A stretch of 64,000 bases of DNA from Solobacterium moorei. Its GTDB lineage: Bacteria; Bacillota_I; Bacilli_A; Erysipelotrichales; Erysipelotrichaceae. The stretch is from NCBI RefSeq assembly GCF_036323475.1, contig NZ_AP028934.1, positions 1,054,001 through 1,118,000 of the forward strand. The letters run 5' to 3'. Below are positions 1-64,000 of the stretch, piece after piece; position 1 is the first letter of the stretch; each line of letters opens with the position of its first letter. Below the pieces are notes generated by a model. The model made no database searches and was not told the DNA's origin. It saw only the letters and a list, made by a program, of their open reading frames with translations. Made by a program: the position numbers and the translations under genes.

Positions 1-261
1 GATTTTATAGTAACAGTATCCAAAGATTACTTAAACGAAGATGATCATATTTTAATTGTCGATGACTTCCTAGCAAATGGTTTAGCAGCAGATGGCCTCA
101 TTGATATTGCAAACCAAAGCGGCGCAAAGGTTGTGGGATTTGGTATCTGTGTAGAAAAACTCTTCCAAGGTGGTGGAGAGAAGTTACGTAAACAAGGCTA
201 TCGTGTTGAAAGTCTTGCAAAGATCAAAAGCTTCGATAACAACAAAGTAAACTTTGAATAA
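1..261 (+). CDS. xpt: Xanthine phosphoribosyltransferase, C-terminal part
   Basis: The reading frame is open from the window edge and ends at TAA 259-261. It converts xanthine and PRPP to XMP in purine salvage. The visible 86 residues contain the PRPP-binding loop [10 protein letters not shown] followed by a region with [13 protein letters not shown], typical of the Xpt type-I phosphoribosyltransferases. The 5' half, and any purine riboswitch, lie outside the window. The alcohol dehydrogenase starts 35 bp downstream on the same strand with no visible terminator between, so cotranscription is possible. Confidence 0.88.
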
Positions 262-296
262 TTGATTTGTATCGCTATAGAAAAGGAGAATATACA

Positions 297-1466
297 ATGG
301 AAAGCTTTGAACATTACATTCCAACCAAACTCTATTTTGGCAAAGGAGCAATTTCACATCTAGCTAAGAGCTTAAACGAATATGGTAAGCGCGTACTACT
401 TACTTATGGTGGTGGCTCTATTAAGAAAATTGGATTATACGATGAAGTAATGAAGATTCTAAATGAAGGTGGATTTACTGTCGTAGAATGTGCAGGTGTT
501 GAACCAAACCCACGTATTGAAACAGTAGAGCGTGGTTCTAAGCTATGTAAAGAACACAACATCGATGTGATTTTATCCGTCGGTGGTGGTAGTACGCTAG
601 ACTGTTCAAAGGCAATTGCAGTAGGTGCATATTACAAAGGCGATGACTATTGGCAGATGGTACTCGATTCTCGCGGCACTTCCAAAGCATTACCACTTGT
701 TGATATTCTGACACTCGCCGCAACAGGTTCTGAATTTGATGGTGGTGGTGTTATCTCCAACATGGCATTAAACAAAAAGATTGGTAGATCCTTTACATTT
801 CCACAGGTATCCATTTGTGATCCAACCTATACATACTCCGTATCTGCATATCAAACCGCTGCAGGTTCTGCCGATATTATGAGTCATATCATGGAAGGCT
901 ACTTCTCAAGAACAGATGATTCAGACCTCTCTGAAGCAATCCAAGAGGGTGTACTAAAATCAGTGATTAAGAATCTTCCAATCGCATTAAAAGAACCTAC
1001 AAACTATTCTGCACGTGCTAATTTGATGTGGAATTCTTCAATCGCATGTTCTGGCATTCCAGAATATGGCAAGCTTGATACATACTGGCCATGTCATGCG
1101 ATGGAACACGAATTAAGTGCATACTATGACATCACACACGGTGTAGGTCTAGCAATTCTTACTCCGAGATGGCTAGAGTATATCCTTGCAAAGGATCCAA
1201 CGATTACACCACGTCTAGCAAAGTTTGCAAGAAATGTATGGGGTCTACAAGGTGATGATGAAGCAGCTCTAGCAAAGCAGGGGATTCAGGCATTACATGA
1301 CTTCTTCAAGTCCAATGGAATTCCAATGACACTGACGGAAGTAAACATTAATGAAGAACACTTCCAAGCAATGGCAGAGTCCGCATGTTCACATGACCGA
1401 TTAAAGCGTGCATATGTTCCTTTAACAGTGGAAGATGTAAAGAAGATTTACCAGATGTGCCTATAA
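297..1466 (+). CDS. Iron-containing alcohol dehydrogenase (butanol dehydrogenase type)
   Basis: This 389-aa protein matches group III Fe-dependent alcohol dehydrogenases (BdhA/YugJ-like), which reduce aldehydes with NAD(P)H. The nucleotide-binding GGGST lies at residues 96-100, and the likely metal ligands are D193, H197, H267 (or H271) and H281. I chose ATG 297 because AAAGGAG sits 8-9 bases upstream; an in-frame TTG at 267 would add ten unlike residues and has no good ribosome site. It follows xpt closely. Substrate cannot be told from sequence. An IS3-type element begins about 20 bp after the stop, so the gene has lost its original downstream neighbour. Confidence 0.88.
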   Translation: MESFEHYIPTKLYFGKGAISHLAKSLNEYGKRVLLTYGGGSIKKIGLYDEVMKILNEGGFTVVECAGVEPNPRIETVERGSKLCKEHNIDVILSVGGGSTLDCSKAIAVGAYYKGDDYWQMVLDSRGTSKALPLVDILTLAATGSEFDGGGVISNMALNKKIGRSFTFPQVSICDPTYTYSVSAYQTAAGSADIMSHIMEGYFSRTDDSDLSEAIQEGVLKSVIKNLPIALKEPTNYSARANLMWNSSIACSGIPEYGKLDTYWPCHAMEHELSAYYDITHGVGLAILTPRWLEYILAKDPTITPRLAKFARNVWGLQGDDEAALAKQGIQALHDFFKSNGIPMTLTEVNINEEHFQAMAESACSHDRLKRAYVPLTVEDVKKIYQMCL

Positions 1467-1555
1467 AATAATGTATATTTAAAAAGTGAACCCCATCGTT
1501 TGTATCGACCCCAAAAGTTAGACCAAGAATCTAACGAATGGAGGTCGGTATTTTT

Positions 1556-2134
1556 ATGACAAAACACAGTTTTGAATTCAAGAAAAAAATAGTTTTAGAA
1601 TATTTGAATGGTAAAGGAGGAATTCTATATCTTTCTAAAAAATATGGATTAGGCTCTAAATCCCAGCTACACAAATGGGTGAAAAACTATAAAGCATTTG
1701 GAAATGATGGTTTATTGCGCTCACGAGAAAATGAAGTTTATTCTTTCGAAATGAAACTTTCTATTGTAGAGTTGTATTTAACAAGTGAAATCACATATCA
1801 AGAGTTGGCTATACAGAATGGCATTAAGAATCCAGCTACGATTGGCAACTGGGTTAATCGCTTTCGTATAGCAGGTCCTGATGCGTTAAAATCACGTCGG
1901 AAGGGGCGAAGGAAAGCTATGGATAAGACAGATAGAAAGACTCAAAACAAACTCGTAGAAGAGGCATCCGTTAATACAAGTGTAGAACATATAAAGAAAT
2001 TAGAAGATGAACTTCTTCGGTTAAGAATAGAGAATGCATTTTTAAAAGAACTGAGGAGGCTGCGTTTAGAGGACGAAGAAAGAATGAGAGAACGGCACTC
2101 GTCATCAACAGTCTCCGACAAAAGTTCAAGCTAA
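1556..2134 (+). CDS. IS3 family transposase OrfA
   Basis: A 192-aa protein with two helix-turn-helix regions of the IS3 OrfA type (about residues 10-50 and 65-110) and a C-terminal leucine-zipper-like segment around KKLEDELLRLRIENAFL. It should bind the IS ends and be fused to OrfB by frameshifting. ATG 1556 is preferred because GGAGG lies at 1540-1544; an in-frame ATG at 1538 is upstream of that site. A T-TTA-AAA-G slippery string lies at 2041-2048 inside the region where both frames are open. Confidence 0.9.
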   Translation: MTKHSFEFKKKIVLEYLNGKGGILYLSKKYGLGSKSQLHKWVKNYKAFGNDGLLRSRENEVYSFEMKLSIVELYLTSEITYQELAIQNGIKNPATIGNWVNRFRIAGPDALKSRRKGRRKAMDKTDRKTQNKLVEEASVNTSVEHIKKLEDELLRLRIENAFLKELRRLRLEDEERMRERHSSSTVSDKSSS

Positions 2135-2157
2135 AAGACCTTCTCTTATATACCGGA

Positions 2158-2976
2158 ATGTCAAAAGCGACATATATGTATTGGCAAAAGAGATTTGATA
2201 GAGAAAATCCTGATAAAGAGATTGAAGAAAACATACAAGAAATTCGTGCAAATAATAAGGATTATGGCTACCGTAGAATCGTTGGAGAACTTCGCAACAA
2301 TGGATATACCATTAATAAAAAGAAAGTACAGAGAATCATACAAAAGCTTCACTTACAGGTAACGTCTTATACTCGCAAAAGCAGAAAATACAGTTCTTAT
2401 AGAGGAACAGTTGGAAGAGTTGCGCCTAATAGAATTCACAGACGCTTCAAGACACATATACCGCATCAGAAAATAACAACAGATACAACTGAATTCAAGT
2501 ATTATGAAGTCGATAAAAAGGGTCATATGACAATACATAAGCTTTATCTAGATCCATTTATGGATATGTGTAGTGGTGAGATACTTAGTTACGAAATTGG
2601 TAAGAGACCTTCTGCAGAAAACGTGATGAATGCCTTGGAGAAAGCTATTACAATCACTACAGACTGCCCATATAGAAGAACATTTCATTCTGATCAAGGA
2701 TGGGCATATCAGATGAACGCTTATACACGTAGATTAAAAGAAGAAAGAATCTTCCAGAGTATGTCTCGAAAAGGAAACTGCCTTGATAACTCAGTTATGG
2801 AAAATTTCTTTGGACTGATTAAACAAGAAATATACTATGGAGTCATGTACTATAGTTTCGATGAACTGAAGTTAAAAATAGAAAGATTTATAAATTATTA
2901 CAATGAGCAACGAATAAAAGAAAAGCTAGGATGGATGAGTCCTGTTCAATACAGACAACATCTTCTAGCTTCATAA
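2158..2976 (+). CDS. IS3 family transposase OrfB (rve integrase domain)
   Basis: The catalytic half of the IS3 transposase. The DDE acidic residues are visible in TTDTTEFKYY, FHSDQGWAY and ENFFGLIKQE. The -1 frame relative to OrfA is open from 2011, so an OrfAB fusion is possible by slippage at 2041-2047. The ATG given here (2158) is only the first in-frame ATG. In the second copy an ATG begins 45 nt further upstream (GAATGGCACTC), but here it reads GAACGGCACTC, so that start is lost. The protein is nearly identical to the copy at 41333-42217. Confidence 0.88.
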   Translation: MSKATYMYWQKRFDRENPDKEIEENIQEIRANNKDYGYRRIVGELRNNGYTINKKKVQRIIQKLHLQVTSYTRKSRKYSSYRGTVGRVAPNRIHRRFKTHIPHQKITTDTTEFKYYEVDKKGHMTIHKLYLDPFMDMCSGEILSYEIGKRPSAENVMNALEKAITITTDCPYRRTFHSDQGWAYQMNAYTRRLKEERIFQSMSRKGNCLDNSVMENFFGLIKQEIYYGVMYYSFDELKLKIERFINYYNEQRIKEKLGWMSPVQYRQHLLAS

Positions 2977-2980
2977 AAAA

Positions 2981-4788
2981 AGAGGCTGTAACGTTTAAGT
3001 AAATTTTATAGATTTACTTGAGGCGTACAGCTTCTTTTCTTGTGCTATTTTCATATGTTGATGTAAAACAGTATTAAAGTAGATGTTTTATATCTATTTT
3101 GGGCACACTAAAAACAACCTGTCCCATATAAAGCTATCTTAGGATAGTATCATCCTCATCTTCTTTTGGTGATATTTCATCAGATTGAATCCCATACAGA
3201 TCAAATAGAGCTCGTTTTCCACATTCTCCATTCCTCTTCTATGGATTCTGTTATATTGCCAATCATTCTTGATGACTCCAAATGTTCCTTCGGCTTGTAT
3301 ACATCTCTGTTGTCTTAGTTGTACTCCTGCTTCACTGTCCAACAGTTTTCTCGCATGTGCCTTCAGTTCATCAAGGATTGGATTGATATGAACTTCTCGT
3401 TTCTTGGCTTTTGTACAGTCCTTTTTGAGTGGACATCTATTACATGTCTTGCATTCCCAAACTTGTGTAATGCATGGATAGTCAGTCTTTGTATTTTCAC
3501 TATCACGTTTGTATACGAACTCTCTACCTTGTGGGCATATCAATTTCCCGTTTTCTTCTCTCAACAGGTTCTCTTTTCGATAGATGTCTTTCTTGAACTT
3601 GGCTGTCTTTTCATATCGATAGTTTTGATATTTGAGATAACCTTCGATATCTTTTTCTAAACAGTACATGTAGTTGTCATAACTTCCGTATCCCGCATCT
3701 GCTACGACGATACCTGGATATTCTTGATATCTTTTCTCATATCCGTCCATGAATGGAATGAATGTCTTCGTATCACTTCTGGCATTGCTTACCATGACAT
3801 GCGTGATGAATTCATCTGATTCTGCCAGTTGTACGTTATATCCAGGCTTGAATACTCCTGTATTGTTGTAGTAGTCATACTTCATATGCATAAATGTCGC
3901 ATCATGGTCTGTCTTACTATAACTGTTTCTATCACTTCCACAAGTATCGATACGCTCTTGGCATTCCTTCAATTTTTCATTGAGCTTTTTGAGTTCCTCA
4001 TAGGCCTTCTGTACTGGTGTCTTGTGGTGTCCTTTCCCTAGTGCGAATTGGACTTTATTCTTTGAACACCACAGGTATATTGAAACAATATATCCTCCAA
4101 TAGCCTGTGTATCTTCATAGCTTTCTGTATAAAAGACACCCGTTAGTTTTGTAAGCTGTCCAATTGTCTCTGCTATTCTTGTGAGTGTCTTATCTTTTGT
4201 CTTTACAGCTGTCTTCTTCCATACGAAGCTGAACTTATTGGCATTAGCTTCCATGGAAGTTCCGTCGATGTATAAGATACGTGTATTTACCTTCATCTTC
4301 TTACAGATGACCAACATGACCTCTGTAAATATATCTGAAGCGTTGCCTTTGATTTGATTCGATATGAATCTTTGAAAGGCCATGAAAGATGGTCTTTCAT
4401 CTTGGCAAAGATACATAAAGCGGATATCTGTCTTACATTTTTCTTCTATGGCTCGTAGACTATAGACATGATTCATATACGCAAATAAGATGACTCTCAT
4501 CATCATGATAGGATCATACCCTTGGTTACCTTTATGAGATCGGATAAACCTCCTCAAGTTGATACTATTTACGATCTCTAGGAAAGACCACATTGGATCA
4601 AGTTTATCAATGACCAATGATAAATCTATTGGTAAACGTAATTGATATGGGGTATAATCTATTACGTGGGTTAGATTATAATTTATTGTGTTTTCCATAC
4701 ATAAATTATAACTAAAAATAAAATGTCCTTCCTCTTAATTTAGAGGTTGGACATTTTATTTTCTAGGCTGTTATGCGTTACAGCCTCT
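2981..4788 (-). mobile_element. IS1182-family element
   Basis: A 13-bp perfect inverted repeat bounds the element: AGAGGCTGTAACG at 2981-2993 and CGTTACAGCCTCT at 4776-4788. It holds one transposase gene on the minus strand. A strong hairpin with AATAAAATGTCC arms (about 4719-4762) sits between the transposase start and the right end, and may block transcripts entering from outside. I could not identify a convincing target duplication. The left end abuts the broken IS3 copy and the right end abuts a beheaded membrane gene. Confidence 0.85.
3139..4698 (-). CDS. IS1182 family transposase
   Basis: A 519-aa protein of usual length for the family. It has the N-terminal DUF772-type region with PIMMMRVILFAYM and the DDE domain with YIDGTSMEANANK and VADAGYGSYDNY. 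A Cys cluster (CKTCNRCPLKKDC, near residue 420) follows, as is usual in these transposases. It appears intact. It is the only gene of its element. Confidence 0.93.
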   Translation of the reverse strand: MENTINYNLTHVIDYTPYQLRLPIDLSLVIDKLDPMWSFLEIVNSINLRRFIRSHKGNQGYDPIMMMRVILFAYMNHVYSLRAIEEKCKTDIRFMYLCQDERPSFMAFQRFISNQIKGNASDIFTEVMLVICKKMKVNTRILYIDGTSMEANANKFSFVWKKTAVKTKDKTLTRIAETIGQLTKLTGVFYTESYEDTQAIGGYIVSIYLWCSKNKVQFALGKGHHKTPVQKAYEELKKLNEKLKECQERIDTCGSDRNSYSKTDHDATFMHMKYDYYNNTGVFKPGYNVQLAESDEFITHVMVSNARSDTKTFIPFMDGYEKRYQEYPGIVVADAGYGSYDNYMYCLEKDIEGYLKYQNYRYEKTAKFKKDIYRKENLLREENGKLICPQGREFVYKRDSENTKTDYPCITQVWECKTCNRCPLKKDCTKAKKREVHINPILDELKAHARKLLDSEAGVQLRQQRCIQAEGTFGVIKNDWQYNRIHRRGMENVENELYLICMGFNLMKYHQKKMRMILS

Positions 4789-4789
4789 T

Positions 4790-5122
4790 ATTGTTTCAAT
4801 TATTCTGATGTATGGTGGTATGAAACGGATAAGTGCTCTTTCATTTGTTGTTATCATGCTTGTTGCGATGATTAAAATTGCTACTCTTAATACAGCAATG
4901 GGATTGTGGGGCTTTGTATATGTAATTACATCGTTTTTAGGGTTATTAATATTTATGATGGCAGAACCACCATTTATAGAATTCACTAAGAATTTTGGAC
5001 GCGGGACAACCTATATATTGAAGGAAAGTGTCAAAGTAAGTGGTAATACAGTTAAACAAGTTGCAACTTCTGCTAAAAATAAAATAGAGATGATGGCAGA
5101 TGGAGTTAGTGATCATGAATAA
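4790..5122 (+). pseudogene. Membrane protein missing its N-terminus (cut by IS1182)
   Basis: The frame is open right through the IS1182 right end, and the first ATG (4808) has no ribosome site. The protein carries two hydrophobic helices (IVSIILMYGG, then a longer one around GLWGFVYVITSFLGLLIFMM) and a polar C-terminus rich in Lys, Thr and Val. I do not recognise the family. The next gene begins inside its last codons (ATG 5115, stop 5120-5122), which indicates translational coupling in a former operon. The start of the gene is not present elsewhere in the window. Confidence 0.6.
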
Positions 5123-5552
5123 ATTATTTCGTAGAGCTACTGTCATATTTGTTTTGGTAGTATTTATCCTTCCTGTTTTAGGTTGCAAGAAAAAGGATAC
5201 TGCAACAAATCAAGAGGCAGAAAAGAAGAAGGAAGAAGAATTGTATCTAACAGTAATTAATGATACAGGCAATATTCTTACCAAAGTGGTTGTGACCATT
5301 GGGGAAGGTACTGAGATTCTTGAAACCGAGGATATAAATACAAATAGCTTTTCCTTATTAATTCCTGAAGAATTTAAAGATGAAGGTACCTATAATATTA
5401 CTTGTATAGATAATTATGAATTTAAATATGGAAAATCAATTGATGTAGAAGATAATCATGGACGCTATGAAGTGAAAATCTCTAAAGATAATCGTATCCC
5501 TCAGGACGGTGACTGGTGGCGTGAGGTTGAGCAATTCTTTAATCAAAAATAA
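5115..5552 (+). CDS. Small putative lipoprotein of unknown function
   Basis: A 145-aa protein with a lipoprotein signal peptide: Lys/Arg N-region, hydrophobic core and lipobox LPVLGC, with the acylated Cys near residue 24. The mature part begins with a charged Lys/Glu linker and then a probable beta domain (LYLTVINDTGNILTKVVVTIG). ATG 5115 gives the best signal peptide and overlaps the upstream stop. No family recognised. A rho-independent terminator follows. Confidence 0.7.
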   Translation: MNKLFRRATVIFVLVVFILPVLGCKKKDTATNQEAEKKKEEELYLTVINDTGNILTKVVVTIGEGTEILETEDINTNSFSLLIPEEFKDEGTYNITCIDNYEFKYGKSIDVEDNHGRYEVKISKDNRIPQDGDWWREVEQFFNQK

Positions 5553-5593
5553 AGTTAGTTGTTTTCATTTTTTGAAGCGTTATTATAGTAGTG

Positions 5594-5648
5594 GCGAAAT
5601 ACTACGTGTGGACTGTTAAATGGGTCTGCGCTTAGTATTTCGCTTTTT
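5594..5648 (+). terminator. Terminator after the lipoprotein gene
   Basis: GCGAAATACTA (5594-5604) pairs perfectly with TAGTATTTCGC (5633-5643) and is followed by TTTTTA. It lies 40 bp after the stop at 5552. Confidence 0.7.
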
Positions 5649-5727
5649 ATGCTTACAACTTAAAAATCCTGTACATTTTTATAATATTACAAATTACAAA
5701 ATTTAATTCTTAATTGAGTCATTCATA

Positions 5728-5862
5728 TTAATAAAAGGCGATAACATCATAGTTATCACCTTATATAAAATGTTACGAATGTACTGGTACGCCACATCCA
5801 GATATCTGCTTGATTACAAGACTCACGGTCACATAGCGATTTCTTCCGTCTCTACATTCGTA
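5728..5862 (-). ncRNA. Candidate structured small RNA, about 130 nt
   Basis: On the minus strand a promoter (TTGTAA at 5890-5895, 16-bp spacer, TATAAT at 5868-5873) predicts a start near 5861-5862. There an 11-bp stem opens: TTACGAATGTA (5863-5853) pairs with TACATTCGTAA (5783-5773). Inside it are two smaller arms, AGAC/GTCT reinforced by CGG/CCG, and CTGG/CCAG. A terminator follows (5762-5735: AAGGTGATAAC and GTTATCGCCTT, then TTTATT). No open frame of note lies inside, and the next minus-strand gene is degV upstream. I could not match it to 6S RNA, SRP RNA, tmRNA or a riboswitch I know. Confidence 0.55.
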
Positions 5863-5867
5863 ATGTT

Positions 5868-5895
5868 ATTATAGTACTAATAATCGCATTTACAA
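5868..5895 (-). promoter_or_regulatory. Promoter for the candidate small RNA
   Basis: Minus-strand TTGTAA and a consensus TATAAT are 16 bp apart. The predicted start falls on the first bases of the RNA's closing stem, which is what makes the call persuasive. Confidence 0.6.
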
Positions 5896-5964
5896 TTAGC
5901 TATGAATTGAGCTACACATTTATAAATATAATGGATTATAAAAACCCAGATATGACCGAGTCTT

Positions 5965-6858
5965 TTACTTTTCAATATTTAATCTGTGTTTACCATGGTA
6001 TGTAATTGCCATGAAATCTGGACCTACATGACTTCCGATGACAGGTCCTAATTGCATGATTGAAATCTTTGCATCCTTGAATTGTGGATAGGTTTTGATG
6101 AAGTCATTGCGGAATGCGACTGCATCTTCGTATGCATCTGCGTGGATGATTAAGATTTCTTCATCTTTTGTATAATCTGCGATGTCGTCTGCACATGAAT
6201 CGATTAATGAATGCAGTGCTTTCTTTCTGCCGCGCACTTGTTTAAAGGAAACAAGCTTTCCGCTATCGGGAATATAGATGAGTGGTTTGATAGATAGAAT
6301 TGTTCCAAGTAGGGCAGAAGCGTTGGATAATCTTCCGCCACGTCTTAACCATTGTAAGTCTTCAACCATGAAACGGTGAATGTACTCAAACTTATGTGCA
6401 TTTCCCCATTCCACAACTTGATCATAATCCCATCCTTCTTCATGGCACTTTACTAATTGCTTTAAGAAGAGAGCAAGACCACCTGTAACACAATAACTAT
6501 CTAATAAGCTGATCTTACGATCAGGGAATTCTTCGCTTAGACTCTTAATTGCGCGTTCTGCGTTATTAATAGAAGAGGATAGAGCACGTGTCATATCGAC
6601 GAATAGGACATCGTTACCTGCCTCAAGAATTTCTTTTAAGAATTCATAGTACGCATATTCTGTGATTTGAGATGTATTTGGTTGTTTACCTGCACGCATG
6701 GAAGCCATTAAAAATTTACGACTTTCTTCTGTGCAATCATCTATATAAACTTCATCATCAATTGTGTATGTATATGAGATAAAGGGGATATTGTGTTCTT
6801 TTAGGTACTCTGCTGGCAAATCCGAAGTAGAGGATGTTGCGATCACATATTTATTCAT
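5965..6858 (-). CDS. DegV family fatty-acid-binding protein
   Basis: A 297-aa protein of normal DegV length. These proteins bind a fatty acid and serve as FakB-type partners of the fatty-acid kinase FakA. The N-terminus YVIATSSTSDLPAEYL and the internal SSSINNAERA and SYCVTGGLALF regions are typical. I chose ATG 6858, which lies 5 bases after TTGGAGG; an ATG at 6876 precedes that site. Its own leader was the left flank of the mobile block: IS30-A now begins about 115 bp upstream. No fakA is in the window. Confidence 0.88.
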   Translation of the reverse strand: MNKYVIATSSTSDLPAEYLKEHNIPFISYTYTIDDEVYIDDCTEESRKFLMASMRAGKQPNTSQITEYAYYEFLKEILEAGNDVLFVDMTRALSSSINNAERAIKSLSEEFPDRKISLLDSYCVTGGLALFLKQLVKCHEEGWDYDQVVEWGNAHKFEYIHRFMVEDLQWLRRGGRLSNASALLGTILSIKPLIYIPDSGKLVSFKQVRGRKKALHSLIDSCADDIADYTKDEEILIIHADAYEDAVAFRNDFIKTYPQFKDAKISIMQLGPVIGSHVGPDFMAITYHGKHRLNIEK

Positions 6859-6973
6859 AGGGCCTCCAAGTATCATAAAGGTATTATAAATAATTAGAGT
6901 TTTTTGTCTATTGAATTAAGACAAAATAAATAAAATGTCGCGAAACTTTCACAAAAGAGATATATGAAAAACA

Positions 6974-8679
6974 GCTCAAGTGAAAAGTTAAATTCCACTT
7001 CTAAAGAATAAACAATAAAGTGGAAGTAAGTCATTCAGAAATAGTACTGGCAAGGATTGATAATCCAAGATGGTACTATTTTTAAGTTGAAAATGATTTT
7101 ATTTTAGTTAGAATGAAGGTGAAGTAACAGAAAAATGTGTGCATGAAAGGTAGGCAGAATCTACTGTTCAAAAAATTTGTAAGAGTTGATTCTACTTCGT
7201 TGTTTGGTGAAAGTTATATGCCGATCCTTCGTGTGTGATTGATTTTGAAACTTCTTGGTTATCTTCTTACTTTAGAAGATATGGTTTTAGAATTACTTCG
7301 TCTGGTGGGATTTCGGTAATTCCAAAATCATAGAGTTTCTTGGCCATTTCTTCGTTGTAGAAATGGAGCAGCTGTATGGATGATCTTCCGTGCAGCTTTT
7401 CTTTTGGATATGAATTGATATGGATACTGATGAGATTTGCCTTTTCTTGTGATGTAAGTCCCAATGCATGGAGATCACATCCCTTTGGGCATATCTCTCT
7501 TACCAATAGATGTACGTTCTCTAGACTTCCTTTCTGCCAAGAGGCCATTGAATCACAGTAGAACATGCGTGTCCTACGTGTTCCATCTTCACGTATCTCA
7601 GCTTCTTCAGCTAGGACGAATTCACTTCCTCCGTCTGTTAATATGACCTCGACTTCTTTTTCGAACATTTCTTTTCCTAATATCTTTTCCAATAATAGGA
7701 TCCCATCCAACATATGTAAGGAGTCCTTTACGGTTTGATAGATACATATCAACAGGTCATACTGTCTGAATTTGAAGGTCTGTAGGAAAGGACCGTTGGA
7801 CACGTCGTTGTATACCGTATCCATTTCTACGACCCTGGCATTTGGATTCTTTTCCATGTATATCAAGAAGTCAGCGTACTTTCTTCCTATCAGGTATCGA
7901 TTGTCTTTACGTGGCTTGTATGTATTGCGCTTTTGTTTGGGCATCTTTCGTCTTACGACACGTTTCGGGTCGATGGCACCGATCGATACACCCACATCTT
8001 GGAAGACACCATTTTCGATATAGTTGTATATCGTCTTTTCTGATAACTTGATCTCTTTGTGGCTTTGAAGAATAGAGTAGATGGACTGACCTTTCTTAAT
8101 CAATGGTAATAAGAGTTCACCGAGCTGCTTGATATCATTTACTGTCGCATTGACACCTTGTCGTGAAGATGTAAGTGTCATCTGGTAGTCGTGCTGTGCA
8201 TCAAGGGCAGAGTATCGATATTTGTCATAGCGACAAGAGCGATAGTTTCCACATCCATTACAAGCTCCTGGTGACTTGTCCCTGCGAGTACATTTGAAAG
8301 GGACATAATCGATACAATTCAGAGTACAATGGCGTTCATGTTTACAGCGTTTGTAGTTAGCACACTCTAGAGGCAGATTACATTTGTATGCAAGGAAGCG
8401 ATGTAGTTTGATTTCTTTTCCTATAGTTGATTTGTCTTTACCAAGGGTAGTAGCGATAGCTTGTTTGGTAGAACCATTTTCGATACCAGTTTCGATGATC
8501 TGTCTATCTGAATAAGACATGTGCGAATTCTTCGTTAACATAATGTTTTCCTCCTAAAAACACGAAGGATCGGCACTTATATTGAACTAGAAGTGTAAGA
8601 GTCAATTCAACTAGAGCTTGGTGAATAACTAAATTCAACTTTCGTACCTTAGAAGTGGAATTTAACTTTTCACTTGAGG
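6974..8679 (-). mobile_element. IS30-family element A, with 13-bp target duplication
   Basis: The ends 6974-7003 and 8650-8679 are inverted repeats of about 30 bp, differing only in the outermost base and beginning [G/C]CTCAAGTGAAAAG. The flanks carry TATATGAAAAACA on both sides (6961-6973 and 8680-8692), directly abutting the ends. It contains one transposase gene on the minus strand. Between the gene's stop and the left end (7005-7266) lies only noncoding sequence, with a hairpin of AATAGTAC/GTACTATT arms around 7039-7083. Confidence 0.88.
7267..8541 (-). CDS. IS30 family transposase (element A)
   Basis: A 424-aa transposase with an N-terminal HTH (SYSDRQIIETGIENGSTKQA), a Cys-rich zinc-binding region at about residues 54-105 that is common in Firmicutes IS30 members, and a DDE domain (EMDTVYND, LTDGGSEF, KGSLENVH). 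AGGAGG is 8 bases before ATG 8541. It differs clearly from the IS30-B transposase, though both have the same layout and similar terminal bases. Confidence 0.93.
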   Translation of the reverse strand: MLTKNSHMSYSDRQIIETGIENGSTKQAIATTLGKDKSTIGKEIKLHRFLAYKCNLPLECANYKRCKHERHCTLNCIDYVPFKCTRRDKSPGACNGCGNYRSCRYDKYRYSALDAQHDYQMTLTSSRQGVNATVNDIKQLGELLLPLIKKGQSIYSILQSHKEIKLSEKTIYNYIENGVFQDVGVSIGAIDPKRVVRRKMPKQKRNTYKPRKDNRYLIGRKYADFLIYMEKNPNARVVEMDTVYNDVSNGPFLQTFKFRQYDLLICIYQTVKDSLHMLDGILLLEKILGKEMFEKEVEVILTDGGSEFVLAEEAEIREDGTRRTRMFYCDSMASWQKGSLENVHLLVREICPKGCDLHALGLTSQEKANLISIHINSYPKEKLHGRSSIQLLHFYNEEMAKKLYDFGITEIPPDEVILKPYLLK

Positions 8680-8684
8680 TATAT

Positions 8685-8712
8685 GAAAAACATCAATTTA
8701 TCTTACAGAAAA
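8685..8712. repeat. 28-bp target duplication of ISNCY-1, left copy
   Basis: GAAAAACATC...CAGAAAA directly abuts the TG terminus of the ISNCY-1 element. The same sequence recurs at 37514-37541 just before the feo promoter, and the identity continues by chance three further bases (TGT). Between the copies lie ISNCY-1 and the 27 kb IS30-B segment. Confidence 0.8.
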
Positions 8713-10242
8713 TGTGTCAACCAAAAATGAAAATGTCTTAAAAATTAACGAACATTAGCGGAGCTATAATAGTTCTGCTTTTTTGTAAATAATTGATATG
8801 AATACTTCCTCCAAGGGTGAGATATCGGCGGAATATATACTTTCTTTTTCTCAGGAGTTTCAATGATATTATCGAACTCACCCGAATTTTCTTCAAACAC
8901 TTGTACTTCTTCTAAGATGTATAGTGTATCCATCGCATTGACAAAGATCTTTTGATCAAATGATTCAATAACCAATACCTCCATCTTAGGTCTTAGTGGA
9001 ATTCTATTGTGTTCCTTGTCATAGGCCATCCAATACTTGTTTTTGAACTTGATACAGTTGCCTTGATCGACTATTCTCGATGAAATGATTGCCAATGTTT
9101 GATTGATTGTTTCTATATCTGGTTGTACTTCAAATACAGAATTGGTACTATTCAAGTGTAGGGCGAACCTTGCATTGAATTCCTTTAGGTAGGATTTTAG
9201 GAACTTATTCGCGTCCGCCATACAAGTAATACGAGCACGTCTAAGTTCAACTGGCAAACGTGATTGGAAAGTCTGGTTGAGACGTTCGATGCGTCCTTTG
9301 GCTTGTGCGATGCTCGTTGTTTTGATTTCGACACCAAGGTTATGGCAGGCGTAGGAGAACTGTGTGAAGGTATCCTCGTCGTCGAAGGCCTTGGTTTTCT
9401 TTCTGTATTCAAATACGGTTCGTTTATCCGTATAGAATAGAGCGGGTATGCCATAGTCGACTAGTATCTGATGGAAAACGTTGTAATAGCCACGTAGGGT
9501 CTCCTGTATATCAAAGTGGGCTCCCACAGCAGTACCGGTCGCATCATCTACAGCTAGGTGTAGATGCCATATCTCGCCAGGAATCCATTCGTAGCTTGAA
9601 GCGTCCATTTGAATCATCTCTCCCATATATTTGGATCTAGATCTTCGTGAATGAGGCGTATCATCTTCAATTGATTCGATTTGTTCATTGATTGCGTTTC
9701 TGGCCTTTGTAGATGTTGTTTGGTCTAATCGTTTTGTCAAACGTTCCTTTAATTGTTTCTTGGTTTTTCGATGGGCCTTTGGGGACAAGACATCGTGTTC
9801 TGATAACCAGTTTCTAATAGTGGTGTCACTGATGGAGATGCCGAGGTCCATCTGGACGATTTCACTGAAATGAGTGATGTTGGCATCAAGATACTCGTTA
9901 AGATAGAGTTCAATGATTTTGTTTTTCGTTTCCAGTGAGAATGTGTTTGATGGTAATCGTCCACGATTACCATGTGAAAATGAGGATTTGCCTTCAGACT
10001 TATAACGTGTAATCAGGCGGTTGATAGTACGAATAGAACAATTTAGTTTTAATGCCGCACGGCGTTTATTGCCAGAATGATCAACCAGTTCTTTAATAAT
10101 GTTGTATTTGTTTTCTTCCATAGGGGTTAATATAATCTTTTTCATATTCAATCCAATCTAATGGAATGAATCATAACAATTCCTTTCTATAAATGGGGCA
10201 TTTTCCCTTTCGGTTCATTAAGACAATATCAACTTCGATTCA
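8713..10242 (-). mobile_element. ISNCY/IS1202-type element 1
   Basis: A 1530-bp element with TG...CA ends: TGTGTCAACC at the left and, read inward from the right, TGAATCGAAGTTG. Both ends share a subterminal GTCTTAA. The right boundary is placed where the second copy of the 28-bp duplication starts (GAAAAAC, 10243-10249), which is then interrupted by IS30-B. It holds one transposase gene. Confidence 0.78.
8745..10145 (-). CDS. ISNCY-type (IS1202/ISDol1-like) transposase
   Basis: A 466-aa DDE transposase with N-terminal helix-turn-helix regions (RRAALKLNCSIRTINRLITRY) and an integrase core: IQMDASSYEW, FYTDKRTVF and AKGRIERLNQTF carry the D, D and E. Its layout matches the transposase at 47137-48435. 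ATG 10145 is the first ATG in frame (a TTG lies two codons upstream). It appears intact. Confidence 0.88.
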   Translation of the reverse strand: MKKIILTPMEENKYNIIKELVDHSGNKRRAALKLNCSIRTINRLITRYKSEGKSSFSHGNRGRLPSNTFSLETKNKIIELYLNEYLDANITHFSEIVQMDLGISISDTTIRNWLSEHDVLSPKAHRKTKKQLKERLTKRLDQTTSTKARNAINEQIESIEDDTPHSRRSRSKYMGEMIQMDASSYEWIPGEIWHLHLAVDDATGTAVGAHFDIQETLRGYYNVFHQILVDYGIPALFYTDKRTVFEYRKKTKAFDDEDTFTQFSYACHNLGVEIKTTSIAQAKGRIERLNQTFQSRLPVELRRARITCMADANKFLKSYLKEFNARFALHLNSTNSVFEVQPDIETINQTLAIISSRIVDQGNCIKFKNKYWMAYDKEHNRIPLRPKMEVLVIESFDQKIFVNAMDTLYILEEVQVFEENSGEFDNIIETPEKKKVYIPPISHPWRKYSYQLFTKKQNYYSSANVR

Positions 10243-10471
10243 GAAAAACGCTCAATTTTCAACGAAAGTTCCTTTTCAACGAAAGTTCCCCATTTTTAGG
10301 GCTAAAGAGAAGAAACATTTTACTGTAATAGTGTACTTATAAGATATTTTGTGATATTGAATATGTATAGACAGGCGATTTGGGCATACGAAAGCTCGGC
10401 TTTCAATGATGGTTTAAATTTTTTCTCATCGAAAGTTCCTTTTTGTAGGTTAGGGATATGTGCCAAATCGG

Positions 10472-11773
10472 CTAGTGGATGATAGGTGTAAGCTTAACTT
10501 GTTTGATGTTGAGGTGAGTCAACTTGTTAAGACTTAACACCTTTTTGTTTAGTGATAGAGCGGCGATATCGATAGGTGAATTGTAGTTTAAGGATCTACG
10601 AGGATAATTGTTTACCATGTCAGACACATAGTTGATGTCCTTCTGGGTCAATGCATTCATACTCTTTCCCTTTGGAACACATTCTCTAAAGTGTTCATGG
10701 TTCTTCTCACATTTACCTTTCTGATCACTTCTTCCGGCCTTGCAGTAGTAGATGGATATTAGTTTTTCTCCTGTATATGCATCGGTCTCTAGACTTAGAG
10801 GATCGTGGAACTCAGAGCCATTGTCAGTAAGAATGATTGGAAAGGTCATAGAAAATAGTTCAGGTCCCAGTACATCCTTGATGATTTCGAATGCACGCTG
10901 GACAGCCAACATGCTTTTTTCCTTTAACAGAAAATATAACTGTAGATTCGATCTTGTATGCAGGAGTGAAAGGACACATTTCTCTTCATCGCCTTGCTTG
11001 CCGAGTATTGTATCCATTTGCCATATATTGATGGAAACATCTTCATTCTCGATACGTTCGAGATAGTCTTCATATCTTCTGCCTTCAAGCCAATCATAGT
11101 TGATTGGTATCACGACATGTTTGCTGGAAGAGCGTGTTTTATATTTGACCTGACGCTTGAGGTCTACATTGATGATGGCGCCCATATGACGAAAATGAAT
11201 ATAACGATATGCGGTAGATACTGATATGTCCAACTGATTGTTGTGTATGATGATGTCTGGTGAAAGGTTCTGTTTGACGCCTTTCTCAAAGGCATCGACA
11301 ATCATCTTCATTTGTGCTTCTGATTTCTTTGGTCCTTCCTTCCAACTACTGACATTGTCATCCCTCTGTTTTTGGGCAACATCGGCCATATAGAATACCT
11401 TTGGCAACTTGCAGGTTTTGGCATCTGGGCAATTGTTGCAGACATAGGGGAAACGAGATGTATGTTTGCATATTGGTGAAGAGATGAAATCGGAACATAG
11501 ATCATTGCAGTTATCATGTTTACAGAACTTACAACGACCTTGTAGACAGTGAGTACATAACCTTGTGCGATTACATTGATTTTGTCTACCACACTTATTA
11601 TGAGTATTGGCACGGACGACAATTCTAAGATGGTGTGTTATCTCATAGCGAATGGCCTTGGGACTCCTGTTAAGAGTAAGGGCAATCATCTTGAGCGTGA
11701 TGTTAGGATCAGACAACAGATTTTGAATAATGAGTCGTTCGTCAAAAGAAAGCTGTTTGTATGTGCTAGTCAT
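10472..11773 (-). CDS. IS30 family transposase (element B, left copy)
   Basis: A 433-aa transposase: N-terminal HTH around LSFDERLIIQNLLSDPN, a long Cys/His region (about residues 60-120, many CxxC pairs) and a DDE domain (WQMDTILGK, LTDNGSEF, KGKCEKNHEHF). AAGGAGG is properly spaced before ATG 11773; the frame extends upstream to 11845 without a ribosome site. It differs from the right copy by a single residue (HMGAIIN against HMGTIIN). Confidence 0.92.
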   Translation of the reverse strand: MTSTYKQLSFDERLIIQNLLSDPNITLKMIALTLNRSPKAIRYEITHHLRIVVRANTHNKCGRQNQCNRTRLCTHCLQGRCKFCKHDNCNDLCSDFISSPICKHTSRFPYVCNNCPDAKTCKLPKVFYMADVAQKQRDDNVSSWKEGPKKSEAQMKMIVDAFEKGVKQNLSPDIIIHNNQLDISVSTAYRYIHFRHMGAIINVDLKRQVKYKTRSSSKHVVIPINYDWLEGRRYEDYLERIENEDVSINIWQMDTILGKQGDEEKCVLSLLHTRSNLQLYFLLKEKSMLAVQRAFEIIKDVLGPELFSMTFPIILTDNGSEFHDPLSLETDAYTGEKLISIYYCKAGRSDQKGKCEKNHEHFRECVPKGKSMNALTQKDINYVSDMVNNYPRRSLNYNSPIDIAALSLNKKVLSLNKLTHLNIKQVKLTPIIH

Positions 11774-11882
11774 AAAATATTCCTCCTTTTCTCCACTTTC
11801 CTGGCACATATCCCTTGTGCCATTATCATAAAAGGGAACTTTCACTAAGAAAATAGTGCAAAGAGGAACTTTTAAAAATAAT

Positions 11883-13012
11883 GGCTATATTAGCAAAACG
11901 GTGAATAAGTTCATTTAATGTACATATACGTGTACAGTAAATGAGTTGTGACTCATTATCATAATAGTGAACTCAAGGAGACTATTATGAAAGACTTAGA
12001 AATTATTGAACATTACAATTCCTTAGATCAATTTGCTAAAGATAAAATCGACAGAGAGCTGATTGACCTGGTAAATGCAAAGAAAGAATCCAGAAACTAC
12101 TGTATTAAAGTGTGTCCTAAATGTGGCTCTGTTAATTCTCGTTTTACAAAAGGCGGAAAGGCAAATAGTGGTAAACCAATGCTTCAATGCAGTAGCTGTC
12201 ATAAACGCTTTACTATTGATTATGGCCAGCTTACACATTATTCACATCAGGATGAATCTAAATGGGATCTGTTAATCACAGATACATTTGCACAGGTTCC
12301 TATAGAAAAAACAGCAGCTACGCTGGATATCAGTACATATACTGTATGGCGTACGAGAATGAAACTACTTCACATGTTTGAAGAACTTCTGAATACTACA
12401 GTAGTATCCGGAGAGATTGAGTTAGATGAAAAGTATCTTCTCAATTCTCATAAAGGCGAAAAGATAGCAGGTGTTGGACCTAGAAAACGTGGCGGCTCAG
12501 CTTCAAAGCGTGGATTATCTAATGAACAAATATGTTTACCAACAGCAGTGCAGAGAAACGGCACTGCTGTTTTAAAAGCTACGAATACTGCTACTCCAAC
12601 CAGTAGAGACATAATGAAGCTTGCAGACAATATTGGGGAGCACAGTATGGCGTGGCTTGATGGCAAAGCAGCATATAGTTGTCTTTTAGAAGAGAAGCAC
12701 TGTGAAAAGAGAATCATGAAAGATCATACATGTTATACATCCATTGATCATTTGAATAACGTAAATGCGTTTCATTCACTGATAAAAAAGTGGTACAAGA
12801 AGTATGGAGGTGTTGCCAGTAAATATCTGAACAGATATGCAGCACTATTTGTTCTTGTTAGAGAATACAGTGGATGTGATGTTCAGGAGATTCTTCTATT
12901 CATCAAGAAAAGAATGCATCAGATAACTGACTTCTTCCGTATTGTAGATATGAAATCAGAAGATGTATTCATTTATTGAATTGCTACATCTCACCAATTT
13001 GCTAATATAGCC
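11883..13012 (+). mobile_element. IS1595-family element A with 8-bp duplication
   Basis: The ends are GGCTATATTAGC at 11883 and GCTAATATAGCC ending at 13012. AAAATAAT flanks both sides (11875-11882 and 13013-13020). Eight-base duplications are the rule for IS1595. It lies inside the right end of IS30-B. Confidence 0.9.
11987..12979 (+). CDS. IS1595 family transposase (element A)
   Basis: A 330-aa protein with the N-terminal zinc ribbon of this family (CPKCGSVNSRF...CSSCHKRF, residues about 37-70), a short HTH (EKTAATLDISTYTVWRTRM) and the ISXO2-like DDE domain beginning GEIELDEKYLLNSHKG. ATG 11987 follows AAGGAGA; the frame also opens upstream at 11948 without a good ribosome site. It appears intact. 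Confidence 0.88.
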   Translation: MKDLEIIEHYNSLDQFAKDKIDRELIDLVNAKKESRNYCIKVCPKCGSVNSRFTKGGKANSGKPMLQCSSCHKRFTIDYGQLTHYSHQDESKWDLLITDTFAQVPIEKTAATLDISTYTVWRTRMKLLHMFEELLNTTVVSGEIELDEKYLLNSHKGEKIAGVGPRKRGGSASKRGLSNEQICLPTAVQRNGTAVLKATNTATPTSRDIMKLADNIGEHSMAWLDGKAAYSCLLEEKHCEKRIMKDHTCYTSIDHLNNVNAFHSLIKKWYKKYGGVASKYLNRYAALFVLVREYSGCDVQEILLFIKKRMHQITDFFRIVDMKSEDVFIY

Positions 13013-13075
13013 AAAATAATTGAGGTAATTTTCTAAAAACCTTATTTTGCAGAAGTGTGCTAATCCGCATATAAT

Positions 13076-13185
13076 CTATATGTTATCTTTAGATAACATA
13101 TAGATGATTACTTAAGCGGGTAACAGTGTCATCTAGTTTGGCGACTTCTGCACTGTTATCCACTTAAGTAACAGAGGTCGCCAAA
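13076..13185 (+). promoter_or_regulatory. Structured leader of IS1595-B: insulating hairpin and ribosome-site trap
   Basis: Three stems are visible. ATCTATATGTTATCT (about 13076-13090) pairs with AGATAACATATAGAT just after it. A 19-bp arm at 13110-13128 pairs with 13151-13169 at 17 positions. TTTGGCGACTTCT (13137-13149) pairs with AGAGGTCGCCAAA (13173-13185), which covers the ribosome site and the first base of ATG 13185. The second stem's 3' arm lies in the loop of the third. Such leaders commonly keep outside transcripts from producing transposase. Confidence 0.55.
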
Positions 13186-14201
13186 TGAAAAATAATAAAT
13201 ATCATTCTCATTCTAGGAGAAAAACACCTTGGGATGAGGAAGAAGAAGTTAGTGATGTAGCTTCTTTTGTTCGTGATGAATATAGAAGTCATTATTTCTA
13301 TCATCACCGTCCTTTAAGTGAAACAGGAGATAGTAAACTGCTAAACAAGTTCATTCCTCAATCGTGCCCGTATTGCCATGGTAAGAAGTATAAGAGAAAT
13401 GGTCATACCACATATGGTCTACAGAAATATAAATGCATTGACTGCAAGAGAAATTTTACGATTACAACAGGCACTATATTTCAAGACCATAAGCTTTCAA
13501 TATCCGAATGGATTGAATACTTATTAAACCTATTTGGATATAGTTCGATCAATCTGAATTCCAGGATAAATAAGAACTCAGAAACCACTTCTAAATATTG
13601 GCTTGCAAAAATCTTCATGTTATTGAGTGATTATCAAAAGGATATCATTTTAAGTGACTGTGTCATGATAGATGAAACATATTATAGTGTCATCAAGAGT
13701 GATATCATCACAAAAGATAAGAAGAAACTAAGAGGTCTTTCAAAAAATAAATATTGTATTGGGATTGGGTGTGATGACCAATGTCTGTATTGCAAATTAG
13801 AAGGAAAGGCCAAGACATCGGATACCAAAACGGTACAGGCATTTAAGGAACATATCAGACCATATTCACATTTGATTCATGACGATGAAAAATCACATCA
13901 TGTCCTTGTGCAGGCATTACATCTTAAAAGTGAATCATATAAATCGACATATCTATCTGAACTTAACGATAAAGATAATCCCTTAGATAAGATCAATCAT
14001 TATTGTGATTTATTAAAGAAGTTTCTAAATGCCCATTCAGGATTCAACAGAGAAGAATTACAGGGATATCTGAATCTCTTCTCCTTTATGATGAATCCAC
14101 CACATAACAAGCTAGAGAAGGTTGAGATTCTATTAAAGTTTGCGCTAAATTACCGCAAAACAATGACTTTTAGAGGCTACTATATGAAGAATCCCTATTA
14201 A
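13185..14201 (+). CDS. IS1595-like transposase with zinc ribbon (element B)
   Basis: A 338-aa protein with an N-terminal charged extension, a zinc ribbon CPYCHGKKYKRNG...CIDCKRNF (about residues 62-90), an HTH-like segment and a catalytic region starting MIDETYY near residue 165. A second acidic site is likely in LIHDDEKSHH. The 8-bp target duplication supports the family. It has a divergent sequence, so the exact group is uncertain. Confidence 0.72.
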   Translation: MKNNKYHSHSRRKTPWDEEEEVSDVASFVRDEYRSHYFYHHRPLSETGDSKLLNKFIPQSCPYCHGKKYKRNGHTTYGLQKYKCIDCKRNFTITTGTIFQDHKLSISEWIEYLLNLFGYSSINLNSRINKNSETTSKYWLAKIFMLLSDYQKDIILSDCVMIDETYYSVIKSDIITKDKKKLRGLSKNKYCIGIGCDDQCLYCKLEGKAKTSDTKTVQAFKEHIRPYSHLIHDDEKSHHVLVQALHLKSESYKSTYLSELNDKDNPLDKINHYCDLLKKFLNAHSGFNREELQGYLNLFSFMMNPPHNKLEKVEILLKFALNYRKTMTFRGYYMKNPY

Positions 14202-14704
14202 AATGGGGATTTGGTAGCACACTTCTGCAAAATAAGGTTTTTTTCTAATAAATCATTAAAGCAGGAAAAACCGGTGTGCGGTAAGTATGTCATATCGCCA
14301 TAGCCATAAGCAGGAGAGTGTGTTACTAAAATATCCAATCCTTTTGCGATCCATAGACTTGGTTTGAATCTGTTAATTCTTTTTTGCATTTCAGATTCAC
14401 TGTACATATATGGTGAATCGTGATATTTCATACTTCCGCCAAGACCGGCAATACGCAAACCTTTATAATCATATACACGTCCGTCAATATCAACACAGCC
14501 ATCCGGTGCATGCTGTAAATATGCCGTATCATGATTGCCGTGAACATAGAATAGCGGTTTATTTGCGACTGTGACGAGAAATTCTAAATATTTTGCCGGT
14601 AAGTCTCCGCAAGATATGATGAAATCAATATCCTTCAGTTTATTCGGCGTGTAGTATTCATATAAATATGGATTGACATAATCACTGATGACAAGTATCT
14701 TCAT
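14198..14704 (-). pseudogene. Metallophosphoesterase, C-terminus removed by IS elements
   Basis: The N-terminus has the calcineurin-like metal motifs in order: SDYVNPYL (D8), CGDLPAKYL, GNHDTAYL and later THSPAYGYGD. The native sequence runs to ...CFNDLLEN at the IS1595-B and IS30-B junctions (13026-13036 and 14241 on) and then stops, so perhaps 40-60 residues are missing. The current frame ends within IS1595-B with foreign residues. Its ATG lies inside the last codons of the upstream BMP-type pseudogene, so both were one operon. Confidence 0.75.
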
Positions 14705-16491
14705 TTGTTGTTTTAATCTCCGTTAATTCATCATGTGGAATACTGATAGAGGATAATTCCCCTTCAATGTTGTTATTGAGCCAATTGATTCGGATAATAT
14801 CTAATGCTTGCATGTTTTTACCCGCAGAGAGAATCGTTTTGCCGGTACGAGATTCAATCGGACCGCTGAAAGGTAGTATCTGTCCATCTTTCAGAGCAGA
14901 AATAAAGTAATGCATGGTACGTAATGTATTTGCCTGTGTTGTTGAGGGAAGGTAGAGTTCTTCGACACCGGAAGATAATCCTAACCAATAACTTTGTTCA
15001 CTGATTTGGTGATGCTTTAAAATATCATTCATCAGCAGTTCATAAAGTAATGGCCAGTTATAGATCGGTGCTGCCAAGCAGCTCTCCTGTTGATTGCCGA
15101 AACGATACAGTCCTTATTTACGTGTTGTTGGACGATTGTCCATAATGACGGCATGATTGAAAGGCTCTTTAATCAGATGAATTTTTTCATGTGGAGCCGT
15201 CCATGACACGCCTAATGCAAAAGCATTTACATCAGCAAGTGTATTTTCTGCTTGATTTGTTAAGTAACAAATCGGATTATGATCATAGATCATACCGGCA
15301 AGAATTCCCATCAAGAAAAATAATTCGTAGGTACGCAGTGCATAGGTATTGATAATATGAGATACAAGTGGAGTACAGTGATTGATGAATTTATGATTCG
15401 GATAATCCGTCGCTGCTTTCAAGGTGTCTTTTAACAGATGCGGACTTGTTGTGATAATCCATTCATGATTCTCGCATGCTTTCTGCAGTATTTTCTCGGT
15501 TGACTGTGCGTTAAGACAATCGGTAAACGCTGTTGTTTTAATAATTCCCTCATATCAATTATTCAGATAAATTCTGCCGCTTTCAAGTGATTAAGTCGGT
15601 AAATCATTCAGGTTATCTGTTGCATAGAGAAACGCGATTTTTAACGGATTGCGTTCAGAATAATTTTGTTTTCGGAATTTGAGCACAGAAAGAATATTTT
15701 CTGATTTCGTTTTATATTCCAAGGTAACATTGCTTTCTGCTCGGTAAAATTCTTTTGCGATACGTTCGATTCGATTCCGTAAGACGGTTCTGTTTTTATC
15801 AAGCAAACTGTCAAAAGTAAAAATCGATAAGTAAATCAAGAATGCATCAGAAATATTAATGGATTGATTATTTTGTATGATTTCTTTTGTGACAAGTTCA
15901 AAGCGATAAAATGCACCCTGAAAAGTTCGGATTAAATCTTGCGGCCATTTTGTATACAGATCTTGCCCCAGCATATCTGCCAAAAGACGATAACTTCCCG
16001 GTATGGTAAAGCAAGGTGTATATAAGTCGGTGACTTTCTCGAATTGTAAAAATTCTTTATAAACCTGCATTTCTTGTGATTCATTATGAATAGGAATCAG
16101 GCGTGTTATTTCTGCCATGATAGAAGGTGCTTGCAGATATTTCAATACCGAAACACGTTTGTTGCCTTCTTTGACATAGAATGCATGCATATATTCGTAA
16201 ACCTGAATCGGATCATGGATGCCTTCAGTGATTTGTGCCTCATATAATCTTGACCATTTTGCCGCAAATTCACTGTTTTCATCCAATGTCGGCAACCAAT
16301 TTTCGGGAAATGAAACGGCTCTTGCTGTACTGGTGGTACCGATTACCATATCCAGCGGGATTTCTAAAATCCCGATAAATTCCTTTGGCAAATGATTTAG
16401 ATAAACGGGGGGGTCTAAGACAGGTAAAGTGTTTTTAGAGGATTTGCCTTTTCTTATAAGCAAGCAAATATTCGGAAAGCGGCATAAACAT
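14682..16491 (-). pseudogene. BMP-family substrate-binding-like protein, decayed
   Basis: Read from ATG 16491 or 16485 (GGAG nearby), the gene encodes a relative of the large BMP-type proteins that carry a ParB/Srx-like N-terminal domain (EIPLDMVIGT...HAFYVKEGNKRVSVLKYL) and a periplasmic-binding C-terminal domain. A frameshift lies near 16455-16475 after MPLSEYLLAYKK. From there one frame runs to the end but is broken by TAA 15591-15593, a TGA near 15555 and TAA 15114-15116. The flanking coding text is otherwise well kept, so inactivation looks recent. It overlaps the metallophosphoesterase start by about 20 bp. Confidence 0.78.
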
Positions 16492-16642
16492 GAACTCCTA
16501 ACACGTTTATTATAATGGATTACTTCCTGTCGGTCTAATTGTGAGGTGATATTGTACAACATGCTCTTTTCGAAAGTAAATATACAAAATATATTCAGGT
16601 TTATTTGCTTTCCCGTGTAAAATAAAAGAGAGGTATGCAGCG

Positions 16643-17154
16643 ATGACGAAATTAAACAAATATAAATCAGTTCTTGGGAATATGACGATTGCAACGGAAG
16701 ATGACCGATTGGTCGGCTTGTGGTTTGACGGTCAGAAATATGATCGATGGAATATACAGAGTTTTGAAGTCGAAGAGGCGATGACAAATATTGCTAAACT
16801 AACAATCCGCTGGTTGGATGATTATTTCTCAGGACAGCAGCCATCATTTTCAATACCGTTGAAACTGAAAGGTACTGATTTTCAAAAAGTTGTTTGGCAA
16901 TGTCTGCTTACGATTCCATATGGGGAAGCAGTGACATATGGTGACGTCAGGGATTTGGTATGCAAGCAATTGCATTGTAAAAAATGGCAAATCAAGCAAT
17001 CGGCAGCACGATAGGATATAACCCGATATCAATTATCATTCCATGCCATCGTGTGATTAGAAAAGACGGCAGTTTGCGCGGATATGCCGGTGGTTTGGAA
17101 CGAAAAAAGTGGTTATTGCAAAATGAAAATGTAAATATTAAATTTTCGCATTGA
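16643..17154 (+). pseudogene. ogt: Methylated-DNA-protein cysteine methyltransferase, frameshifted
   Basis: The N-terminal part (FDGQKYD, FQKVVWQCLLTIPYGEAVTYGD) and the active-site part (IIIPCHRVIRKDGSLRGYAGGLERK) are both present but in different frames. The shift lies near 16977-16985, at a run of As (TGTAAAAAATGG), which suggests a one-base slip. Corrected, the product would be about 170 aa, normal for Ogt, which repairs O6-alkylguanine. The ribosome site GAGAGG precedes ATG 16643. It is divergent from the BMP pseudogene. Confidence 0.85.
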
Positions 17155-17347
17155 TAGTGTTTATATTTTCCGTATTGCGTCTGATGGATCGATGCAGTTG
17201 TTTTCAATTCTTTTGCTGAGAGTATTGTTTGCGCAACACGGATTTCATAGTGTATGAAATATATCCTCCTTTAATGTGAAGATCATAAGGGGTTATATGA
17301 TCAGATGATTCAAAACCTGCAAGACATTATCTGAATTGTTATTTTCA

Positions 17348-17580
17348 TATTGCATTCGACAGCGGCATCAGTGATGGATGTCGTTTTTAATATGGATTTT
17401 GTGGATTGTATCAATCAATTTTATCTGTTAAATTACAAGATATTTTTAGAATATATTTGTGAAATATTATTTCAATAATATATCTCAAAAACAGCCCAAA
17501 ATAGTCAAAAAAGTTTCAAATTACCAAAATTGCGATAAGTTAGTTAACATTAACTAACATCAATTGACCAAAAAATATAA
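17348..17580. repeat. Long direct repeat (233 bp) left of IS1634-A
   Basis: The segment from TATTGCATTCGACAGCGG to CCAAAAAATATAA is repeated at 19484-19715 with one T fewer. It abuts the ends of an IS1634-type element on both sides. IS1634 is known for target duplications of variable and very long size. The repeat carries the palindrome and -35 box of the downstream operon. The stretch 17155-17347 contains nothing I can identify. Confidence 0.88.
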
Positions 17581-17625
17581 CCTGACTTTAGAGTTAAACA
17601 TTAAAAAATGGTGTAAAACTACAGA

Positions 17626-18277
17626 TTAGAATCTATAGTTCAACACCTTTTTTAGTTTTGTTGGAGATAAAAAATAATTGTCTAAAGGTAATCCTGTCAT
17701 GTCTGATAATTCGGTAATGAAGTTGGTTCCTATGGATATGTTTGTATAACTGTCTTCTCCTTCAACGAACTGGAATGCTTTGTAGAATTCATTCAGCTCT
17801 GAAGAGGAATATTTGTTTTCCAAGACTTTAAATTGAAATATTCTCTGCAGCAGTACAGTAAGATAACATATTAAGAAATGTCCCTTGATCGTATTCTCAA
17901 GCTGTAAATAAACAGGTCTTGCATCTAGGTCTGATTTCATGATTCTGAATGATTCTTCTATCCTCCACAGGTTGTGGTATGTTTCATATATCTGTCTGGC
18001 ATCCACCTTTGTTTCAGATGTGACAAGCATATTGTAACCGGCCAGTTTCAAGTCATTATCTATCGTTTCCTGATTGATGATGGCCTTTACTTTATCTTCT
18101 GCTTCTTCTCCGTTTGAAGTAGATCTGAAAGTGACATATTTTGCGCTTTCCCCATATTCATTTTTCTTTACAAGTGATACGGACAGACCTTTGGCTTTTT
18201 CTACAAGCTTGTTTATTTCATATTTGTGTTTTCTTGCCAGTGTCGGATTGTATGTGACGACTCTTTTTTCTTTGATG
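17626..18277 (-). CDS. IS1634 transposase, second frame (C-terminal part)
   Basis: This frame continues the transposase after a -1 shift at AAAAAAG (18288-18282 on the minus strand). It reads VNIKEKRVVTYNPTLARKH and on to LWRIEESFRIMKSDLDARP, which holds the catalytic Glu. Its first ATG is only at 18051, deep inside the domain, so independent translation would not give a working enzyme. The related element at 33896-35685 has the same regions in one frame. Confidence 0.7.
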
Positions 18278-18278
18278 T

Positions 18279-19397
18279 TTACTTTTTTCTTTTTCCGCTT
18301 TCATCTGTATATGTGTATGGAAATTCATCGATACATTCTTTACAGTAATAAATGATCTTGCCATTTCTGTCCTTGATTGCTTTGTAGTCATTAGGTAGTA
18401 GAACCCATACCTTTTCTGTTTCAGGCAGCTGCTTGACTGATTTGGAAAAGAGATATCCATCGCCGTTTGCCAAAGCTGAAAGTATATTCTCTGAACAGTT
18501 CAGTCCCTTGTCAGCTACCCGTATCGTTTTTCCGTGTACTTCATGTCTTTCCTTCAAGTCTTTCAGTACATCTTTCAATACAGGCTTTTCTGATTCATTT
18601 CCAGGATACAGCTTCATACCAACAGGAATTTGATTCGCATCCAGCAGTAAGCCCAGCCCAATGACAGGAGCTTTCCTGTTTTCTTTGCTTGGACCCTTTC
18701 TTCTGAAGTCATCTTCTCTGTCAATTTCAAAATAGAAGTTTGTACAGTCAAAATAGGTGATAGCAGTATCTATGGAATATTTGTCTTGGACTCTCGAAGT
18801 GAACAGTTCAACAATTTTCTCATAGTCATTTCCATAAAATGCCAGGGCACTCAATAGTTGATCGTAGTTGAATGCATAAGGAATATGAAGCTGAGGAAGG
18901 ATTTCATAATATGTTTTGTATTTACTGCAGGGAGAAACACAACGAGCATATACAAGAAGAGAAAGAACTTCATAAAGTTCAAATTCAAAATCGGTAGTGA
19001 ATTTATACAGATCAATAAACTTCTTGATATCAAGATCTTCAAGAATGGATTTCAAAGGGAAATAGCCAAGATATCTTCTTGGAGAAACGGAAGTAATTTT
19101 CTTGATCTTATCTTGCTTGTTATCCAGATTCATTTTTTCTACTTCATCTTTGTAGAAAGCAACAGGATCATCAATACCGGCAGCTTTCAGTTTAGAAACA
19201 GAACCAAGAGACCTGATACAACGATGTTTGGTACCTTTGGTAGCAGGAGAATAAAAAGATTCATAAACAGCGAGATACGTATTGTTTTGTTGTTTAGCAA
19301 CCTTAAGGAAATAAGCCATAAAACACCCTCCTACATAATACACCATTACACCATTAAAAGGAATAGATAAAAATGAATTTGTCAAGTTTTTGAACAA
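18279..19397 (-). CDS. IS1634 transposase, first frame (N-terminal part)
   Basis: A 372-aa product with the first two catalytic acids, YFDCTNFYFE and VADKGLNCSEN, but without the Glu. It ends at TAA 18281-18279 directly after the string AGA-AAA-AAG. A shift of -1 on A-AAA-AAG would continue into the C-terminal frame and give a protein of about 590 aa, close to the 574 aa of element IS1634-B. Whether this is programmed or a recent frameshift cannot be decided from one copy. A start nearer to 19320 (MAYFLKVAKQQNN) is more likely, since it follows GGAGGGTG. Confidence 0.72.
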   Translation of the reverse strand: MFKNLTNSFLSIPFNGVMVYYVGGCFMAYFLKVAKQQNNTYLAVYESFYSPATKGTKHRCIRSLGSVSKLKAAGIDDPVAFYKDEVEKMNLDNKQDKIKKITSVSPRRYLGYFPLKSILEDLDIKKFIDLYKFTTDFEFELYEVLSLLVYARCVSPCSKYKTYYEILPQLHIPYAFNYDQLLSALAFYGNDYEKIVELFTSRVQDKYSIDTAITYFDCTNFYFEIDREDDFRRKGPSKENRKAPVIGLGLLLDANQIPVGMKLYPGNESEKPVLKDVLKDLKERHEVHGKTIRVADKGLNCSENILSALANGDGYLFSKSVKQLPETEKVWVLLPNDYKAIKDRNGKIIYYCKECIDEFPYTYTDESGKRKK

Positions 19398-19483
19398 TAA
19401 GAAAAGCCCATCAATACTGGACTTGAATTACTTTATTAAAAATGTGCTCCTAAAGATTAATGGTGCTAACTTCTAAACACGGG

Positions 19484-19715
19484 TATTGCATTCGACAGCG
19501 GCATCAGTGATGGATGTCGTTTTTAATATGGATTTTGTGGATTGTATCAATCAATTTTATCTGTTAAATTACAAGATATTTTAGAATATATTTGTGAAAT
19601 ATTATTTCAATAATATATCTCAAAAACAGCCCAAAATAGTCAAAAAAGTTTCAAATTACCAAAATTGCGATAAGTTAGTTAACATTAACTAACATCAATT
19701 GACCAAAAAATATAA
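19484..19715. repeat. Long direct repeat, right copy, carrying the operon operator
   Basis: This is the second copy of the 233-bp repeat. It is the one that remains joined to the cargo operon. It ends within the operon's promoter spacer, so the full promoter is rebuilt on this side only. Confidence 0.88.
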
Positions 19716-19727
19716 ATGTGTTATAAA
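19674..19727 (+). promoter_or_regulatory. Operator palindrome and promoter of the cargo operon
   Basis: GTTAGTTAACATTAACTAAC (19674-19693) is a 20-bp palindrome with two central mismatches. Just after it comes TTGACC (19699-19704), a 17-bp spacer and TATAAA (19722-19727). The palindrome resembles the inverted repeat over the feo promoter (37550-37577), both built from GTTAGTTA and its complement. That suggests control by the same DtxR-type, metal-dependent repressor. The left repeat copy holds the same palindrome at 17539-17558 without the -10 box. Confidence 0.6.
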
Positions 19728-19754
19728 TATCATACTTTTAGAAATGGAGGCTTT

Positions 19755-22700
19755 ATGACGGGGGAAAAGTCATGGAAGAAATATGGTATCATTGGCGGTC
19801 TGATCATACTGATCGCTGCGGTGTTCTTTTATCATTTATTTTTAAATACACCAAAGCCATCGGCAGAGTCATCAAGTGATAAGAAGAATTATGCAACAAT
19901 TACAATTAAAGACGGGGCAGGTGCAGCGGATACAAATCATGGTGTAAACGGCTTGCATGTATATGATCCACGCTCGAAAGATTTGGAAGATTTCGGCGAC
20001 GGGGCAGAAGTGGAACTTGGTACAAAATTATCTATTTTTGCATATAACCGGGCAAGTGAAGTTCATCTGAAGATTACGCATAATGGTAAAGTGATTGCGG
20101 ATAAAGATTATCCGATTCTGCAGTCAGACAATGATGTAGAGTTTTTTGAGTTTATTGTTGAAGGCGATGTTGATGTTGAAACATGGGTAGTCAATTCAAA
20201 AGCAAAAGATGGTATTTCCACGGTTCATATCAATAATGACAGTTTAGCAAAAACAGAAATTGGTCAAAGTGAAATCAAGGATAAGACCGATATATACTTC
20301 GGTATCCATGATTTTGCAATCACTGCTAATAAAAAAGATATTAAGGCAACGATCAAAGTCGGCACGAAAGAAATTGAGACTGCTGTCATTTCGGCTAATC
20401 AAAAACATGTTTTTGAAAAAGTGGAAGTAAAAGACGATGTGTTTATCAGTTTTACGTATGCAAATAAAGCGGATCGTGAAGCCGCAGAATTGAATAAAAA
20501 AACAAATCAAACAAACGGTGATTTATCAATGACGGGTACCGGGAACCCGACGATTACAATATCCAATTCAGTAGGACGCAGTGACGTGCAGTTAGATATT
20601 CGTTATATTGATTCCAATCTGAATGTTTATGACGTTATATCCGGTAGAGAATATCCGAAGGGAATGATGGTATTCAGCCGTGTTATTAACAGTTCTCCAC
20701 TCACATTGCGCTTGTCCGCGATTATGGATGGTACAACGATTAATTCGGTCATCATCAAACCGAAACCGGCAAATGATGATGCGACATATTTTGGTATTCC
20801 TGAGATTGCATTGAATGGGAATTTGACCTATGTATTGGAGGTTGCGGGCAATGAGCCGACACCGACACCAAATCCATCTGATCAAGGCAATGTACAGCCT
20901 GAAAATCCGGTAAATCCAAGCAACCCAACCAATCCATCTAATCCAACGCAACCGGAAACAGAGAAGAAATATCGGATTACAATTAACGATGGGGCAAGTG
21001 AAGCGGATACAAATTACGCGGTCAACGGCTTACATGTATATCCAACCGGCTTACCGGATGATCCTGAATATACAGATGGACAATATGTAGCGGCAGGTAC
21101 AAAGGTTACAATTTTTGAATATAATCTTGCGTCGGATGTACACTTGACGATCACCAAGAATGGCGAAGTGATCACAGATCGAGATTTACCAAAACGTATT
21201 CCGGGTGTTGATCATGATGCGTCTGTCGAGTTCCATCATATAGTATTGGATGGCGATTTAACGGTAACGACAAGTGTTGGTCTAAAGGGTGATACACCAA
21301 AGAATTATAAAGTTCGTGTAGATCATCCAGAACTTGCTAAAGTCATGGTTGATGGCAAGGAAGCGGAACAAGTACAAGCCGGCGTACATACATTTAGTGT
21401 TATGGCACTGAATAAGCCGATCTTTGCAACGCTGAAGATGGGTGATCAAACGATTCAGACGATACAGGTGGAAAAGAATACAACGGTGAATTTTGAAAAA
21501 GTTCAAGTAAAGGGTGATATTTCGATTCAAATCAGTGATGAAGCCATCGGTCAAAAGAACCATACTGTAACGATTATAAATCCATATACAGATGTGATCG
21601 TTAACCCTGTATGGGTTGAAAATATGACGATACCGCATCAAATTGTAAATGGCGGTAAGTATACGGATGGCACAATGGTGCATACGCAATTTATCAATCG
21701 CTCAAATCGTCGTATGAAGTTAAGTGCGAAATATGGTGACACGGTGATTGCTTCTGTGACCTTAAACGCAAAACCGGCACACGATGATGGCTCTTATGGC
21801 GGTTTAAATCCATTTGCACTAACGAACGACTTAACATATGTTGTTGAAGAAGTCGGCGAAGCGCAGTATAACGTTAGTTTGACCGGTAATCGGGCAAATC
21901 TAATCAATGTATATGACGGTACAACACCGATCAAAGATGGTGCTGTAATCAAGGAAGGAACACATACGTTCTATGCATACAACGGAAGTGGTGATGCTGC
22001 ACTGGATAACACACAGGTATCCATCTTTGTAAATGGCAAACAGATCGGTGATACAAAGACGGTTGGTTCCGCCTCTGCTCCGGCTGCTTGGGAGGGTGTT
22101 GATGTAAAAGGAAATGTTGTCATTTGCATCACAAATCCGCTGGAAACCAAGAAAGCCAAAGTGAAGATTGTAAATGGCGCAAGCGCGGCAGATACAGCAA
22201 CGGCGGTAAATGCGATCCATATATATAATCCTGATGATGCCCCTGATTATCCGGATTACAAAGATGGCGATGAAATAGAAGTTGGCTCAAAACTGAGTAT
22301 CTATGCATATAACCTTGCTTCACCAATTCACCTGAAAGTTGTACATAATGGAACGGTCATTGTGGATAAAGATTACGATGAATTTGTACCGTATGTCAGC
22401 AAAGAAGACTTTATCGATATTCCACAGGTACAGGGCGATGTAGAAGTATATACATCACTTATTAAAAAACCCGAACAGACTTTCCCGGTCAAAATGACGG
22501 GGAAATATCGTGGGGACGTATATGTTTTCGATGAGGATCTGAATCCGGTACAAGACGCAACCATTACGGCGGGCCTTCATAACTTTGATGTTCGTGATGA
22601 ATTTGACTTCGTGCCGAATAATGCAGTTGTAACGCTGTATGTAGGCGGTAAGAAGATTGGTGAAAAAACATTGGATAAGGATAGAGTTGTATTTGAAAAT

Positions 22701-23351
22701 GTTACGGTTGACGGGGAGGTGACAATTGATGTCAGCAAACCTGCCGTCACGCCGCCGACGCCGCAGACAAAACATGTAATTACAATTGACAACAAGGATT
22801 CTGATATTGATGCACAAATGGATGTCGGTTACATTAACAAGGAAAATCAACCGGTACAGATTTCTTCCGGTGATCAAATTGAAGATGGCACACTTGTAAC
22901 CGCTCGCGTCATCAACAAGTCTGATAAGAAACTAAAGATGACAGTTAAATCCGGTGATGCGGTATTGGAAGTGGTTGAAATTCCGGCAAAACCTGCCAAT
23001 GATGAAGCCGGCTTTGGCGGTTTCTTGCCACATGAGTTAAAACAGGATATGACATTTATCTTGGAAGTCGCTGAAGAAACACCGCCGGCACAAGAATATA
23101 CAGTACACATTGTAAACCCTGATCTTGCATATGAAGTTTACAGTGATGGGAAACTCATGAATGATGGTGCGAAGGTATTGGCGGGCAAGCATAACTTCAT
23201 GGTATATAGCCAAGATGAAGAAATCACCGTAACAGTAAAAGTAAACGGCAAAGTTATTGCGACCAAGGATATTGATGGTGTGTATAATTCATGTAAATTT
23301 GAAGATGTTTTTGTAGATGGAGAAGTAACCATTGAAGCACAATTAAAATAA
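19755..23351 (+). CDS. Membrane-anchored surface protein with tandem beta domains (1198 aa)
   Basis: A Lys-rich N-terminus and one membrane helix (about residues 10-30, YGIIGGLIILIAAVFFYHLF) are followed by an extracellular array. Three repeat types can be told apart. Type A (DGA.aADTn.avNgLHVY) occurs three times, near 45, 405 and 790. Type B (ending KPANDd..yGg...L...LTYVLEV) occurs three times, near 258, 590 and 985. Type C, looser (DG..v.aG.H.F...v.vkGdv.I), occurs about five times. The order is A-C-B, Pro/Asn linker (about 366-398), A-C-B-C-A-C-B-C. There is no LPXTG. ATG 19755 follows TGGAGG. Its place as first gene of an importer operon suggests a ligand-capturing surface protein; I do not recognise the family. 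Confidence 0.8.
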   Translation: MTGEKSWKKYGIIGGLIILIAAVFFYHLFLNTPKPSAESSSDKKNYATITIKDGAGAADTNHGVNGLHVYDPRSKDLEDFGDGAEVELGTKLSIFAYNRASEVHLKITHNGKVIADKDYPILQSDNDVEFFEFIVEGDVDVETWVVNSKAKDGISTVHINNDSLAKTEIGQSEIKDKTDIYFGIHDFAITANKKDIKATIKVGTKEIETAVISANQKHVFEKVEVKDDVFISFTYANKADREAAELNKKTNQTNGDLSMTGTGNPTITISNSVGRSDVQLDIRYIDSNLNVYDVISGREYPKGMMVFSRVINSSPLTLRLSAIMDGTTINSVIIKPKPANDDATYFGIPEIALNGNLTYVLEVAGNEPTPTPNPSDQGNVQPENPVNPSNPTNPSNPTQPETEKKYRITINDGASEADTNYAVNGLHVYPTGLPDDPEYTDGQYVAAGTKVTIFEYNLASDVHLTITKNGEVITDRDLPKRIPGVDHDASVEFHHIVLDGDLTVTTSVGLKGDTPKNYKVRVDHPELAKVMVDGKEAEQVQAGVHTFSVMALNKPIFATLKMGDQTIQTIQVEKNTTVNFEKVQVKGDISIQISDEAIGQKNHTVTIINPYTDVIVNPVWVENMTIPHQIVNGGKYTDGTMVHTQFINRSNRRMKLSAKYGDTVIASVTLNAKPAHDDGSYGGLNPFALTNDLTYVVEEVGEAQYNVSLTGNRANLINVYDGTTPIKDGAVIKEGTHTFYAYNGSGDAALDNTQVSIFVNGKQIGDTKTVGSASAPAAWEGVDVKGNVVICITNPLETKKAKVKIVNGASAADTATAVNAIHIYNPDDAPDYPDYKDGDEIEVGSKLSIYAYNLASPIHLKVVHNGTVIVDKDYDEFVPYVSKEDFIDIPQVQGDVEVYTSLIKKPEQTFPVKMTGKYRGDVYVFDEDLNPVQDATITAGLHNFDVRDEFDFVPNNAVVTLYVGGKKIGEKTLDKDRVVFENVTVDGEVTIDVSKPAVTPPTPQTKHVITIDNKDSDIDAQMDVGYINKENQPVQISSGDQIEDGTLVTARVINKSDKKLKMTVKSGDAVLEVVEIPAKPANDEAGFGGFLPHELKQDMTFILEVAEETPPAQEYTVHIVNPDLAYEVYSDGKLMNDGAKVLAGKHNFMVYSQDEEITVTVKVNGKVIATKDIDGVYNSCKFEDVFVDGEVTIEAQLK

Positions 23352-23357
23352 AGTGAA

Positions 23358-23387
23358 AAATACACCTTCTAAAAGGAAGGTGTATTT
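23358..23387 (+). terminator. Intercistronic hairpin after the surface-protein gene
   Basis: AAATACACCTTC pairs with GAAGGTGTATTT over 12 bp with a short loop, and TTTC follows. The U-run is weak, so partial termination or mRNA end protection is more likely than a full stop. It would let the surface protein outnumber the transporter. Confidence 0.5.
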
Positions 23388-23402
23388 CATGAAAGGGGAA
23401 CT

Positions 23403-24431
23403 ATGAAAAAACTATTACGTGCCTGTATCTTAATTGTTTTAAGTCTTTCTATTGCGGGGTGTTCAACCGGCAAATCAAGCGGTAAGCAGGAAACATCGGC
23501 ACAAGAAACAAAGCAAAATGTAAATCTGGATATTTCAGAAATTCGGATGCCAAAGTTGGAAGATACACGAAGTGAAGAAAAGAAAGAAAATACAATTACA
23601 ACATTGAATGGGGATAAAGTCACATACAATATGAATACGAGGAAGATTGTATGTGTCTTTGGCTCACAAGATGTAGTTGCCTTTGGTATTCCGCTTTTGG
23701 CATATGAAGGAACAAGTGATATTACGGGTTATGAAGAATATTATGACGGGGCGAGTGCCTTGGTAAACAATACACCGTTTTCATCAGAAGAAATTCTATC
23801 GTATGAACCGGAATTGATTTTGGTGAATCAGAGAATGTCAAGTGCAAATATCAGAGCGCTCAGTAAGATTGCACCTGTTATTCCGTTATATACGGATTCA
23901 ATCGATTTTGCGACAAGATTAAACTATATCGGTGAAATCTTCGGTCTGCAGGAAAGTGCACAAAAGTTAATTGATTATGCGGATAATTTAAAAAACGCAA
24001 TGTTATCTGAAATGAAAAAATTAAACTTATCTGATAAGACATTGACATTATTTACCTATATGGGCAGTATCACCATTCCGCCTGAAAGAGGCTGGTTTAT
24101 GAATACGATCCTTTATGATTATTTAGGCATGAAGCGTTTAGAGAAAGTAAAGGAATTTATGGAAGATGAAAGTGGCATTGCATATGAAGCAATTTCTACT
24201 GAAAAATTGAAGGAATATGAAGGCGATCTTGTCATCTATGCCGGTTTTGGTGAAAGTACGATATCCACATATGTCAGTGAAAACGTAGGCTGGCAATCTC
24301 TCAATGCGGTGATAGAAAACCGCGTGGGAATCATTGATATTACGCCATATGCACAAAAAGGAGTTATTTTACTTGAAAAGCAATATATGCAGATATATGA
24401 GGCTCTGAAGGCCGCTTCTAAGGGTGTTTAA
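23403..24431 (+). CDS. Iron/siderophore-type ABC importer, substrate-binding lipoprotein
   Basis: A 342-aa lipoprotein with lipobox SIAGC (Cys about residue 20) and a charged linker. A FecB/BtuF-type binding fold follows: residues around KIVCVFGSQDVVAFGIPLLAYEG, SSEEILSYEPELILV and IGEIFGLQESAQKLIDYADNL match the family pattern. It should deliver ligand to the FecCD permeases encoded next. The family carries siderophores, haem or cobalamin and the sequence does not say which. It lies 51 bp after the surface protein and overlaps nothing. Confidence 0.85.
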   Translation: MKKLLRACILIVLSLSIAGCSTGKSSGKQETSAQETKQNVNLDISEIRMPKLEDTRSEEKKENTITTLNGDKVTYNMNTRKIVCVFGSQDVVAFGIPLLAYEGTSDITGYEEYYDGASALVNNTPFSSEEILSYEPELILVNQRMSSANIRALSKIAPVIPLYTDSIDFATRLNYIGEIFGLQESAQKLIDYADNLKNAMLSEMKKLNLSDKTLTLFTYMGSITIPPERGWFMNTILYDYLGMKRLEKVKEFMEDESGIAYEAISTEKLKEYEGDLVIYAGFGESTISTYVSENVGWQSLNAVIENRVGIIDITPYAQKGVILLEKQYMQIYEALKAASKGV

Positions 24432-24444
24432 GAAAGGAGTATGC

Positions 24445-25452
24445 ATGCATAATCGATTAAAGTTTTGGGTTTATCTTATGAGTGGGATCGGTATATTGTT
24501 TACACTCATGATAGTTACGTTATCCTTTGGCGCAACAAGGATTACTTTACCTGAGATTATGCATGCGTTCTTTTCGTTTGATCAGAAAAACTTTGTTGAA
24601 GTGACAGTCAGAAATATTCGCTTACCGCGGTGGATTGCGGATGTCATTGTCGGTGCTTCACTTTCGGTTGCCGGAGCAATCATGCAGGGAACGACTAAAA
24701 ATCCGATGGCTGATTCCGGTATTATGGGGATATCATCCGGTTCTACACTGGGCGTTGTCATTGTACTTGCCTTCTTTCCAAGTGCGGGACGTATGGAGAA
24801 AATGATGATTTCAGCAATCGGTGCTGCGCTTGTCACAATTTTAATCTATATCATTGCATATGTTGGCAAAGGAAGAATCACGTCAGAGCGCATGGTATTA
24901 TCCGGCATGACAATTTCAACGTTGCTGTCTTCTCTCACTACCGCAGTCATTTTGAAGAACGGTTTAATGAACCAGATGATTCGCTACACCAGTGGCAGTT
25001 CTGCCAATACGATCTGGAAAGATATTGCAATTGCATTGCCTCTTTTTTTACTTGCACTTATGGTAGCGATTGCAATTTCACGTTCGTTAACGGTGATGAA
25101 CTTGGGAGAAGAAGTATCTGTCGGATTAGGCGCAAATACAGTATTGATTCGCTTACTGTCAACCATTGTTGTTTTGGTATTATCCGCCATTGCGGTGATT
25201 GTCATTGGACCGGTAGGATATGTCGGTCTGATGATACCGTATATTGCACGGTATATGGTGGGTACGGATTTCCGTTTGATTTTGCCGATTTGTGCTGTTT
25301 ATGGGGCAATATTTGTAAGTTTTGTGGATTTTGTGGCAAAGACGATTCATCCGGGCTTAGAATTTCCGATTGGACTTTTGATTACAATGATAGGTGTTCC
25401 TTTCTTCATATACGTTTCAAGAAAACAGGAAGGAGACGGATACAATGGATAA
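24445..25452 (+). CDS. FecCD-family ABC importer permease 1
   Basis: A 335-aa integral membrane protein of FecCD/BtuC type with about nine or ten helices. It contains the family hallmarks IRLPRWIADVIVGASLSVAGAIMQGTTKNPMADSGIMGISSGS and GPVGYVGLMIPYIAR near the ATPase-coupling region. GAAAGGAG precedes ATG 24445. It overlaps the second permease's start by 8 bp, which indicates coupling. It differs in sequence from permease 2, so the pore is a heterodimer. Confidence 0.9.
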   Translation: MHNRLKFWVYLMSGIGILFTLMIVTLSFGATRITLPEIMHAFFSFDQKNFVEVTVRNIRLPRWIADVIVGASLSVAGAIMQGTTKNPMADSGIMGISSGSTLGVVIVLAFFPSAGRMEKMMISAIGAALVTILIYIIAYVGKGRITSERMVLSGMTISTLLSSLTTAVILKNGLMNQMIRYTSGSSANTIWKDIAIALPLFLLALMVAIAISRSLTVMNLGEEVSVGLGANTVLIRLLSTIVVLVLSAIAVIVIGPVGYVGLMIPYIARYMVGTDFRLILPICAVYGAIFVSFVDFVAKTIHPGLEFPIGLLITMIGVPFFIYVSRKQEGDGYNG

Positions 25453-26464
25453 AGTCCCGGCGGATATTCTGCAATCTCGAAAACGAATCATGTATATTGT
25501 CGCAATGGCAAGCGTGTTGATCGGTGTTTTCATCATCGGTTGTTGTATGGGACCGTATGCCATCCGCCTGCCGGATGTGTTACGTACGCTTATCGGACAA
25601 GGTGACAGTAAGATGAACCTGGTCATCTTTGACTTTCGTTTACCGCGATTATGTCTTGCGGTTTTAGTCGGCATCGGAATGGGTACAAGCGGCGTCATGA
25701 TGCAGAACTTATTGCATAATGACTTAGCGTCACCGGGGACTCTGGGGATAGCCGACGGTTCTTCCTTATTTGTGACACTATATGTTGCTTTAATTGCCAA
25801 AAGAATTGACGAACCGATATTATTGCCTATATTGGCACTGGTCGGCGGACTGATTTCGGCGTTGATTATTTATCGTTTGGCAATCAAAAAAAATAAACCG
25901 ATTCCACCGGTAAAATTGATTATGACCGGTGTTGCGATGGGCGCCGCATACGCAGCCATTACGACTTTTATGATGTATGCCTTGGATGAAAGCCAACTTG
26001 AGTTTGTTCAACGTTGGCAATCCGGCGAGTTGTGGGGGACTGAATGGAAATACATATTGATTTTATTTGTCTGGCTGTTTGTATTTATGATTTTAGCAAT
26101 GCGCCATGCACATACATTGAATGCAATCTACTTGGGCTATGATATTGCGACAGCACTTGGCATCAACATCAAAGTTTTATTTACATATTTGATTTTTATT
26201 GCAGTAGCGATGTCATCCGGAGCAGTTGCCTTTGGCGGAAATTTCTTCTTTTTAGGATTGATCGGGCCACACATTGCACGACGTATTGTCGGCACAGATG
26301 CACGCTATTTGATTCCGGCAGCCAGTATTTGTTCCGCACTGATTATTGTTTCGGCAAATATTTTAGTTGAAAATATTGAACTGTTCATCAATATTCCGAC
26401 CGGTATATTTGTATCCGTTATTTCAGTACCGTATTTCCTGTATTTATTGATAAAGATGAGGTGA
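25445..26464 (+). CDS. FecCD-family ABC importer permease 2
   Basis: A 339-aa membrane protein of FecCD type, with FRLPRLCLAVLVGIGMGTSGVMMQN, LASPGTLGIADGSSL and FLGLIGPHIARRIVGTDARYL. GGAAGGAG lies upstream of ATG 25445, inside the end of permease 1. It overlaps neither the ATPase's chosen start nor its ribosome site by more than a few bases. Confidence 0.9.
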   Translation: MDKVPADILQSRKRIMYIVAMASVLIGVFIIGCCMGPYAIRLPDVLRTLIGQGDSKMNLVIFDFRLPRLCLAVLVGIGMGTSGVMMQNLLHNDLASPGTLGIADGSSLFVTLYVALIAKRIDEPILLPILALVGGLISALIIYRLAIKKNKPIPPVKLIMTGVAMGAAYAAITTFMMYALDESQLEFVQRWQSGELWGTEWKYILILFVWLFVFMILAMRHAHTLNAIYLGYDIATALGINIKVLFTYLIFIAVAMSSGAVAFGGNFFFLGLIGPHIARRIVGTDARYLIPAASICSALIIVSANILVENIELFINIPTGIFVSVISVPYFLYLLIKMR

Positions 26465-26469
26465 GAAAG

Positions 26470-27270
26470 ATGGCAATTGCAATACAGACAAAACAACTTC
26501 GCGTCGGTTATGACCAAATGATCATTGTCCCTCACTTTGATGCGTGTTTTGAAAAAGGAAAAATCACCTCCATTATCGGTGCAAACGGTTGTGGAAAATC
26601 AACCATACTCAAAGCAATCGGACGGGTCATCCCTAAGACAAATGGTGCAATTATCATCAATGATACGGATATTGCTCATTTAAAATCAACCGAAATTGCT
26701 CAAAAAATGGCAATCCTTCCGCAAACGCCCCATGCTCCGGGTACATTAACTTGTTTTGAACTGGTATCTTATGGACGCTACCCGTATCAGAAAGGGTTTG
26801 GCATTTTAAGTAAGGAAGACAGACAAATTGTTGATTGGGCTTTAGAAGTAACAAATATGCAGGAATTCAGAAACCGTGAAATTGCATATCTTTCCGGCGG
26901 TCAGCGACAACGAGTCTGGATCGCGATGGCATTGGCACAACAGACAGGCATTATTCTACTGGATGAGCCGACGACATATTTGGATTTATGCCATCAATTA
27001 GAAGTTTTGGAACTTTTGAAAAAACTGAATGAAGAACAAAATACAACCGTCATTATGGTTCTGCATGATTTAAATTTGGCATCACGATACTCTGATTATT
27101 TATTGGCGATGCATGATGGTGAAATATATCGTTATGGCAAACCGGAAGAAGTGTTAACGTCTGATATGTTGGCAAAGTGCTTTGCGATTGATGGGGATAT
27201 TCAGAAGGATAAAAAAACGCAAAAACCGGTTTGTGTCAGTTACGATTTATTGAGGAAACAAAATGTATAA
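26470..27270 (+). CDS. FecE-type ABC importer ATPase
   Basis: A 266-aa ATP-binding subunit: Walker A GANGCGKST (about residues 36-44), the Q-loop region MAILPQTPHAPGTLT, signature LSGGQRQR, Walker B IILLDEPT and the H-loop in VLHDLN. This fits the FecE/FhuC group that serves FecCD permeases. GAGGTGAG precedes ATG 26470. The next small reading frame starts 8 bp before its stop. Confidence 0.92.
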   Translation: MAIAIQTKQLRVGYDQMIIVPHFDACFEKGKITSIIGANGCGKSTILKAIGRVIPKTNGAIIINDTDIAHLKSTEIAQKMAILPQTPHAPGTLTCFELVSYGRYPYQKGFGILSKEDRQIVDWALEVTNMQEFRNREIAYLSGGQRQRVWIAMALAQQTGIILLDEPTTYLDLCHQLEVLELLKKLNEEQNTTVIMVLHDLNLASRYSDYLLAMHDGEIYRYGKPEEVLTSDMLAKCFAIDGDIQKDKKTQKPVCVSYDLLRKQNV

Positions 27271-27442
27271 ACGGTTGGTATTGTGTGTATGCATATTGGC
27301 AGAGTGTATAAAACAAATATCAAAAATATCAGCCGTTACCGATGTACAAATCAAAGAAACTGATAAAAATGTACTTTATTTTTCTTCAAGAACCTTTCAA
27401 CAGAAAAGATTACAAACATATGTATTTATGGAAAGTGAGTGA
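27263..27442 (+). CDS. Small 59-aa peptide of unknown function
   Basis: ATG 27263 lies inside the end of the ATPase gene, after TTGAGGAAAC, and the stop TGA 27440-27442 overlaps the next ATG by one base. Both junctions are typical of translationally coupled genes. The peptide has a hydrophobic N-terminus (LVLCVCILAEC), possibly a signal or membrane segment, and a polar remainder. It may instead be a translational bridge or the remnant of a longer gene. No family recognised. Confidence 0.5.
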   Translation: MYKRLVLCVCILAECIKQISKISAVTDVQIKETDKNVLYFSSRTFQQKRLQTYVFMESE

Positions 27443-28788
27443 TGATGAAAAGAATATATTTAGGAATATTACTGATCTGTATGATACTTTCCGGTTGCGG
27501 TGAAAGAAAGCCATCTGGCAAGTTGACAAATGATACACTGCTAACGATACAAGATTTTCCGACAGAAGATTTACCAAAACCGAATGATACGATTGCAAGT
27601 TTAGATGATTTTATTAGAGTGTTGGATTATATGGCGTTTTATCGTATTGGAGATAAAGTCTATTTTCAAATTGATGATGTATATGCCGAGAAATTTGTCA
27701 ATCCATATACAGAATTTCAAAAGGCATATCAGCAATCTGATTTGGCAGATGTATATGCATGCATACTTGATGATGATCGCTATACAAAGGAACACATCAT
27801 TGGGATTAAGTACTCAATGAGTAAAGATATTGCAAGTCAAACATCATCGGAAAATCCGCAGATTCCGATTCTTCACTCGTTTGATGATATACAGGGAAAT
27901 AAAAATGATGAACCTATCCCGCTGGAACGATCTCATAAACAGGAAATAGAGTGCGAGAATAGTGAACAGTTATATTTTCTGGTGATGAACGGGTATCGTC
28001 CCAAGCCACGAAAAGGCAGTGTGGCAGAGCGTATCTATCAACTAGCAAAAGATGTTATTCATCAGCGAATCGTTACAACGATGAGCGACTTTGAAAAGAT
28101 AAAAGCAATTTATGATTATTTGACAGGAGAAATTCGCTATGACTATGCGACTGCATATTCACGGGATACATATTTGGTAAAAGAACAGGCATATTATCTT
28201 GAAGGTGTGTTTTTAAATCGGCTTGCAGTATGTGATGGCAAAGCAAAGGCATATGCACTTTTACTCAATATGATCAATATTCCGTGTGTTCGTGAAACGG
28301 GAACAAATGACAATTCAGGAGATCATGCTTGGAATATGGTACGGCTGGACGGGAAATGGTATGTATCGTGTACGACATATGGACAGAGTAATTTAAAAGA
28401 TTCGATTGGGCGTATTGTGCCTAACTATGCAATGTTATTGACAAGTAAGGATACTTCTTTCCATACCAAATGGGGATACATGACGCAGAAGCATTTGGAA
28501 ATATATGAAAAACTGGAAACAGAAGGATATGATGTTTATCAACAGATGTCTAAAAATGTAAATATCAACCTTCAAATTGCAAGTATTGACGAACTGATTG
28601 ATTTGATAAAGAAGGTAGGTTATACGCCGGAAACAAAAGTGGAGTTTCAATATGTCGGTGATCAACCGGAGAATTTTCAAAAAGAGATGGTTGATTATTT
28701 GAAAACGGTTGATAATACCAATGTGATACAAATTCATACAGAAGGAGAAATAGTATATTCAATACTATATGTGAATCAAGATGAGTAA
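27442..28788 (+). CDS. Transglutaminase-like lipoprotein
   Basis: A 448-aa lipoprotein with lipobox ILSGC (Cys 19), about 180 residues of unassigned sequence and a transglutaminase-like domain from about residue 200. The nucleophile region is LAVCDGKAKAYALLL (Cys 264) and the His region GDHAWNMV (His 295). The position where the family normally has the third catalytic residue reads WYVSCTTYG, without the usual Asp, so activity may be reduced or altered. It follows the ABC genes in the same operon and overlaps the Sel1 gene by 8 bp. Confidence 0.75.
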   Translation: MMKRIYLGILLICMILSGCGERKPSGKLTNDTLLTIQDFPTEDLPKPNDTIASLDDFIRVLDYMAFYRIGDKVYFQIDDVYAEKFVNPYTEFQKAYQQSDLADVYACILDDDRYTKEHIIGIKYSMSKDIASQTSSENPQIPILHSFDDIQGNKNDEPIPLERSHKQEIECENSEQLYFLVMNGYRPKPRKGSVAERIYQLAKDVIHQRIVTTMSDFEKIKAIYDYLTGEIRYDYATAYSRDTYLVKEQAYYLEGVFLNRLAVCDGKAKAYALLLNMINIPCVRETGTNDNSGDHAWNMVRLDGKWYVSCTTYGQSNLKDSIGRIVPNYAMLLTSKDTSFHTKWGYMTQKHLEIYEKLETEGYDVYQQMSKNVNINLQIASIDELIDLIKKVGYTPETKVEFQYVGDQPENFQKEMVDYLKTVDNTNVIQIHTEGEIVYSILYVNQDE

Positions 28789-29431
28789 TAATCGGTGGAA
28801 TGAAATCGCAACAGAATATCTGCGGAATAAAAACTATGCAAATGTTTTGTTATATTATCAGAAAGCGGCTGAAGAAGGAGATTATCTGGCAATGTATAAC
28901 ATTGCATGCATGTACTACTTTGGAGATGGTGTAGAGAAAAATGATACATTGGCATTTGAATGGTATAAAAAGGCTGCGCAGCATCAGGATCCGGAAGCAG
29001 CGAATCGAGTTGGTGTGATGTTGGAAAACGGAATCGGATGTAGTGCTGATGCGGAACAGGCATACCGATATTATGTACAGTCTGCTGATCTTGGCTCACT
29101 TTCCGGAATGGCAAATCTCAGTTTATGCATGTTAGAAGGAAAAGGGTGCGAAAAAGACATTCCAAAAGGACTTCTTTGGATGGATAAGGCATCTGTGAAA
29201 GGTAATGGAATTGCCTCAACGCTGATGGGAGATTACTATCAGGAAGGTAAATATGTGGTGCAGGATTACTTGCAGGCTGCAACATATTATGAAAGAGGTA
29301 TGCAGCAAAAATATGCACCGGCAATTTTCAAGTTGGCAAAGATGTATGAATATGGATATGGTATAACAAAAGATTTGCATAAGAGTAAAGAATTAGAGCA
29401 ATTGGCAAAAGATACACCGGACGAAGATTAA
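28781..29431 (+). CDS. Sel1-repeat (TPR-like) protein
   Basis: A 216-aa protein composed of about five Sel1-like repeats: YLAMYNIACMYYFGDGVEKND, PEAANRVGVMLENGIGCSADA, LSGMANLSLCMLEGKGCEKD and two more. There is no signal peptide, so it is likely cytoplasmic. Such proteins scaffold partners. It is the last gene of the cargo operon, translationally coupled to the transglutaminase-like gene. No clear terminator follows. Confidence 0.82.
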   Translation: MSNNRWNEIATEYLRNKNYANVLLYYQKAAEEGDYLAMYNIACMYYFGDGVEKNDTLAFEWYKKAAQHQDPEAANRVGVMLENGIGCSADAEQAYRYYVQSADLGSLSGMANLSLCMLEGKGCEKDIPKGLLWMDKASVKGNGIASTLMGDYYQEGKYVVQDYLQAATYYERGMQQKYAPAIFKLAKMYEYGYGITKDLHKSKELEQLAKDTPDED

Positions 29432-29444
29432 AATCATTTTGCAG

Positions 29445-29896
29445 TCATTCATTATAAACGTGATATATGCTTATGCCGAAGCAAATTAGATCTATGTAGG
29501 CTTTGCGTTTCTTTACAACCGCATTTGTCGAAACCGCACATTTCTTTGTACAGAAAAGTTGAGTATTCAAGTTAAATATGGCTTTCTCATAAACAATGCC
29601 AAAGTATATTTTATTGACAGTTATTTTGGTAATCATTTCCTCTGTGCTGCCGGGATATTTACAAAGGACATTAACATGATACGCATGGTAATCAGTTTAT
29701 GATAATTGCCAATATCATCAACATACTTGTACAAGTCATGAGCATCTATTTGATAATGAAGTTCCGGATCATGAAGTGGTAACAAGGCATATATCGAAAG
29801 TAATTGCGAAAACCGATCAAAATGAATCTGTTTTTCCTTTATGCAGATTATTGATATATTTTCCGTATGTTCTGTTGCTTGATTATCTTTCGAAAA
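29445..29896 (-). pseudogene. Remnant coding sequence, two overlapping frames, family unknown
   Basis: On the minus strand an open frame without a start (29896-29633) reads like real protein (DRFSQLLSIYALLPLHDPELHYQIDAHDLYKYVDD). It ends at TGA, which overlaps ATG 29636 of a second frame of 63 residues ending at 29445. The ATGA junction looks like an operon junction, but both products are short and no family is recognised. The stretch 29897-30170 to the next IS contains nothing else I can identify. Confidence 0.35.
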
Positions 29897-30208
29897 TCAT
29901 GCAGAGGTAGCCTAAAAAGTCATTTCATATTCCCATCTTTGACAGTTATAAATGTAAAAAATGCCATAAACCATGATGTATAAGCCATTTAAAATAGCGT
30001 GGGGTTTTCAAAAAACACGCAATAAAATCCCATGGGGATAGATTTTATAGGCGCTCCAAAATTAGATGGGGTGTCGAAAAATAGATTGTAAAGAAGGATG
30101 GGGCGAATATTGACCCCATCTTTCTTTGACCATCGCTAACCATGCACGCAAGTGTATGGTTTTTTGTCATTTTAGAGTTGAAATGAAGAAATAGAGGTGG
30201 GCTATCCT

Positions 30209-31633
30209 CTATTTCATATAATTTTCTTTTCTCTTTTTTGGAATGATGGGGTTCAGGCTTGGTACAGATGATTTTCGTAGTACATATAGGCAACGATTGC
30301 GGAATCTGTCCCAATTGGTGTAACCATTCGAAGACTTCTTGATCGTCTTGAGTATAGAATTACGATTCTCCATTAATCCGTTATTTAATTTTCGTTCGGA
30401 TACTACCACTTGGCCTGTATCCTTATCGACTTTATGAGTCTTCTTTACGATGATGAAGGAGTTGATGATTTCATATTGCCAATTACGCAATGTTCCAGAG
30501 AAATCTATCATTTCCTCGATGTCACTAGAAGCGAAGGCACGGATCAGTTCCTTGAGTGCCTCTGGTGCGGTCTCGTAGGTGTTATTGTCATAGAAGTCCA
30601 CTAAATCATCCTTCAGTTGCCATGCGGCCTTTAAATCGGGATGAATGTCTAATATAAGTTGTTGTATGTCGTAGAAATTTAGATAGCGGTTCAGCTTTCG
30701 GTTCATCTTCTTCTCATTGTTTGAATCGAACAGTAGCCGTCCTTTCTTGTCGGTAGAGTCCGGTCTTTTGAAGATCAACCAGTTGAACTTTTTTAATAGA
30801 TAGTATTCATCCGTTTGGATGTTGGAGTCAGGCAATGTCTTTTTAACATCTTTCATGATGCGTATCCGGACACCATCTACCTTACGAGAAAGCTCCTGAC
30901 TGACGTGGTAGTGGTCTACAGAGTGAAGAGCCTTTGGAAAGATAGAACGTATGATGGCACGATACTCCGCATACATGTCGGTGGCTATCATCAGTACCTT
31001 CTTTCTTTCCTCGATCGGTATGTTCAAGAAATAACTACGTAGGTACTCTTTCTTTCTGCTCGGAAGAATGTCACATGGCTCTTGTGAGATGAAATCCAGA
31101 ATGGTAAATACATATTTGGAGTTCAGGTCAATGTGATGAAAAGCATAGGCCTCATCCCAACACATCAACTCAGGCAGTATTCTTCTGCTTTCTTGAACAT
31201 GTGTATCAAATATAGAGGCAGCCGAAGTGGCAGAGATATGATATCTTTGGGCGACCGTAGAAAAGGTCTCCGTGTGTGATTTCAGATCCCTGAGGACATT
31301 GTGAACGGTAAGTGCAGATATCTTCTGGGATTTGAAACAGAATGGGTTGTCTTCGTAATAGGTACGTTGGCATACAGGACATCGATATCTTCTGGCCCTG
31401 TAATGTAGGATACAACTGCGGTCTGAGAGAAGAGAGTGCTTTATCTTCTTGAGCAGATATCCTTTAATGACGACCTTTGTATTTCCACAATCAGGACAGG
31501 CTGGGTAATCGGGACGCAGTAAAACATCGACAATGGCTGAGCCAAAGTCATTATGGAATTGGATGTCTTCGATCTTTGATGAATCAAGATTAAAGAGTTC
31601 TAAAATGGCATATTGGTCAAATGATAGTGACAT
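30209..31633 (-). CDS. ISL3 family transposase (element A)
   Basis: A 474-aa transposase with the N-terminal zinc ribbon (CPDCGNTKVVIKGY...CPVCQRTYYEDNPF, about residues 45-100), an HTH and the DDE region with CWDEAYAFHHID, KALHSVDHYHVSQEL and the C-terminal ENRNSILKTIKK. ATG 31633 follows GGAGGAAG. Length and motifs are intact. Confidence 0.9.
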   Translation of the reverse strand: MSLSFDQYAILELFNLDSSKIEDIQFHNDFGSAIVDVLLRPDYPACPDCGNTKVVIKGYLLKKIKHSLLSDRSCILHYRARRYRCPVCQRTYYEDNPFCFKSQKISALTVHNVLRDLKSHTETFSTVAQRYHISATSAASIFDTHVQESRRILPELMCWDEAYAFHHIDLNSKYVFTILDFISQEPCDILPSRKKEYLRSYFLNIPIEERKKVLMIATDMYAEYRAIIRSIFPKALHSVDHYHVSQELSRKVDGVRIRIMKDVKKTLPDSNIQTDEYYLLKKFNWLIFKRPDSTDKKGRLLFDSNNEKKMNRKLNRYLNFYDIQQLILDIHPDLKAAWQLKDDLVDFYDNNTYETAPEALKELIRAFASSDIEEMIDFSGTLRNWQYEIINSFIIVKKTHKVDKDTGQVVVSERKLNNGLMENRNSILKTIKKSSNGYTNWDRFRNRCLYVLRKSSVPSLNPIIPKKRKENYMK

Positions 31634-31659
31634 AGAGCTTCCTCCTAGGGCAATCATAG

Positions 31660-32046
31660 CTACCCATCAGAGAAGTGGAAAGGCAAAGTCATCTGTATTA
31701 AAGAAGAAAAATGATGACGGTGTGGCAGATGCCAATAGAGCAGTGATGTCTCTAGGTCAAACAGAGATGACAACTTGGTTTTCCAACGGACGATGGTCGA
31801 ATCACAAGGAAGATCAAACAAGTCGATATCCGGATCATTGTGAATGGCCTTCATGATGGTTTCTATCGTATAGTGCTTGTAAGGAAGAAGGAAATTCGGA
31901 AGAGTTCTATGGTACTTGTGGTATGAATCGATATAGACAGGTATCCAGATATAAAAAATATCTGTGCCTGATTTAACGATTCTACGAGCAGTACCTGCAA
32001 GCTCCATTGTATGAAGGGTGTCATCGATAGGGACATCACTGCTCAC
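31660..32046 (-). CDS. ISL3-associated protein (DUF6431-like), probably degenerate
   Basis: Small genes of this kind are often found directly upstream of ISL3 transposases. The stretch HRTLPNFLLPYKHYTIETIMKAI followed by an HTH-like STIVRWKTKL fits the remembered DUF6431 pattern. The zinc-ligand cysteines expected just before HRTLP are not seen (the text reads PVYIDSYHKYHRTLP), and the protein is short at 128 aa. It may be non-functional. The assignment is from memory. Confidence 0.45.
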   Translation of the reverse strand: MSSDVPIDDTLHTMELAGTARRIVKSGTDIFYIWIPVYIDSYHKYHRTLPNFLLPYKHYTIETIMKAIHNDPDIDLFDLPCDSTIVRWKTKLSSLFDLETSLLYWHLPHRHHFSSLIQMTLPFHFSDG

Positions 32047-32318
32047 AACTAGAAATCCGATATATGTTTAGGGTGTTTTATGAAATGATAATGTGATAAG
32101 ATAAGCATGGTTAATTACTGGGAGAGATTTGGAAAATGTGGCTGAATCTCTCTTTCTTTCTATAAGAACATTATAAGAAAAAACAAAGGGGAAGGCATCT
32201 CAATAGAGGTCTTCCCCAAAGTGTTTTATAGGGTATAAAGAAGAAACTACAAATTACACCACAAACTTCTTTAAAGGCTATGGCTTAGCCCAACTAATTT
32301 TGCATAGTCATTTTATAA

Positions 32319-32361
32319 AAGACAATTCCAAAGAGTGATTCTCTACGGGATTGTCTTTTTG
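32319..32361. terminator. Bidirectional terminator hairpin at the end of ISL3-B
   Basis: AAAGACAATTCC and GGGATTGTCTTT pair around a short loop and are followed by TTTTG on the plus strand and by A/T-rich sequence on the minus. It follows the ISL3-B transposase gene (minus). The rest of 32047-32384 holds another hairpin (GGGGAAG...CTTCCCC near 32190-32217) and no gene. Confidence 0.55.
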
Positions 32362-32384
32362 TCTGGAGGGTAACAATATATTTA

Positions 32385-33695
32385 TTATTTTTTCTGTTTA
32401 CGATTGTATGCTTGAATGTTTGATGTCAATGAGAAGCCAATCCTGTAGTTTAGTGCATAAATTACACGTGCTCTGAATCTTTCGAAATTACTGAGACCAT
32501 TTGATATCATAATAAATTCTCGCATCTTTTGATTAAGGCTCTCAGCGAGTGCATTAGACTGTTTTCTATCTTCTGTTGGTCTTTGAAATGAATTGCATAT
32601 TTCTTCAAACCAATTTTCCAATAGATTAATGAACTCGCTATAACATACTAGTCTAGATTCTTTAAAATACCTAATTAAATCTGTGAGTTCTTCAATACAT
32701 TCTGGATAAGTAGAATTTCTATTAAAATATCTATAATCTTCCTTTAACCCATAGGCCTTTTTGAGTATCGGGTTGAGATTGAGAAGTGCGTCATATAGAT
32801 CTCGATAGTTCATCTTCTGACGAAAGAAATGATTATATTTAGGTTCGTTATCCAGAAAGCAATCTGTTTCCAAGAGGTGGTGAAAGTGCTTGAGCAGATA
32901 GTAAGCAGGACTTTCTTTAGGAACCTGGTTCATTAAAGATACACGTAATGTAGTAAAACCATCAGAAAGATGTTTGACTACATGGAAAGGATCGACGGAT
33001 ATCTTACAGTTTGGAAAGTATTTGAGAGAGACTTGTTTATAAGGTTCCCACATATCTATGGTTACATATAAGACACGTTTTCTTTCTTCTAGAGGTATCT
33101 TCTCGAGATGTGCTGATAATGTTCGTTTTGAACGATCGGGTAATAATTCATTAAGAACGCGAGCATCATTATCTACAAAAGAACATAGATATGAACCACC
33201 ATATTTGGCCATATTAGAATGAAGCTCATCAATTCCTAGATTGATCGGTAGAGTTAACCTTGGGACTTGAATGAAACTGTCGGCATATAGTTGGACAGTA
33301 GTAACCGAGGTATTATACCTTTCGGCAATATCTTTATAGGATAGATGTAGATTTTGAAAGTCAGCAGCAATCTTATACAGTACAGCATAGGTTTGATGGA
33401 AATATTCAGGCCCAAAAGGATTTTCTTCACAAAATGTTTTAAAACAATCCTTACAAGTATAACGTCTACGCTTCCAATGAATAGAAGAAGGTGTATCACC
33501 TAAAGGAAGGTGATTATAAGTTCTATGAATATAACCCTTAGAGACTGTAGGGCCACCACAGTAAGGACAGGTTGGGTGTTGGTTTACCAGTGTGATATAT
33601 ACAAAAAGACGGTCTTCCTTACGTATCGCATCGATTTCTTGAATTGAATCTGATGTTAGATTTAAGGTTGACGTGATAAAATCATGAATAGCCAT
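32385..33695 (-). CDS. ISL3 family transposase (element B)
   Basis: A 436-aa transposase: zinc ribbon CPYCGGPTVSKGYIHR...CKDCFKTFCEENPFG (about residues 43-95), HTH (LSYKDIAERYNTSVTTVQ) and DDE residues in LGIDELHSN, ISVDPFHVVKHL and SNALAESLNQKMRE. GGAGG lies upstream of ATG 33695. It looks intact and is only distantly related to element A. Confidence 0.92.
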   Translation of the reverse strand: MAIHDFITSTLNLTSDSIQEIDAIRKEDRLFVYITLVNQHPTCPYCGGPTVSKGYIHRTYNHLPLGDTPSSIHWKRRRYTCKDCFKTFCEENPFGPEYFHQTYAVLYKIAADFQNLHLSYKDIAERYNTSVTTVQLYADSFIQVPRLTLPINLGIDELHSNMAKYGGSYLCSFVDNDARVLNELLPDRSKRTLSAHLEKIPLEERKRVLYVTIDMWEPYKQVSLKYFPNCKISVDPFHVVKHLSDGFTTLRVSLMNQVPKESPAYYLLKHFHHLLETDCFLDNEPKYNHFFRQKMNYRDLYDALLNLNPILKKAYGLKEDYRYFNRNSTYPECIEELTDLIRYFKESRLVCYSEFINLLENWFEEICNSFQRPTEDRKQSNALAESLNQKMREFIMISNGLSNFERFRARVIYALNYRIGFSLTSNIQAYNRKQKK

Positions 33696-33895
33696 ATAGG
33701 GCTACCTCCATTTCTATTTGATTCTCCAGACAAGAAGATAATAGCATGGAGGTTTTATTATATTTTGGTCTCCCCACAAAAAATGAGCACGATGATTTTT
33801 CGCGCCCACAAAAGTTTATAGCCTATCCCCAACCCCATGAGATTTTAAAGTGCCGATGTAGAAAGGGTTTCTGGCATTTTCGTTTTGTTGATCTG

Positions 33896-35685
33896 TGTAG
33901 TGTGGGATTCTATTTTTTCGTTTCAGATATGATCTTTCTCATGGTTCCTGTTGGAACGATCTCTGTATCCGTACAGAATCCAAATTCTTTATGTAGATGA
34001 TCCGTTATCTTTGTTCGCTTATATTCCGGTATGTATCCTTGTCCGTTTACCTTCAATAGCTTGTATTCTCTCAATGTAGTAATCAGTTCTGATGATGTAT
34101 AGCTTGGACCTAACTTCTTTTCTAGGATGCGGAAGATCAGTAGGGCCAGATAACATATCAGGAAGTGTGCACGGATGCTGTCCTTCTTTCTGACATATAC
34201 AGGTCTTGCTTCAAAGTCTGTCTTCATGATGCGGAATGCTTCCTCTATTTGCCATCTTCCTTCGCTGACCTTTAGGATGTCTTCTATCTTGTCATTTACC
34301 AGGTCGGTACAGATGGCATAGAAGCCATCATACATCGCTTCACTATCGATCTTGTCCTGGTCTATCGCATAGTGCTCCTCGGATGCGATTTCTCCATCTG
34401 ATGTGGTAGCTGTGACCCTTACGAATCTTGCAGGATCGTTTGGGTTTCTTCTTTGCTTTTGGATAGAGCCTTTGTCTACCATGGACTCTGCACGTGCAAT
34501 CTGTGAATCCCGTATCTCTTTTTGATATGTCGCATATCTTGGTGAATAGGTGACGATCATCAATTGACCAGCTACCTTCTTGGTGCCATATGGCTCTTCT
34601 TTGTAATAGATGTCATCGATATGCTTGTATGGTTCTCTCTGTATCTCTTCGATATCAACTGTCGCTCCATCCTTCAGACGTTTCCATCTTTGGTTCGACA
34701 TCGCTTCCTCGCGTTTCTTGCGGTTTAGCTTCTTGAGCGATTGCGTACAAATGAATGCACGTCCTTCGATGTCGTTGAACAGTCGGTTGTTTTCTGATCC
34801 TAGACCTCCATCTGTACATATAACGAATCTCTGGAAACCAAAATCCCGTATGATCTTTTGCTCTAGAGGTCTCATGGATGGTTGTTCGTTGCTTGCACCT
34901 TCAAAGAGGTCGAACGTCAGAGGAATGCCATCGCCATCCATGAACAGTCCCATCTGTACGATAGGGCTAGGACGGTGCTCCTTACTTTTGCCATATTGTC
35001 TGAAGCCATCCTCTTCTTCGATCTCGAAGTAGTAGTTCGTACAGTCATAATATAGGACACTGTTATTTCTCTTTAGGATATGATTGCTGTTCTTGTATAC
35101 TTCTGCCAATATGTGGTCCATCTCCTTAGATAGCGTTCCTAGTGCACGATACACATCATGCAATTCATACTTTGGCTGCTCTAGAAAGGAAGATGCCGTC
35201 TTATATGAGGAAAGTTTGCTTCCGGGATCCAGTATGCGTGCATAGACAAGGTCTGAACATATCGCATCAATGTCGAAATCAAATCTGCCATGTGATGATA
35301 TGGTACGGAACACGTTCTTCATCTTTAGACCGTAATAGATGGACTGTAAGAATAGATATCCTGCATGGAAGGAACGCTGTTCATCCATAACTATCTTCTT
35401 GTCAGGAAACAATGATAATAGTACAGGAGGAGCAGAAGGAGAGTCGTTCATTTGGTCTACCTGCTTTTGTGCCCACTCCAATACCTGTTTCCTAGAAAGA
35501 TTCATTTCCTTCATGAGCGAGTCTATGCGTCCAAGGCTTTTGACGTTCTCGGAACGGACACCATTCCCTTTACGAACGGAATGGCGGATGTAGAGTCTTT
35601 CGTATTGTCTGTCTTTCAGTATATGTAGAAACATACAAGATCACCTCTATCAATATTATAACACAAAGCACACCACCACACTACA
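33896..35685 (-). mobile_element. IS1634-family element B
   Basis: Short inverted ends TGTAGTGTGG (33896-33905) and CCACACTACA (35676-35685) bracket a single transposase gene. I did not find a flanking duplication; in this family it could be long or lost by rearrangement. Confidence 0.68.
33910..35634 (-). CDS. IS1634 family transposase (element B)
   Basis: A 574-aa intact transposase with the DDE acids in YYDCTNYYFEIE, CTDGGLGSENN and IEEAFRIMKTDFEARP. The single frame is a useful comparison for IS1634-A, whose C-terminal third is in another frame. GAGGTGATC precedes ATG 35634. Confidence 0.93.
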   Translation of the reverse strand: MFLHILKDRQYERLYIRHSVRKGNGVRSENVKSLGRIDSLMKEMNLSRKQVLEWAQKQVDQMNDSPSAPPVLLSLFPDKKIVMDEQRSFHAGYLFLQSIYYGLKMKNVFRTISSHGRFDFDIDAICSDLVYARILDPGSKLSSYKTASSFLEQPKYELHDVYRALGTLSKEMDHILAEVYKNSNHILKRNNSVLYYDCTNYYFEIEEEDGFRQYGKSKEHRPSPIVQMGLFMDGDGIPLTFDLFEGASNEQPSMRPLEQKIIRDFGFQRFVICTDGGLGSENNRLFNDIEGRAFICTQSLKKLNRKKREEAMSNQRWKRLKDGATVDIEEIQREPYKHIDDIYYKEEPYGTKKVAGQLMIVTYSPRYATYQKEIRDSQIARAESMVDKGSIQKQRRNPNDPARFVRVTATTSDGEIASEEHYAIDQDKIDSEAMYDGFYAICTDLVNDKIEDILKVSEGRWQIEEAFRIMKTDFEARPVYVRKKDSIRAHFLICYLALLIFRILEKKLGPSYTSSELITTLREYKLLKVNGQGYIPEYKRTKITDHLHKEFGFCTDTEIVPTGTMRKIISETKK

Positions 35686-35782
35686 TAAAAATACATAAAT
35701 TTTGACAACAAAAAAAGATGGATATCCACCATCAATAAAGGGTTTATTCATTATCTTGTTAAATTACAACTGTAAAACTCCC

Positions 35783-35863
35783 GAGTCAATTCAACTAGAA
35801 TTTGGTGAACGACTAAATTCAACTTTCATACCTTAGAAGTGGAATTTAACTTTTCACTTGAGG
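35783..35863 (-). repeat. Remnant of an IS30-A right end
   Basis: About 81 bp match the right end of IS30-A (8599-8679), including the full inverted repeat ending CACTTGAGG, with a few substitutions. No transposase or left end is present. It lies directly left of the second IS30-B copy, so the rest of that element was deleted. The remainder of 35686-35874 holds a small hairpin (GATGG/CCATC) and nothing else. Confidence 0.82.
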
Positions 35864-35874
35864 TTTTTATTTAG

Positions 35875-37512
35875 GCTCAATTTTCAACGAAAGTTCCTTT
35901 TCAACGAAAGTTCCCCATTTTTAGGGCTAAAGAGAAGAAACATTTTACTGTAATAGTGTACTTATAAGATATTTTGTGATATTGAATATGTATAGACAGG
36001 CGATTTGGGCATACGAAAGCTCGGCTTTCAATGATGGTTTAAATTTTTTCTCATCGAAAGTTCCTTTTTGTAGGTTAGGGATATGTGCCAAATCGGCTAG
36101 TGGATGATAGGTGTAAGCTTAACTTGTTTGATGTTGAGGTGAGTCAACTTGTTAAGACTTAACACCTTTTTGTTTAGTGATAGAGCGGCGATATCGATAG
36201 GTGAATTGTAGTTTAAGGATCTACGAGGATAATTGTTTACCATGTCAGACACATAGTTGATGTCCTTCTGGGTCAATGCATTCATACTCTTTCCCTTTGG
36301 AACACATTCTCTAAAGTGTTCATGGTTCTTCTCACATTTACCTTTCTGATCACTTCTTCCGGCCTTGCAGTAGTAGATGGATATTAGTTTTTCTCCTGTA
36401 TATGCATCGGTCTCTAGACTTAGAGGATCGTGGAACTCAGAGCCATTGTCAGTAAGAATGATTGGAAAGGTCATAGAAAATAGTTCAGGTCCCAGTACAT
36501 CCTTGATGATTTCGAATGCACGCTGGACAGCCAACATGCTTTTTTCCTTTAACAGAAAATATAACTGTAGATTCGATCTTGTATGCAGGAGTGAAAGGAC
36601 ACATTTCTCTTCATCGCCTTGCTTGCCGAGTATTGTATCCATTTGCCATATATTGATGGAAACATCTTCATTCTCGATACGTTCGAGATAGTCTTCATAT
36701 CTTCTGCCTTCAAGCCAATCATAGTTGATTGGTATCACGACATGTTTGCTGGAAGAGCGTGTTTTATATTTGACCTGACGCTTGAGGTCTACATTGATGA
36801 TGGTGCCCATATGACGAAAATGAATATAACGATATGCGGTAGATACTGATATGTCCAACTGATTGTTGTGTATGATGATGTCTGGTGAAAGGTTCTGTTT
36901 GACGCCTTTCTCAAAGGCATCGACAATCATCTTCATTTGTGCTTCTGATTTCTTTGGTCCTTCCTTCCAACTACTGACATTGTCATCCCTCTGTTTTTGG
37001 GCAACATCGGCCATATAGAATACCTTTGGCAACTTGCAGGTTTTGGCATCTGGGCAATTGTTGCAGACATAGGGGAAACGAGATGTATGTTTGCATATTG
37101 GTGAAGAGATGAAATCGGAACATAGATCATTGCAGTTATCATGTTTACAGAACTTACAACGACCTTGTAGACAGTGAGTACATAACCTTGTGCGATTACA
37201 TTGATTTTGTCTACCACACTTATTATGAGTATTGGCACGGACGACAATTCTAAGATGGTGTGTTATCTCATAGCGAATGGCCTTGGGACTCCTGTTAAGA
37301 GTAAGGGCAATCATCTTGAGCGTGATGTTAGGATCAGACAACAGATTTTGAATAATGAGTCGTTCGTCAAAAGAAAGCTGTTTGTATGTGCTAGTCATAA
37401 AATATTCCTCCTTTTCTCCACTTTCCTGGCACATATCCCTTGTGCCATTATCATAAAAGGGAACTTTCACTAAGAAAATAGTGCAAAGAGGAACTTTTAA
37501 AAATAATTGAGG
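35875..37512 (-). mobile_element. IS30-family element B, right copy (complete)
   Basis: A complete 1.64-kb copy with ends GCTCAATTTTC and AATTGAGG. It is nearly identical to the left copy minus its IS1595 insert. Its right end touches AGAAAAAC, the repeat seen left of the other copy. The noncoding 35875-36096 is end sequence with two CAACGAAAGTTCC motifs. Confidence 0.9.
36097..37398 (-). CDS. IS30 family transposase (element B, right copy)
   Basis: A 433-aa transposase with the same HTH, Cys/His region and DDE residues as the left copy, from which it differs by one residue (Thr for Ala in HMGTIINVD). ATG 37398 follows AAGGAGG. Near-identity of the copies indicates recent duplication or ongoing gene conversion. 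Confidence 0.92.
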   Translation of the reverse strand: MTSTYKQLSFDERLIIQNLLSDPNITLKMIALTLNRSPKAIRYEITHHLRIVVRANTHNKCGRQNQCNRTRLCTHCLQGRCKFCKHDNCNDLCSDFISSPICKHTSRFPYVCNNCPDAKTCKLPKVFYMADVAQKQRDDNVSSWKEGPKKSEAQMKMIVDAFEKGVKQNLSPDIIIHNNQLDISVSTAYRYIHFRHMGTIINVDLKRQVKYKTRSSSKHVVIPINYDWLEGRRYEDYLERIENEDVSINIWQMDTILGKQGDEEKCVLSLLHTRSNLQLYFLLKEKSMLAVQRAFEIIKDVLGPELFSMTFPIILTDNGSEFHDPLSLETDAYTGEKLISIYYCKAGRSDQKGKCEKNHEHFRECVPKGKSMNALTQKDINYVSDMVNNYPRRSLNYNSPIDIAALSLNKKVLSLNKLTHLNIKQVKLTPIIH

Positions 37513-37513
37513 A

Positions 37514-37541
37514 GAAAAACATCAATTTATCTTACAGAAAA
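37514..37541. repeat. 28-bp duplication of ISNCY-1, right side
   Basis: This matches 8685-8712. Its first seven bases form part of the 8-bp repeat of the IS30-B segment, so the original ISNCY-1 right copy was 10243-10249 joined to 37521-37541. It ends 2 bp before the feo -35 box. Confidence 0.78.
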
Positions 37542-37543
37542 TG

Positions 37544-37595
37544 TTGACAATGTTAGTTAGTGAGTCTAAACTAACATTGGTTAGAGTTCTCTAAC
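37544..37595 (+). promoter_or_regulatory. feo promoter with two palindromic operator sites
   Basis: TTGACA (37544-37549), a 17-bp spacer and TAAACT (37567-37572) form the promoter. ATGTTAGTTAG and CTAAACTAACAT (37550-37577) are near-perfect inverted arms covering the spacer and -10 box. GTTAGAGTTCTCTAAC (37580-37595) is a second palindrome at the likely start site. TTAGTTA-type palindromes suit DtxR/IdeR-like iron repressors. No full-length repressor gene is in the window. Confidence 0.65.
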
Positions 37596-37624
37596 TTTTG
37601 TTCATTTATGTAAGGAGGCAGACG

Positions 37625-37837
37625 ATGATGCCATTAGCTTTAGGAGTGATTGGTCAAGAATATAAGATTGTAAAAATCGGGGGAGGTGCGGAAGTAAAGC
37701 AACACTTAGCAGATCTCGGTTTTGTCGTTGGTGGCTCAGCTACAGTTGTCTCAGAAGTCGGTGGAAACCTAATTGTAAATGTGAAAGAAACACGCATTGC
37801 AATTGGGAAAGAAATGGCTATGAAAGTCATGATATAA
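37625..37837 (+). CDS. feoA: FeoA-domain protein 1
   Basis: A 70-aa SH3-like FeoA protein (YKIVKIGGGAEVKQHLADLGFVVGG), the cytoplasmic partner of the ferrous iron transporter FeoB. AAGGAGG lies 9 bases before ATG 37625. It is the first gene of the feo operon, and the next feoA starts 10 bp after its stop. Confidence 0.9.
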   Translation: MMPLALGVIGQEYKIVKIGGGAEVKQHLADLGFVVGGSATVVSEVGGNLIVNVKETRIAIGKEMAMKVMI

Positions 37838-37847
37838 GGAGGGAAGA

Positions 37848-38069
37848 ATGAGTACATTAAAGGAAGTTGCGATTGGCAGTTCTGCAAAGGTTGTAAAGCT
37901 TCATGGTGAAGGCGCTGTAAAGCGTAGAATCATGGACATGGGTATTACTAAAGGAGTTGAAGTTTACGTTCGTAAGGTTGCTCCATTAGGTGATCCGATT
38001 GAAGTAACTGTAAGAGGCTATGAATTATCCATCCGTAAGGATGACGCCGCAATGATTGAAGTTGAGTAA
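37848..38069 (+). CDS. feoA: FeoA-domain protein 2
   Basis: A 73-aa FeoA protein (VVKLHGEGAVKRRIMDMGITKGVEVYVRKVAPLGDPIEV), closer to the classical FeoA than the first one. GGAGGGAAG precedes ATG 37848. Tandem FeoA proteins are common in Clostridia-like operons. Confidence 0.93.
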   Translation: MSTLKEVAIGSSAKVVKLHGEGAVKRRIMDMGITKGVEVYVRKVAPLGDPIEVTVRGYELSIRKDDAAMIEVE

Positions 38070-38096
38070 TTCATAGAGGGATAAGGAGAAAGTAGA

Positions 38097-40541
38097 ATGG
38101 CAAACGAAAGATTAAAGATTGCTTTAGCGGGTAATCCAAACAGCGGTAAGACGACCTTATTTAATGCCTTGACTGGTTCTAACCAGTATGTAGGTAACTG
38201 GCCAGGAGTAACTGTAGAAAAGAAGGAGGGTAAACTCAAGAAACATCCAGATGTTATTATTGAGGACTTACCTGGTATTTATTCATTATCACCATATACA
38301 TTAGAGGAAGTTGTTTCTCGTAATTATTTGATTGGTGAACATCCTGATGCGATTTTGAATATCGTAGATGGCACAAACTTAGAGCGTAACTTATATCTAA
38401 CAACACAATTACTTGAAATTGGTGTTCCAGTCGTTGTGGCTGTTAACATGATGGACCTTGTAAAGAAGGCTGATGATAAGATTGATATCAATGCTTTAAG
38501 TGAGAAGCTGGGCTGTAAGATTGTTGAAATTTCTGCTTTGAAAGAAACAGGTATTATGGAAGCTGCAGAAGCTGCAATTGCGGCTGCTGAAACAAAATCA
38601 GCTACAGCAATTCATAAGTATGAAGACAAGATTGAAACAGCTCTGTCTAAGATTACGGATGCTGTATTAACAGATGTACCTGCTGACCAAAAGCGTTGGT
38701 ATGCAATCAAAGTGTTTGAAAGAGATGAAAAAGTACTTGCAAGATTAAATCTCAATGAAAGCCAGACGGCTGAAGTTGAAGCTATCGTTTCTATAGTAGA
38801 AAAGGATTTAGATGATGATGCGGAGTCTATCATCACAAATGCTCGTTACACATTTATTACAGAAACACTAAAGGGTATCTATACAAAGCAGAATGCTGGT
38901 AAACTCAGTGTTTCTGATAAGATTGATAACATTGTGACAAACCGTTGGTTAGGTTTACCTATTTTTGCGGTAGTTATGTTTATCGTATACTTCGTATCTA
39001 TCCAGACATTTGGTACAGGTGCTACTGACTGGGTAAATGATGGATTATTCGGCGATGGTTGGTTCTGGTTTGGCCTAGGACGTGCAGAATTTGATGAAGA
39101 TTCTGGTACATATAAGGCAGCTCAAGAAGCTAATCAAGCTTTCATTGATGAAGCAATCGAAAAGGGTTATATATCTTCTAGCGAAAACGATGAAGGTGAA
39201 ACAGAAATTACGGTTCTAAAACCAGAACAGTTAGAGAATTTGGTTGTTTCAGCTGATATTCATAATGACGAAGGTGATGTAGAGGAAACTCGTGAAGTAA
39301 CTTATTCCGATTATGAAATTTATTCGGCAGAAGAAGAACCTGAAGCTGCTACATATGGACCATGGCAAGATGGTTTACCAACAATTATTGGTAACTTCTT
39401 GAAGTCCATTGATGTTGCGGATTGGCTACAGAGTCTTATCCTCGATGGTATTCTCGCTGGCGTAGGCGCAGTTCTTGGCTTCTTACCTCAGATGTTAGTG
39501 TTATTCTTCTTCTTAGCATTCTTGGAAGGTTGCGGCTATATGGCACGTATTGCGTTCGTCATGGACCGTGTATTCCGCAAGTTTGGATTATCTGGTAAGA
39601 GCTTTATCCCAATGTTAATTGGTACAGGTTGTGGTGTTCCAGGTGTCATGGCTTCACGTACAATTGAAAATGAACGTGACCGTCGCATGACTGTTATGAC
39701 TACAACATTTATTCCATGTTCTGCTAAGTTGCCAGTTATCGCTTTGATCGCTGGTGCCTTCTTCCAGAAGTCTGGATTAGTTGCGACAAGTGCATACTTC
39801 TTAGGTATTGCGGCTATCGTTATCTCTGGTATTACATTAAAGAAGACAAAGATGTTCGCTGGTGATCCTGCACCATTTGTTATGGAGTTACCTGCATACC
39901 ACTGGCCAACTCCGTCCAACATCTTACATTCTATGTGGGAACGTGGTTCTTCCTTCGTTAAGAAGGCAGGAACAATCATCTTACTTGCGACTGTATTTGT
40001 ATGGTTCATGCAAAGCTATGGCTTTACTGAGAATGGATTTGGTGCTGTAGAACAGTCTGAATCTATGCTTGCGGCCATTGGTAATGCAATCAAGTTTATC
40101 TTTATTCCTTTAGGTTGGGGTGATTGGCGTGCAACTGTAGCTGCTATCACTGGTTTGATTGCTAAGGAGAACGTTGTAGGTACAATGGGTGTTCTCTATG
40201 GTGCTGGTGAAGTTGCTGAAAATGGATGGCAGATCTTTACATCTATGGCAAATGCGTTCAACAATAACGCAGTTGCAGGTTACTCATTCTTGGCATTTAA
40301 CTTATTATGTGCTCCTTGCTTTGCGGCAATCGGTGCTATCCGTCGTGAGATGAATAATGGTAAGTGGACTTGGTTTGCAATTGCTTACCAGTGTGGTCTA
40401 GCTTATGTAATCGCACTGATTATCTACCAGGTAGGTTCTGCAGTTACAGGCAACATCCATCCAATCGGATTAGCTGTTGCTATTGTATGTATCGTGGCTA
40501 TCATCTGGGGACTTGTGCGTCCAGGTTATAAAGAAAAATAA
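38097..40541 (+). CDS. feoB: Ferrous iron transporter FeoB
   Basis: An 814-aa GTPase-permease. The G domain has GNPNSGKTT (residues 12-20), DLPGIYSL and NMMD. The two Gate regions read MLIGTGCGVPGVMASRTIENE and CSAKLPVIALIAG, and the protein ends with several helices. Between the first helix (about residues 281-300) and the next lies an acidic insertion of about 120 residues, with strings such as SSENDEGETEI and YSAEEEPEAA, that would be outside the cell. It imports Fe(II). AAGGAG precedes ATG 38097. Confidence 0.96.
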   Translation: MANERLKIALAGNPNSGKTTLFNALTGSNQYVGNWPGVTVEKKEGKLKKHPDVIIEDLPGIYSLSPYTLEEVVSRNYLIGEHPDAILNIVDGTNLERNLYLTTQLLEIGVPVVVAVNMMDLVKKADDKIDINALSEKLGCKIVEISALKETGIMEAAEAAIAAAETKSATAIHKYEDKIETALSKITDAVLTDVPADQKRWYAIKVFERDEKVLARLNLNESQTAEVEAIVSIVEKDLDDDAESIITNARYTFITETLKGIYTKQNAGKLSVSDKIDNIVTNRWLGLPIFAVVMFIVYFVSIQTFGTGATDWVNDGLFGDGWFWFGLGRAEFDEDSGTYKAAQEANQAFIDEAIEKGYISSSENDEGETEITVLKPEQLENLVVSADIHNDEGDVEETREVTYSDYEIYSAEEEPEAATYGPWQDGLPTIIGNFLKSIDVADWLQSLILDGILAGVGAVLGFLPQMLVLFFFLAFLEGCGYMARIAFVMDRVFRKFGLSGKSFIPMLIGTGCGVPGVMASRTIENERDRRMTVMTTTFIPCSAKLPVIALIAGAFFQKSGLVATSAYFLGIAAIVISGITLKKTKMFAGDPAPFVMELPAYHWPTPSNILHSMWERGSSFVKKAGTIILLATVFVWFMQSYGFTENGFGAVEQSESMLAAIGNAIKFIFIPLGWGDWRATVAAITGLIAKENVVGTMGVLYGAGEVAENGWQIFTSMANAFNNNAVAGYSFLAFNLLCAPCFAAIGAIRREMNNGKWTWFAIAYQCGLAYVIALIIYQVGSAVTGNIHPIGLAVAIVCIVAIIWGLVRPGYKEK

Positions 40542-40550
40542 TGATTTACC

Positions 40551-40580
40551 ATAAGGTGCAGGGAAACCTGTACCTTATTT
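40551..40580 (+). terminator. Hairpin after feoB
   Basis: ATAAGGT-GCAGG pairs with CCTGT-ACCTTAT around GAAA, followed by TTAG. The U-run is short, so it may attenuate rather than stop transcription into the next two genes. Confidence 0.45.
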
Positions 40581-40597
40581 AGAAAGGTGTATGTATA

Positions 40598-40840
40598 ATG
40601 TCTATACACAAATTGACATCAGCGAAGATTAAATACTTAGTTACATTACTTCGCTTAGATCCAAGTGGTAGTGGTGTACGTAGCATAGCACTTGCAAAAG
40701 AACTAAATGTTTCTAGACCAAGTGTCTGTGCGATGTTAACAAAGCTAGCACATGAAGAATATCTCAACAAAGAATACTATGGCATTGTATACCTTTGTGA
40801 AAAAGGAAAAGAAATAGGTAAGAACTATAGCGCAGGTTAA
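40598..40840 (+). CDS. DtxR-like winged-helix protein, DNA-binding domain only
   Basis: An 80-aa protein resembling the N-terminal domain of MntR/DtxR: SAKIKYLVTLLRLDPSGSGVRSIALAKELNVSRPSVCAMLTKLAHEEYLNKEYYGIVYLCEKG. It lacks the dimerisation and metal-binding domain. Small winged-helix proteins in feo operons are called FeoC-like. It may help control the operon or act on FeoB; it cannot sense metal in the usual DtxR way. Confidence 0.78.
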   Translation: MSIHKLTSAKIKYLVTLLRLDPSGSGVRSIALAKELNVSRPSVCAMLTKLAHEEYLNKEYYGIVYLCEKGKEIGKNYSAG

Positions 40841-40862
40841 CTGCATTTAGAAAGAAGGTAGT

Positions 40863-41243
40863 ATGGGTACAGTAGTAGTAGGTGGCGTATTAGTAGTTGT
40901 GCTTGCAATTGCAATTCGCTCCGTAATTAAAAGAGGAACTTCTGGCTGTTGTTCATCCGGAGGATCGTGTGGAGGAGGCTGTGACTGTCATGCAAATGTG
41001 AAGGTCGCAGATAAGAATCTTGCACATTATCCATTTGAAGCAGTGCTTACCGTGGATGGTATGACATGTGGACATTGCGCTTCAAAAGTTGAGAATGCGT
41101 TGAATACACTAGATGGTGTATATGCAGTTGTAGACTCTGATTTAAAGACAGTACACGTTCATATGAAGTCTAAAGTGGCTGAAGCAGTATTACGTAAAAC
41201 AGTCAATGACTTAGGTGAATACACGGTATTGAGTGTTGATTGA
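40863..41243 (+). CDS. FeoB-associated Cys-rich membrane protein fused to an HMA domain
   Basis: A 126-aa protein. A membrane helix (about residues 4-20) and a Gly/Cys cluster (GCCSSGGSCGGGCDC) match the small FeoB-associated Cys-rich proteins. The C-terminal half is a heavy-metal-associated domain with the metal site MTCGHCASKVENAL. It likely binds metal at the inner face of the membrane and may pass it on or guard against copper or zinc. The second IS3 copy begins 8 bp after its stop. Confidence 0.82.
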   Translation: MGTVVVGGVLVVVLAIAIRSVIKRGTSGCCSSGGSCGGGCDCHANVKVADKNLAHYPFEAVLTVDGMTCGHCASKVENALNTLDGVYAVVDSDLKTVHVHMKSKVAEAVLRKTVNDLGEYTVLSVD

Positions 41244-41332
41244 GTGAAATAAAAAGTGGTCACTTCAGAAGTGAAGTGAGGTGACCCCCTAAAGTTAGAC
41301 TTTTTACGAGATGACTTTGGTCATCTCTTTTT

Positions 41333-42217
41333 TTATGAAGCTAGAAGATGTTGTCTGTATTGAACAGGACTCATCCATCCTAGCTTTTCTTTTATTCGTT
41401 GCTCATTGTAATAATTAATAAATCTTTCTATTTTTAGCTTCAGTTCATCGAAACTATAGTACATGACTCCATAGTATATTTCTTGTTTAATCAGTCCAAA
41501 GAAATTTTCCATAACTGAGTTATCAAGGCAGTTTCCTTTTCGAGACATACTCTGGAAGATTCTTTCTTCTTTTAATCTACGTGTATAAGCGTTCATCTGA
41601 TATGCCCATCCTTGATCAGAATGAAATGTTCTTCTATATGGGCAGTCTGTAGTGATTGTAATAGCTTTCTCCAAGGCATTCATCACGTTTTCTGCAGAAG
41701 GTCTCTTACCAATTTCGTAACTAAGTATCTCACCACTACACATATCCATAAATGGATCTAGATAAAGCTTATGTATTGTCATATGACCCTTTTTATCGAC
41801 TTCATAATACTTGAATTCAGTTGTATCAGTTGTTATTTTCTGATGCGGTATATGTGTCTTGAAGCGTCTGTGAATTCTATTAGGCGCAACTCTTCCAACT
41901 GTTCCTCTATAAGAACTGTATTTTCTGCTTTTGCGAGTATAAGACGTTACCTGTAAGTGAAGCTTTTGTATGATTCTCTGTACTTTCTTTTTATTAATGG
42001 TATATCCATTGTTGCGAAGTTCTCCAACGATTCTACGGTAGCCATAATCCTTATTATTTATACGAATTTCTTGTATGTTTTCTTCAAGCTTTTTATCAGG
42101 ATTTTCTCTATCAAATCTCTTTTGCCAATACATATATGTCGCTTTTGGCATTCCGGTATAAGAGAGAAGGTCTTTTAGTTTGAACTTTTGTCGGAGACTG
42201 TTGATGACGAGTGCCAT
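41333..42217 (-). CDS. IS3 family transposase OrfB (copy 2)
   Basis: A 294-aa integrase-type protein with the same DDE motifs as copy 1 (TTDTTEFKYY, FHSDQGWAY, ENFFGLIKQE). It keeps an ATG at 42217 that copy 1 has lost, and overlaps orfA by 43 bp. The T-TTA-AAA string lies at 42268-42262 on the minus strand. Confidence 0.92.
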   Translation of the reverse strand: MALVINSLRQKFKLKDLLSYTGMPKATYMYWQKRFDRENPDKKLEENIQEIRINNKDYGYRRIVGELRNNGYTINKKKVQRIIQKLHLQVTSYTRKSRKYSSYRGTVGRVAPNRIHRRFKTHIPHQKITTDTTEFKYYEVDKKGHMTIHKLYLDPFMDMCSGEILSYEIGKRPSAENVMNALEKAITITTDCPYRRTFHSDQGWAYQMNAYTRRLKEERIFQSMSRKGNCLDNSVMENFFGLIKQEIYYGVMYYSFDELKLKIERFINYYNEQRIKEKLGWMSPVQYRQHLLAS

Positions 42218-42753
42218 TCTCTCATTTTTTCCTCGTCCTCTAAACGCAGCCTCCTCAGTTCTTTTAAAAATGCATTCTCTATTCTTAACCGAAGAAGTTC
42301 ATCTTCTAATTTCTTTATATGTTCTACACTTGTATTAACAGAAGCTTCTTCCATGAGTTTGTTTTGAGTCTTTCTATCTGTCTTATCCATAGCTTTCCCT
42401 CGACCCTTTCGGCGTGATTTTAACGCATCAGGACCTGCTATACGAAAGCGATTAACCCAGTTGCCAATCGTAGCTGGGTTCTTAATGCCATTCTGTATAG
42501 CTAACTCTTGATATGTGATTTCACTTGTTAAATACAACTCTACAATAGAAAGTTTCATTTCGAAAGAATAAACTTCATTTTCTCGTGAGCGCAATAAACC
42601 ATCATTTCCAAATGCTTTATAGTTTTTCACCCATTTGTGTAGCTGGGATTTAGAGCCTAATCCATATTTTTTAGAAAGATATAGAATTCCTCCTTTACCA
42701 TTCAAATATTCTAAAACTATTTTTTTCTTGAATTCAAAACTGTGTTTTGTCAT
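42175..42753 (-). CDS. IS3 family transposase OrfA (copy 2)
   Basis: A 192-aa HTH protein nearly identical to copy 1 with a handful of substitutions (for example GRGKAMDK against GRRKAMDK). ATG 42753 follows GGAGG. It is expected to bind the ends and to form OrfAB by -1 frameshifting. Confidence 0.92.
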   Translation of the reverse strand: MTKHSFEFKKKIVLEYLNGKGGILYLSKKYGLGSKSQLHKWVKNYKAFGNDGLLRSRENEVYSFEMKLSIVELYLTSEITYQELAIQNGIKNPATIGNWVNRFRIAGPDALKSRRKGRGKAMDKTDRKTQNKLMEEASVNTSVEHIKKLEDELLRLRIENAFLKELRRLRLEDEEKMREWHSSSTVSDKSSN

Positions 42754-42828
42754 AAAAATACCGACCTCCATTCGTTAGATTCTTGGTCTAACTTTTGGGG
42801 TCGATACAAAGGTGACCACTTTTTAAAG

Positions 42829-44055
42829 TCAAGTAGTTGGATAGAGAAGCGGAAGCATGTATAGGAAGAGAATGTAGTTTGTCACAAATGAGGCAGTTAC
42901 AAACTGAATTAAATTAAACTTCTTATGCATACGAATGATAATCAAGAAAAGAGAAATCAAGATGGAAATAAGTAGCCATAGAGCAATCACTCTTCGTTCT
43001 GTATAACCGTAAGTAAAGAAGTATAGTCCTAATTTTAAACATGCAAGCAAGTTAAAACATATTGTTGTAAATACCAACATATATGTTTCTGCTTTTGTGT
43101 TTGTGGCATCTTCACTTCTTACTAAGAAGCTTAGTACTAGGATAAGAAGGATATTTAAACCCATGATACGGAAGAAGTTCCAAAAACCTCTTACTGCATA
43201 GATACAAGAACTCTCTGCACTAGGTGCAGCTAATACAGTGGGTAACTCTGATAATTGAAAAATAAAGAATACAAGATAGAGTGCAAGTAATACAAAATTT
43301 GTAATACGAATAGAGATAAGTGGAATCACTTTTTTCTTTAAGAAGAACTCTCTACAACCATCATACGATATAAAAGGTTTATCGCTAAGGATACAACTGC
43401 TGATAAGTCCGAATAGATATGCTCCAACTGGTAAACTCCAAATGATTCGGAAGAAATAGATTGTATTGAAAGGATGGAAGATGGATCTAAAAAGACTTGT
43501 TGTTAGGATTGCAAAGTTTTGATCAATTGCGGATAGTTGGCTTAACGCGAATAAAACAAGTGGAATTAAGATAACTAAACTAAATACTACTGTCTTTAGT
43601 TGTTTAGAATGAATGTGTGTACGCATGTATTTGATGATATGAATAATACGTGCAAATATATGCGAGAATGGTTGAATAATCCAACCTTCAAAGAAATCTA
43701 ATAGGATTGTTTCGCTCGTGTTTGCTAGTGATAACTTCTGAAAACGACAAAGTGTATAGTAGATGACATTTGCGTGTAGTAATACCAGTTTTTCGGATTC
43801 GAAAGAATGATCAAATCCTAGAAGGACACCTTGAAACAATAGTAGACATGCCCATAGGATAGATTCTTTTGTGCGTTCTTTATGAAGGCAAGATGCACTA
43901 ACTTCTACAATAAGAATGTATAGTACTGCTAGCTTTGCAAAGGCAAAGTAGATTACAACAAGTGAAGCATACAAGTATCCAAATATATATGTTGCGATTG
44001 CGATATAGAATAAGAGTGTGTCACGTGCAATCATAGGTTGTTTATTCTGGTTCAT
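42829..44055 (-). CDS. Polytopic membrane protein, DUF4153/DUF4173-like
   Basis: A 408-aa protein with roughly ten hydrophobic helices. The spacing, FRIIWSLPVGAYLFGL and the later FTYGYTERRVIALWLLISI match my memory of DUF4153/DUF4173 proteins, whose role is unknown. The stop lies 5 bp from the IS3 end. Relatives usually continue past this point, so the C-terminus may be lost, though the stop itself is outside the IS. It overlaps the HTH gene's end by 14 bp. Confidence 0.62.
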   Translation of the reverse strand: MNQNKQPMIARDTLLFYIAIATYIFGYLYASLVVIYFAFAKLAVLYILIVEVSASCLHKERTKESILWACLLLFQGVLLGFDHSFESEKLVLLHANVIYYTLCRFQKLSLANTSETILLDFFEGWIIQPFSHIFARIIHIIKYMRTHIHSKQLKTVVFSLVILIPLVLFALSQLSAIDQNFAILTTSLFRSIFHPFNTIYFFRIIWSLPVGAYLFGLISSCILSDKPFISYDGCREFFLKKKVIPLISIRITNFVLLALYLVFFIFQLSELPTVLAAPSAESSCIYAVRGFWNFFRIMGLNILLILVLSFLVRSEDATNTKAETYMLVFTTICFNLLACLKLGLYFFTYGYTERRVIALWLLISILISLFLIIIRMHKKFNLIQFVTASFVTNYILFLYMLPLLYPTT

Positions 44056-44248
44056 AGGTGAGTATATCTCCTGGTTGGCAATCTAGGACTTTACATAACG
44101 ATTCCAGCGTAGAAAAACGAATTGCCTTGGCTTTTCCATTTTTTAGAATTGATAGGTTGGTTGGAGTAATATCAATTTTTTCAGCAAGTTCACCAGCACT
44201 GATATGACGTTTTGCCATAATGACATTTAGATCAACATGAATAGGCAT
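44042..44248 (-). CDS. Small Cro/CI-type HTH regulator (YozG-like)
   Basis: A 68-aa protein that is almost entirely a helix-turn-helix (MAKRHISAGELAEKIDITPTNLSILKNGKAKAIRFSTLESLCKVLDCQPGDIL). Such proteins are typically paired with DUF2975 membrane proteins, as here. It lies between the DUF2975 gene and the polytopic membrane gene on one transcript. Confidence 0.88.
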   Translation of the reverse strand: MPIHVDLNVIMAKRHISAGELAEKIDITPTNLSILKNGKAKAIRFSTLESLCKVLDCQPGDILTYEPE

Positions 44249-44256
44249 AAGTCACC

Positions 44257-44730
44257 TCATATTGTCAGGTCTAATTCGTCTTTCATACGAATTGCCTGTT
44301 GGAATATATTTTGGATAATACGAATAATCAAAGCAAAGAAGATGGCCGCAAATACAATACTGTAGAAGAGCTTAGACCAAATCGCTGCTAGTAAGAAGGC
44401 AAGAGCACTTCCTGCTAAACAACAAAGACTTGCATGCCTTAATAGATTTACATTCTCAGTGATAAATACATTTTCTTTAGAGATATTTACAAGAAGTTGA
44501 TTGATGATGTATAGAAGGCGAAGTAATACAGCTAAGCCAATATAGCCGATGCCACAGGCAAGTACAATCTGATTTTCTATTGAAATGGATGAAATATTTC
44601 GGCTGTAAATAAACTCTGATGCGATAGAAACGCTATTGACAATGATATAGATTGCGATAAGCGCAATAAGCAATATCAGAATGCGTGTAAGTAATATGCT
44701 ATTACGTATATGTTTTGAACTAGATTCCAT
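44257..44730 (-). CDS. DUF2975 family membrane protein
   Basis: A 157-aa protein with four predicted helices. The layout (SILLTRILILLIALIAIYIIV, then VLACGIGYIGLAVLLRLLYIINQLL and ENVNLLRHASLCCLAGSAL) fits DUF2975. ATG 44730 follows AAGGAGG. The function is unknown; the HTH gene 8 bp downstream is its usual partner. Confidence 0.75.
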   Translation of the reverse strand: MESSSKHIRNSILLTRILILLIALIAIYIIVNSVSIASEFIYSRNISSISIENQIVLACGIGYIGLAVLLRLLYIINQLLVNISKENVFITENVNLLRHASLCCLAGSALAFLLAAIWSKLFYSIVFAAIFFALIIRIIQNIFQQAIRMKDELDLTI

Positions 44731-44783
44731 AATCAAGTCCTCCTTGTGAAAGTATCATAGTACAGATATTTCTGCAATTCAAT

Positions 44784-44868
44784 AATTATTTATCGAAAAA
44801 CGATAAATAATTACATTTGACAGATACATATTACTGTATTAATATAATAGTGTATTAAGACAGTAATA
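44784..44868 (+). promoter_or_regulatory. Divergent control region with two inverted repeats
   Basis: AATTATTTATCG and CGATAAATAATT (44784-44812) form a perfect 12-bp inverted repeat with a 5-base loop. Further right, TATTACTGT (44829-44837) and ACAGTAATA (44860-44868) flank a -10-like TAATAT/TATAAT region downstream of TTGACA (44817-44822). The second pair is a plausible operator for the GntR protein encoded next. Confidence 0.55.
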
Positions 44869-44879
44869 CATAAGGAGAA

Positions 44880-45245
44880 ATGATGAGTTGGGAATTTAGA
44901 AGTGATCAAGCAATTTATCCACAATTGGTCAGTATTATCAAACGAAGAATTGTGACGGGTGTATATCCAGCAGGTTCCAAATTACCATCTGTTCGTGAAT
45001 TAGCGGAAGAATCTGGAGTAAATCCTAATACGATGCAAAGGGCACTTACAGGACTTGAACAAGAAGGGCTCGTATATACACAACGTACTGCAGGTCGTTT
45101 TGTCAGTGAAGATAAATCAATGCTTGATGGTATCAAGAATGAAGAGGCAAAAAGCCTAACAGAGGGATATTACGCTAAGTTAAAAAAGCTAGGATATTCC
45201 AAAGCAGAAATGATTGATTTTATTAATATGCAAGGAGAAGAATGA
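44880..45245 (+). CDS. GntR-family (YtrA-type) repressor
   Basis: A 121-aa protein with a GntR winged helix (residues about 8-75: AIYPQLVSIIKRRIVTGVYPAGSKLPSVRELAEESGVNPNTMQRAL) and the short YtrA-type tail. Such regulators usually sit first in an ABC operon and repress it. AAGGAG precedes ATG 44880. The stop overlaps the ATPase gene. Confidence 0.9.
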   Translation: MMSWEFRSDQAIYPQLVSIIKRRIVTGVYPAGSKLPSVRELAEESGVNPNTMQRALTGLEQEGLVYTQRTAGRFVSEDKSMLDGIKNEEAKSLTEGYYAKLKKLGYSKAEMIDFINMQGEE

Positions 45246-45943
45246 TGAGTGTAATGTTTGAATGCAAAGGTTTAACAAAGAAATACGGCAATAAAGTAGC
45301 GTTAAATCACGTTGATCTTTCATTAGAGTCAGGGCGTATCGTAGGTTTACTTGGCCCTAATGGCAGTGGGAAGACAACAATGTTAAAGCTTGCCAATGGT
45401 TTGTTGACTCCAACAGAGGGTGGTATCTTTATCGATGGTAAAAAGCCAGGAATTGAAACCAAGGCGGTTGTATCGTATCTACCAGATGCGGATTATCTAT
45501 TAGATTGGATGAATGTTGGTGAACTGCTAAATATGTTCAAGAGTTTCTATGATGACTTCCGCTATGATCGCGCATTGAAGATGTTAGAAGAATTACATAT
45601 TCAGCTAAAAGATAAGCTTAAGAATTTATCAAAGGGTAATAAAGAAAAAGTACAACTTGTACTTGCGATGAGTCGTGAAGCGAAGGTGTATTTCTTAGAT
45701 GAACCAATTGGTGGGGTTGACCCAGCGGCTAGAGATTACATCTTACGTACGATCATTGGAAACTATAGTGAGAATGCATTGGTTGTCATCTCTACGCACT
45801 TGATTGCAGATGTAGAACCTGTATTAGATGAAGCTATTTTCATCCGAGATGGAGAAATTGTATTCCATCGCAGTATAGATGATATTCGTGAAAAAGAAGG
45901 TAAGTCAGTAGACGCATTATTCAGAGAGGTATTCGCATGCTAG
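45242..45943 (+). CDS. ABC transporter ATPase
   Basis: A 233-aa nucleotide-binding protein: Walker A GPNGSGKTT, signature LSKGNKEKVQL, Walker B VYFLDEPIGG and H-loop STH. The relaxed signature is common in YtrB-type exporters. It overlaps the GntR gene (ATGATG/TGA) and the permease by a few bases. Confidence 0.92.
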   Translation: MMSVMFECKGLTKKYGNKVALNHVDLSLESGRIVGLLGPNGSGKTTMLKLANGLLTPTEGGIFIDGKKPGIETKAVVSYLPDADYLLDWMNVGELLNMFKSFYDDFRYDRALKMLEELHIQLKDKLKNLSKGNKEKVQLVLAMSREAKVYFLDEPIGGVDPAARDYILRTIIGNYSENALVVISTHLIADVEPVLDEAIFIRDGEIVFHRSIDDIREKEGKSVDALFREVFAC

Positions 45944-46749
45944 GTAAATTAATTCATTTTGAGTTTAAATCAACTTATAAATTATTTCTAATCTTGATTG
46001 GTGCTGAATTTTTATTATCCATCGTACTTGGTATGTCAGTGAATACTAATCTTCAGATTATGTCAGAAAGGATGACGAATGACCCATTATACACAAGTAG
46101 CTCTTCGACAGCTTCGTTTATTTTGGTTTTGATGGTTGTGGGAATTGTTGTTGCGACATTTATGATGATCTTTGGATCTTCCGTACAGCATTTCCATAAG
46201 AACCTATTGTCTGGACAAGGATATTTGATGCATACATTACCAGTAACTACCTGGGAACTTGTATTAAGTAAAGTAATTACGTATTTGATCTATGTTGTAC
46301 TATTCGTACTAGCACAACTAGTTTGCTTAGTAGGTATAATGATTGGTACTGGTCAATTCATTGATTTGATTCGTACTCTTGATTTTGATTGGTTAGTTCA
46401 TGCACTCAAGCTAGTATTAGATTTAGGATTCTTAGAGCTATGTGCAGCTTATCTATTCTCCGCATCACAGTTCTTGTTGCTCATTTATCTATGCTATTCA
46501 ATTGGTAACTTATTCCCAGAACATCGGTTACTCGTTGGCATTGCTACATTTATTATCCTGGGTATGGTAGTTCCATCTCTATTCCAATTTCCATCTATCT
46601 TTGTAGTGACATTTGGTGCAGCACAGTTTATGCATGCTCTTAACTATATGAGTTACCAAACAATGACATTAATCTATTCGATTATTATGAATGTTGTATT
46701 CTTTGCGGCTAATGTATATATCCTACGTTATCATCTAAATTTGGAGTAA
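45937..46749 (+). CDS. ABC transporter permease, six-helix type
   Basis: A 270-aa membrane protein with about six helices. LLSGQGYLMHTLPVTTWELVLSKVI is typical of ABC-2-like permeases paired with YtrA/YtrB. The substrate is unknown; related systems respond to cell-wall stress. Confidence 0.85.
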   Translation: MLGKLIHFEFKSTYKLFLILIGAEFLLSIVLGMSVNTNLQIMSERMTNDPLYTSSSSTASFILVLMVVGIVVATFMMIFGSSVQHFHKNLLSGQGYLMHTLPVTTWELVLSKVITYLIYVVLFVLAQLVCLVGIMIGTGQFIDLIRTLDFDWLVHALKLVLDLGFLELCAAYLFSASQFLLLIYLCYSIGNLFPEHRLLVGIATFIILGMVVPSLFQFPSIFVVTFGAAQFMHALNYMSYQTMTLIYSIIMNVVFFAANVYILRYHLNLE

Positions 46750-46755
46750 TAAAAT

Positions 46756-47046
46756 ATGATTCGACACATTGTTATGTTTAAACTTCAGGCTGAAAATCAT
46801 GAAGAAAGCTTGAAAGAGGCAGTAACTCTAGCTAAAACACTTACGGGTTTAGAGGAAGTGGCTAGTGGTGAAGTGGTATGTAATCACAAGGATGCAGATC
46901 CTACAAACTATGATTTTACTTTAGTGTTTGACTTTGTATCCTTTGCAGCATTAAGTGCATACCAAGTTCATCCAGAGCACTTAAAATTAAAAGCTTTATT
47001 AAAAGATAAGATTCAGGCACGTTCTTGTATTGATTATGAGATTTAG
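46756..47046 (+). CDS. Stress-responsive A/B barrel (Dabb) protein
   Basis: A 96-aa single-domain protein beginning MIRHIVMFKLQ and ending with the HPEHLKLKALLKDK segment, which is the Dabb pattern. The function of bacterial members is poorly known. A terminator (TTTAGAA/TTCTAAG, then TTTTTA) covers its stop. Confidence 0.85.
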   Translation: MIRHIVMFKLQAENHEESLKEAVTLAKTLTGLEEVASGEVVCNHKDADPTNYDFTLVFDFVSFAALSAYQVHPEHLKLKALLKDKIQARSCIDYEI

Positions 47047-47068
47047 AAGAAATTCTAAGTCTTTTTAT

Positions 47069-47084
47069 AGTTTGAGCATGTTCC
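47069..47084. repeat. 16-bp target duplication of ISNCY-2
   Basis: AGTTTGAGCATGTTCC recurs at 48494-48509 and abuts both ends of the element. Confidence 0.85.
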
Positions 47085-48493
47085 TGTTAACATTAAGTGA
47101 TTTTGACACCTTAAGTGAAAAAACCCCAAAAATAAACTAGTCTTCATCTTTATAAAGTAGTATTGATAATTCTTTTTGATTCTCTGCAGTTGAGGATTGT
47201 CTGTAAGTACGTGAAGATACAATCTTACAATGAATGACTTTTCCATATCTGATGATAAACACTTCTTCTGTAAATACATTAATACGAACATTTACTTCTG
47301 TATTTGATTTTATGAAATATGACTTTCCATCATCAGTAACAGGAGCGTAATAATTCTTTTGGAATGAAAATATTCCATTATTGATTTTACGTACATATCG
47401 TAGTGTAAAGATTTCACTAAGATTGACTTCGATAGGCATGAAAGCAGAATGTGGATCAATTGGGTTTCTAGCAAATTTTTGATTAAGATACTTACGATAT
47501 GTAGTATTAAACCATACACTCAATTCGTTATAGTCCTTGATTCCAAAACGCTTAATATCATTTGGCAATCTGCTCTGACAGGTTCCGTTGTATCTTTCGA
47601 TTCTTCCCTTGGCTTGTGGAGAGCCCGCGAATATCATTCTGATACCTAGGTCATTCATCATCTGACCGAATTGTGTCAGTTCTCCATTCTTATTATGAAA
47701 TATCGTATGACGATCTGAATATAGCGTTGTGGGAGCACCGTATTCTTTAAACAGATACTTCATCATATGACAATATCCAAGCTGTCTTTCCGTAGGCATG
47801 AAATAGCCCGATAGAACATCAGAAGTGGCGTCATCCACTGCTAAATGTAATGTCCACATCTCGCCATTACCAAACCAGTCAAAAGGAGTGCCATCAATCT
47901 GTACAAGAAAACCAGACTTTGCGGAAGGTATCCGCATCAAATGAATCGAATGACTTGTTTTTAATGCAGGACGCATATGTGGAGATGACCAGCCCTCGGA
48001 GATAAAGAGATTGCGAAACCAAGAAAGGCTACGTAGATGTAGATCTAACGAAGCTACGATATCTTGTTTATTGGGATTCATGTAAAAATCTTCAATAAAG
48101 ATATCTCTAAATTGTGCTATCGTGATGACGGGATACTGTAGCTTAAGATTACGTATAAAGTTGATTTCTTGGTCGGAAGCAGCCTTATGAGATTTCTTAC
48201 CTGCATTGCCGTGCAGGAGAATGAATACGGTATCCTTTTTCTCTAGAATGGCCTTCATGATACGAATGAGAGAGGACTTGGACAGATGGGTCAAATTAGA
48301 GATTTCCTCATAGGTCCACAACATTTCATTCAATAGTTTTTCGTGTAATAGACGGATTGCGAGTTCCTTATTTTTCTTTTCGTTCAAAGTAAAACACCTC
48401 CTGTGATTATCATAGAAGGTGTATAAATTATGCACATATCCAAGGTGTCAAAATCATTTAACGAAGTGGTGTCATTTTTATTTAACGATGACA
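47085..48493 (-). mobile_element. ISNCY/IS1202-type element 2
   Basis: TG...CA ends with 26-bp imperfect inverted repeats, both ending in TGACACC (TGTTAACATTAAG and TGTCATCGTTAAA outermost). A 16-bp duplication flanks it. It sits upstream of the ferritin gene and carries one transposase gene on the minus strand. Confidence 0.85.
47137..48435 (-). CDS. ISNCY-type (IS1202/ISDol1-like) transposase 2
   Basis: A 432-aa DDE transposase with N-terminal HTH regions (YEEISNLTHLSKSSLIRIMKAIL) and a catalytic domain VQIDGTPFDWFG, LYSDRHTIFH and AKGRIERYNGTC. The start could be ATG 48435 or a downstream one near 48390, after GGAGGTG. It is related to the transposase at 8745-10145 but clearly distinct. 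Confidence 0.87.
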   Translation of the reverse strand: MHNLYTFYDNHRRCFTLNEKKNKELAIRLLHEKLLNEMLWTYEEISNLTHLSKSSLIRIMKAILEKKDTVFILLHGNAGKKSHKAASDQEINFIRNLKLQYPVITIAQFRDIFIEDFYMNPNKQDIVASLDLHLRSLSWFRNLFISEGWSSPHMRPALKTSHSIHLMRIPSAKSGFLVQIDGTPFDWFGNGEMWTLHLAVDDATSDVLSGYFMPTERQLGYCHMMKYLFKEYGAPTTLYSDRHTIFHNKNGELTQFGQMMNDLGIRMIFAGSPQAKGRIERYNGTCQSRLPNDIKRFGIKDYNELSVWFNTTYRKYLNQKFARNPIDPHSAFMPIEVNLSEIFTLRYVRKINNGIFSFQKNYYAPVTDDGKSYFIKSNTEVNVRINVFTEEVFIIRYGKVIHCKIVSSRTYRQSSTAENQKELSILLYKDED

Positions 48494-48568
48494 AGTTTGA
48501 GCATGTTCCTTGAAAATGAAAAACATTTCAACTATCTTATAGGTGTTTACAGATAGGAGGAACTCGTT

Positions 48569-49072
48569 ATGGAGAACAAAGTTTCAAAACTAATCAACGA
48601 TCAGATTAACAAAGAAATGTACAGTGCTTACTTGTATCTAGAATTTGCAAACCATTTTACTGAAAAGGGATTAGATGGTTTCGCTAACTGGTATAACATC
48701 CAGGCTAAGGAAGAAATGGACCATGCGTTAAAATTTATCGCTTATTTACATGACAATGATGAAAACGTTACTTATGAAGCAATTGCAAAGCCAGAGTCAA
48801 AGTCTAAAGAAGATATTGATGTGTTAAGGGCTGCTTATGCTCATGAGAAGTTCATTACAGCATCTATCAATGCGATCTATGCTGAAGCAAGCAAGGTAAA
48901 TGATTACCGTACAACACAGTTCTTAGATTGGTTTATCTCAGAACAAGCAGAAGAAGAAAAGAACGCAGCTGATTTAATTCAAAAGATGGACTTATTTGGA
49001 AGTGATTCTAGAGCACTATATTTATTGGATCATGAATTCTCAACACGTTCTTATAAACCATCAGCCCAATAA
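48569..49072 (+). CDS. ftnA: Bacterial-type ferritin
   Basis: A 167-aa ferritin. The first helix (EMYSAYLYLEFANHF) and the AKEEMDHALKF helix carry the di-iron Glu/Glu/His ligands, and EQAEEEKNAADL carries the later ones. It stores Fe(III). AGGAGG precedes ATG 48569. It is followed by a superoxide reductase gene 22 bp downstream: an iron-storage and oxygen-defence pair. Confidence 0.93.
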   Translation: MENKVSKLINDQINKEMYSAYLYLEFANHFTEKGLDGFANWYNIQAKEEMDHALKFIAYLHDNDENVTYEAIAKPESKSKEDIDVLRAAYAHEKFITASINAIYAEASKVNDYRTTQFLDWFISEQAEEEKNAADLIQKMDLFGSDSRALYLLDHEFSTRSYKPSAQ

Positions 49073-49094
49073 ATACCAGGAGGAAAGAGTGAAC

Positions 49095-49469
49095 ATGAAA
49101 TTTTACATTAACAAAACAACAAAGGAAATTATTGAAGTAGTATTAGGAAACGATACAACATTTACATCTGAAGGTGGCGAAATGGTTGAATTAAAGGCTA
49201 ATTCAACAGACGCTGCAGGTGAAAAGCACGTACCAGTTATCACAGTTAATGGTAACAAGGTTCACGTAGTTGTTGGATCTGTAATTCACCCAATGACTGA
49301 GGAACATTCTATTCAGTTCATTGCTTTAGAAACAAAACAGGGTGTACAACGTAAGGCATTATTATCTACAGATCAGCCAGTAGCTGACTTCGTATTAGCT
49401 GAAGGTGATGAAGTTATAGCAGCTTATGAATACTGCAATCTGCATGGCCTTTGGAAGGTAGAAGCTTAG
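49095..49469 (+). CDS. Superoxide reductase (desulfoferrodoxin C-terminal type)
   Basis: A 124-aa protein with the Fe(His)4Cys site: EKHVPVI (E43, H45), HPMTEEHSIQFI (H65, H71) and CNLHGLW (C114, H117). The N-terminal rubredoxin-like domain is reduced to MKFYINKTTKEIIEVV without cysteines, so this is a one-iron enzyme. It reduces superoxide to peroxide without oxygen release. ATG 49095 follows GGAGGAAAG; a longer frame from 48996 overlaps ferritin and is not used. Confidence 0.92.
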   Translation: MKFYINKTTKEIIEVVLGNDTTFTSEGGEMVELKANSTDAAGEKHVPVITVNGNKVHVVVGSVIHPMTEEHSIQFIALETKQGVQRKALLSTDQPVADFVLAEGDEVIAAYEYCNLHGLWKVEA

Positions 49470-49479
49470 TCGAATCTAC

Positions 49480-49503
49480 AAAGGAGAGAAATCTCCTTTT
49501 TTC
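49480..49503 (+). terminator. Terminator after superoxide reductase
   Basis: AAAGGAG and CTCCTTT pair around AGAAAT and run into TTTTT. Confidence 0.85.
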
Positions 49504-49545
49504 GTTGCATGAAAGTGATAGAATAAAGATGAAGTAGGTGATGAT

Positions 49546-50451
49546 GTGAAGAAAAAAGTAATGTTCTTATTTAATCCTGAAGCAGGCAATAACGCAATCG
49601 AAAAGATTGTCTTTGATATTATTAAGAATCTAACAATCTTTGATTGCGAAGTAACAGTGTTTCCAATCATGCCAGATAAGGGCTTGGGTTCAGAAGAAAT
49701 ATTAATTACTCACGCATCAGAATTTAAAACGATTGTTGTATATGGTGGAGATGGAACACTCAACCGTGTTGTAAATATTATGATGCATCAGGATATTCAC
49801 TTACCAATTGGTTATATTCCAGGTGGTACAACCAATGATTTTAGTAAAGCTATTGATGAAAATGGTACAATTGAATCCTATTGCCGTACGATAGCTTTTG
49901 GTAATCCATTCTCTTATGATGTTGGTTGTTTTAATGGCACATATTTTAATTACGTAGCTGCCTTTGGAGCTTTTACCGCAACGAGCTACGAAACATCTCG
50001 TGAATCAAAGAAGATACTTGGATATGGAGCATATGTACTCAATGCGTTAGGTAATCTTCCGGCAAGTCTCAGCAATCATACAAAGATGAAGTTTATTCAT
50101 GATGGGGTTGAAGAGGAAGGCACATTTGTCTTTGGCGCAATCTCTAACTCACCATCTGTTGGGGGATTTAAGTTACCATTCTATGAAGATTCCACATTAG
50201 ATGATGGAAAGTTTGAAGTATTGCTGGTCGCTGCGTTAGATAATCTAGAAGTATTACATAACGTATTAAGTGGTGTAGCGACAGGTAATATTAATCCTAA
50301 ATATGTACACGCATTCAAAACAGATAAAATTGAATTTATCTGTGAAGAAGATACTGCATGGACACTGGATGGAGAAGATGGTGGAAAACATCGTTTAGTC
50401 ACTGTCGAAATTCATCCAAAATCAATGACAATTATGACAAGTAAGTCATGA
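49546..50451 (+). CDS. Diacylglycerol/lipid kinase (DagK/YegS family)
   Basis: A 301-aa kinase with the catalytic GGDGT at residues 67-71, PGGTTNDF and a C-terminal EEDTAWTLDGEDGG. Such enzymes phosphorylate diacylglycerol for phospholipid recycling. The start is GTG 49546 after AGGTGATGAT. Its stop overlaps nothing essential. Confidence 0.9.
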   Translation: MKKKVMFLFNPEAGNNAIEKIVFDIIKNLTIFDCEVTVFPIMPDKGLGSEEILITHASEFKTIVVYGGDGTLNRVVNIMMHQDIHLPIGYIPGGTTNDFSKAIDENGTIESYCRTIAFGNPFSYDVGCFNGTYFNYVAAFGAFTATSYETSRESKKILGYGAYVLNALGNLPASLSNHTKMKFIHDGVEEEGTFVFGAISNSPSVGGFKLPFYEDSTLDDGKFEVLLVAALDNLEVLHNVLSGVATGNINPKYVHAFKTDKIEFICEEDTAWTLDGEDGGKHRLVTVEIHPKSMTIMTSKS

Positions 50452-50483
50452 TAATGTATAATATGAACATTGGAGGGTTAGAT

Positions 50484-50876
50484 ATGGATAAAATTATTCG
50501 TATTGAAAATCGTATTATATCCGTTGGTAAGGCTGATGGAAGCTTAGAAGAATTCGATATTGCGTATTTTAACTTTGTGCCAAGAGTTGGTGATTATGTT
50601 AATATCTATCGCAATGATGATAGTATTATCATCACAAAGGCTGAAAGTATTTTTACTAACCAAACTAGTGGTCGTGTTGTCAATAAAATTGTGTACGCTC
50701 TTCTTGCGTTCTTCTTAGGTACTTTTGGTGCCCAGGAATTCTATGCAGGTAACACTCGTGCGGCTGTACTTTCACTTCTTTTCTGTTGGACAGGAATCCC
50801 AACAATCTACGGAATCTATAAATTCATCATCGCAGTAGCTAAGCCGGCTGATGAGAATGGCTATATTGAAATGTAA
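50484..50876 (+). CDS. TM2-domain protein
   Basis: A 130-aa protein with an N-terminal soluble part and a TM2 pair: YALLAFFLGTFGAQEFYAGNTRAAVLSLLFCWTGIPTIYGIYKFI. ATG 50484 follows GGAGGG. The function of TM2 proteins in bacteria is unknown. Confidence 0.85.
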   Translation: MDKIIRIENRIISVGKADGSLEEFDIAYFNFVPRVGDYVNIYRNDDSIIITKAESIFTNQTSGRVVNKIVYALLAFFLGTFGAQEFYAGNTRAAVLSLLFCWTGIPTIYGIYKFIIAVAKPADENGYIEM

Positions 50877-50877
50877 A

Positions 50878-50904
50878 GCGGTATTCTTTGAATGCCGTTT
50901 TTAT
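50878..50904 (+). terminator. Terminator after the TM2 gene
   Basis: GCGGTATTC pairs with GAATGCCGT (one wobble) and is followed by TTTTTAT. Confidence 0.75.
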
Positions 50905-50949
50905 ATTTAAAGCGTTTATAAATCGTGTTTCATTAAGGAGGAGAACATC

Positions 50950-51825
50950 ATGAAGCAATATGCACCAATCAAAGAAGGCAAAGTACGTGAAATCTATGAC
51001 GCAGATGATGCCTTGATTATGGTAGCGACAGACCGTATTTCTGCATTCGATATCATTTTAAAGAATCAGGTAGTAAATAAAGGAATTGTTTTAACGCAGA
51101 TGTCACGTTTTTGGTTTGATCTTACACAGAATATTGTAAAAAACCATATGATTACCACTGATATACAACAGATGCCAGAATTTTTCCGCAACGAGAAATT
51201 TGCGGGTAGATCAATGATGTGTAAGAAGTTAGAAATGTTACCAATCGAATGTATCGTGAGAGGATATATCACAGGTTCTGGTTGGGTAAGCTATCAAAAG
51301 GATCAAACTGTATGTAATATCAAATTACCAGATGGTTTAAGGGAATGTGATCAACTTCCTGAGCCAATCTATACTCCATCCACAAAAGCAGAAATTGGTG
51401 AACATGATGAAAATATCAGTTATGAAAAGTCCGTTGAAATCTTAAAGAAGGCATATCCACAACGTGGTGAAGAATATGCACAAAAATTAAGAGATTATAC
51501 GATTGCACTTTATAAAAAATGTGCTGAATATGCACGTACAAAGGGTATTATCATCGCTGATACAAAATTTGAATTTGGTCTTGATGAATATGGTGAAGTT
51601 ATACTAGCTGATGAAATGTTAACACCAGATTCTAGTCGTTTCTGGCCAGTTGAAGGATACGCACCAGGTAAGGGACAACCATCCTTCGATAAACAGTTTG
51701 TTAGAGACTGGTTAAAACAAAATCCAAATAGTGATTACTGCTTACCACAAGACGTAATTGATAAGACAATTGCGAAGTATTTGGAAGCGTACCATCTATT
51801 AACAGGTAAAGACCTAACTTTCTAG
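50950..51825 (+). CDS. purC: SAICAR synthase
   Basis: A 291-aa phosphoribosylaminoimidazole-succinocarboxamide synthase, step eight of purine synthesis. The hallmarks EGKVREIYD, ECIVRGYITGSGWVSYQ and LADEMLTPDSSRFWP are all present. AAGGAGGAG precedes ATG 50950. It stands alone here, not in a pur operon. Confidence 0.95.
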   Translation: MKQYAPIKEGKVREIYDADDALIMVATDRISAFDIILKNQVVNKGIVLTQMSRFWFDLTQNIVKNHMITTDIQQMPEFFRNEKFAGRSMMCKKLEMLPIECIVRGYITGSGWVSYQKDQTVCNIKLPDGLRECDQLPEPIYTPSTKAEIGEHDENISYEKSVEILKKAYPQRGEEYAQKLRDYTIALYKKCAEYARTKGIIIADTKFEFGLDEYGEVILADEMLTPDSSRFWPVEGYAPGKGQPSFDKQFVRDWLKQNPNSDYCLPQDVIDKTIAKYLEAYHLLTGKDLTF

Positions 51826-51849
51826 CTGAGTGATACTCAGCTTTTTTAT
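51826..51849 (+). terminator. Terminator after purC
   Basis: GCTGAGT and ACTCAGC pair around GAT and run into TTTTTTA. Confidence 0.85.
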
Positions 51850-51893
51850 GGAAATTTGCAAGTAAACGTGTATAGAAAAAGTGGAGGGTCATT

Positions 51894-52247
51894 ATGTGTA
51901 GAAGGAAAGATTATTTTAAGGATTTATGCAAAGCATATCCATTACAAAAACAGTTGCAACAAGCACTTGAAATAAAGATGAAACAATCATCATCAGATGA
52001 AATGCTTCAGAAACAATACCAAGCAGTTTTAAAGCAAGTTGAACAAGTAGAGAAGATCATGCATTACATGAAAGTGGTACATGGGAAGATGGCAATGGAT
52101 ATGTTTGTGTCTTACTACATTGATGGAGTTAGGCAGAAAGATATTGCATACCAATATCATATGTCCTTGCGGACATTACAAAGACGTTTTCAGAACTATC
52201 GTTCTTTATTAGAAGAAGTATTTCGACATCGTATCGATTGTGCGTAG
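51894..52247 (+). CDS. Sigma-70 region 4-like HTH protein, function unknown
   Basis: A 117-aa protein with a helical N-terminus and a C-terminal HTH (SYYIDGVRQKDIAYQYHMSLRTLQRRFQNY) like phage ArpU/sigma-region-4 proteins. ATG 51894 follows GTGGAGGG. Its stop lies 38 bp before the next gene. The regulatory target is unknown. Confidence 0.55.
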   Translation: MCRRKDYFKDLCKAYPLQKQLQQALEIKMKQSSSDEMLQKQYQAVLKQVEQVEKIMHYMKVVHGKMAMDMFVSYYIDGVRQKDIAYQYHMSLRTLQRRFQNYRSLLEEVFRHRIDCA

Positions 52248-52285
52248 GAAATGATATAATCCTGTCATTAGAACAGGAAGTATAT

Positions 52286-52696
52286 ATGAAAAGAAGAAAT
52301 CGTTTGATTGAACAATTACAATATCGTCTTAGAAGAAGTTACGGTATGGATCGTCTCAATACACATTTACTCATCATGATGGTGGTGATCTTGGTATTGG
52401 GTTTATTTGTAAAAAATAGTATTCCAGTTTTGCTGGCATTTGTAATTTTTATTGCATTTATATATCGTTTTGGCTCAAGAAATATCACCAAGCGCAGTAT
52501 TGAAAATCGAAAGTATCAAGACACAAATCGCTTTGTCACAAGACAGCTTAAAGCAATCAAAAACAATGTTACCAATAAAGACTATAAGTACTTCGTGTGT
52601 AAACAGTGCTATCAACTTGTTCGTATTCCAAGGGGCAAGGGAGAAGTTGTGATTCATTGTCCACATTGTAAACAGGAGTTTTCTGCGAAAAGTTGA
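52286..52696 (+). CDS. Membrane protein with C-terminal zinc ribbon
   Basis: A 136-aa protein with two adjacent helices (LLIMMVVILVLGLFV and IPVLLAFVIFIAFIYRF) and a zinc ribbon CKQCYQLVRIPRGKGEVVIHCPHCKQEF near the C-terminus. Family and function unknown. ATG 52286 follows AGGAAG. Confidence 0.7.
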   Translation: MKRRNRLIEQLQYRLRRSYGMDRLNTHLLIMMVVILVLGLFVKNSIPVLLAFVIFIAFIYRFGSRNITKRSIENRKYQDTNRFVTRQLKAIKNNVTNKDYKYFVCKQCYQLVRIPRGKGEVVIHCPHCKQEFSAKS

Positions 52697-52771
52697 GAAT
52701 TCGTCAGTGTTTATCAATTGAAAAATAGGTGAGTTAGTTATAACATACTACATAGAAAGAAGGTAATTTAT

Positions 52772-54106
52772 ATGTCTAATATGAATCCTGTAACATTACA
52801 GAAAATTGATGCTCTACGTGAGAATTATTTAAAAGATGAAAAGGCAAGAGTTGTTCGTAATGCCTTGGTAAAGAATGATATTGGTACTATCAGTCGTAAC
52901 TTTGATGCGGAAAGAAATAACCCAAATATCTTCTCCATTGATTTAAAGACGATGCCAGTCACAAATCAATATCAATCTGGTCGTTGTTGGATCTTCTCAT
53001 CTATGAATGTATTAAGAGAGCTCATCGCAAAAAAATACAACATGGCTGAGTTTGAATTATCACAAAACTATATTGCATTCTATGACAAACTAGAAAAAGC
53101 GAACTGGTTTATGGAATGCACACTACAGGAAATGGATAGTCCTGTAGGAAGTGATAATATGCGTTTCTTATTAGACTGGGCAGTTGGCGATGGTGGCCAA
53201 TGGAACATGTTAGTAAGTCTTGTGAAGAAGTATGGTATTGCGCCTAAGGCTGCAATGCCTGATACCTACCAAGGTTCTCATACTTCTAAGATGAATGCGA
53301 TTCTTAATCGTCGTCTACGTAAGTTTGTGGTAGATAGTCGTAAGCTTGCGAAAGCAGGTAAGAAAGATGAAATTCCAGCATTAAAGGAAACGGCACTCAA
53401 GGAAATCTATGGCTTGATTGCGTCTTGTTTTGGCTTACCACCACAGGAATTTACATTTGAATATAATGATAAAGATGGTAACTACCATGCGGAATATCAT
53501 GTAAAGCCATTAGATTTCTACACAAACTTAGGAATTGATTTATCTGATTATATCAGTGTGATTCATGGACCTACTGCAGATAAGCCATTCCATAAGACGT
53601 ATACTGTTAAGTACTTAGGGAATGTCGTTGATGGAGAACAGGTAAAGTTACTGAACTTACCAATGGATGAATTAAAAGCAGCTGCGATTGCACAGATGAA
53701 GGATGGTTATCCAGTATGGTTTGGTTGTGATTGTGGTAAGGATGCTGACCGTGATACAGGTCTTTGGGATAATGCACAGTATGACTATGCCAATACATTG
53801 GATATGCAGCTAGATATGACAAAGGCTGAGATGCTAGACTATAAGGAATCTGCAATGAATCATGCGATGGTATTAACGGGTGTTAACCTTGTGGATGAAA
53901 AGTCAACCCGTTGGAAGATTGAAAACTCATGGGGTGAAAAGATTGGTAACAAAGGTTATTTTATTGCTTCCGATTCGTGGTTTGATGAATATACATATGT
54001 TGTTGCAGTGCATAAGAAGTACTTATCTGAGGCTTCTCAAAAAGCATTATTAGAAGAGCCAACTGAACTGTTACCATGGGATCCATTTGGAACATTAGCT
54101 GACTAA
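52772..54106 (+). CDS. pepC: C1-family aminopeptidase (bleomycin hydrolase type)
   Basis: A 444-aa peptidase with Cys 72 (YQSGRCWIFSSMN), His 364 (NHAMVLTG) and Asn 385 (IENSWGEK), the triad of PepC/bleomycin hydrolases. It trims peptides in the cytoplasm. The spacing and C-terminus PFGTLAD suit the family, whose last residue occupies the active site. GAAGG precedes ATG 52772. Confidence 0.95.
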   Translation: MSNMNPVTLQKIDALRENYLKDEKARVVRNALVKNDIGTISRNFDAERNNPNIFSIDLKTMPVTNQYQSGRCWIFSSMNVLRELIAKKYNMAEFELSQNYIAFYDKLEKANWFMECTLQEMDSPVGSDNMRFLLDWAVGDGGQWNMLVSLVKKYGIAPKAAMPDTYQGSHTSKMNAILNRRLRKFVVDSRKLAKAGKKDEIPALKETALKEIYGLIASCFGLPPQEFTFEYNDKDGNYHAEYHVKPLDFYTNLGIDLSDYISVIHGPTADKPFHKTYTVKYLGNVVDGEQVKLLNLPMDELKAAAIAQMKDGYPVWFGCDCGKDADRDTGLWDNAQYDYANTLDMQLDMTKAEMLDYKESAMNHAMVLTGVNLVDEKSTRWKIENSWGEKIGNKGYFIASDSWFDEYTYVVAVHKKYLSEASQKALLEEPTELLPWDPFGTLAD

Positions 54107-54127
54107 TTGTATAGGAATGGTTTTTGA

Positions 54128-54158
54128 CCAGAAGAAATTCTTCTGGTTTTTCTTTCTG
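54128..54158 (+). terminator. Terminator after pepC
   Basis: ACCAGAAGAA and TTCTTCTGGT pair and are followed by TTTTCTTT. Confidence 0.8.
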
Positions 54159-54223
54159 GTGCAATCATAAGCGATTCATAGTGTATAATAAAAATAATGA
54201 ATTTTATTTGATTTGGAGGATGT

Positions 54224-55126
54224 ATGAAGACATATATTGGAATTGACTTAGGTGGTACAAATGTACGTGTTGCAAAAGTAACTGAATTTGGGGAAGTACT
54301 ATCTCAAGTAAAGGGACCATCATATGGTATGGAAGGACCAACAAAGGTCATGTCTAACCTCAAGGAAATGGTAAGAGAAATTCCGGGATGGAAAGATTGT
54401 TCTGCGATTGGTGTAGGTGTACCAGGACCGGTTGATAAGAAGTCTGGAAGCATGGTGTTAAGCACAAACCTAAAGGGATTTACAGGTTATCCATTTGCGG
54501 ATGAACTATCCAAGGAATTTGGTATGCCAGCATTTGTGGATAATGATGCAAACGTTGCAGGACTTGCGGAAGCCTTAGTTGGTGCCGGTAAAGATAAGGG
54601 TGTTGTATACTACGTAACGATTTCTACTGGTATTGGTGGAGCCTTAATTGTTGATGGAAAGACGGTATGTGGTAAACATGGCTTTGGTGGTGAAATTGCA
54701 AATATCATCATTGATCGCAATCGCAAGAAGATTAATAACTTAAATGCTGGTGCAGTAGAAAATGAGGCAAGTGGCACTCATATCACACGCAAGGCGAAAG
54801 AAGTGATTAAAGATAAAGAAATCTTGCATGCAGGTAGTGTATTTGATTTAGCTGATGCAGGAGATGAAAGAGCCATCAAGATTGTTGATGAAGCCACAAG
54901 AGATCTAGGTCAGATGTTTGCGACAATCGCATGTGTATGTGACCCAGATATCTTTGTTATCGGTGGTGGTATGACAAAATCTGCAGATAAGTTCTTGCCT
55001 GCAGTCATTGAAAAGTATAAATCAATGTCTCATACAGCTTTGCATAACACACCATTTGTAATTGCTACGCTAGATGAACCTGGCATTATCGGTGCGGCGA
55101 TGTTACCGATGAGTGAGGGTATTTAA
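54224..55126 (+). CDS. ROK family sugar kinase (glucokinase type)
   Basis: A 300-aa kinase with GIDLGGTNVRVAKV at the N-terminus, the catalytic FVDNDANVAGLAEAL and STGIGGALIVDG. The usual ROK zinc site (CxCGxxGC) is absent; the corresponding place reads NIIIDRNRKKINNLNAGAVE. Probable glucose phosphorylation, substrate not proven. GGAGG precedes ATG 54224. The DUF2779 gene starts 12 bp after the stop. Confidence 0.87.
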   Translation: MKTYIGIDLGGTNVRVAKVTEFGEVLSQVKGPSYGMEGPTKVMSNLKEMVREIPGWKDCSAIGVGVPGPVDKKSGSMVLSTNLKGFTGYPFADELSKEFGMPAFVDNDANVAGLAEALVGAGKDKGVVYYVTISTGIGGALIVDGKTVCGKHGFGGEIANIIIDRNRKKINNLNAGAVENEASGTHITRKAKEVIKDKEILHAGSVFDLADAGDERAIKIVDEATRDLGQMFATIACVCDPDIFVIGGGMTKSADKFLPAVIEKYKSMSHTALHNTPFVIATLDEPGIIGAAMLPMSEGI

Positions 55127-55138
55127 TAAAGGAGTTTT

Positions 55139-56617
55139 ATGTTTCATATTTCTGATTGTAAGAAATATACGCGCTGTTCCCGCTTATTTCTAAATGAAAT
55201 GCAAGTGGAAAAGAGAAAGTTTCAGCCATTTGTAAGATTGGATGAAGAGGTTAGTGAGCTAGCTTGTATTAAGCTAGGTGTAACTAACCATTTTCTTGGT
55301 AAACAAGGTGATGACGCAAGTCTGGCCATGAATGCTTTAGAGAAGTATGACTGGCTTGTCAAAGCACGCTTTGAATATGAACAGTTACGTATTAAAGCAC
55401 CATTCTTACATCGTAATAAAGATGGATGGGATTTGTATTTCCTGTTTGTGGGATTATTTCCTCATGCGGATGATATGCAGTTCTATTGTGATACGGTGTG
55501 GATATTAGAAGGATTGAATATCAAAATCAAGGATATCTATATGATTCATCTCAATAAGAACTATCGAAGAGGGAAAGAACTTGACCCACATGAATTATTT
55601 GTGGTCAGTACTTCTTTCTATAATGATAAAAATAATCCAACTGTAGATATCAAGGAAGCCATCTATGATAACATGCATGAATTACATTATCTGTTGCAGC
55701 AGATGGAATCTTGTACATTTGAAACGGTAGGAGAACCAATACGGAAATCACAATGTATGACACGTCAAAAGTGTTTATACTATGATGATTGTTTCCCACA
55801 TGAAAAACAGTTACCGGATAATTCTATCCTGACACTAATCGCCTCTAGGTTTAAGCGTGAGATGTATGAGGAAGGAAGATTATATCTTAGGGATGCAGAT
55901 CCAGAGCGTATTGAAGGTTCTTCTCAGCAGTTTGCACAAATCCAAGCAGACCGTAATGGTGGACAATACGTTGACTACAATGCATTGGAAAACTGGTTAG
56001 GGTACATCCATTATCCAATTACCTGTATTGACTTTGAGTGGGAACGTTTTGCGATTCCACCATATGAGGGAATGCGTCCATATGATGTATTACCATTTGA
56101 ATACTCCCTACATATCATGTATGAGGATGGTAGAATCGAACATGAAGTCTATCTCAATATCCATGATAACCGTAAGGACATGGCAGAACATTTAATACGT
56201 TCGATTCCCAAGGAAGGAACTGTACTAGCTTATAACGCAGAAGGTGCAGAGAAAATCCGTATTCAAGAGTTAGCGGAAATGTATCCAGAATACGCAAAGG
56301 ACCTATTGCACATCAATGCACGCATGGAAGATCTACAGTTGCCATTTTCAACGGGTGTTATTTATGATACGCGTATGAAGGGACAATGGTCATTGAAGAC
56401 CATTATGGCAATGATGGATGATCCAGGTTATCATAATCTAGATATCCAACAAGGTATGGATGCGGTATTTGAATGGCGTAATCTAGATAAGAATGTTGAT
56501 ACTGAAGATGTTGAAAAGAGTATCGCTGACTTAAAGGCATATTGTGGTATGGATACCTATGCAATGACGGTCGTACTGAGATGGCTATTTAAATTAGTTG
56601 CGAAAACTTCACTGTAA
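55139..56617 (+). CDS. DUF2779 protein, probable nuclease
   Basis: A 492-aa protein. The N-terminal half begins with HISDCKKYTRCSRLF and has Cys residues like a PD-(D/E)XK Cas4-type region (CMTRQKCLYYDDCF near 205). The C-terminal half resembles an RNase H-like exonuclease: CIDFEWERFAIP, VLAYNAEGAEKIRI and LKAYCGMDTYAM. This is the DUF2779 layout; the role is unknown. AAAGGAG precedes ATG 55139. Confidence 0.8.
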   Translation: MFHISDCKKYTRCSRLFLNEMQVEKRKFQPFVRLDEEVSELACIKLGVTNHFLGKQGDDASLAMNALEKYDWLVKARFEYEQLRIKAPFLHRNKDGWDLYFLFVGLFPHADDMQFYCDTVWILEGLNIKIKDIYMIHLNKNYRRGKELDPHELFVVSTSFYNDKNNPTVDIKEAIYDNMHELHYLLQQMESCTFETVGEPIRKSQCMTRQKCLYYDDCFPHEKQLPDNSILTLIASRFKREMYEEGRLYLRDADPERIEGSSQQFAQIQADRNGGQYVDYNALENWLGYIHYPITCIDFEWERFAIPPYEGMRPYDVLPFEYSLHIMYEDGRIEHEVYLNIHDNRKDMAEHLIRSIPKEGTVLAYNAEGAEKIRIQELAEMYPEYAKDLLHINARMEDLQLPFSTGVIYDTRMKGQWSLKTIMAMMDDPGYHNLDIQQGMDAVFEWRNLDKNVDTEDVEKSIADLKAYCGMDTYAMTVVLRWLFKLVAKTSL

Positions 56618-56633
56618 AAGGTGAAGTTTTTAT
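56604..56633 (+). terminator. Terminator after the DUF2779 gene
   Basis: AAACTTCAC and GTGAAGTTT pair around TGTAAAAG and lead into TTTAT; the arm overlaps the stop region. Confidence 0.75.
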
Positions 56634-56774
56634 CACGGAATATTCACATAGAATACAAAAATAATTTGATTTATGTTGTATAATATAGACATAAATACAA
56701 GAAGTGCGACGAGTATCATTGGAAACATCTGTAGTTGTTTTGAGTGTATCTCTAGCACATACAGGAGGTATTGT

Positions 56775-57302
56775 ATGAGATTTGAAATCGTAGGTAAGAA
56801 TGTCACTGTTACACCAGCAATGCGTACAAAGATTGAGGAGAAATTATCCGCTTTAGATAAGTACTTACTTATCGATGAAAATACGATTGCTCGTGTCCTT
56901 GCCAGAGTTTATCCAAACTCGCAGAAGGTTGAAGTTACAATCCCATCACGTGTAGGTATTTTGAGAGCAGAAGTGGTACATGATGACTTCTATGCAGCAG
57001 TAGATTTAGCAATTGATAAATTAGAAGATCAAATTCGTCGTCAAAAGACTAGACTAAATAAGAAACATCGTGAACATCTTGCGAATGCATTTATTGATAC
57101 ACAGCTTATAGAAGAAGAAAATTCTATTCCTGTTAAGACAAAGACGGTGAATGCAGAAGAAATGGATCTTGATACAGCCATTATGAAGATGGAACTCAGT
57201 GGACATAACTTCTATATCTATACAGATGATGAAACAGAAACTGTTTCTGTTGTATATCGTCGTGCTAGCGGTGGATATGGCTTACTAGAGGTAAGTAAAT
57301 AG
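56775..57302 (+). CDS. hpf: Ribosome hibernation promoting factor, long form
   Basis: A 175-aa protein with the N-terminal RaiA domain (MRFEIVGKNVTVTPAMRTKIEEKLSAL) and the C-terminal dimerisation domain (MDLDTAIMKMELSGHNFYIYTDDETETVSVVYRR) that makes 100S ribosomes. ATG 56775 follows AGGAGGTATT; the frame extends upstream without coding character. Confidence 0.95.
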   Translation: MRFEIVGKNVTVTPAMRTKIEEKLSALDKYLLIDENTIARVLARVYPNSQKVEVTIPSRVGILRAEVVHDDFYAAVDLAIDKLEDQIRRQKTRLNKKHREHLANAFIDTQLIEEENSIPVKTKTVNAEEMDLDTAIMKMELSGHNFYIYTDDETETVSVVYRRASGGYGLLEVSK

Positions 57303-57311
57303 CAAGATGAA

Positions 57312-57337
57312 AAGTCGGGAGAAATCCCGATTTTTTG
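57312..57337 (+). terminator. Terminator after hpf
   Basis: TCGGGA and TCCCGA pair around GAAA and run into TTTTTTG. Confidence 0.85.
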
Positions 57338-57461
57338 TTACAAAGAAACTATAGTTAAACTGGAATTATAGAATAAAATTAATAGGAATACTGGAAATTT
57401 AAACACTGTCGTAGGAAAGTCCTTCATACTGTGTATATAGATTTAAGGGGATCTATATCAC

Positions 57462-57785
57462 ATGAAATTACAACGTTTACCATACGAAGAGAAAGTTAAA
57501 CTATTAGAGAGTTTAGGAAGAATCTATCGCCGGGAGAAAACGCGAGAGTTAATTGGCGATGGTCATGAAGTTCATGAAAGAACGGCTACTTATGTTCAAA
57601 AGGGGATAGGGCATATGATTGAGCATGTTATGGGGAATTGCTCCTCTGATACCGTGTGTATCATCAAGCATGATTTTCTAAATCAATCACCAAGAAACTG
57701 GTACTGTAACTACTATGCAAAATCATCATATTATCGACTAAAAAAGGAAGCGGTTGAGGAATTCGTTCGTTGCCTAGATATTTGA
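57462..57785 (+). CDS. Small protein resembling the MG284/MPN403 family
   Basis: A 107-aa protein with PYEEKVKLLESLGRIYRREKTRELIGDGHEVHERTATYVQKGIGHMI and IIKHDFLN...WYCNYYAKSSYYRLKKEAVEEFVRCL. I recall this pattern from a short family of Mollicutes and Erysipelotrichia, of unknown function and possibly transcriptional. AAGGGGA precedes ATG 57462. Confidence 0.5.
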   Translation: MKLQRLPYEEKVKLLESLGRIYRREKTRELIGDGHEVHERTATYVQKGIGHMIEHVMGNCSSDTVCIIKHDFLNQSPRNWYCNYYAKSSYYRLKKEAVEEFVRCLDI

Positions 57786-57868
57786 AAAATGTTAAAATGA
57801 ACTACAGATATAGATGTTCAAAAGGCTGTATTCATGCGGAAATTTGTACTTTTTATTTTAAAATAAAA

Positions 57869-57882
57869 TGTAACCGTTTCCA
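57869..57882 (+). promoter_or_regulatory. Possible cre site before ptsI
   Basis: TGTAACCGTTTCCA matches the CcpA consensus TGWAARCGYTWWCA with two mismatches. It lies 46 bp before the ptsI start, where catabolite control would make sense. Confidence 0.4.
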
Positions 57883-57927
57883 AACCTGTAAACAGATATA
57901 TCCTATACAACGAGGAGGTTCTAAGAC

Positions 57928-59634
57928 ATGTTGAAAGGTATAGCAGCATCACAGGGAATTGCAATTGCGAAAGTATATAAGTTGGAACAACCAGTTCTAA
58001 AGATTGTACAGACAAGCGCAAATCCAGAGGAAGAATTAAAGAAGTTGGATAGTGCATTTACGAAGACAATCTCTGATATTGAACAGATTAAAGAAGTCGC
58101 ATCAAAGACATTGGCAGAAGAAGAATTAGCTATTTTTGATGCGCACCTTATGATGATAGGTGATCCTGAATTCCGTAGTTCTATCGAAAATGAAATTACA
58201 TCTAATTCAGTAAACGCAGAATACGCAGCTGATTGTGTATCAAAGATGATGATTTCCATGTTTGAAAGCATGGATGATGAATACATGCGTGCAAGAGCAG
58301 CAGATATCAAAGACGTATCATTCCGTTTACTCTGCAACATCACAGGTAATGAAATTCCTAATCTAAGTACACTAAGTGAACCAGTGGTTGTGGTTGCCAA
58401 GGACTTAACACCATCTGATACAGGTTCCTTAAATAAGGAATTCGCAAAGGGATTTGCGACTGAAATCGGCGGACGTACAAGTCACAGTGCTATCATGGCT
58501 CGTTCCTTAGAGATTCCTGCTATCGTTGGTGTAACTGATATCTTACGTACATTAAAATCTGGGGATCTAGTTATCTTAGATGCGATCAATGGTGAAGTTA
58601 TCACAGATCCAACCGAGGAACAGATTGCTGAATATACAAAACGTGCTGAAGAGTTCCGTGCAAACAAGGAAGCTCTTAAAGCATTAAAGGATAAACCATC
58701 CGTATCTGTGGATGGTCATAAGGTTGAACTGGTTGGTAATATCGGTTCACCAGCTGACGTTGACGCAGTAAACGCAAACGGGGGTGAAGGTGTAGGCCTA
58801 TTCCGTACAGAATTCCTCTACATGAAGAGTGAAAATGATTTTCCTAATGAAGATACACAGTTTGCGGCTTATAAGGCTGTTCTGGAAGGTATGAATGGCA
58901 AGCAAGTTGTTATCCGTACACTTGATATCGGTGGTGATAAGAAGTTAAGCTACTATCAGTTTGAAGAAGAGATGAACCCATTCTTAGGTGTTCGTGCTGT
59001 TCGTTTCTGCTTATCACGTAAGGATATCTTCCGGGTTCAGTTACGTGCATTGTTACGTGCTTCTGCATTTGGTAAGTTATGTATCATGTTCCCAATGATT
59101 GCAACTGTTGCGGAATTCCGTGAAGCAAAGTCTGTATATGATGAAGAACGTGCTAAGCTAATCGCTGAGGGTGTAACTGTTGGTGATGTTCAAGTTGGTA
59201 TCATGATTGAGATTCCTGCAGCAGCAGTACTTGCAGATCAGCTGGCGAAGGAAGCAGATTTCTTCTCTATCGGTACAAACGACTTGATACAGTACTCTAT
59301 GGCTGCTGACCGTATGAGTCAACCAGTATCTTATCTCTATCAGCCATTAAACCCATCTGTATTACGTTTAATCAAGATGGCTATTGATGGTGCACATAAA
59401 GAAGGTAAGTGGTGTGGTATGTGTGGTGAAATGGCTGGCGATGAGTTAGCTGCACCAGTATTACTTGGTTTAGGATTAGATGAGTTCTCTATGAGTGCTA
59501 CATCGATTTTACCAGCACGTAAGATTATCAACTCCTTAAGTTATGCAGAGATGAAGGAACTAGCTGATAAGGCTGTCGCTTCCTCTACAGAAGCAGAAGT
59601 TGTAGAACTGATTAAGAACACAATTTCAAAGTAA
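57928..59634 (+). CDS. ptsI: PTS enzyme I
   Basis: A 568-aa phosphoenolpyruvate-protein phosphotransferase. The phosphorylated His is H186 (GGRTSHSAIMAR), followed by the PEP-binding motifs GVGLFRTEFLYM, IRTLDIGGDKKL and GTNDLIQYSMAADR. It passes phosphate to HPr, whose gene is not in the window. GAGGAGG precedes ATG 57928. Confidence 0.96.
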   Translation: MLKGIAASQGIAIAKVYKLEQPVLKIVQTSANPEEELKKLDSAFTKTISDIEQIKEVASKTLAEEELAIFDAHLMMIGDPEFRSSIENEITSNSVNAEYAADCVSKMMISMFESMDDEYMRARAADIKDVSFRLLCNITGNEIPNLSTLSEPVVVVAKDLTPSDTGSLNKEFAKGFATEIGGRTSHSAIMARSLEIPAIVGVTDILRTLKSGDLVILDAINGEVITDPTEEQIAEYTKRAEEFRANKEALKALKDKPSVSVDGHKVELVGNIGSPADVDAVNANGGEGVGLFRTEFLYMKSENDFPNEDTQFAAYKAVLEGMNGKQVVIRTLDIGGDKKLSYYQFEEEMNPFLGVRAVRFCLSRKDIFRVQLRALLRASAFGKLCIMFPMIATVAEFREAKSVYDEERAKLIAEGVTVGDVQVGIMIEIPAAAVLADQLAKEADFFSIGTNDLIQYSMAADRMSQPVSYLYQPLNPSVLRLIKMAIDGAHKEGKWCGMCGEMAGDELAAPVLLGLGLDEFSMSATSILPARKIINSLSYAEMKELADKAVASSTEAEVVELIKNTISK

Positions 59635-59647
59635 TGTAATATAAAAA

Positions 59648-59688
59648 ACACTGTATAAGCGAATCAACTTATGCAGCGTTTTTTTAAT
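59648..59688. terminator. Bidirectional terminator between ptsI and the phosphatase gene
   Basis: ACACTGTATAAGCG and CTTATGCAGCGT arms pair imperfectly and are bordered by T-runs on the right and A-runs on the left. It serves the converging genes. Confidence 0.7.
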
Positions 59689-59702
59689 ATATGATAAAGT
59701 AT

Positions 59703-60428
59703 TTAAGTGCGGTCTGGCTGCAAACTTGGAACATAGAATTCTTTTAAGTCATCTAAACGTAAGCAACCTAATGATTTACCAAATACACATCCACAATCGA
59801 TGTGATAGATTTGTTTATTCTTACCTATAGCAATTTTCCCTTGGTATTCATCGCCATAACGAAAGGTTGGTGTGTGACCAACAATCATCGTTGTATCGTT
59901 GAAGGGATTTGCATCCAATCCTATCTTCTCCCATACGAGGATATGATGTGGTACAGAGGCGACGATAGTTGTAGGCTTCATATACTCTTCGCTAAGACCT
60001 GCGTGAACGAATAGGAATTTTTTACCGTGAACGGTTAATTCCTTATAGTACGGACAGTTTTCAAGATAGAGTTTGATGTCATAACATTCATGATAATCTA
60101 AATCCATGAATTGATCAGAAGTGATGAGTCCTCCATTACGTAATGTCCATCTTAGGTAATCATCATCTGCACGTTGTGCACGAAAATCTCGTTTACAGTC
60201 AATCATGTATTGAGCATATTTTAATAGCCATACATCGTGATTGCCCATGATGAGATGCATATTCTTGCTGGAGATAATCTTTTGAAGTAACTCCATCGAC
60301 TTTGGACCACGGTCGCAAACATCACCAACGATCCATAGTTCATCATAATCACTAAAAGATATCAAATCTAACATCTGCATAAATTCATCATAGCAACCAT
60401 GTATATCACTCATTACATATATCGACAT
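59703..60428 (-). CDS. Serine/threonine protein phosphatase-like metallophosphoesterase
   Basis: A 241-aa calcineurin-type enzyme with SDIHGCYDEF (D8, H10), VGDVCDRGP, GNHDVW, and VGHTPTF near the end. This resembles the PrpA/PrpB group (also diadenosine tetraphosphatases). The substrate is not clear. The start codon is ATG 60428; its upstream region is shared with the divergent yebC promoter. Confidence 0.87.
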   Translation of the reverse strand: MSIYVMSDIHGCYDEFMQMLDLISFSDYDELWIVGDVCDRGPKSMELLQKIISSKNMHLIMGNHDVWLLKYAQYMIDCKRDFRAQRADDDYLRWTLRNGGLITSDQFMDLDYHECYDIKLYLENCPYYKELTVHGKKFLFVHAGLSEEYMKPTTIVASVPHHILVWEKIGLDANPFNDTTMIVGHTPTFRYGDEYQGKIAIGKNKQIYHIDCGCVFGKSLGCLRLDDLKEFYVPSLQPDRT

Positions 60429-60574
60429 CTGTAGTAACTCCTAATGCAAATATCATATCACAAACAGGGTATAGGGATACGGTTTATGGTTACACTTCAA
60501 TTGTTTTTTCTTCACAATAGGGCACAGTTTTGGTATAATATCAACGGCTATTTTTATGAAAGAAGGTATTGAAT

Positions 60575-61303
60575 ATGGGAAGAGCGCATGAAGTCCGTGC
60601 AGCCTCAATGGCAAAGACTGCTGCAATTAAATCAAAGTTATATTCACGTTTTGGAAAGGAATTATATATCGCTGCTAAGAGTGGTGTTCCTGATCCAGAT
60701 ATGAATCTTTCTTTAAAGAGAAAGATTGCTGAAGCAAAATCCAACCAGGTACCTGCCGATGTTATTAAGAGAGCAATCGACAAAGCAAAGGGTGGAACAG
60801 ACGAAAACTACGCAGAAGCACGCTATGAAGGATTTGGTCCTGGTAACTCTACAGTCATCGTAGATTGCTTAACAGATAATACAAATCGTTCTATGACAGA
60901 AGTTAAGACAGCATTCAATAAATCAAAGGGTGCTAAGATGGTTAACGCTGGTGGTGTTTCTTATAACTATGAATCAGTTGGTTTATTCGTATTTAATTAT
61001 GCGGATGAAGACGCAATGCTTGAAGCTTTATTAGAAGCAGAAGTTGATGTAACTGATCTTACAATTGAAGATGGTGTTATGACTGTTAAGACAGCATTCA
61101 CTGATTTTGGTAAGGCACAGGATGCGATTGAAAAATTATTACCAAACATTGAATTTGAAACATGTGAAACAACAATGTTACCAAATGAATATGTAACACT
61201 TACAGATCCTGAAGAAATTGAAGCGTTCCATAAGTTAATGGATATGCTCAATGAAGCAGATGATGTAAATAAGGTTTATCATAACGCTATCATCAACGAA
61301 TAA
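60575..61303 (+). CDS. yebC: YebC/PmpR-family protein
   Basis: A 242-aa protein. MGRAHEVRAASMAKTAAIKSKLYSRFGKELYIAAKSG is the standard N-terminus, and GPGNSTVIVDCLTDNTNRSM is also conserved. The family was described as transcriptional regulators and more recently as translation factors at polyproline stretches. ATG 60575 follows GAAGG. Confidence 0.94.
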   Translation: MGRAHEVRAASMAKTAAIKSKLYSRFGKELYIAAKSGVPDPDMNLSLKRKIAEAKSNQVPADVIKRAIDKAKGGTDENYAEARYEGFGPGNSTVIVDCLTDNTNRSMTEVKTAFNKSKGAKMVNAGGVSYNYESVGLFVFNYADEDAMLEALLEAEVDVTDLTIEDGVMTVKTAFTDFGKAQDAIEKLLPNIEFETCETTMLPNEYVTLTDPEEIEAFHKLMDMLNEADDVNKVYHNAIINE

Positions 61304-61313
61304 CATGCATGAA

Positions 61314-61340
61314 TACTCTTCCTAATTGGAAGAGTTTTTC
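61314..61340 (+). terminator. Terminator after yebC
   Basis: ACTCTTCC and GGAAGAGT pair around TAATT and run into TTTTC. Confidence 0.8.
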
Positions 61341-61381
61341 TTTCGTCAGGCTTGTGCTACTATGAATGCAGAGGAAATGAT

Positions 61382-62047
61382 ATGACGAGAATACTACTTG
61401 TGGAAGATGATTTTGCGATTGTTCACTCCTTACAGGAATATCTCAATCTAGAGGGGTTTAGCTCAGATTATGCGAGTGGACAAAAAGAAGCGGAACAACT
61501 ACTAAAGACAAAACAATATCAATTATTGTTACTGGATGTTTCTTTAAAAGATGGTGATGGCTTTGCGGTATGTAATATGGCGCAGAAGATTCAATTACCA
61601 GTCATCTTTTTAAGTGCATCTTCAGACGAGGAAACGGTTGTAAGAGGATTAAACCTTGGTGCAGATGACTACATCACCAAACCATTCCGTCCAAAGGAGT
61701 TGCTTTCTCGCATCAAGAATGTCTTGCGTCGTCATACAGGCCATCAAACAATCATCCTTTTGGATGAGATACAGGTTGATATTGAAAAGGCAATCGTAAA
61801 AAAGAAGGAAAAAGAAATTAATTTATCCGCATTGGAATATAAGCTACTCACACTTTTTATTGATCATCGTGGCAAGTTACTTACAAGAGATCAACTTTTG
61901 GATGAGATATGGAATATCGCTGGTGATTTTGTAAATGATAATACGATAACGGTATACATTAAACGCTTGCGTGAGAAGATTGAAGATGATCCTACAAATC
62001 CCAAAATCATTAAAACAGTACGTGGACTAGGATACAGGATGGACTAA
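61382..62047 (+). CDS. OmpR-family response regulator
   Basis: A 221-aa regulator: receiver domain with LVEDDFAI, phospho-Asp in LLLDVSLKDGDGF and the switch Lys in DYITKPFRP, then a winged-helix output domain (LSALEYKLLTLFIDHRGKLLTRDQLLDEIW...RGLGYRMD). It is paired with the kinase encoded 1 bp downstream and an ABC exporter, the layout of antimicrobial-peptide sensing (BceRS-type) modules. GAGGAAATG precedes ATG 61382. Confidence 0.93.
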   Translation: MTRILLVEDDFAIVHSLQEYLNLEGFSSDYASGQKEAEQLLKTKQYQLLLLDVSLKDGDGFAVCNMAQKIQLPVIFLSASSDEETVVRGLNLGADDYITKPFRPKELLSRIKNVLRRHTGHQTIILLDEIQVDIEKAIVKKKEKEINLSALEYKLLTLFIDHRGKLLTRDQLLDEIWNIAGDFVNDNTITVYIKRLREKIEDDPTNPKIIKTVRGLGYRMD

Positions 62048-62048
62048 T

Positions 62049-63050
62049 ATGAAGTATTTACGTAATCAAGATATTCTTCGTGAGATATTCATATCTTTTG
62101 TGATTGGTGTTGTATGTATGATCAGCACATATCCACTAATTGGTGAATATGCAATACTATTTCTGCTTTTGACGCTTATTCTTATTGGAATCCATTATTA
62201 TTTCTCTATCAAGCGTTATCAACAAATTGCACAACTCAGTTTATCATTAGACAAAGTACTACATGGTAATGCGATTCAAATTAATGACCACTATGAAGGA
62301 GAATTATCTATTCTCAGTGATGAGATATCAAAGATGATAACCAAACTCAATGAACAAACAGAACTACTACAAAAAGATAAAGTACGTTTAACCAATGCAA
62401 TCGCAGATATCTTTCATCAAATGCGAACACCACTTACATCGATTAACTTATCGCTAACGGTCTTAAATGATGAACATCTTTCCGCTGATAAAGCACTCTA
62501 TTATCGTAGAGATATCAAGAAACAACTAGAAAAAATACAATGGTTGATTGAGACGTTACTTAAGATGTCTAAAATCGATGCGAAGACGGCTATCTTCCAT
62601 CGACAAGAAATACTTGTAAAAGATATCCTAACAAAGGCAATGGAACCATTCGCAATTCCAATGGAATTAAAAGAACAAAAATCGATTCTAAGTTGTACAA
62701 ATGAAAAGATGTTCGTGGATAATCAATGGATGATGGAAGCCTTCGGTAATCTAATTAAGAATGCAGTGGAGCATACACCAGATGGTGGCACAATTCAACT
62801 TATCGCAAGTGAAAATCCGTTATATACAGAGGTCATCATTCAAGATAACGGCGAAGGTATTCCTGAAGAAGATATTCCATATATGTTTGAACGCTTCTAT
62901 AAAGGCAAGAACGCAAAACCTGAAAGTGTAGGCATTGGTCTAGCATTTGCACGTATGATCATCACTGCACAAAACGGTACAATTAGTGTTAAAAACAATC
63001 CAGATGGCGGAGCTTGCTTTAGTGTACGTTTTTATAAACAAATCATTTGA
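62049..63050 (+). CDS. Sensor histidine kinase
   Basis: A 333-aa kinase with two N-terminal helices separated by only a few residues (ISFVIGVVCMISTYPLIGEYAILFLLLTLILIGIHYY), so it has no large sensor domain, like BceS-type intramembrane kinases. The H-box is DIFHQMRTPLTSI; the ATPase part has NLIKNAVEHT, DNGEGIP and GIGLAFARMI. The nearby ABC transporter probably acts as the sensor. Confidence 0.92.
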   Translation: MKYLRNQDILREIFISFVIGVVCMISTYPLIGEYAILFLLLTLILIGIHYYFSIKRYQQIAQLSLSLDKVLHGNAIQINDHYEGELSILSDEISKMITKLNEQTELLQKDKVRLTNAIADIFHQMRTPLTSINLSLTVLNDEHLSADKALYYRRDIKKQLEKIQWLIETLLKMSKIDAKTAIFHRQEILVKDILTKAMEPFAIPMELKEQKSILSCTNEKMFVDNQWMMEAFGNLIKNAVEHTPDGGTIQLIASENPLYTEVIIQDNGEGIPEEDIPYMFERFYKGKNAKPESVGIGLAFARMIITAQNGTISVKNNPDGGACFSVRFYKQII

Positions 63051-63073
63051 TCCTGTGAAAACAGGATTTTTAA
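63049..63073 (+). terminator. Hairpin between kinase and ABC genes
   Basis: ATCCTGT and ACAGGAT pair around GAAA and lead into TTTTTA. It separates the kinase from the exporter, which therefore likely has its own promoter. Confidence 0.75.
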
Positions 63074-63140
63074 ATCTTACAAACTGTCATCGTTGTGTCA
63101 CATTTACTTTTTATACTGTAGATATAGGGAGGGTTTTCAT

Positions 63141-63827
63141 ATGGAAGTTTTACGTATTGAGCACTTAACAAAAATCTATGGAAAAGGGGAAAATGAAGTG
63201 AAAGCCTTGGATAATGTTTCATTTACAGTTGAACAAGGTGAGTTTGTGGCAATTATTGGTCCATCAGGATCAGGGAAATCAACACTATTACATATGCTTG
63301 GAGGAGTTGATAAGCCAACACGTGGAAAAGTGTTTGTAGGTGGGCAAGATGTTTACGCACAAAACGAAGAACAGCTTGCAATATTCCGGCGTAGAAAAGT
63401 TGGTTTAATTTATCAATTCTACAATTTAATTCCTGTGCTAAATGCAGAAGAGAATATCACATTACCAGTATTGATGGATGGAAAAGAAGTGAATCAAGAA
63501 CGCCTTGAAGAGTTATTAAATGTGTTAAATCTACAAGAAAGACGTACAAATCTACCAAACCAACTCTCTGGTGGTCAACAACAACGTTTATCCATCGGTA
63601 GAGCACTCATGAACGCTCCGGCAATCGTACTTGCGGATGAACCGACAGGAAACCTTGATAGTAAAAATAGCCAAGAAATTGTAGAACTATTAAAGCTATC
63701 AAATAAGAAATACCAACAGACTATGATCATCATTACTCACGATGAAAGTATTGCCTTACAAGCAGATCGCATTATCTCGATCGAAGATGGAAAGATTACA
63801 AGAGACGAAAGAATTCGTGAGGTGTAA
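63141..63827 (+). CDS. ABC exporter ATPase (MacB/BceA type)
   Basis: A 228-aa ATPase: GPSGSGKSTLLHMLGGVDKPTRG, LSGGQQQRLSIGRAL and IVLADEPTGNLDS, the pattern of FtsX-permease partners such as BceA. GGGAGGG precedes ATG 63141. The stop overlaps the permease start by one base. Confidence 0.93.
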   Translation: MEVLRIEHLTKIYGKGENEVKALDNVSFTVEQGEFVAIIGPSGSGKSTLLHMLGGVDKPTRGKVFVGGQDVYAQNEEQLAIFRRRKVGLIYQFYNLIPVLNAEENITLPVLMDGKEVNQERLEELLNVLNLQERRTNLPNQLSGGQQQRLSIGRALMNAPAIVLADEPTGNLDSKNSQEIVELLKLSNKKYQQTMIIITHDESIALQADRIISIEDGKITRDERIREV

Positions 63828-64000
63828 TGATGAGTATATTTACAAAACTTACACAACGCTATCTTTCCAAGAATAAAACGAGAACGATTGTAACTCTGAT
63901 TGGTATTATTGTATCCATGGCTTTATTTACCGCAGTCATTGAAGGTGCATACAGTGGCTATGAGTTCTTAAAAAATCGTGAGATTGCCGTAACGGGTGAA
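63827..64000 (+). CDS. FtsX-type ABC permease, N-terminal part
   Basis: 58 residues are present before the window ends: MMSIFTKLTQRYLSKNKTRT and IVTLIGIIVSMALFTAVIEG, the first helix region of FtsX/BceB-type permeases. ATG 63827 (or 63830) overlaps the ATPase stop. The rest lies outside the window. Confidence 0.85.
   Translation, partial: MMSIFTKLTQRYLSKNKTRTIVTLIGIIVSMALFTAVIEGAYSGYEFLKNREIAVTGE

Follow-up and report, generated by a model that had tools for sequence, protein, structure and literature searches.

The question raised by this locus is whether a long repeat-containing surface protein and the importer genes that follow it constitute a single uptake system and, if so, which ligand that system would capture. 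In the window, the 64,000-nucleotide stretch of Solobacterium moorei DNA analysed here, positions 19755-29431 constitute an operon, with open reading frames, coordinates and one-directional order exactly as given in an initial annotation made from the sequence, which interpreted the genes as a candidate uptake system. The present analyses support that interpretation, the putative cargo being an iron chelate. We consider it probable that the operon encodes an iron-regulated, Isd-like surface relay, in which a long receptor delivers an iron chelate to a siderophore-type lipoprotein and from there to a FecCDE importer. Gram-positive receptors that catch iron chelates outside the membrane are known chiefly for haem and chiefly from pathogens, as exemplified by NEAT and Shr. 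A siderophore-type chelate relay in gut and rumen commensals would, if true, represent a different solution, and bear on competition for iron.

Organization of the operon

The genes, all on the forward strand, encode in order the surface protein, a substrate-binding protein (SBP) lipoprotein, FecC, FecD, FecE, a gene remnant, a transglutaminase-fold lipoprotein and a Sel1 protein, and Pfam searches confirmed the SBP, FecCD, ABC, Transglut_core and Sel1 domain assignments. The two permeases, FecC-like (24445..25452; FecCD, E 3.4e-80) and FecD-like (25445..26464; FecCD, E 4.3e-78), are followed by a FecE-like ATPase (26470..27270; ABC_tran), for which the top NCBIfam model is FecE with E 4e-87, under the model cut-off. 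One operon thus unites a Peripla_BP_2 lipoprotein, two FecCD permeases and an ABC ATPase, i.e. the components of a FecBCDE-type iron-chelate ABC importer. A perfect 12-bp hairpin (23357..23388) lies in the gap that separates the surface and SBP genes; it is not a standard terminator for the operon, as the forward strand lacks a T-run. The last gene (28781..29431) encodes a 216-residue protein with five Sel1 repeats (E 5.5e-37), in which no signal peptide was seen, and which is probably a cytoplasmic scaffold.

Operator and putative metal regulon

The iron-type palindrome noted earlier upstream of the operon is real, and represents a DtxR-type operator, GTTAGTTAACATTAACTAAC, at 19674..19693. 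A second exact copy, at 17539-17558, owes its existence solely to an IS1634-family element, which duplicated a 233-bp stretch of the promoter region. The element (17581..19483, reverse strand; NCBIfam NF033559, E 4.6e-53 and 8.8e-29), whose transposase is split between two frames (18279-19397 and 17626-18051), is flanked by the left (17348..17580) and right (19484..19715) copies of this target-site duplication, 232/233 identical by BLASTN, the right copy supplying the promoter and operator now adjoining the operon. Transposase family and long direct repeat (233 bp) both place it in IS1634, since direct repeats of 8-514 bp are described for IS1549/IS1634 (PMC2266710).

The operator is common to feoAAB and other metal genes, which makes the iron link stronger than the initial annotation could know. 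Two DtxR-type boxes (37552..37600) precede a feoA-feoA-feoB ferrous iron transporter 8 kb downstream of the operon (37625..40541, forward strand), recognized by sequence and by a FeoB_N match (E 7.8e-65). Exact GTTAG-N6-CTAAC sites number 17 in the genome, with approximately 3 expected by chance if bases are independent at 37% G+C, and the associated genes include feoAAB, an EfaA/AztC-like metal importer (Mn/Fe-type ABC), Trep_Strep ECF importers and PerR-rubrerythrin; a related 18-bp form lies upstream of DUF3793-flavodoxin. The evidence for a regulon consists of these sites, exact or nearly so, and of the genes that they adjoin, not of mismatch counts: at 3 mismatches the 18-bp palindrome is not enriched (28 hits versus 98 in the reversed control), and at 1 mismatch the GTTAG-N6-CTAAC count (58 versus 167) is no evidence. 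Across relatives, TTAG-N6/N10-CTAA boxes are positioned before the operon in five genomes and before its second gene in two, with about 0.005 expected per 250 bp according to shuffles, while the 250 bp tested in L084 and L109 lack the operator. With an operator common to iron genes and a single DtxR-family gene in the genome, closest to MntR models yet under their cut-off, the sequences point to a DtxR-type iron regulon.

The resemblance to MntR implies that the signal may be Mn, and FecCD/BtuC permeases also cover B12, so that the importer might instead carry another metal chelate or a corrinoid through the same permease family. We regard this as very improbable, considering that an Rfam scan of 15-40 kb returned no cobalamin riboswitch and no other match, that the regulon includes feoAAB and a flavodoxin, and that no B12-binding protein is found among the PDB matches of the SBP.

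A surface protein of Ig-like repeats

The surface protein (19755..23351; 1198 residues), whose gene start is preceded by a good ribosome-binding site, carries an N-terminal hydrophobic anchor, and comprises 11 repeats, which bears out the earlier estimate of about 11 in three types; they are arranged as A-B-C-A-B-C-B-A-B-C-B. The A repeats span residues 49-142, 408-505 and 803-899 (19899..20180, 20976-21269 and 22161-22451), the B repeats residues 145-232, 513-592, 702-791, 921-992 and 1109-1194 (20187..20450, 21291-21530, 21858-22127, 22515-22730 and 23079-23336), and the C repeats residues 266-362, 604-698 and 1008-1104 (20550..20840, 21564-21848 and 22776-23066). The types are related to one another and are predicted to adopt an Ig-like fold, with an AF2 pLDDT of 96.7 for the first A repeat; the parts of the system are small and were predicted at high confidence, and they are probably soluble. 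In an alignment of 16 A copies, the N, H and Y of a VNxLHVY motif are invariant.

Apparently, the protein is built of a repeat family not described before. No known family, of unrelated function or otherwise, was matched: Pfam and NCBIfam contain none above cut-off for the A, B or C repeats, a PDB sequence search with the whole protein gave zero matches at E 10, and an A-repeat profile found chance matches only. Foldseek searches with A-B-C or A alone returned nothing below 1e-3, with one NEAT chain at E 0.69. Using VIA, the best hits were a pilin for the C repeat (Z 7.9, 92 residues, 2.8 Å) and a designed Ig-like protein for the A repeat (Z 5.2), levels common among unrelated beta sandwiches, and on these models no solved fold is convincingly matched. 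The absence of NEAT and LPXTG signatures, as initially claimed, holds in Pfam searches and on inspection of the sequence: NEAT (PF05031) has no match in the whole protein at E 1, and at E 0.1 none in the single repeats searched (16 of type A, 20 of type C); the C-terminus (...DGEVTIEAQLK) has no LPXTG/NPQTN sorting signal. A genome-wide NEAT search was set aside, as none of its controls gave a match.

A siderophore-type binding protein

The FecB-like lipoprotein (23403..24431; Peripla_BP_2, E 3.5e-13) is nearest in sequence to siderophore SBPs, not to haem or B12 ones. In a profile search of the PDB the best 16 matches all bear names that refer to the binding of siderophores or ferric citrate or to iron uptake, including FeuA (E 1.2e-17), FhuD, FtsB, HtsA, FhuD2, SirA, YfmC and YfiY; no haem-binding protein is encountered before E 0.05. 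The initial annotation left the ligand open as haem, siderophore or another chelate, and on the basis of this search a siderophore-type chelate is favoured and haem is dropped as the first-choice ligand. The SBP family is versatile, hence haem or another chelate is possible.

Haem would enter through a relay in which the A repeats constitute a non-NEAT haem-binding domain, and haem from dietary or host haemoproteins is passed to the SBP in the manner of Isd or Shr-Shp-Hts. His and Tyr are frequent haem ligands, and in 16/16 A repeats an invariant pair is located two residues apart. The layout of surface protein, lipoprotein and FecCDE also resembles Isd and Shr/Shp/HtsA (PMC2266757), Trep_Strep ECF importers belong to the same inferred regulon, and the SBP displays a weak similarity to NCBIfam IsdE (1.3e-4, far under cut-off). 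Nevertheless, in the SBP profile search siderophore binders outrank haem binders by many orders of magnitude, the surface protein is without a NEAT match, and the operon and the neighbouring genes examined contain no haem oxygenase; we therefore judge a haem relay unlikely.

Compared to Isd of staphylococci, with homologues in Bacillus and Listeria (NEAT receptors IsdA/B/H/C, IsdE and IsdF), the present system likewise has putatively iron-regulated multi-domain surface receptors with Ig-like sandwich repeats that would feed a lipoprotein and a FecCD-type permease. Unlike Isd, it shows no NEAT sequence match and no LPXTG, is anchored N-terminally through membrane or lipid, has a siderophore-type SBP and a DtxR-type operator, and includes transglutaminase-like and Sel1 proteins. 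Shr-Shp-HtsABC of Streptococcus pyogenes similarly combines a large surface receptor, a second receptor and a FecCDE-type importer, but Shr uses NEAT domains, to which the present repeats show no detected sequence relation. The Firmicutes siderophore importers FeuABC, FhuBCD-FhuD2, HtsABC and SirABC share the SBP, permease and ATPase families and provide the best SBP matches in the PDB; to our knowledge, none has a surface receptor before the SBP, or transglutaminase-fold or Sel1 genes.

Transglutaminase-fold lipoproteins

For the 'transglutaminase-like lipoprotein' of the initial annotation (27439..28788; Transglut_core, E 4.2e-10), the fold and the lipoprotein character stand, while the canonical Asp does not: alignments locate Cys265 and His296, with Cys311 where the triad has Asp. 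The Cys-His-Asp triad of a catalytic transglutaminase or TG-like protease is accordingly incomplete. The same position is Cys in 11/11 transporter-linked transglutaminase-like proteins read and Asp in 20 others. Because of this replacement, these proteins are probably not classical transglutaminases. With MAG6410-type transglutaminase-related lipoproteins (NF045980) and Transglut_core they share the fold, the Cys and His of the triad and a lipoprotein signal, but at 72 bits the present protein is far under the NF045980 cut-off of 450, and Asp is exchanged for Cys in all 11 transporter-linked members. This change, which tracks with the transporter, would mark a new use of the transglutaminase fold.

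The 59-residue open reading frame in front of it (27263..27442), initially listed as a small-peptide gene, is what a deletion has left of a second gene for a transglutaminase-like lipoprotein (TG2), present at the same place in G021 and G058. Over its C-terminal half it can be aligned with the final part of a relative's intact TG2 (29.6 bits versus 25.4 for the best of 500 shuffles), and both begin directly after fecE, ruling out an independent gene.

Distribution and conservation

The order surface-SBP-FecC-FecD-FecE-(TG2)-TG-Sel1 recurs in G021, G058, L081 and L082. Overall, the arrangement is shared by Solobacterium relatives from the rumen, and a modified form of it occurs in MAGs labelled as Clostridia. 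The initial proposal depended on the surface gene accompanying the importer, and this gene is directly upstream of it in every relative with a checkable contig except G566; in L081 it overlaps the SBP gene by 4 nt. G566 has the core SBP-FecCDE-TG2-TG and no A/B/C protein at all, hence the receptor is not obligatory, and the transglutaminase-fold lipoproteins, retained even without it, are part of the core importer. A-type matches occur in six genomes (this one and five others), all at the importer locus, and in none of the 394 other genomes sampled from the class. Of 100 related genomes, 3 encode a close SBP orthologue, and these are also the ones with the surface protein; the system is rare among congeners (3/60). 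A tblastn search for plasmid spread with the first 365 residues of the surface protein gave no match; feoB is nearby in this genome, G021 and G058. The literature searched does not describe such a system, which is weak evidence as coverage was partial.

These data also bear on the notion that the surface protein serves as an adhesin or as a structural stalk, directed at rumen particles or mucus and merely using an iron-controlled promoter, with the importer working alone. The Ig-like repeats, the pilin-like C repeat, the varying repeat number among species and the G566 importer fit such a role. Yet the A repeats accompany solely the FecCDE importer in every genome examined, their invariant residues are polar and not confined to the core, and L084 has C- and A-repeat lipoproteins at the same place, just upstream of the SBP, the A repeats there residing on short lipoproteins unlikely to form a stalk. 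We consider this explanation decidedly improbable.

Proposed uptake mechanism

We favour an iron-chelate relay operating as follows. When iron is plentiful, the single DtxR/MntR-type protein would repress the operon. Upon derepression, the long membrane-anchored multi-domain receptor would catch an iron chelate, most likely a ferric siderophore-type chelate, at the Gram-positive cell surface, with the A repeats binding through their invariant Asn/His/Tyr face, and the B and C repeats possibly acting as spacers or weaker binders. The ligand may then move from repeat to repeat before being handed to the siderophore-type lipoprotein and the FecCDE ABC importer, while the transglutaminase-fold lipoproteins may use a Cys-His-Cys site to hold the chelate or its carrier, or to process either. 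The more specific version, in which A/B/C represent a new, non-NEAT receptor family that binds the chelate via the Asn-His-Tyr face and relays it through the Gram-positive wall, and the transglutaminase-fold proteins have turned into Cys-His-Cys proteins binding the metal, or releasing it from its carrier, at the membrane, is put forward only tentatively. Where present, a second secreted repeat protein would pass the ligand inward: L081 and L082 encode a further secreted repeat protein directly after sel1, which in L081 bears three SLH domains (S-layer anchors).

Proposed uptake mechanism

We propose that the operon (window 19755-29431, forward strand) would operate as follows. When iron is scarce, the operon and feoAAB would be derepressed together. 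The anchored repeat protein would span the wall and catch a ferric chelate via its A repeats, in some species after first capture by an outer, SLH-anchored repeat protein, and the ligand would then pass to the substrate-binding lipoprotein (SBP) and on to FecCD/FecE. We infer the capture and transfer steps and what the ligand is; regulation of the operon is strongly suggested by sequence, and transport by FecBCDE is predicted, as follows from family membership. The proposed working is alike to that of Isd and Shr-Shp-Hts, but the present system does not pass the sequence tests that define the Isd/NEAT family.

Surface protein, importer and transglutaminase-fold proteins

The window spans C1:1054001-1118000 of a single-contig 2.62-Mb genome, and ORF reading and domain profile matches show that the operon claimed by the initial annotation is real and complete. 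The anchored surface protein proposed there, with about 11 repeats of three types, is borne out as well: from its best start (19755) it carries a hydrophobic anchor at the N terminus, followed by 11 repeats of types A, B and C, which are interrelated, the iterated profile of each also matching the others. In the related genome G021 this anchor terminates with LVSC, which resembles a lipobox. A perfect 12-bp hairpin, lacking a coding-strand T-run, lies between the surface and SBP genes (window 23357-23388), possibly giving different mRNA amounts for receptor and importer.

AlphaFold2 predicts Ig-like beta sandwiches for all repeat models (pLDDT 83.5 for an A-B-C module, 96.7 for an A repeat alone with 16 sequences). 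Foldseek with the module and with A alone gave no match reaching 1e-3, and the maximum VIA Z values, 7.9 (C repeat with streptococcal pilins) and 5.2 (A repeat with a designed Ig-like protein), are common for unrelated arrangements according to the tool's own notes. Eight residues (A7, A10, N17, H20, Y22, G41, G89 and D90) are invariant in 16/16 A repeats from five genomes, whereas those of the C repeat, two glycines and one asparagine, look more like structural positions; the A repeat, with N17, H20 and Y22, is therefore the likely binding domain.

Run against PDB sequences, an SBP profile of eight orthologues matched FeuA best (1.2e-17), along with ferrichrome and hydroxamate binders, FtsB, HtsA, FhuD2, SirA, YfmC and YfiY, and a haem-binding protein only at 0.05; an earlier three-sequence profile gave the same picture. 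A triscatecholate ligand appears not specially supported, since FeuA's IRIRQG, whose arginines we take to be catecholate ligands, aligns with I-Y/F-T-Y-M-G.

FecE-linked transglutaminase-fold proteins retain the cysteine (AVCDG) and histidine (HAW/HAY), and the aspartate of WYxVDxTW is replaced by cysteine (WYxSCxTYG and variants) in all 11 readable ones, which makes classical transglutaminase or protease chemistry unlikely. The aspartate is kept in 20 others from the same genome sets, among which are the closest non-operon homologues (E about 1e-46 to 1e-61); the contrast between the two groups has a Fisher p of 1e-8, uncorrected for relatedness. For the Cys-His-Cys site, metal binding or disulfide cycling is conjectural. 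One Asp-type protein lies further downstream in locus L082 (14211-15727).

Conservation in relatives

The named relatives are MAGs from the rumen that bear Solobacterium or Erysipelotrichaceae labels, so a rumen Solobacterium-like member of the Erysipelotrichales is the most likely source of the window. Among 100 related genomes searched, the surface protein and a close SBP orthologue occur in the same three: our genome, G021 and G058. The two genes adjoin in G058 (gap 26 nt); in G021 the surface gene is interrupted by a contig break, with SBP next on the other contig. Downstream of SBP, both carry FecC, FecD and FecE, then another transglutaminase-like gene (TG2), the transglutaminase-fold lipoprotein gene (TG) and Sel1. 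A contig scan with the SBP alignment added four loci. L081 (Solobacterium, sheep rumen) and L082 (labelled Clostridia) have the full order except TG2, and an additional secreted A/B/C protein directly 3' of sel1, ending in three SLH domains in L081. L084 (labelled Clostridia, roe deer rumen) has two small lipoproteins, with C-C-C and C-A repeats, directly upstream of SBP-FecCDE-Sel1, and L083 is cut at SBP. The SLH-anchored protein (L081:10356-13910) also holds two copies of an unrecognised domain of ~190 aa, starting YVLMNIPYDKFYxAEG...DVDAVSSATLNKPRTGTLAGGSYHV, with only a weak FMN_bind match (E 0.03).

A profile of 16 A repeats matched our genome and 5/6 related genomes, always within this importer locus, and found none at E 1e-6 in 394 further genomes sampled from the class. 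The more distant G566 lacks the repeat protein but has SBP-FecCDE-TG2-TG, and G841 has FecE-TG2-TG; hence the transglutaminase-like pair is part of the importer core, to which the repeat receptor is an added surface module. In G566 the gene after the core encodes another kind of lipoprotein (1179 aa; L109:1977-5516), which has FIVAR-like repeats and beta modules of no assigned family and perhaps serves as the receptor there in place of the A/B/C protein; in locus L122 a gene start resembling it lies 3' of TG.

The small peptide (window 27263-27442), initially counted as an operon member, is on its sequence a remnant of TG2 after internal deletion: it shares the TG2 start position, and its final 29 residues have 48% identity to the G021 TG2 C-terminus (29.6 bits, against 25.4 for the best of 500 shuffles). 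It is not an independent gene.

Regulation and insertion elements

An IS1634-family element with a frame-split transposase and 233-bp direct repeats (232/233 identical) occupies window 17348-19715. The promoter region is present twice because the insertion duplicated 233 bp including promoter and operator; the operon-proximal copy is intact. This is a clear case of the family's long variable target duplications, direct repeats of 8-514 bp being on record for IS1549/IS1634 (PMC2266710). Between operon and feoAAB lies a transposase gene cluster (window 30209-37470; ISL3, DDE_Tnp_1 and HTH_38 types), instead of which G021 and G058 have ordinary genes.

The palindrome initially noted upstream of the operon belongs to a wider motif, TTAG-N6/N10-CTAA, found at relatives' operons and metal genes. 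G058, G021, L081 and L082 each have two N6 boxes upstream of the operon, our genome has an N10 form, and the second repeat genes of L081 and L082 have one box each; shuffled upstream regions give ~0.005 boxes per 250 bp. In our genome, boxes also precede feoA-feoA-feoB (window 37552-37600), a Mn/Fe/Zn-type ABC importer, DUF3793-flavodoxin, Trep_Strep ECF importers, and a Fur/PerR-like gene with rubrerythrin (DUF3793 and PerR named by sequence reading, the others by profile matches). The one DtxR-family gene found there is nearest to MntR models, under their cut-offs, and its product presumably represses the operon in response to iron, possibly Mn. The DUF3793-like gene and flavodoxin just downstream of a DtxR-type box (L074:2029-3025) form a probable iron-sparing flavodoxin operon, and ECF importer genes with such boxes upstream (L130:1651-3014, L137:1546-2850, L072:4001-4501), the S component being of Trep_Strep/MptD type in L130 and L072 and similar in appearance in L137, are candidate metal or haem importers of the same regulon.
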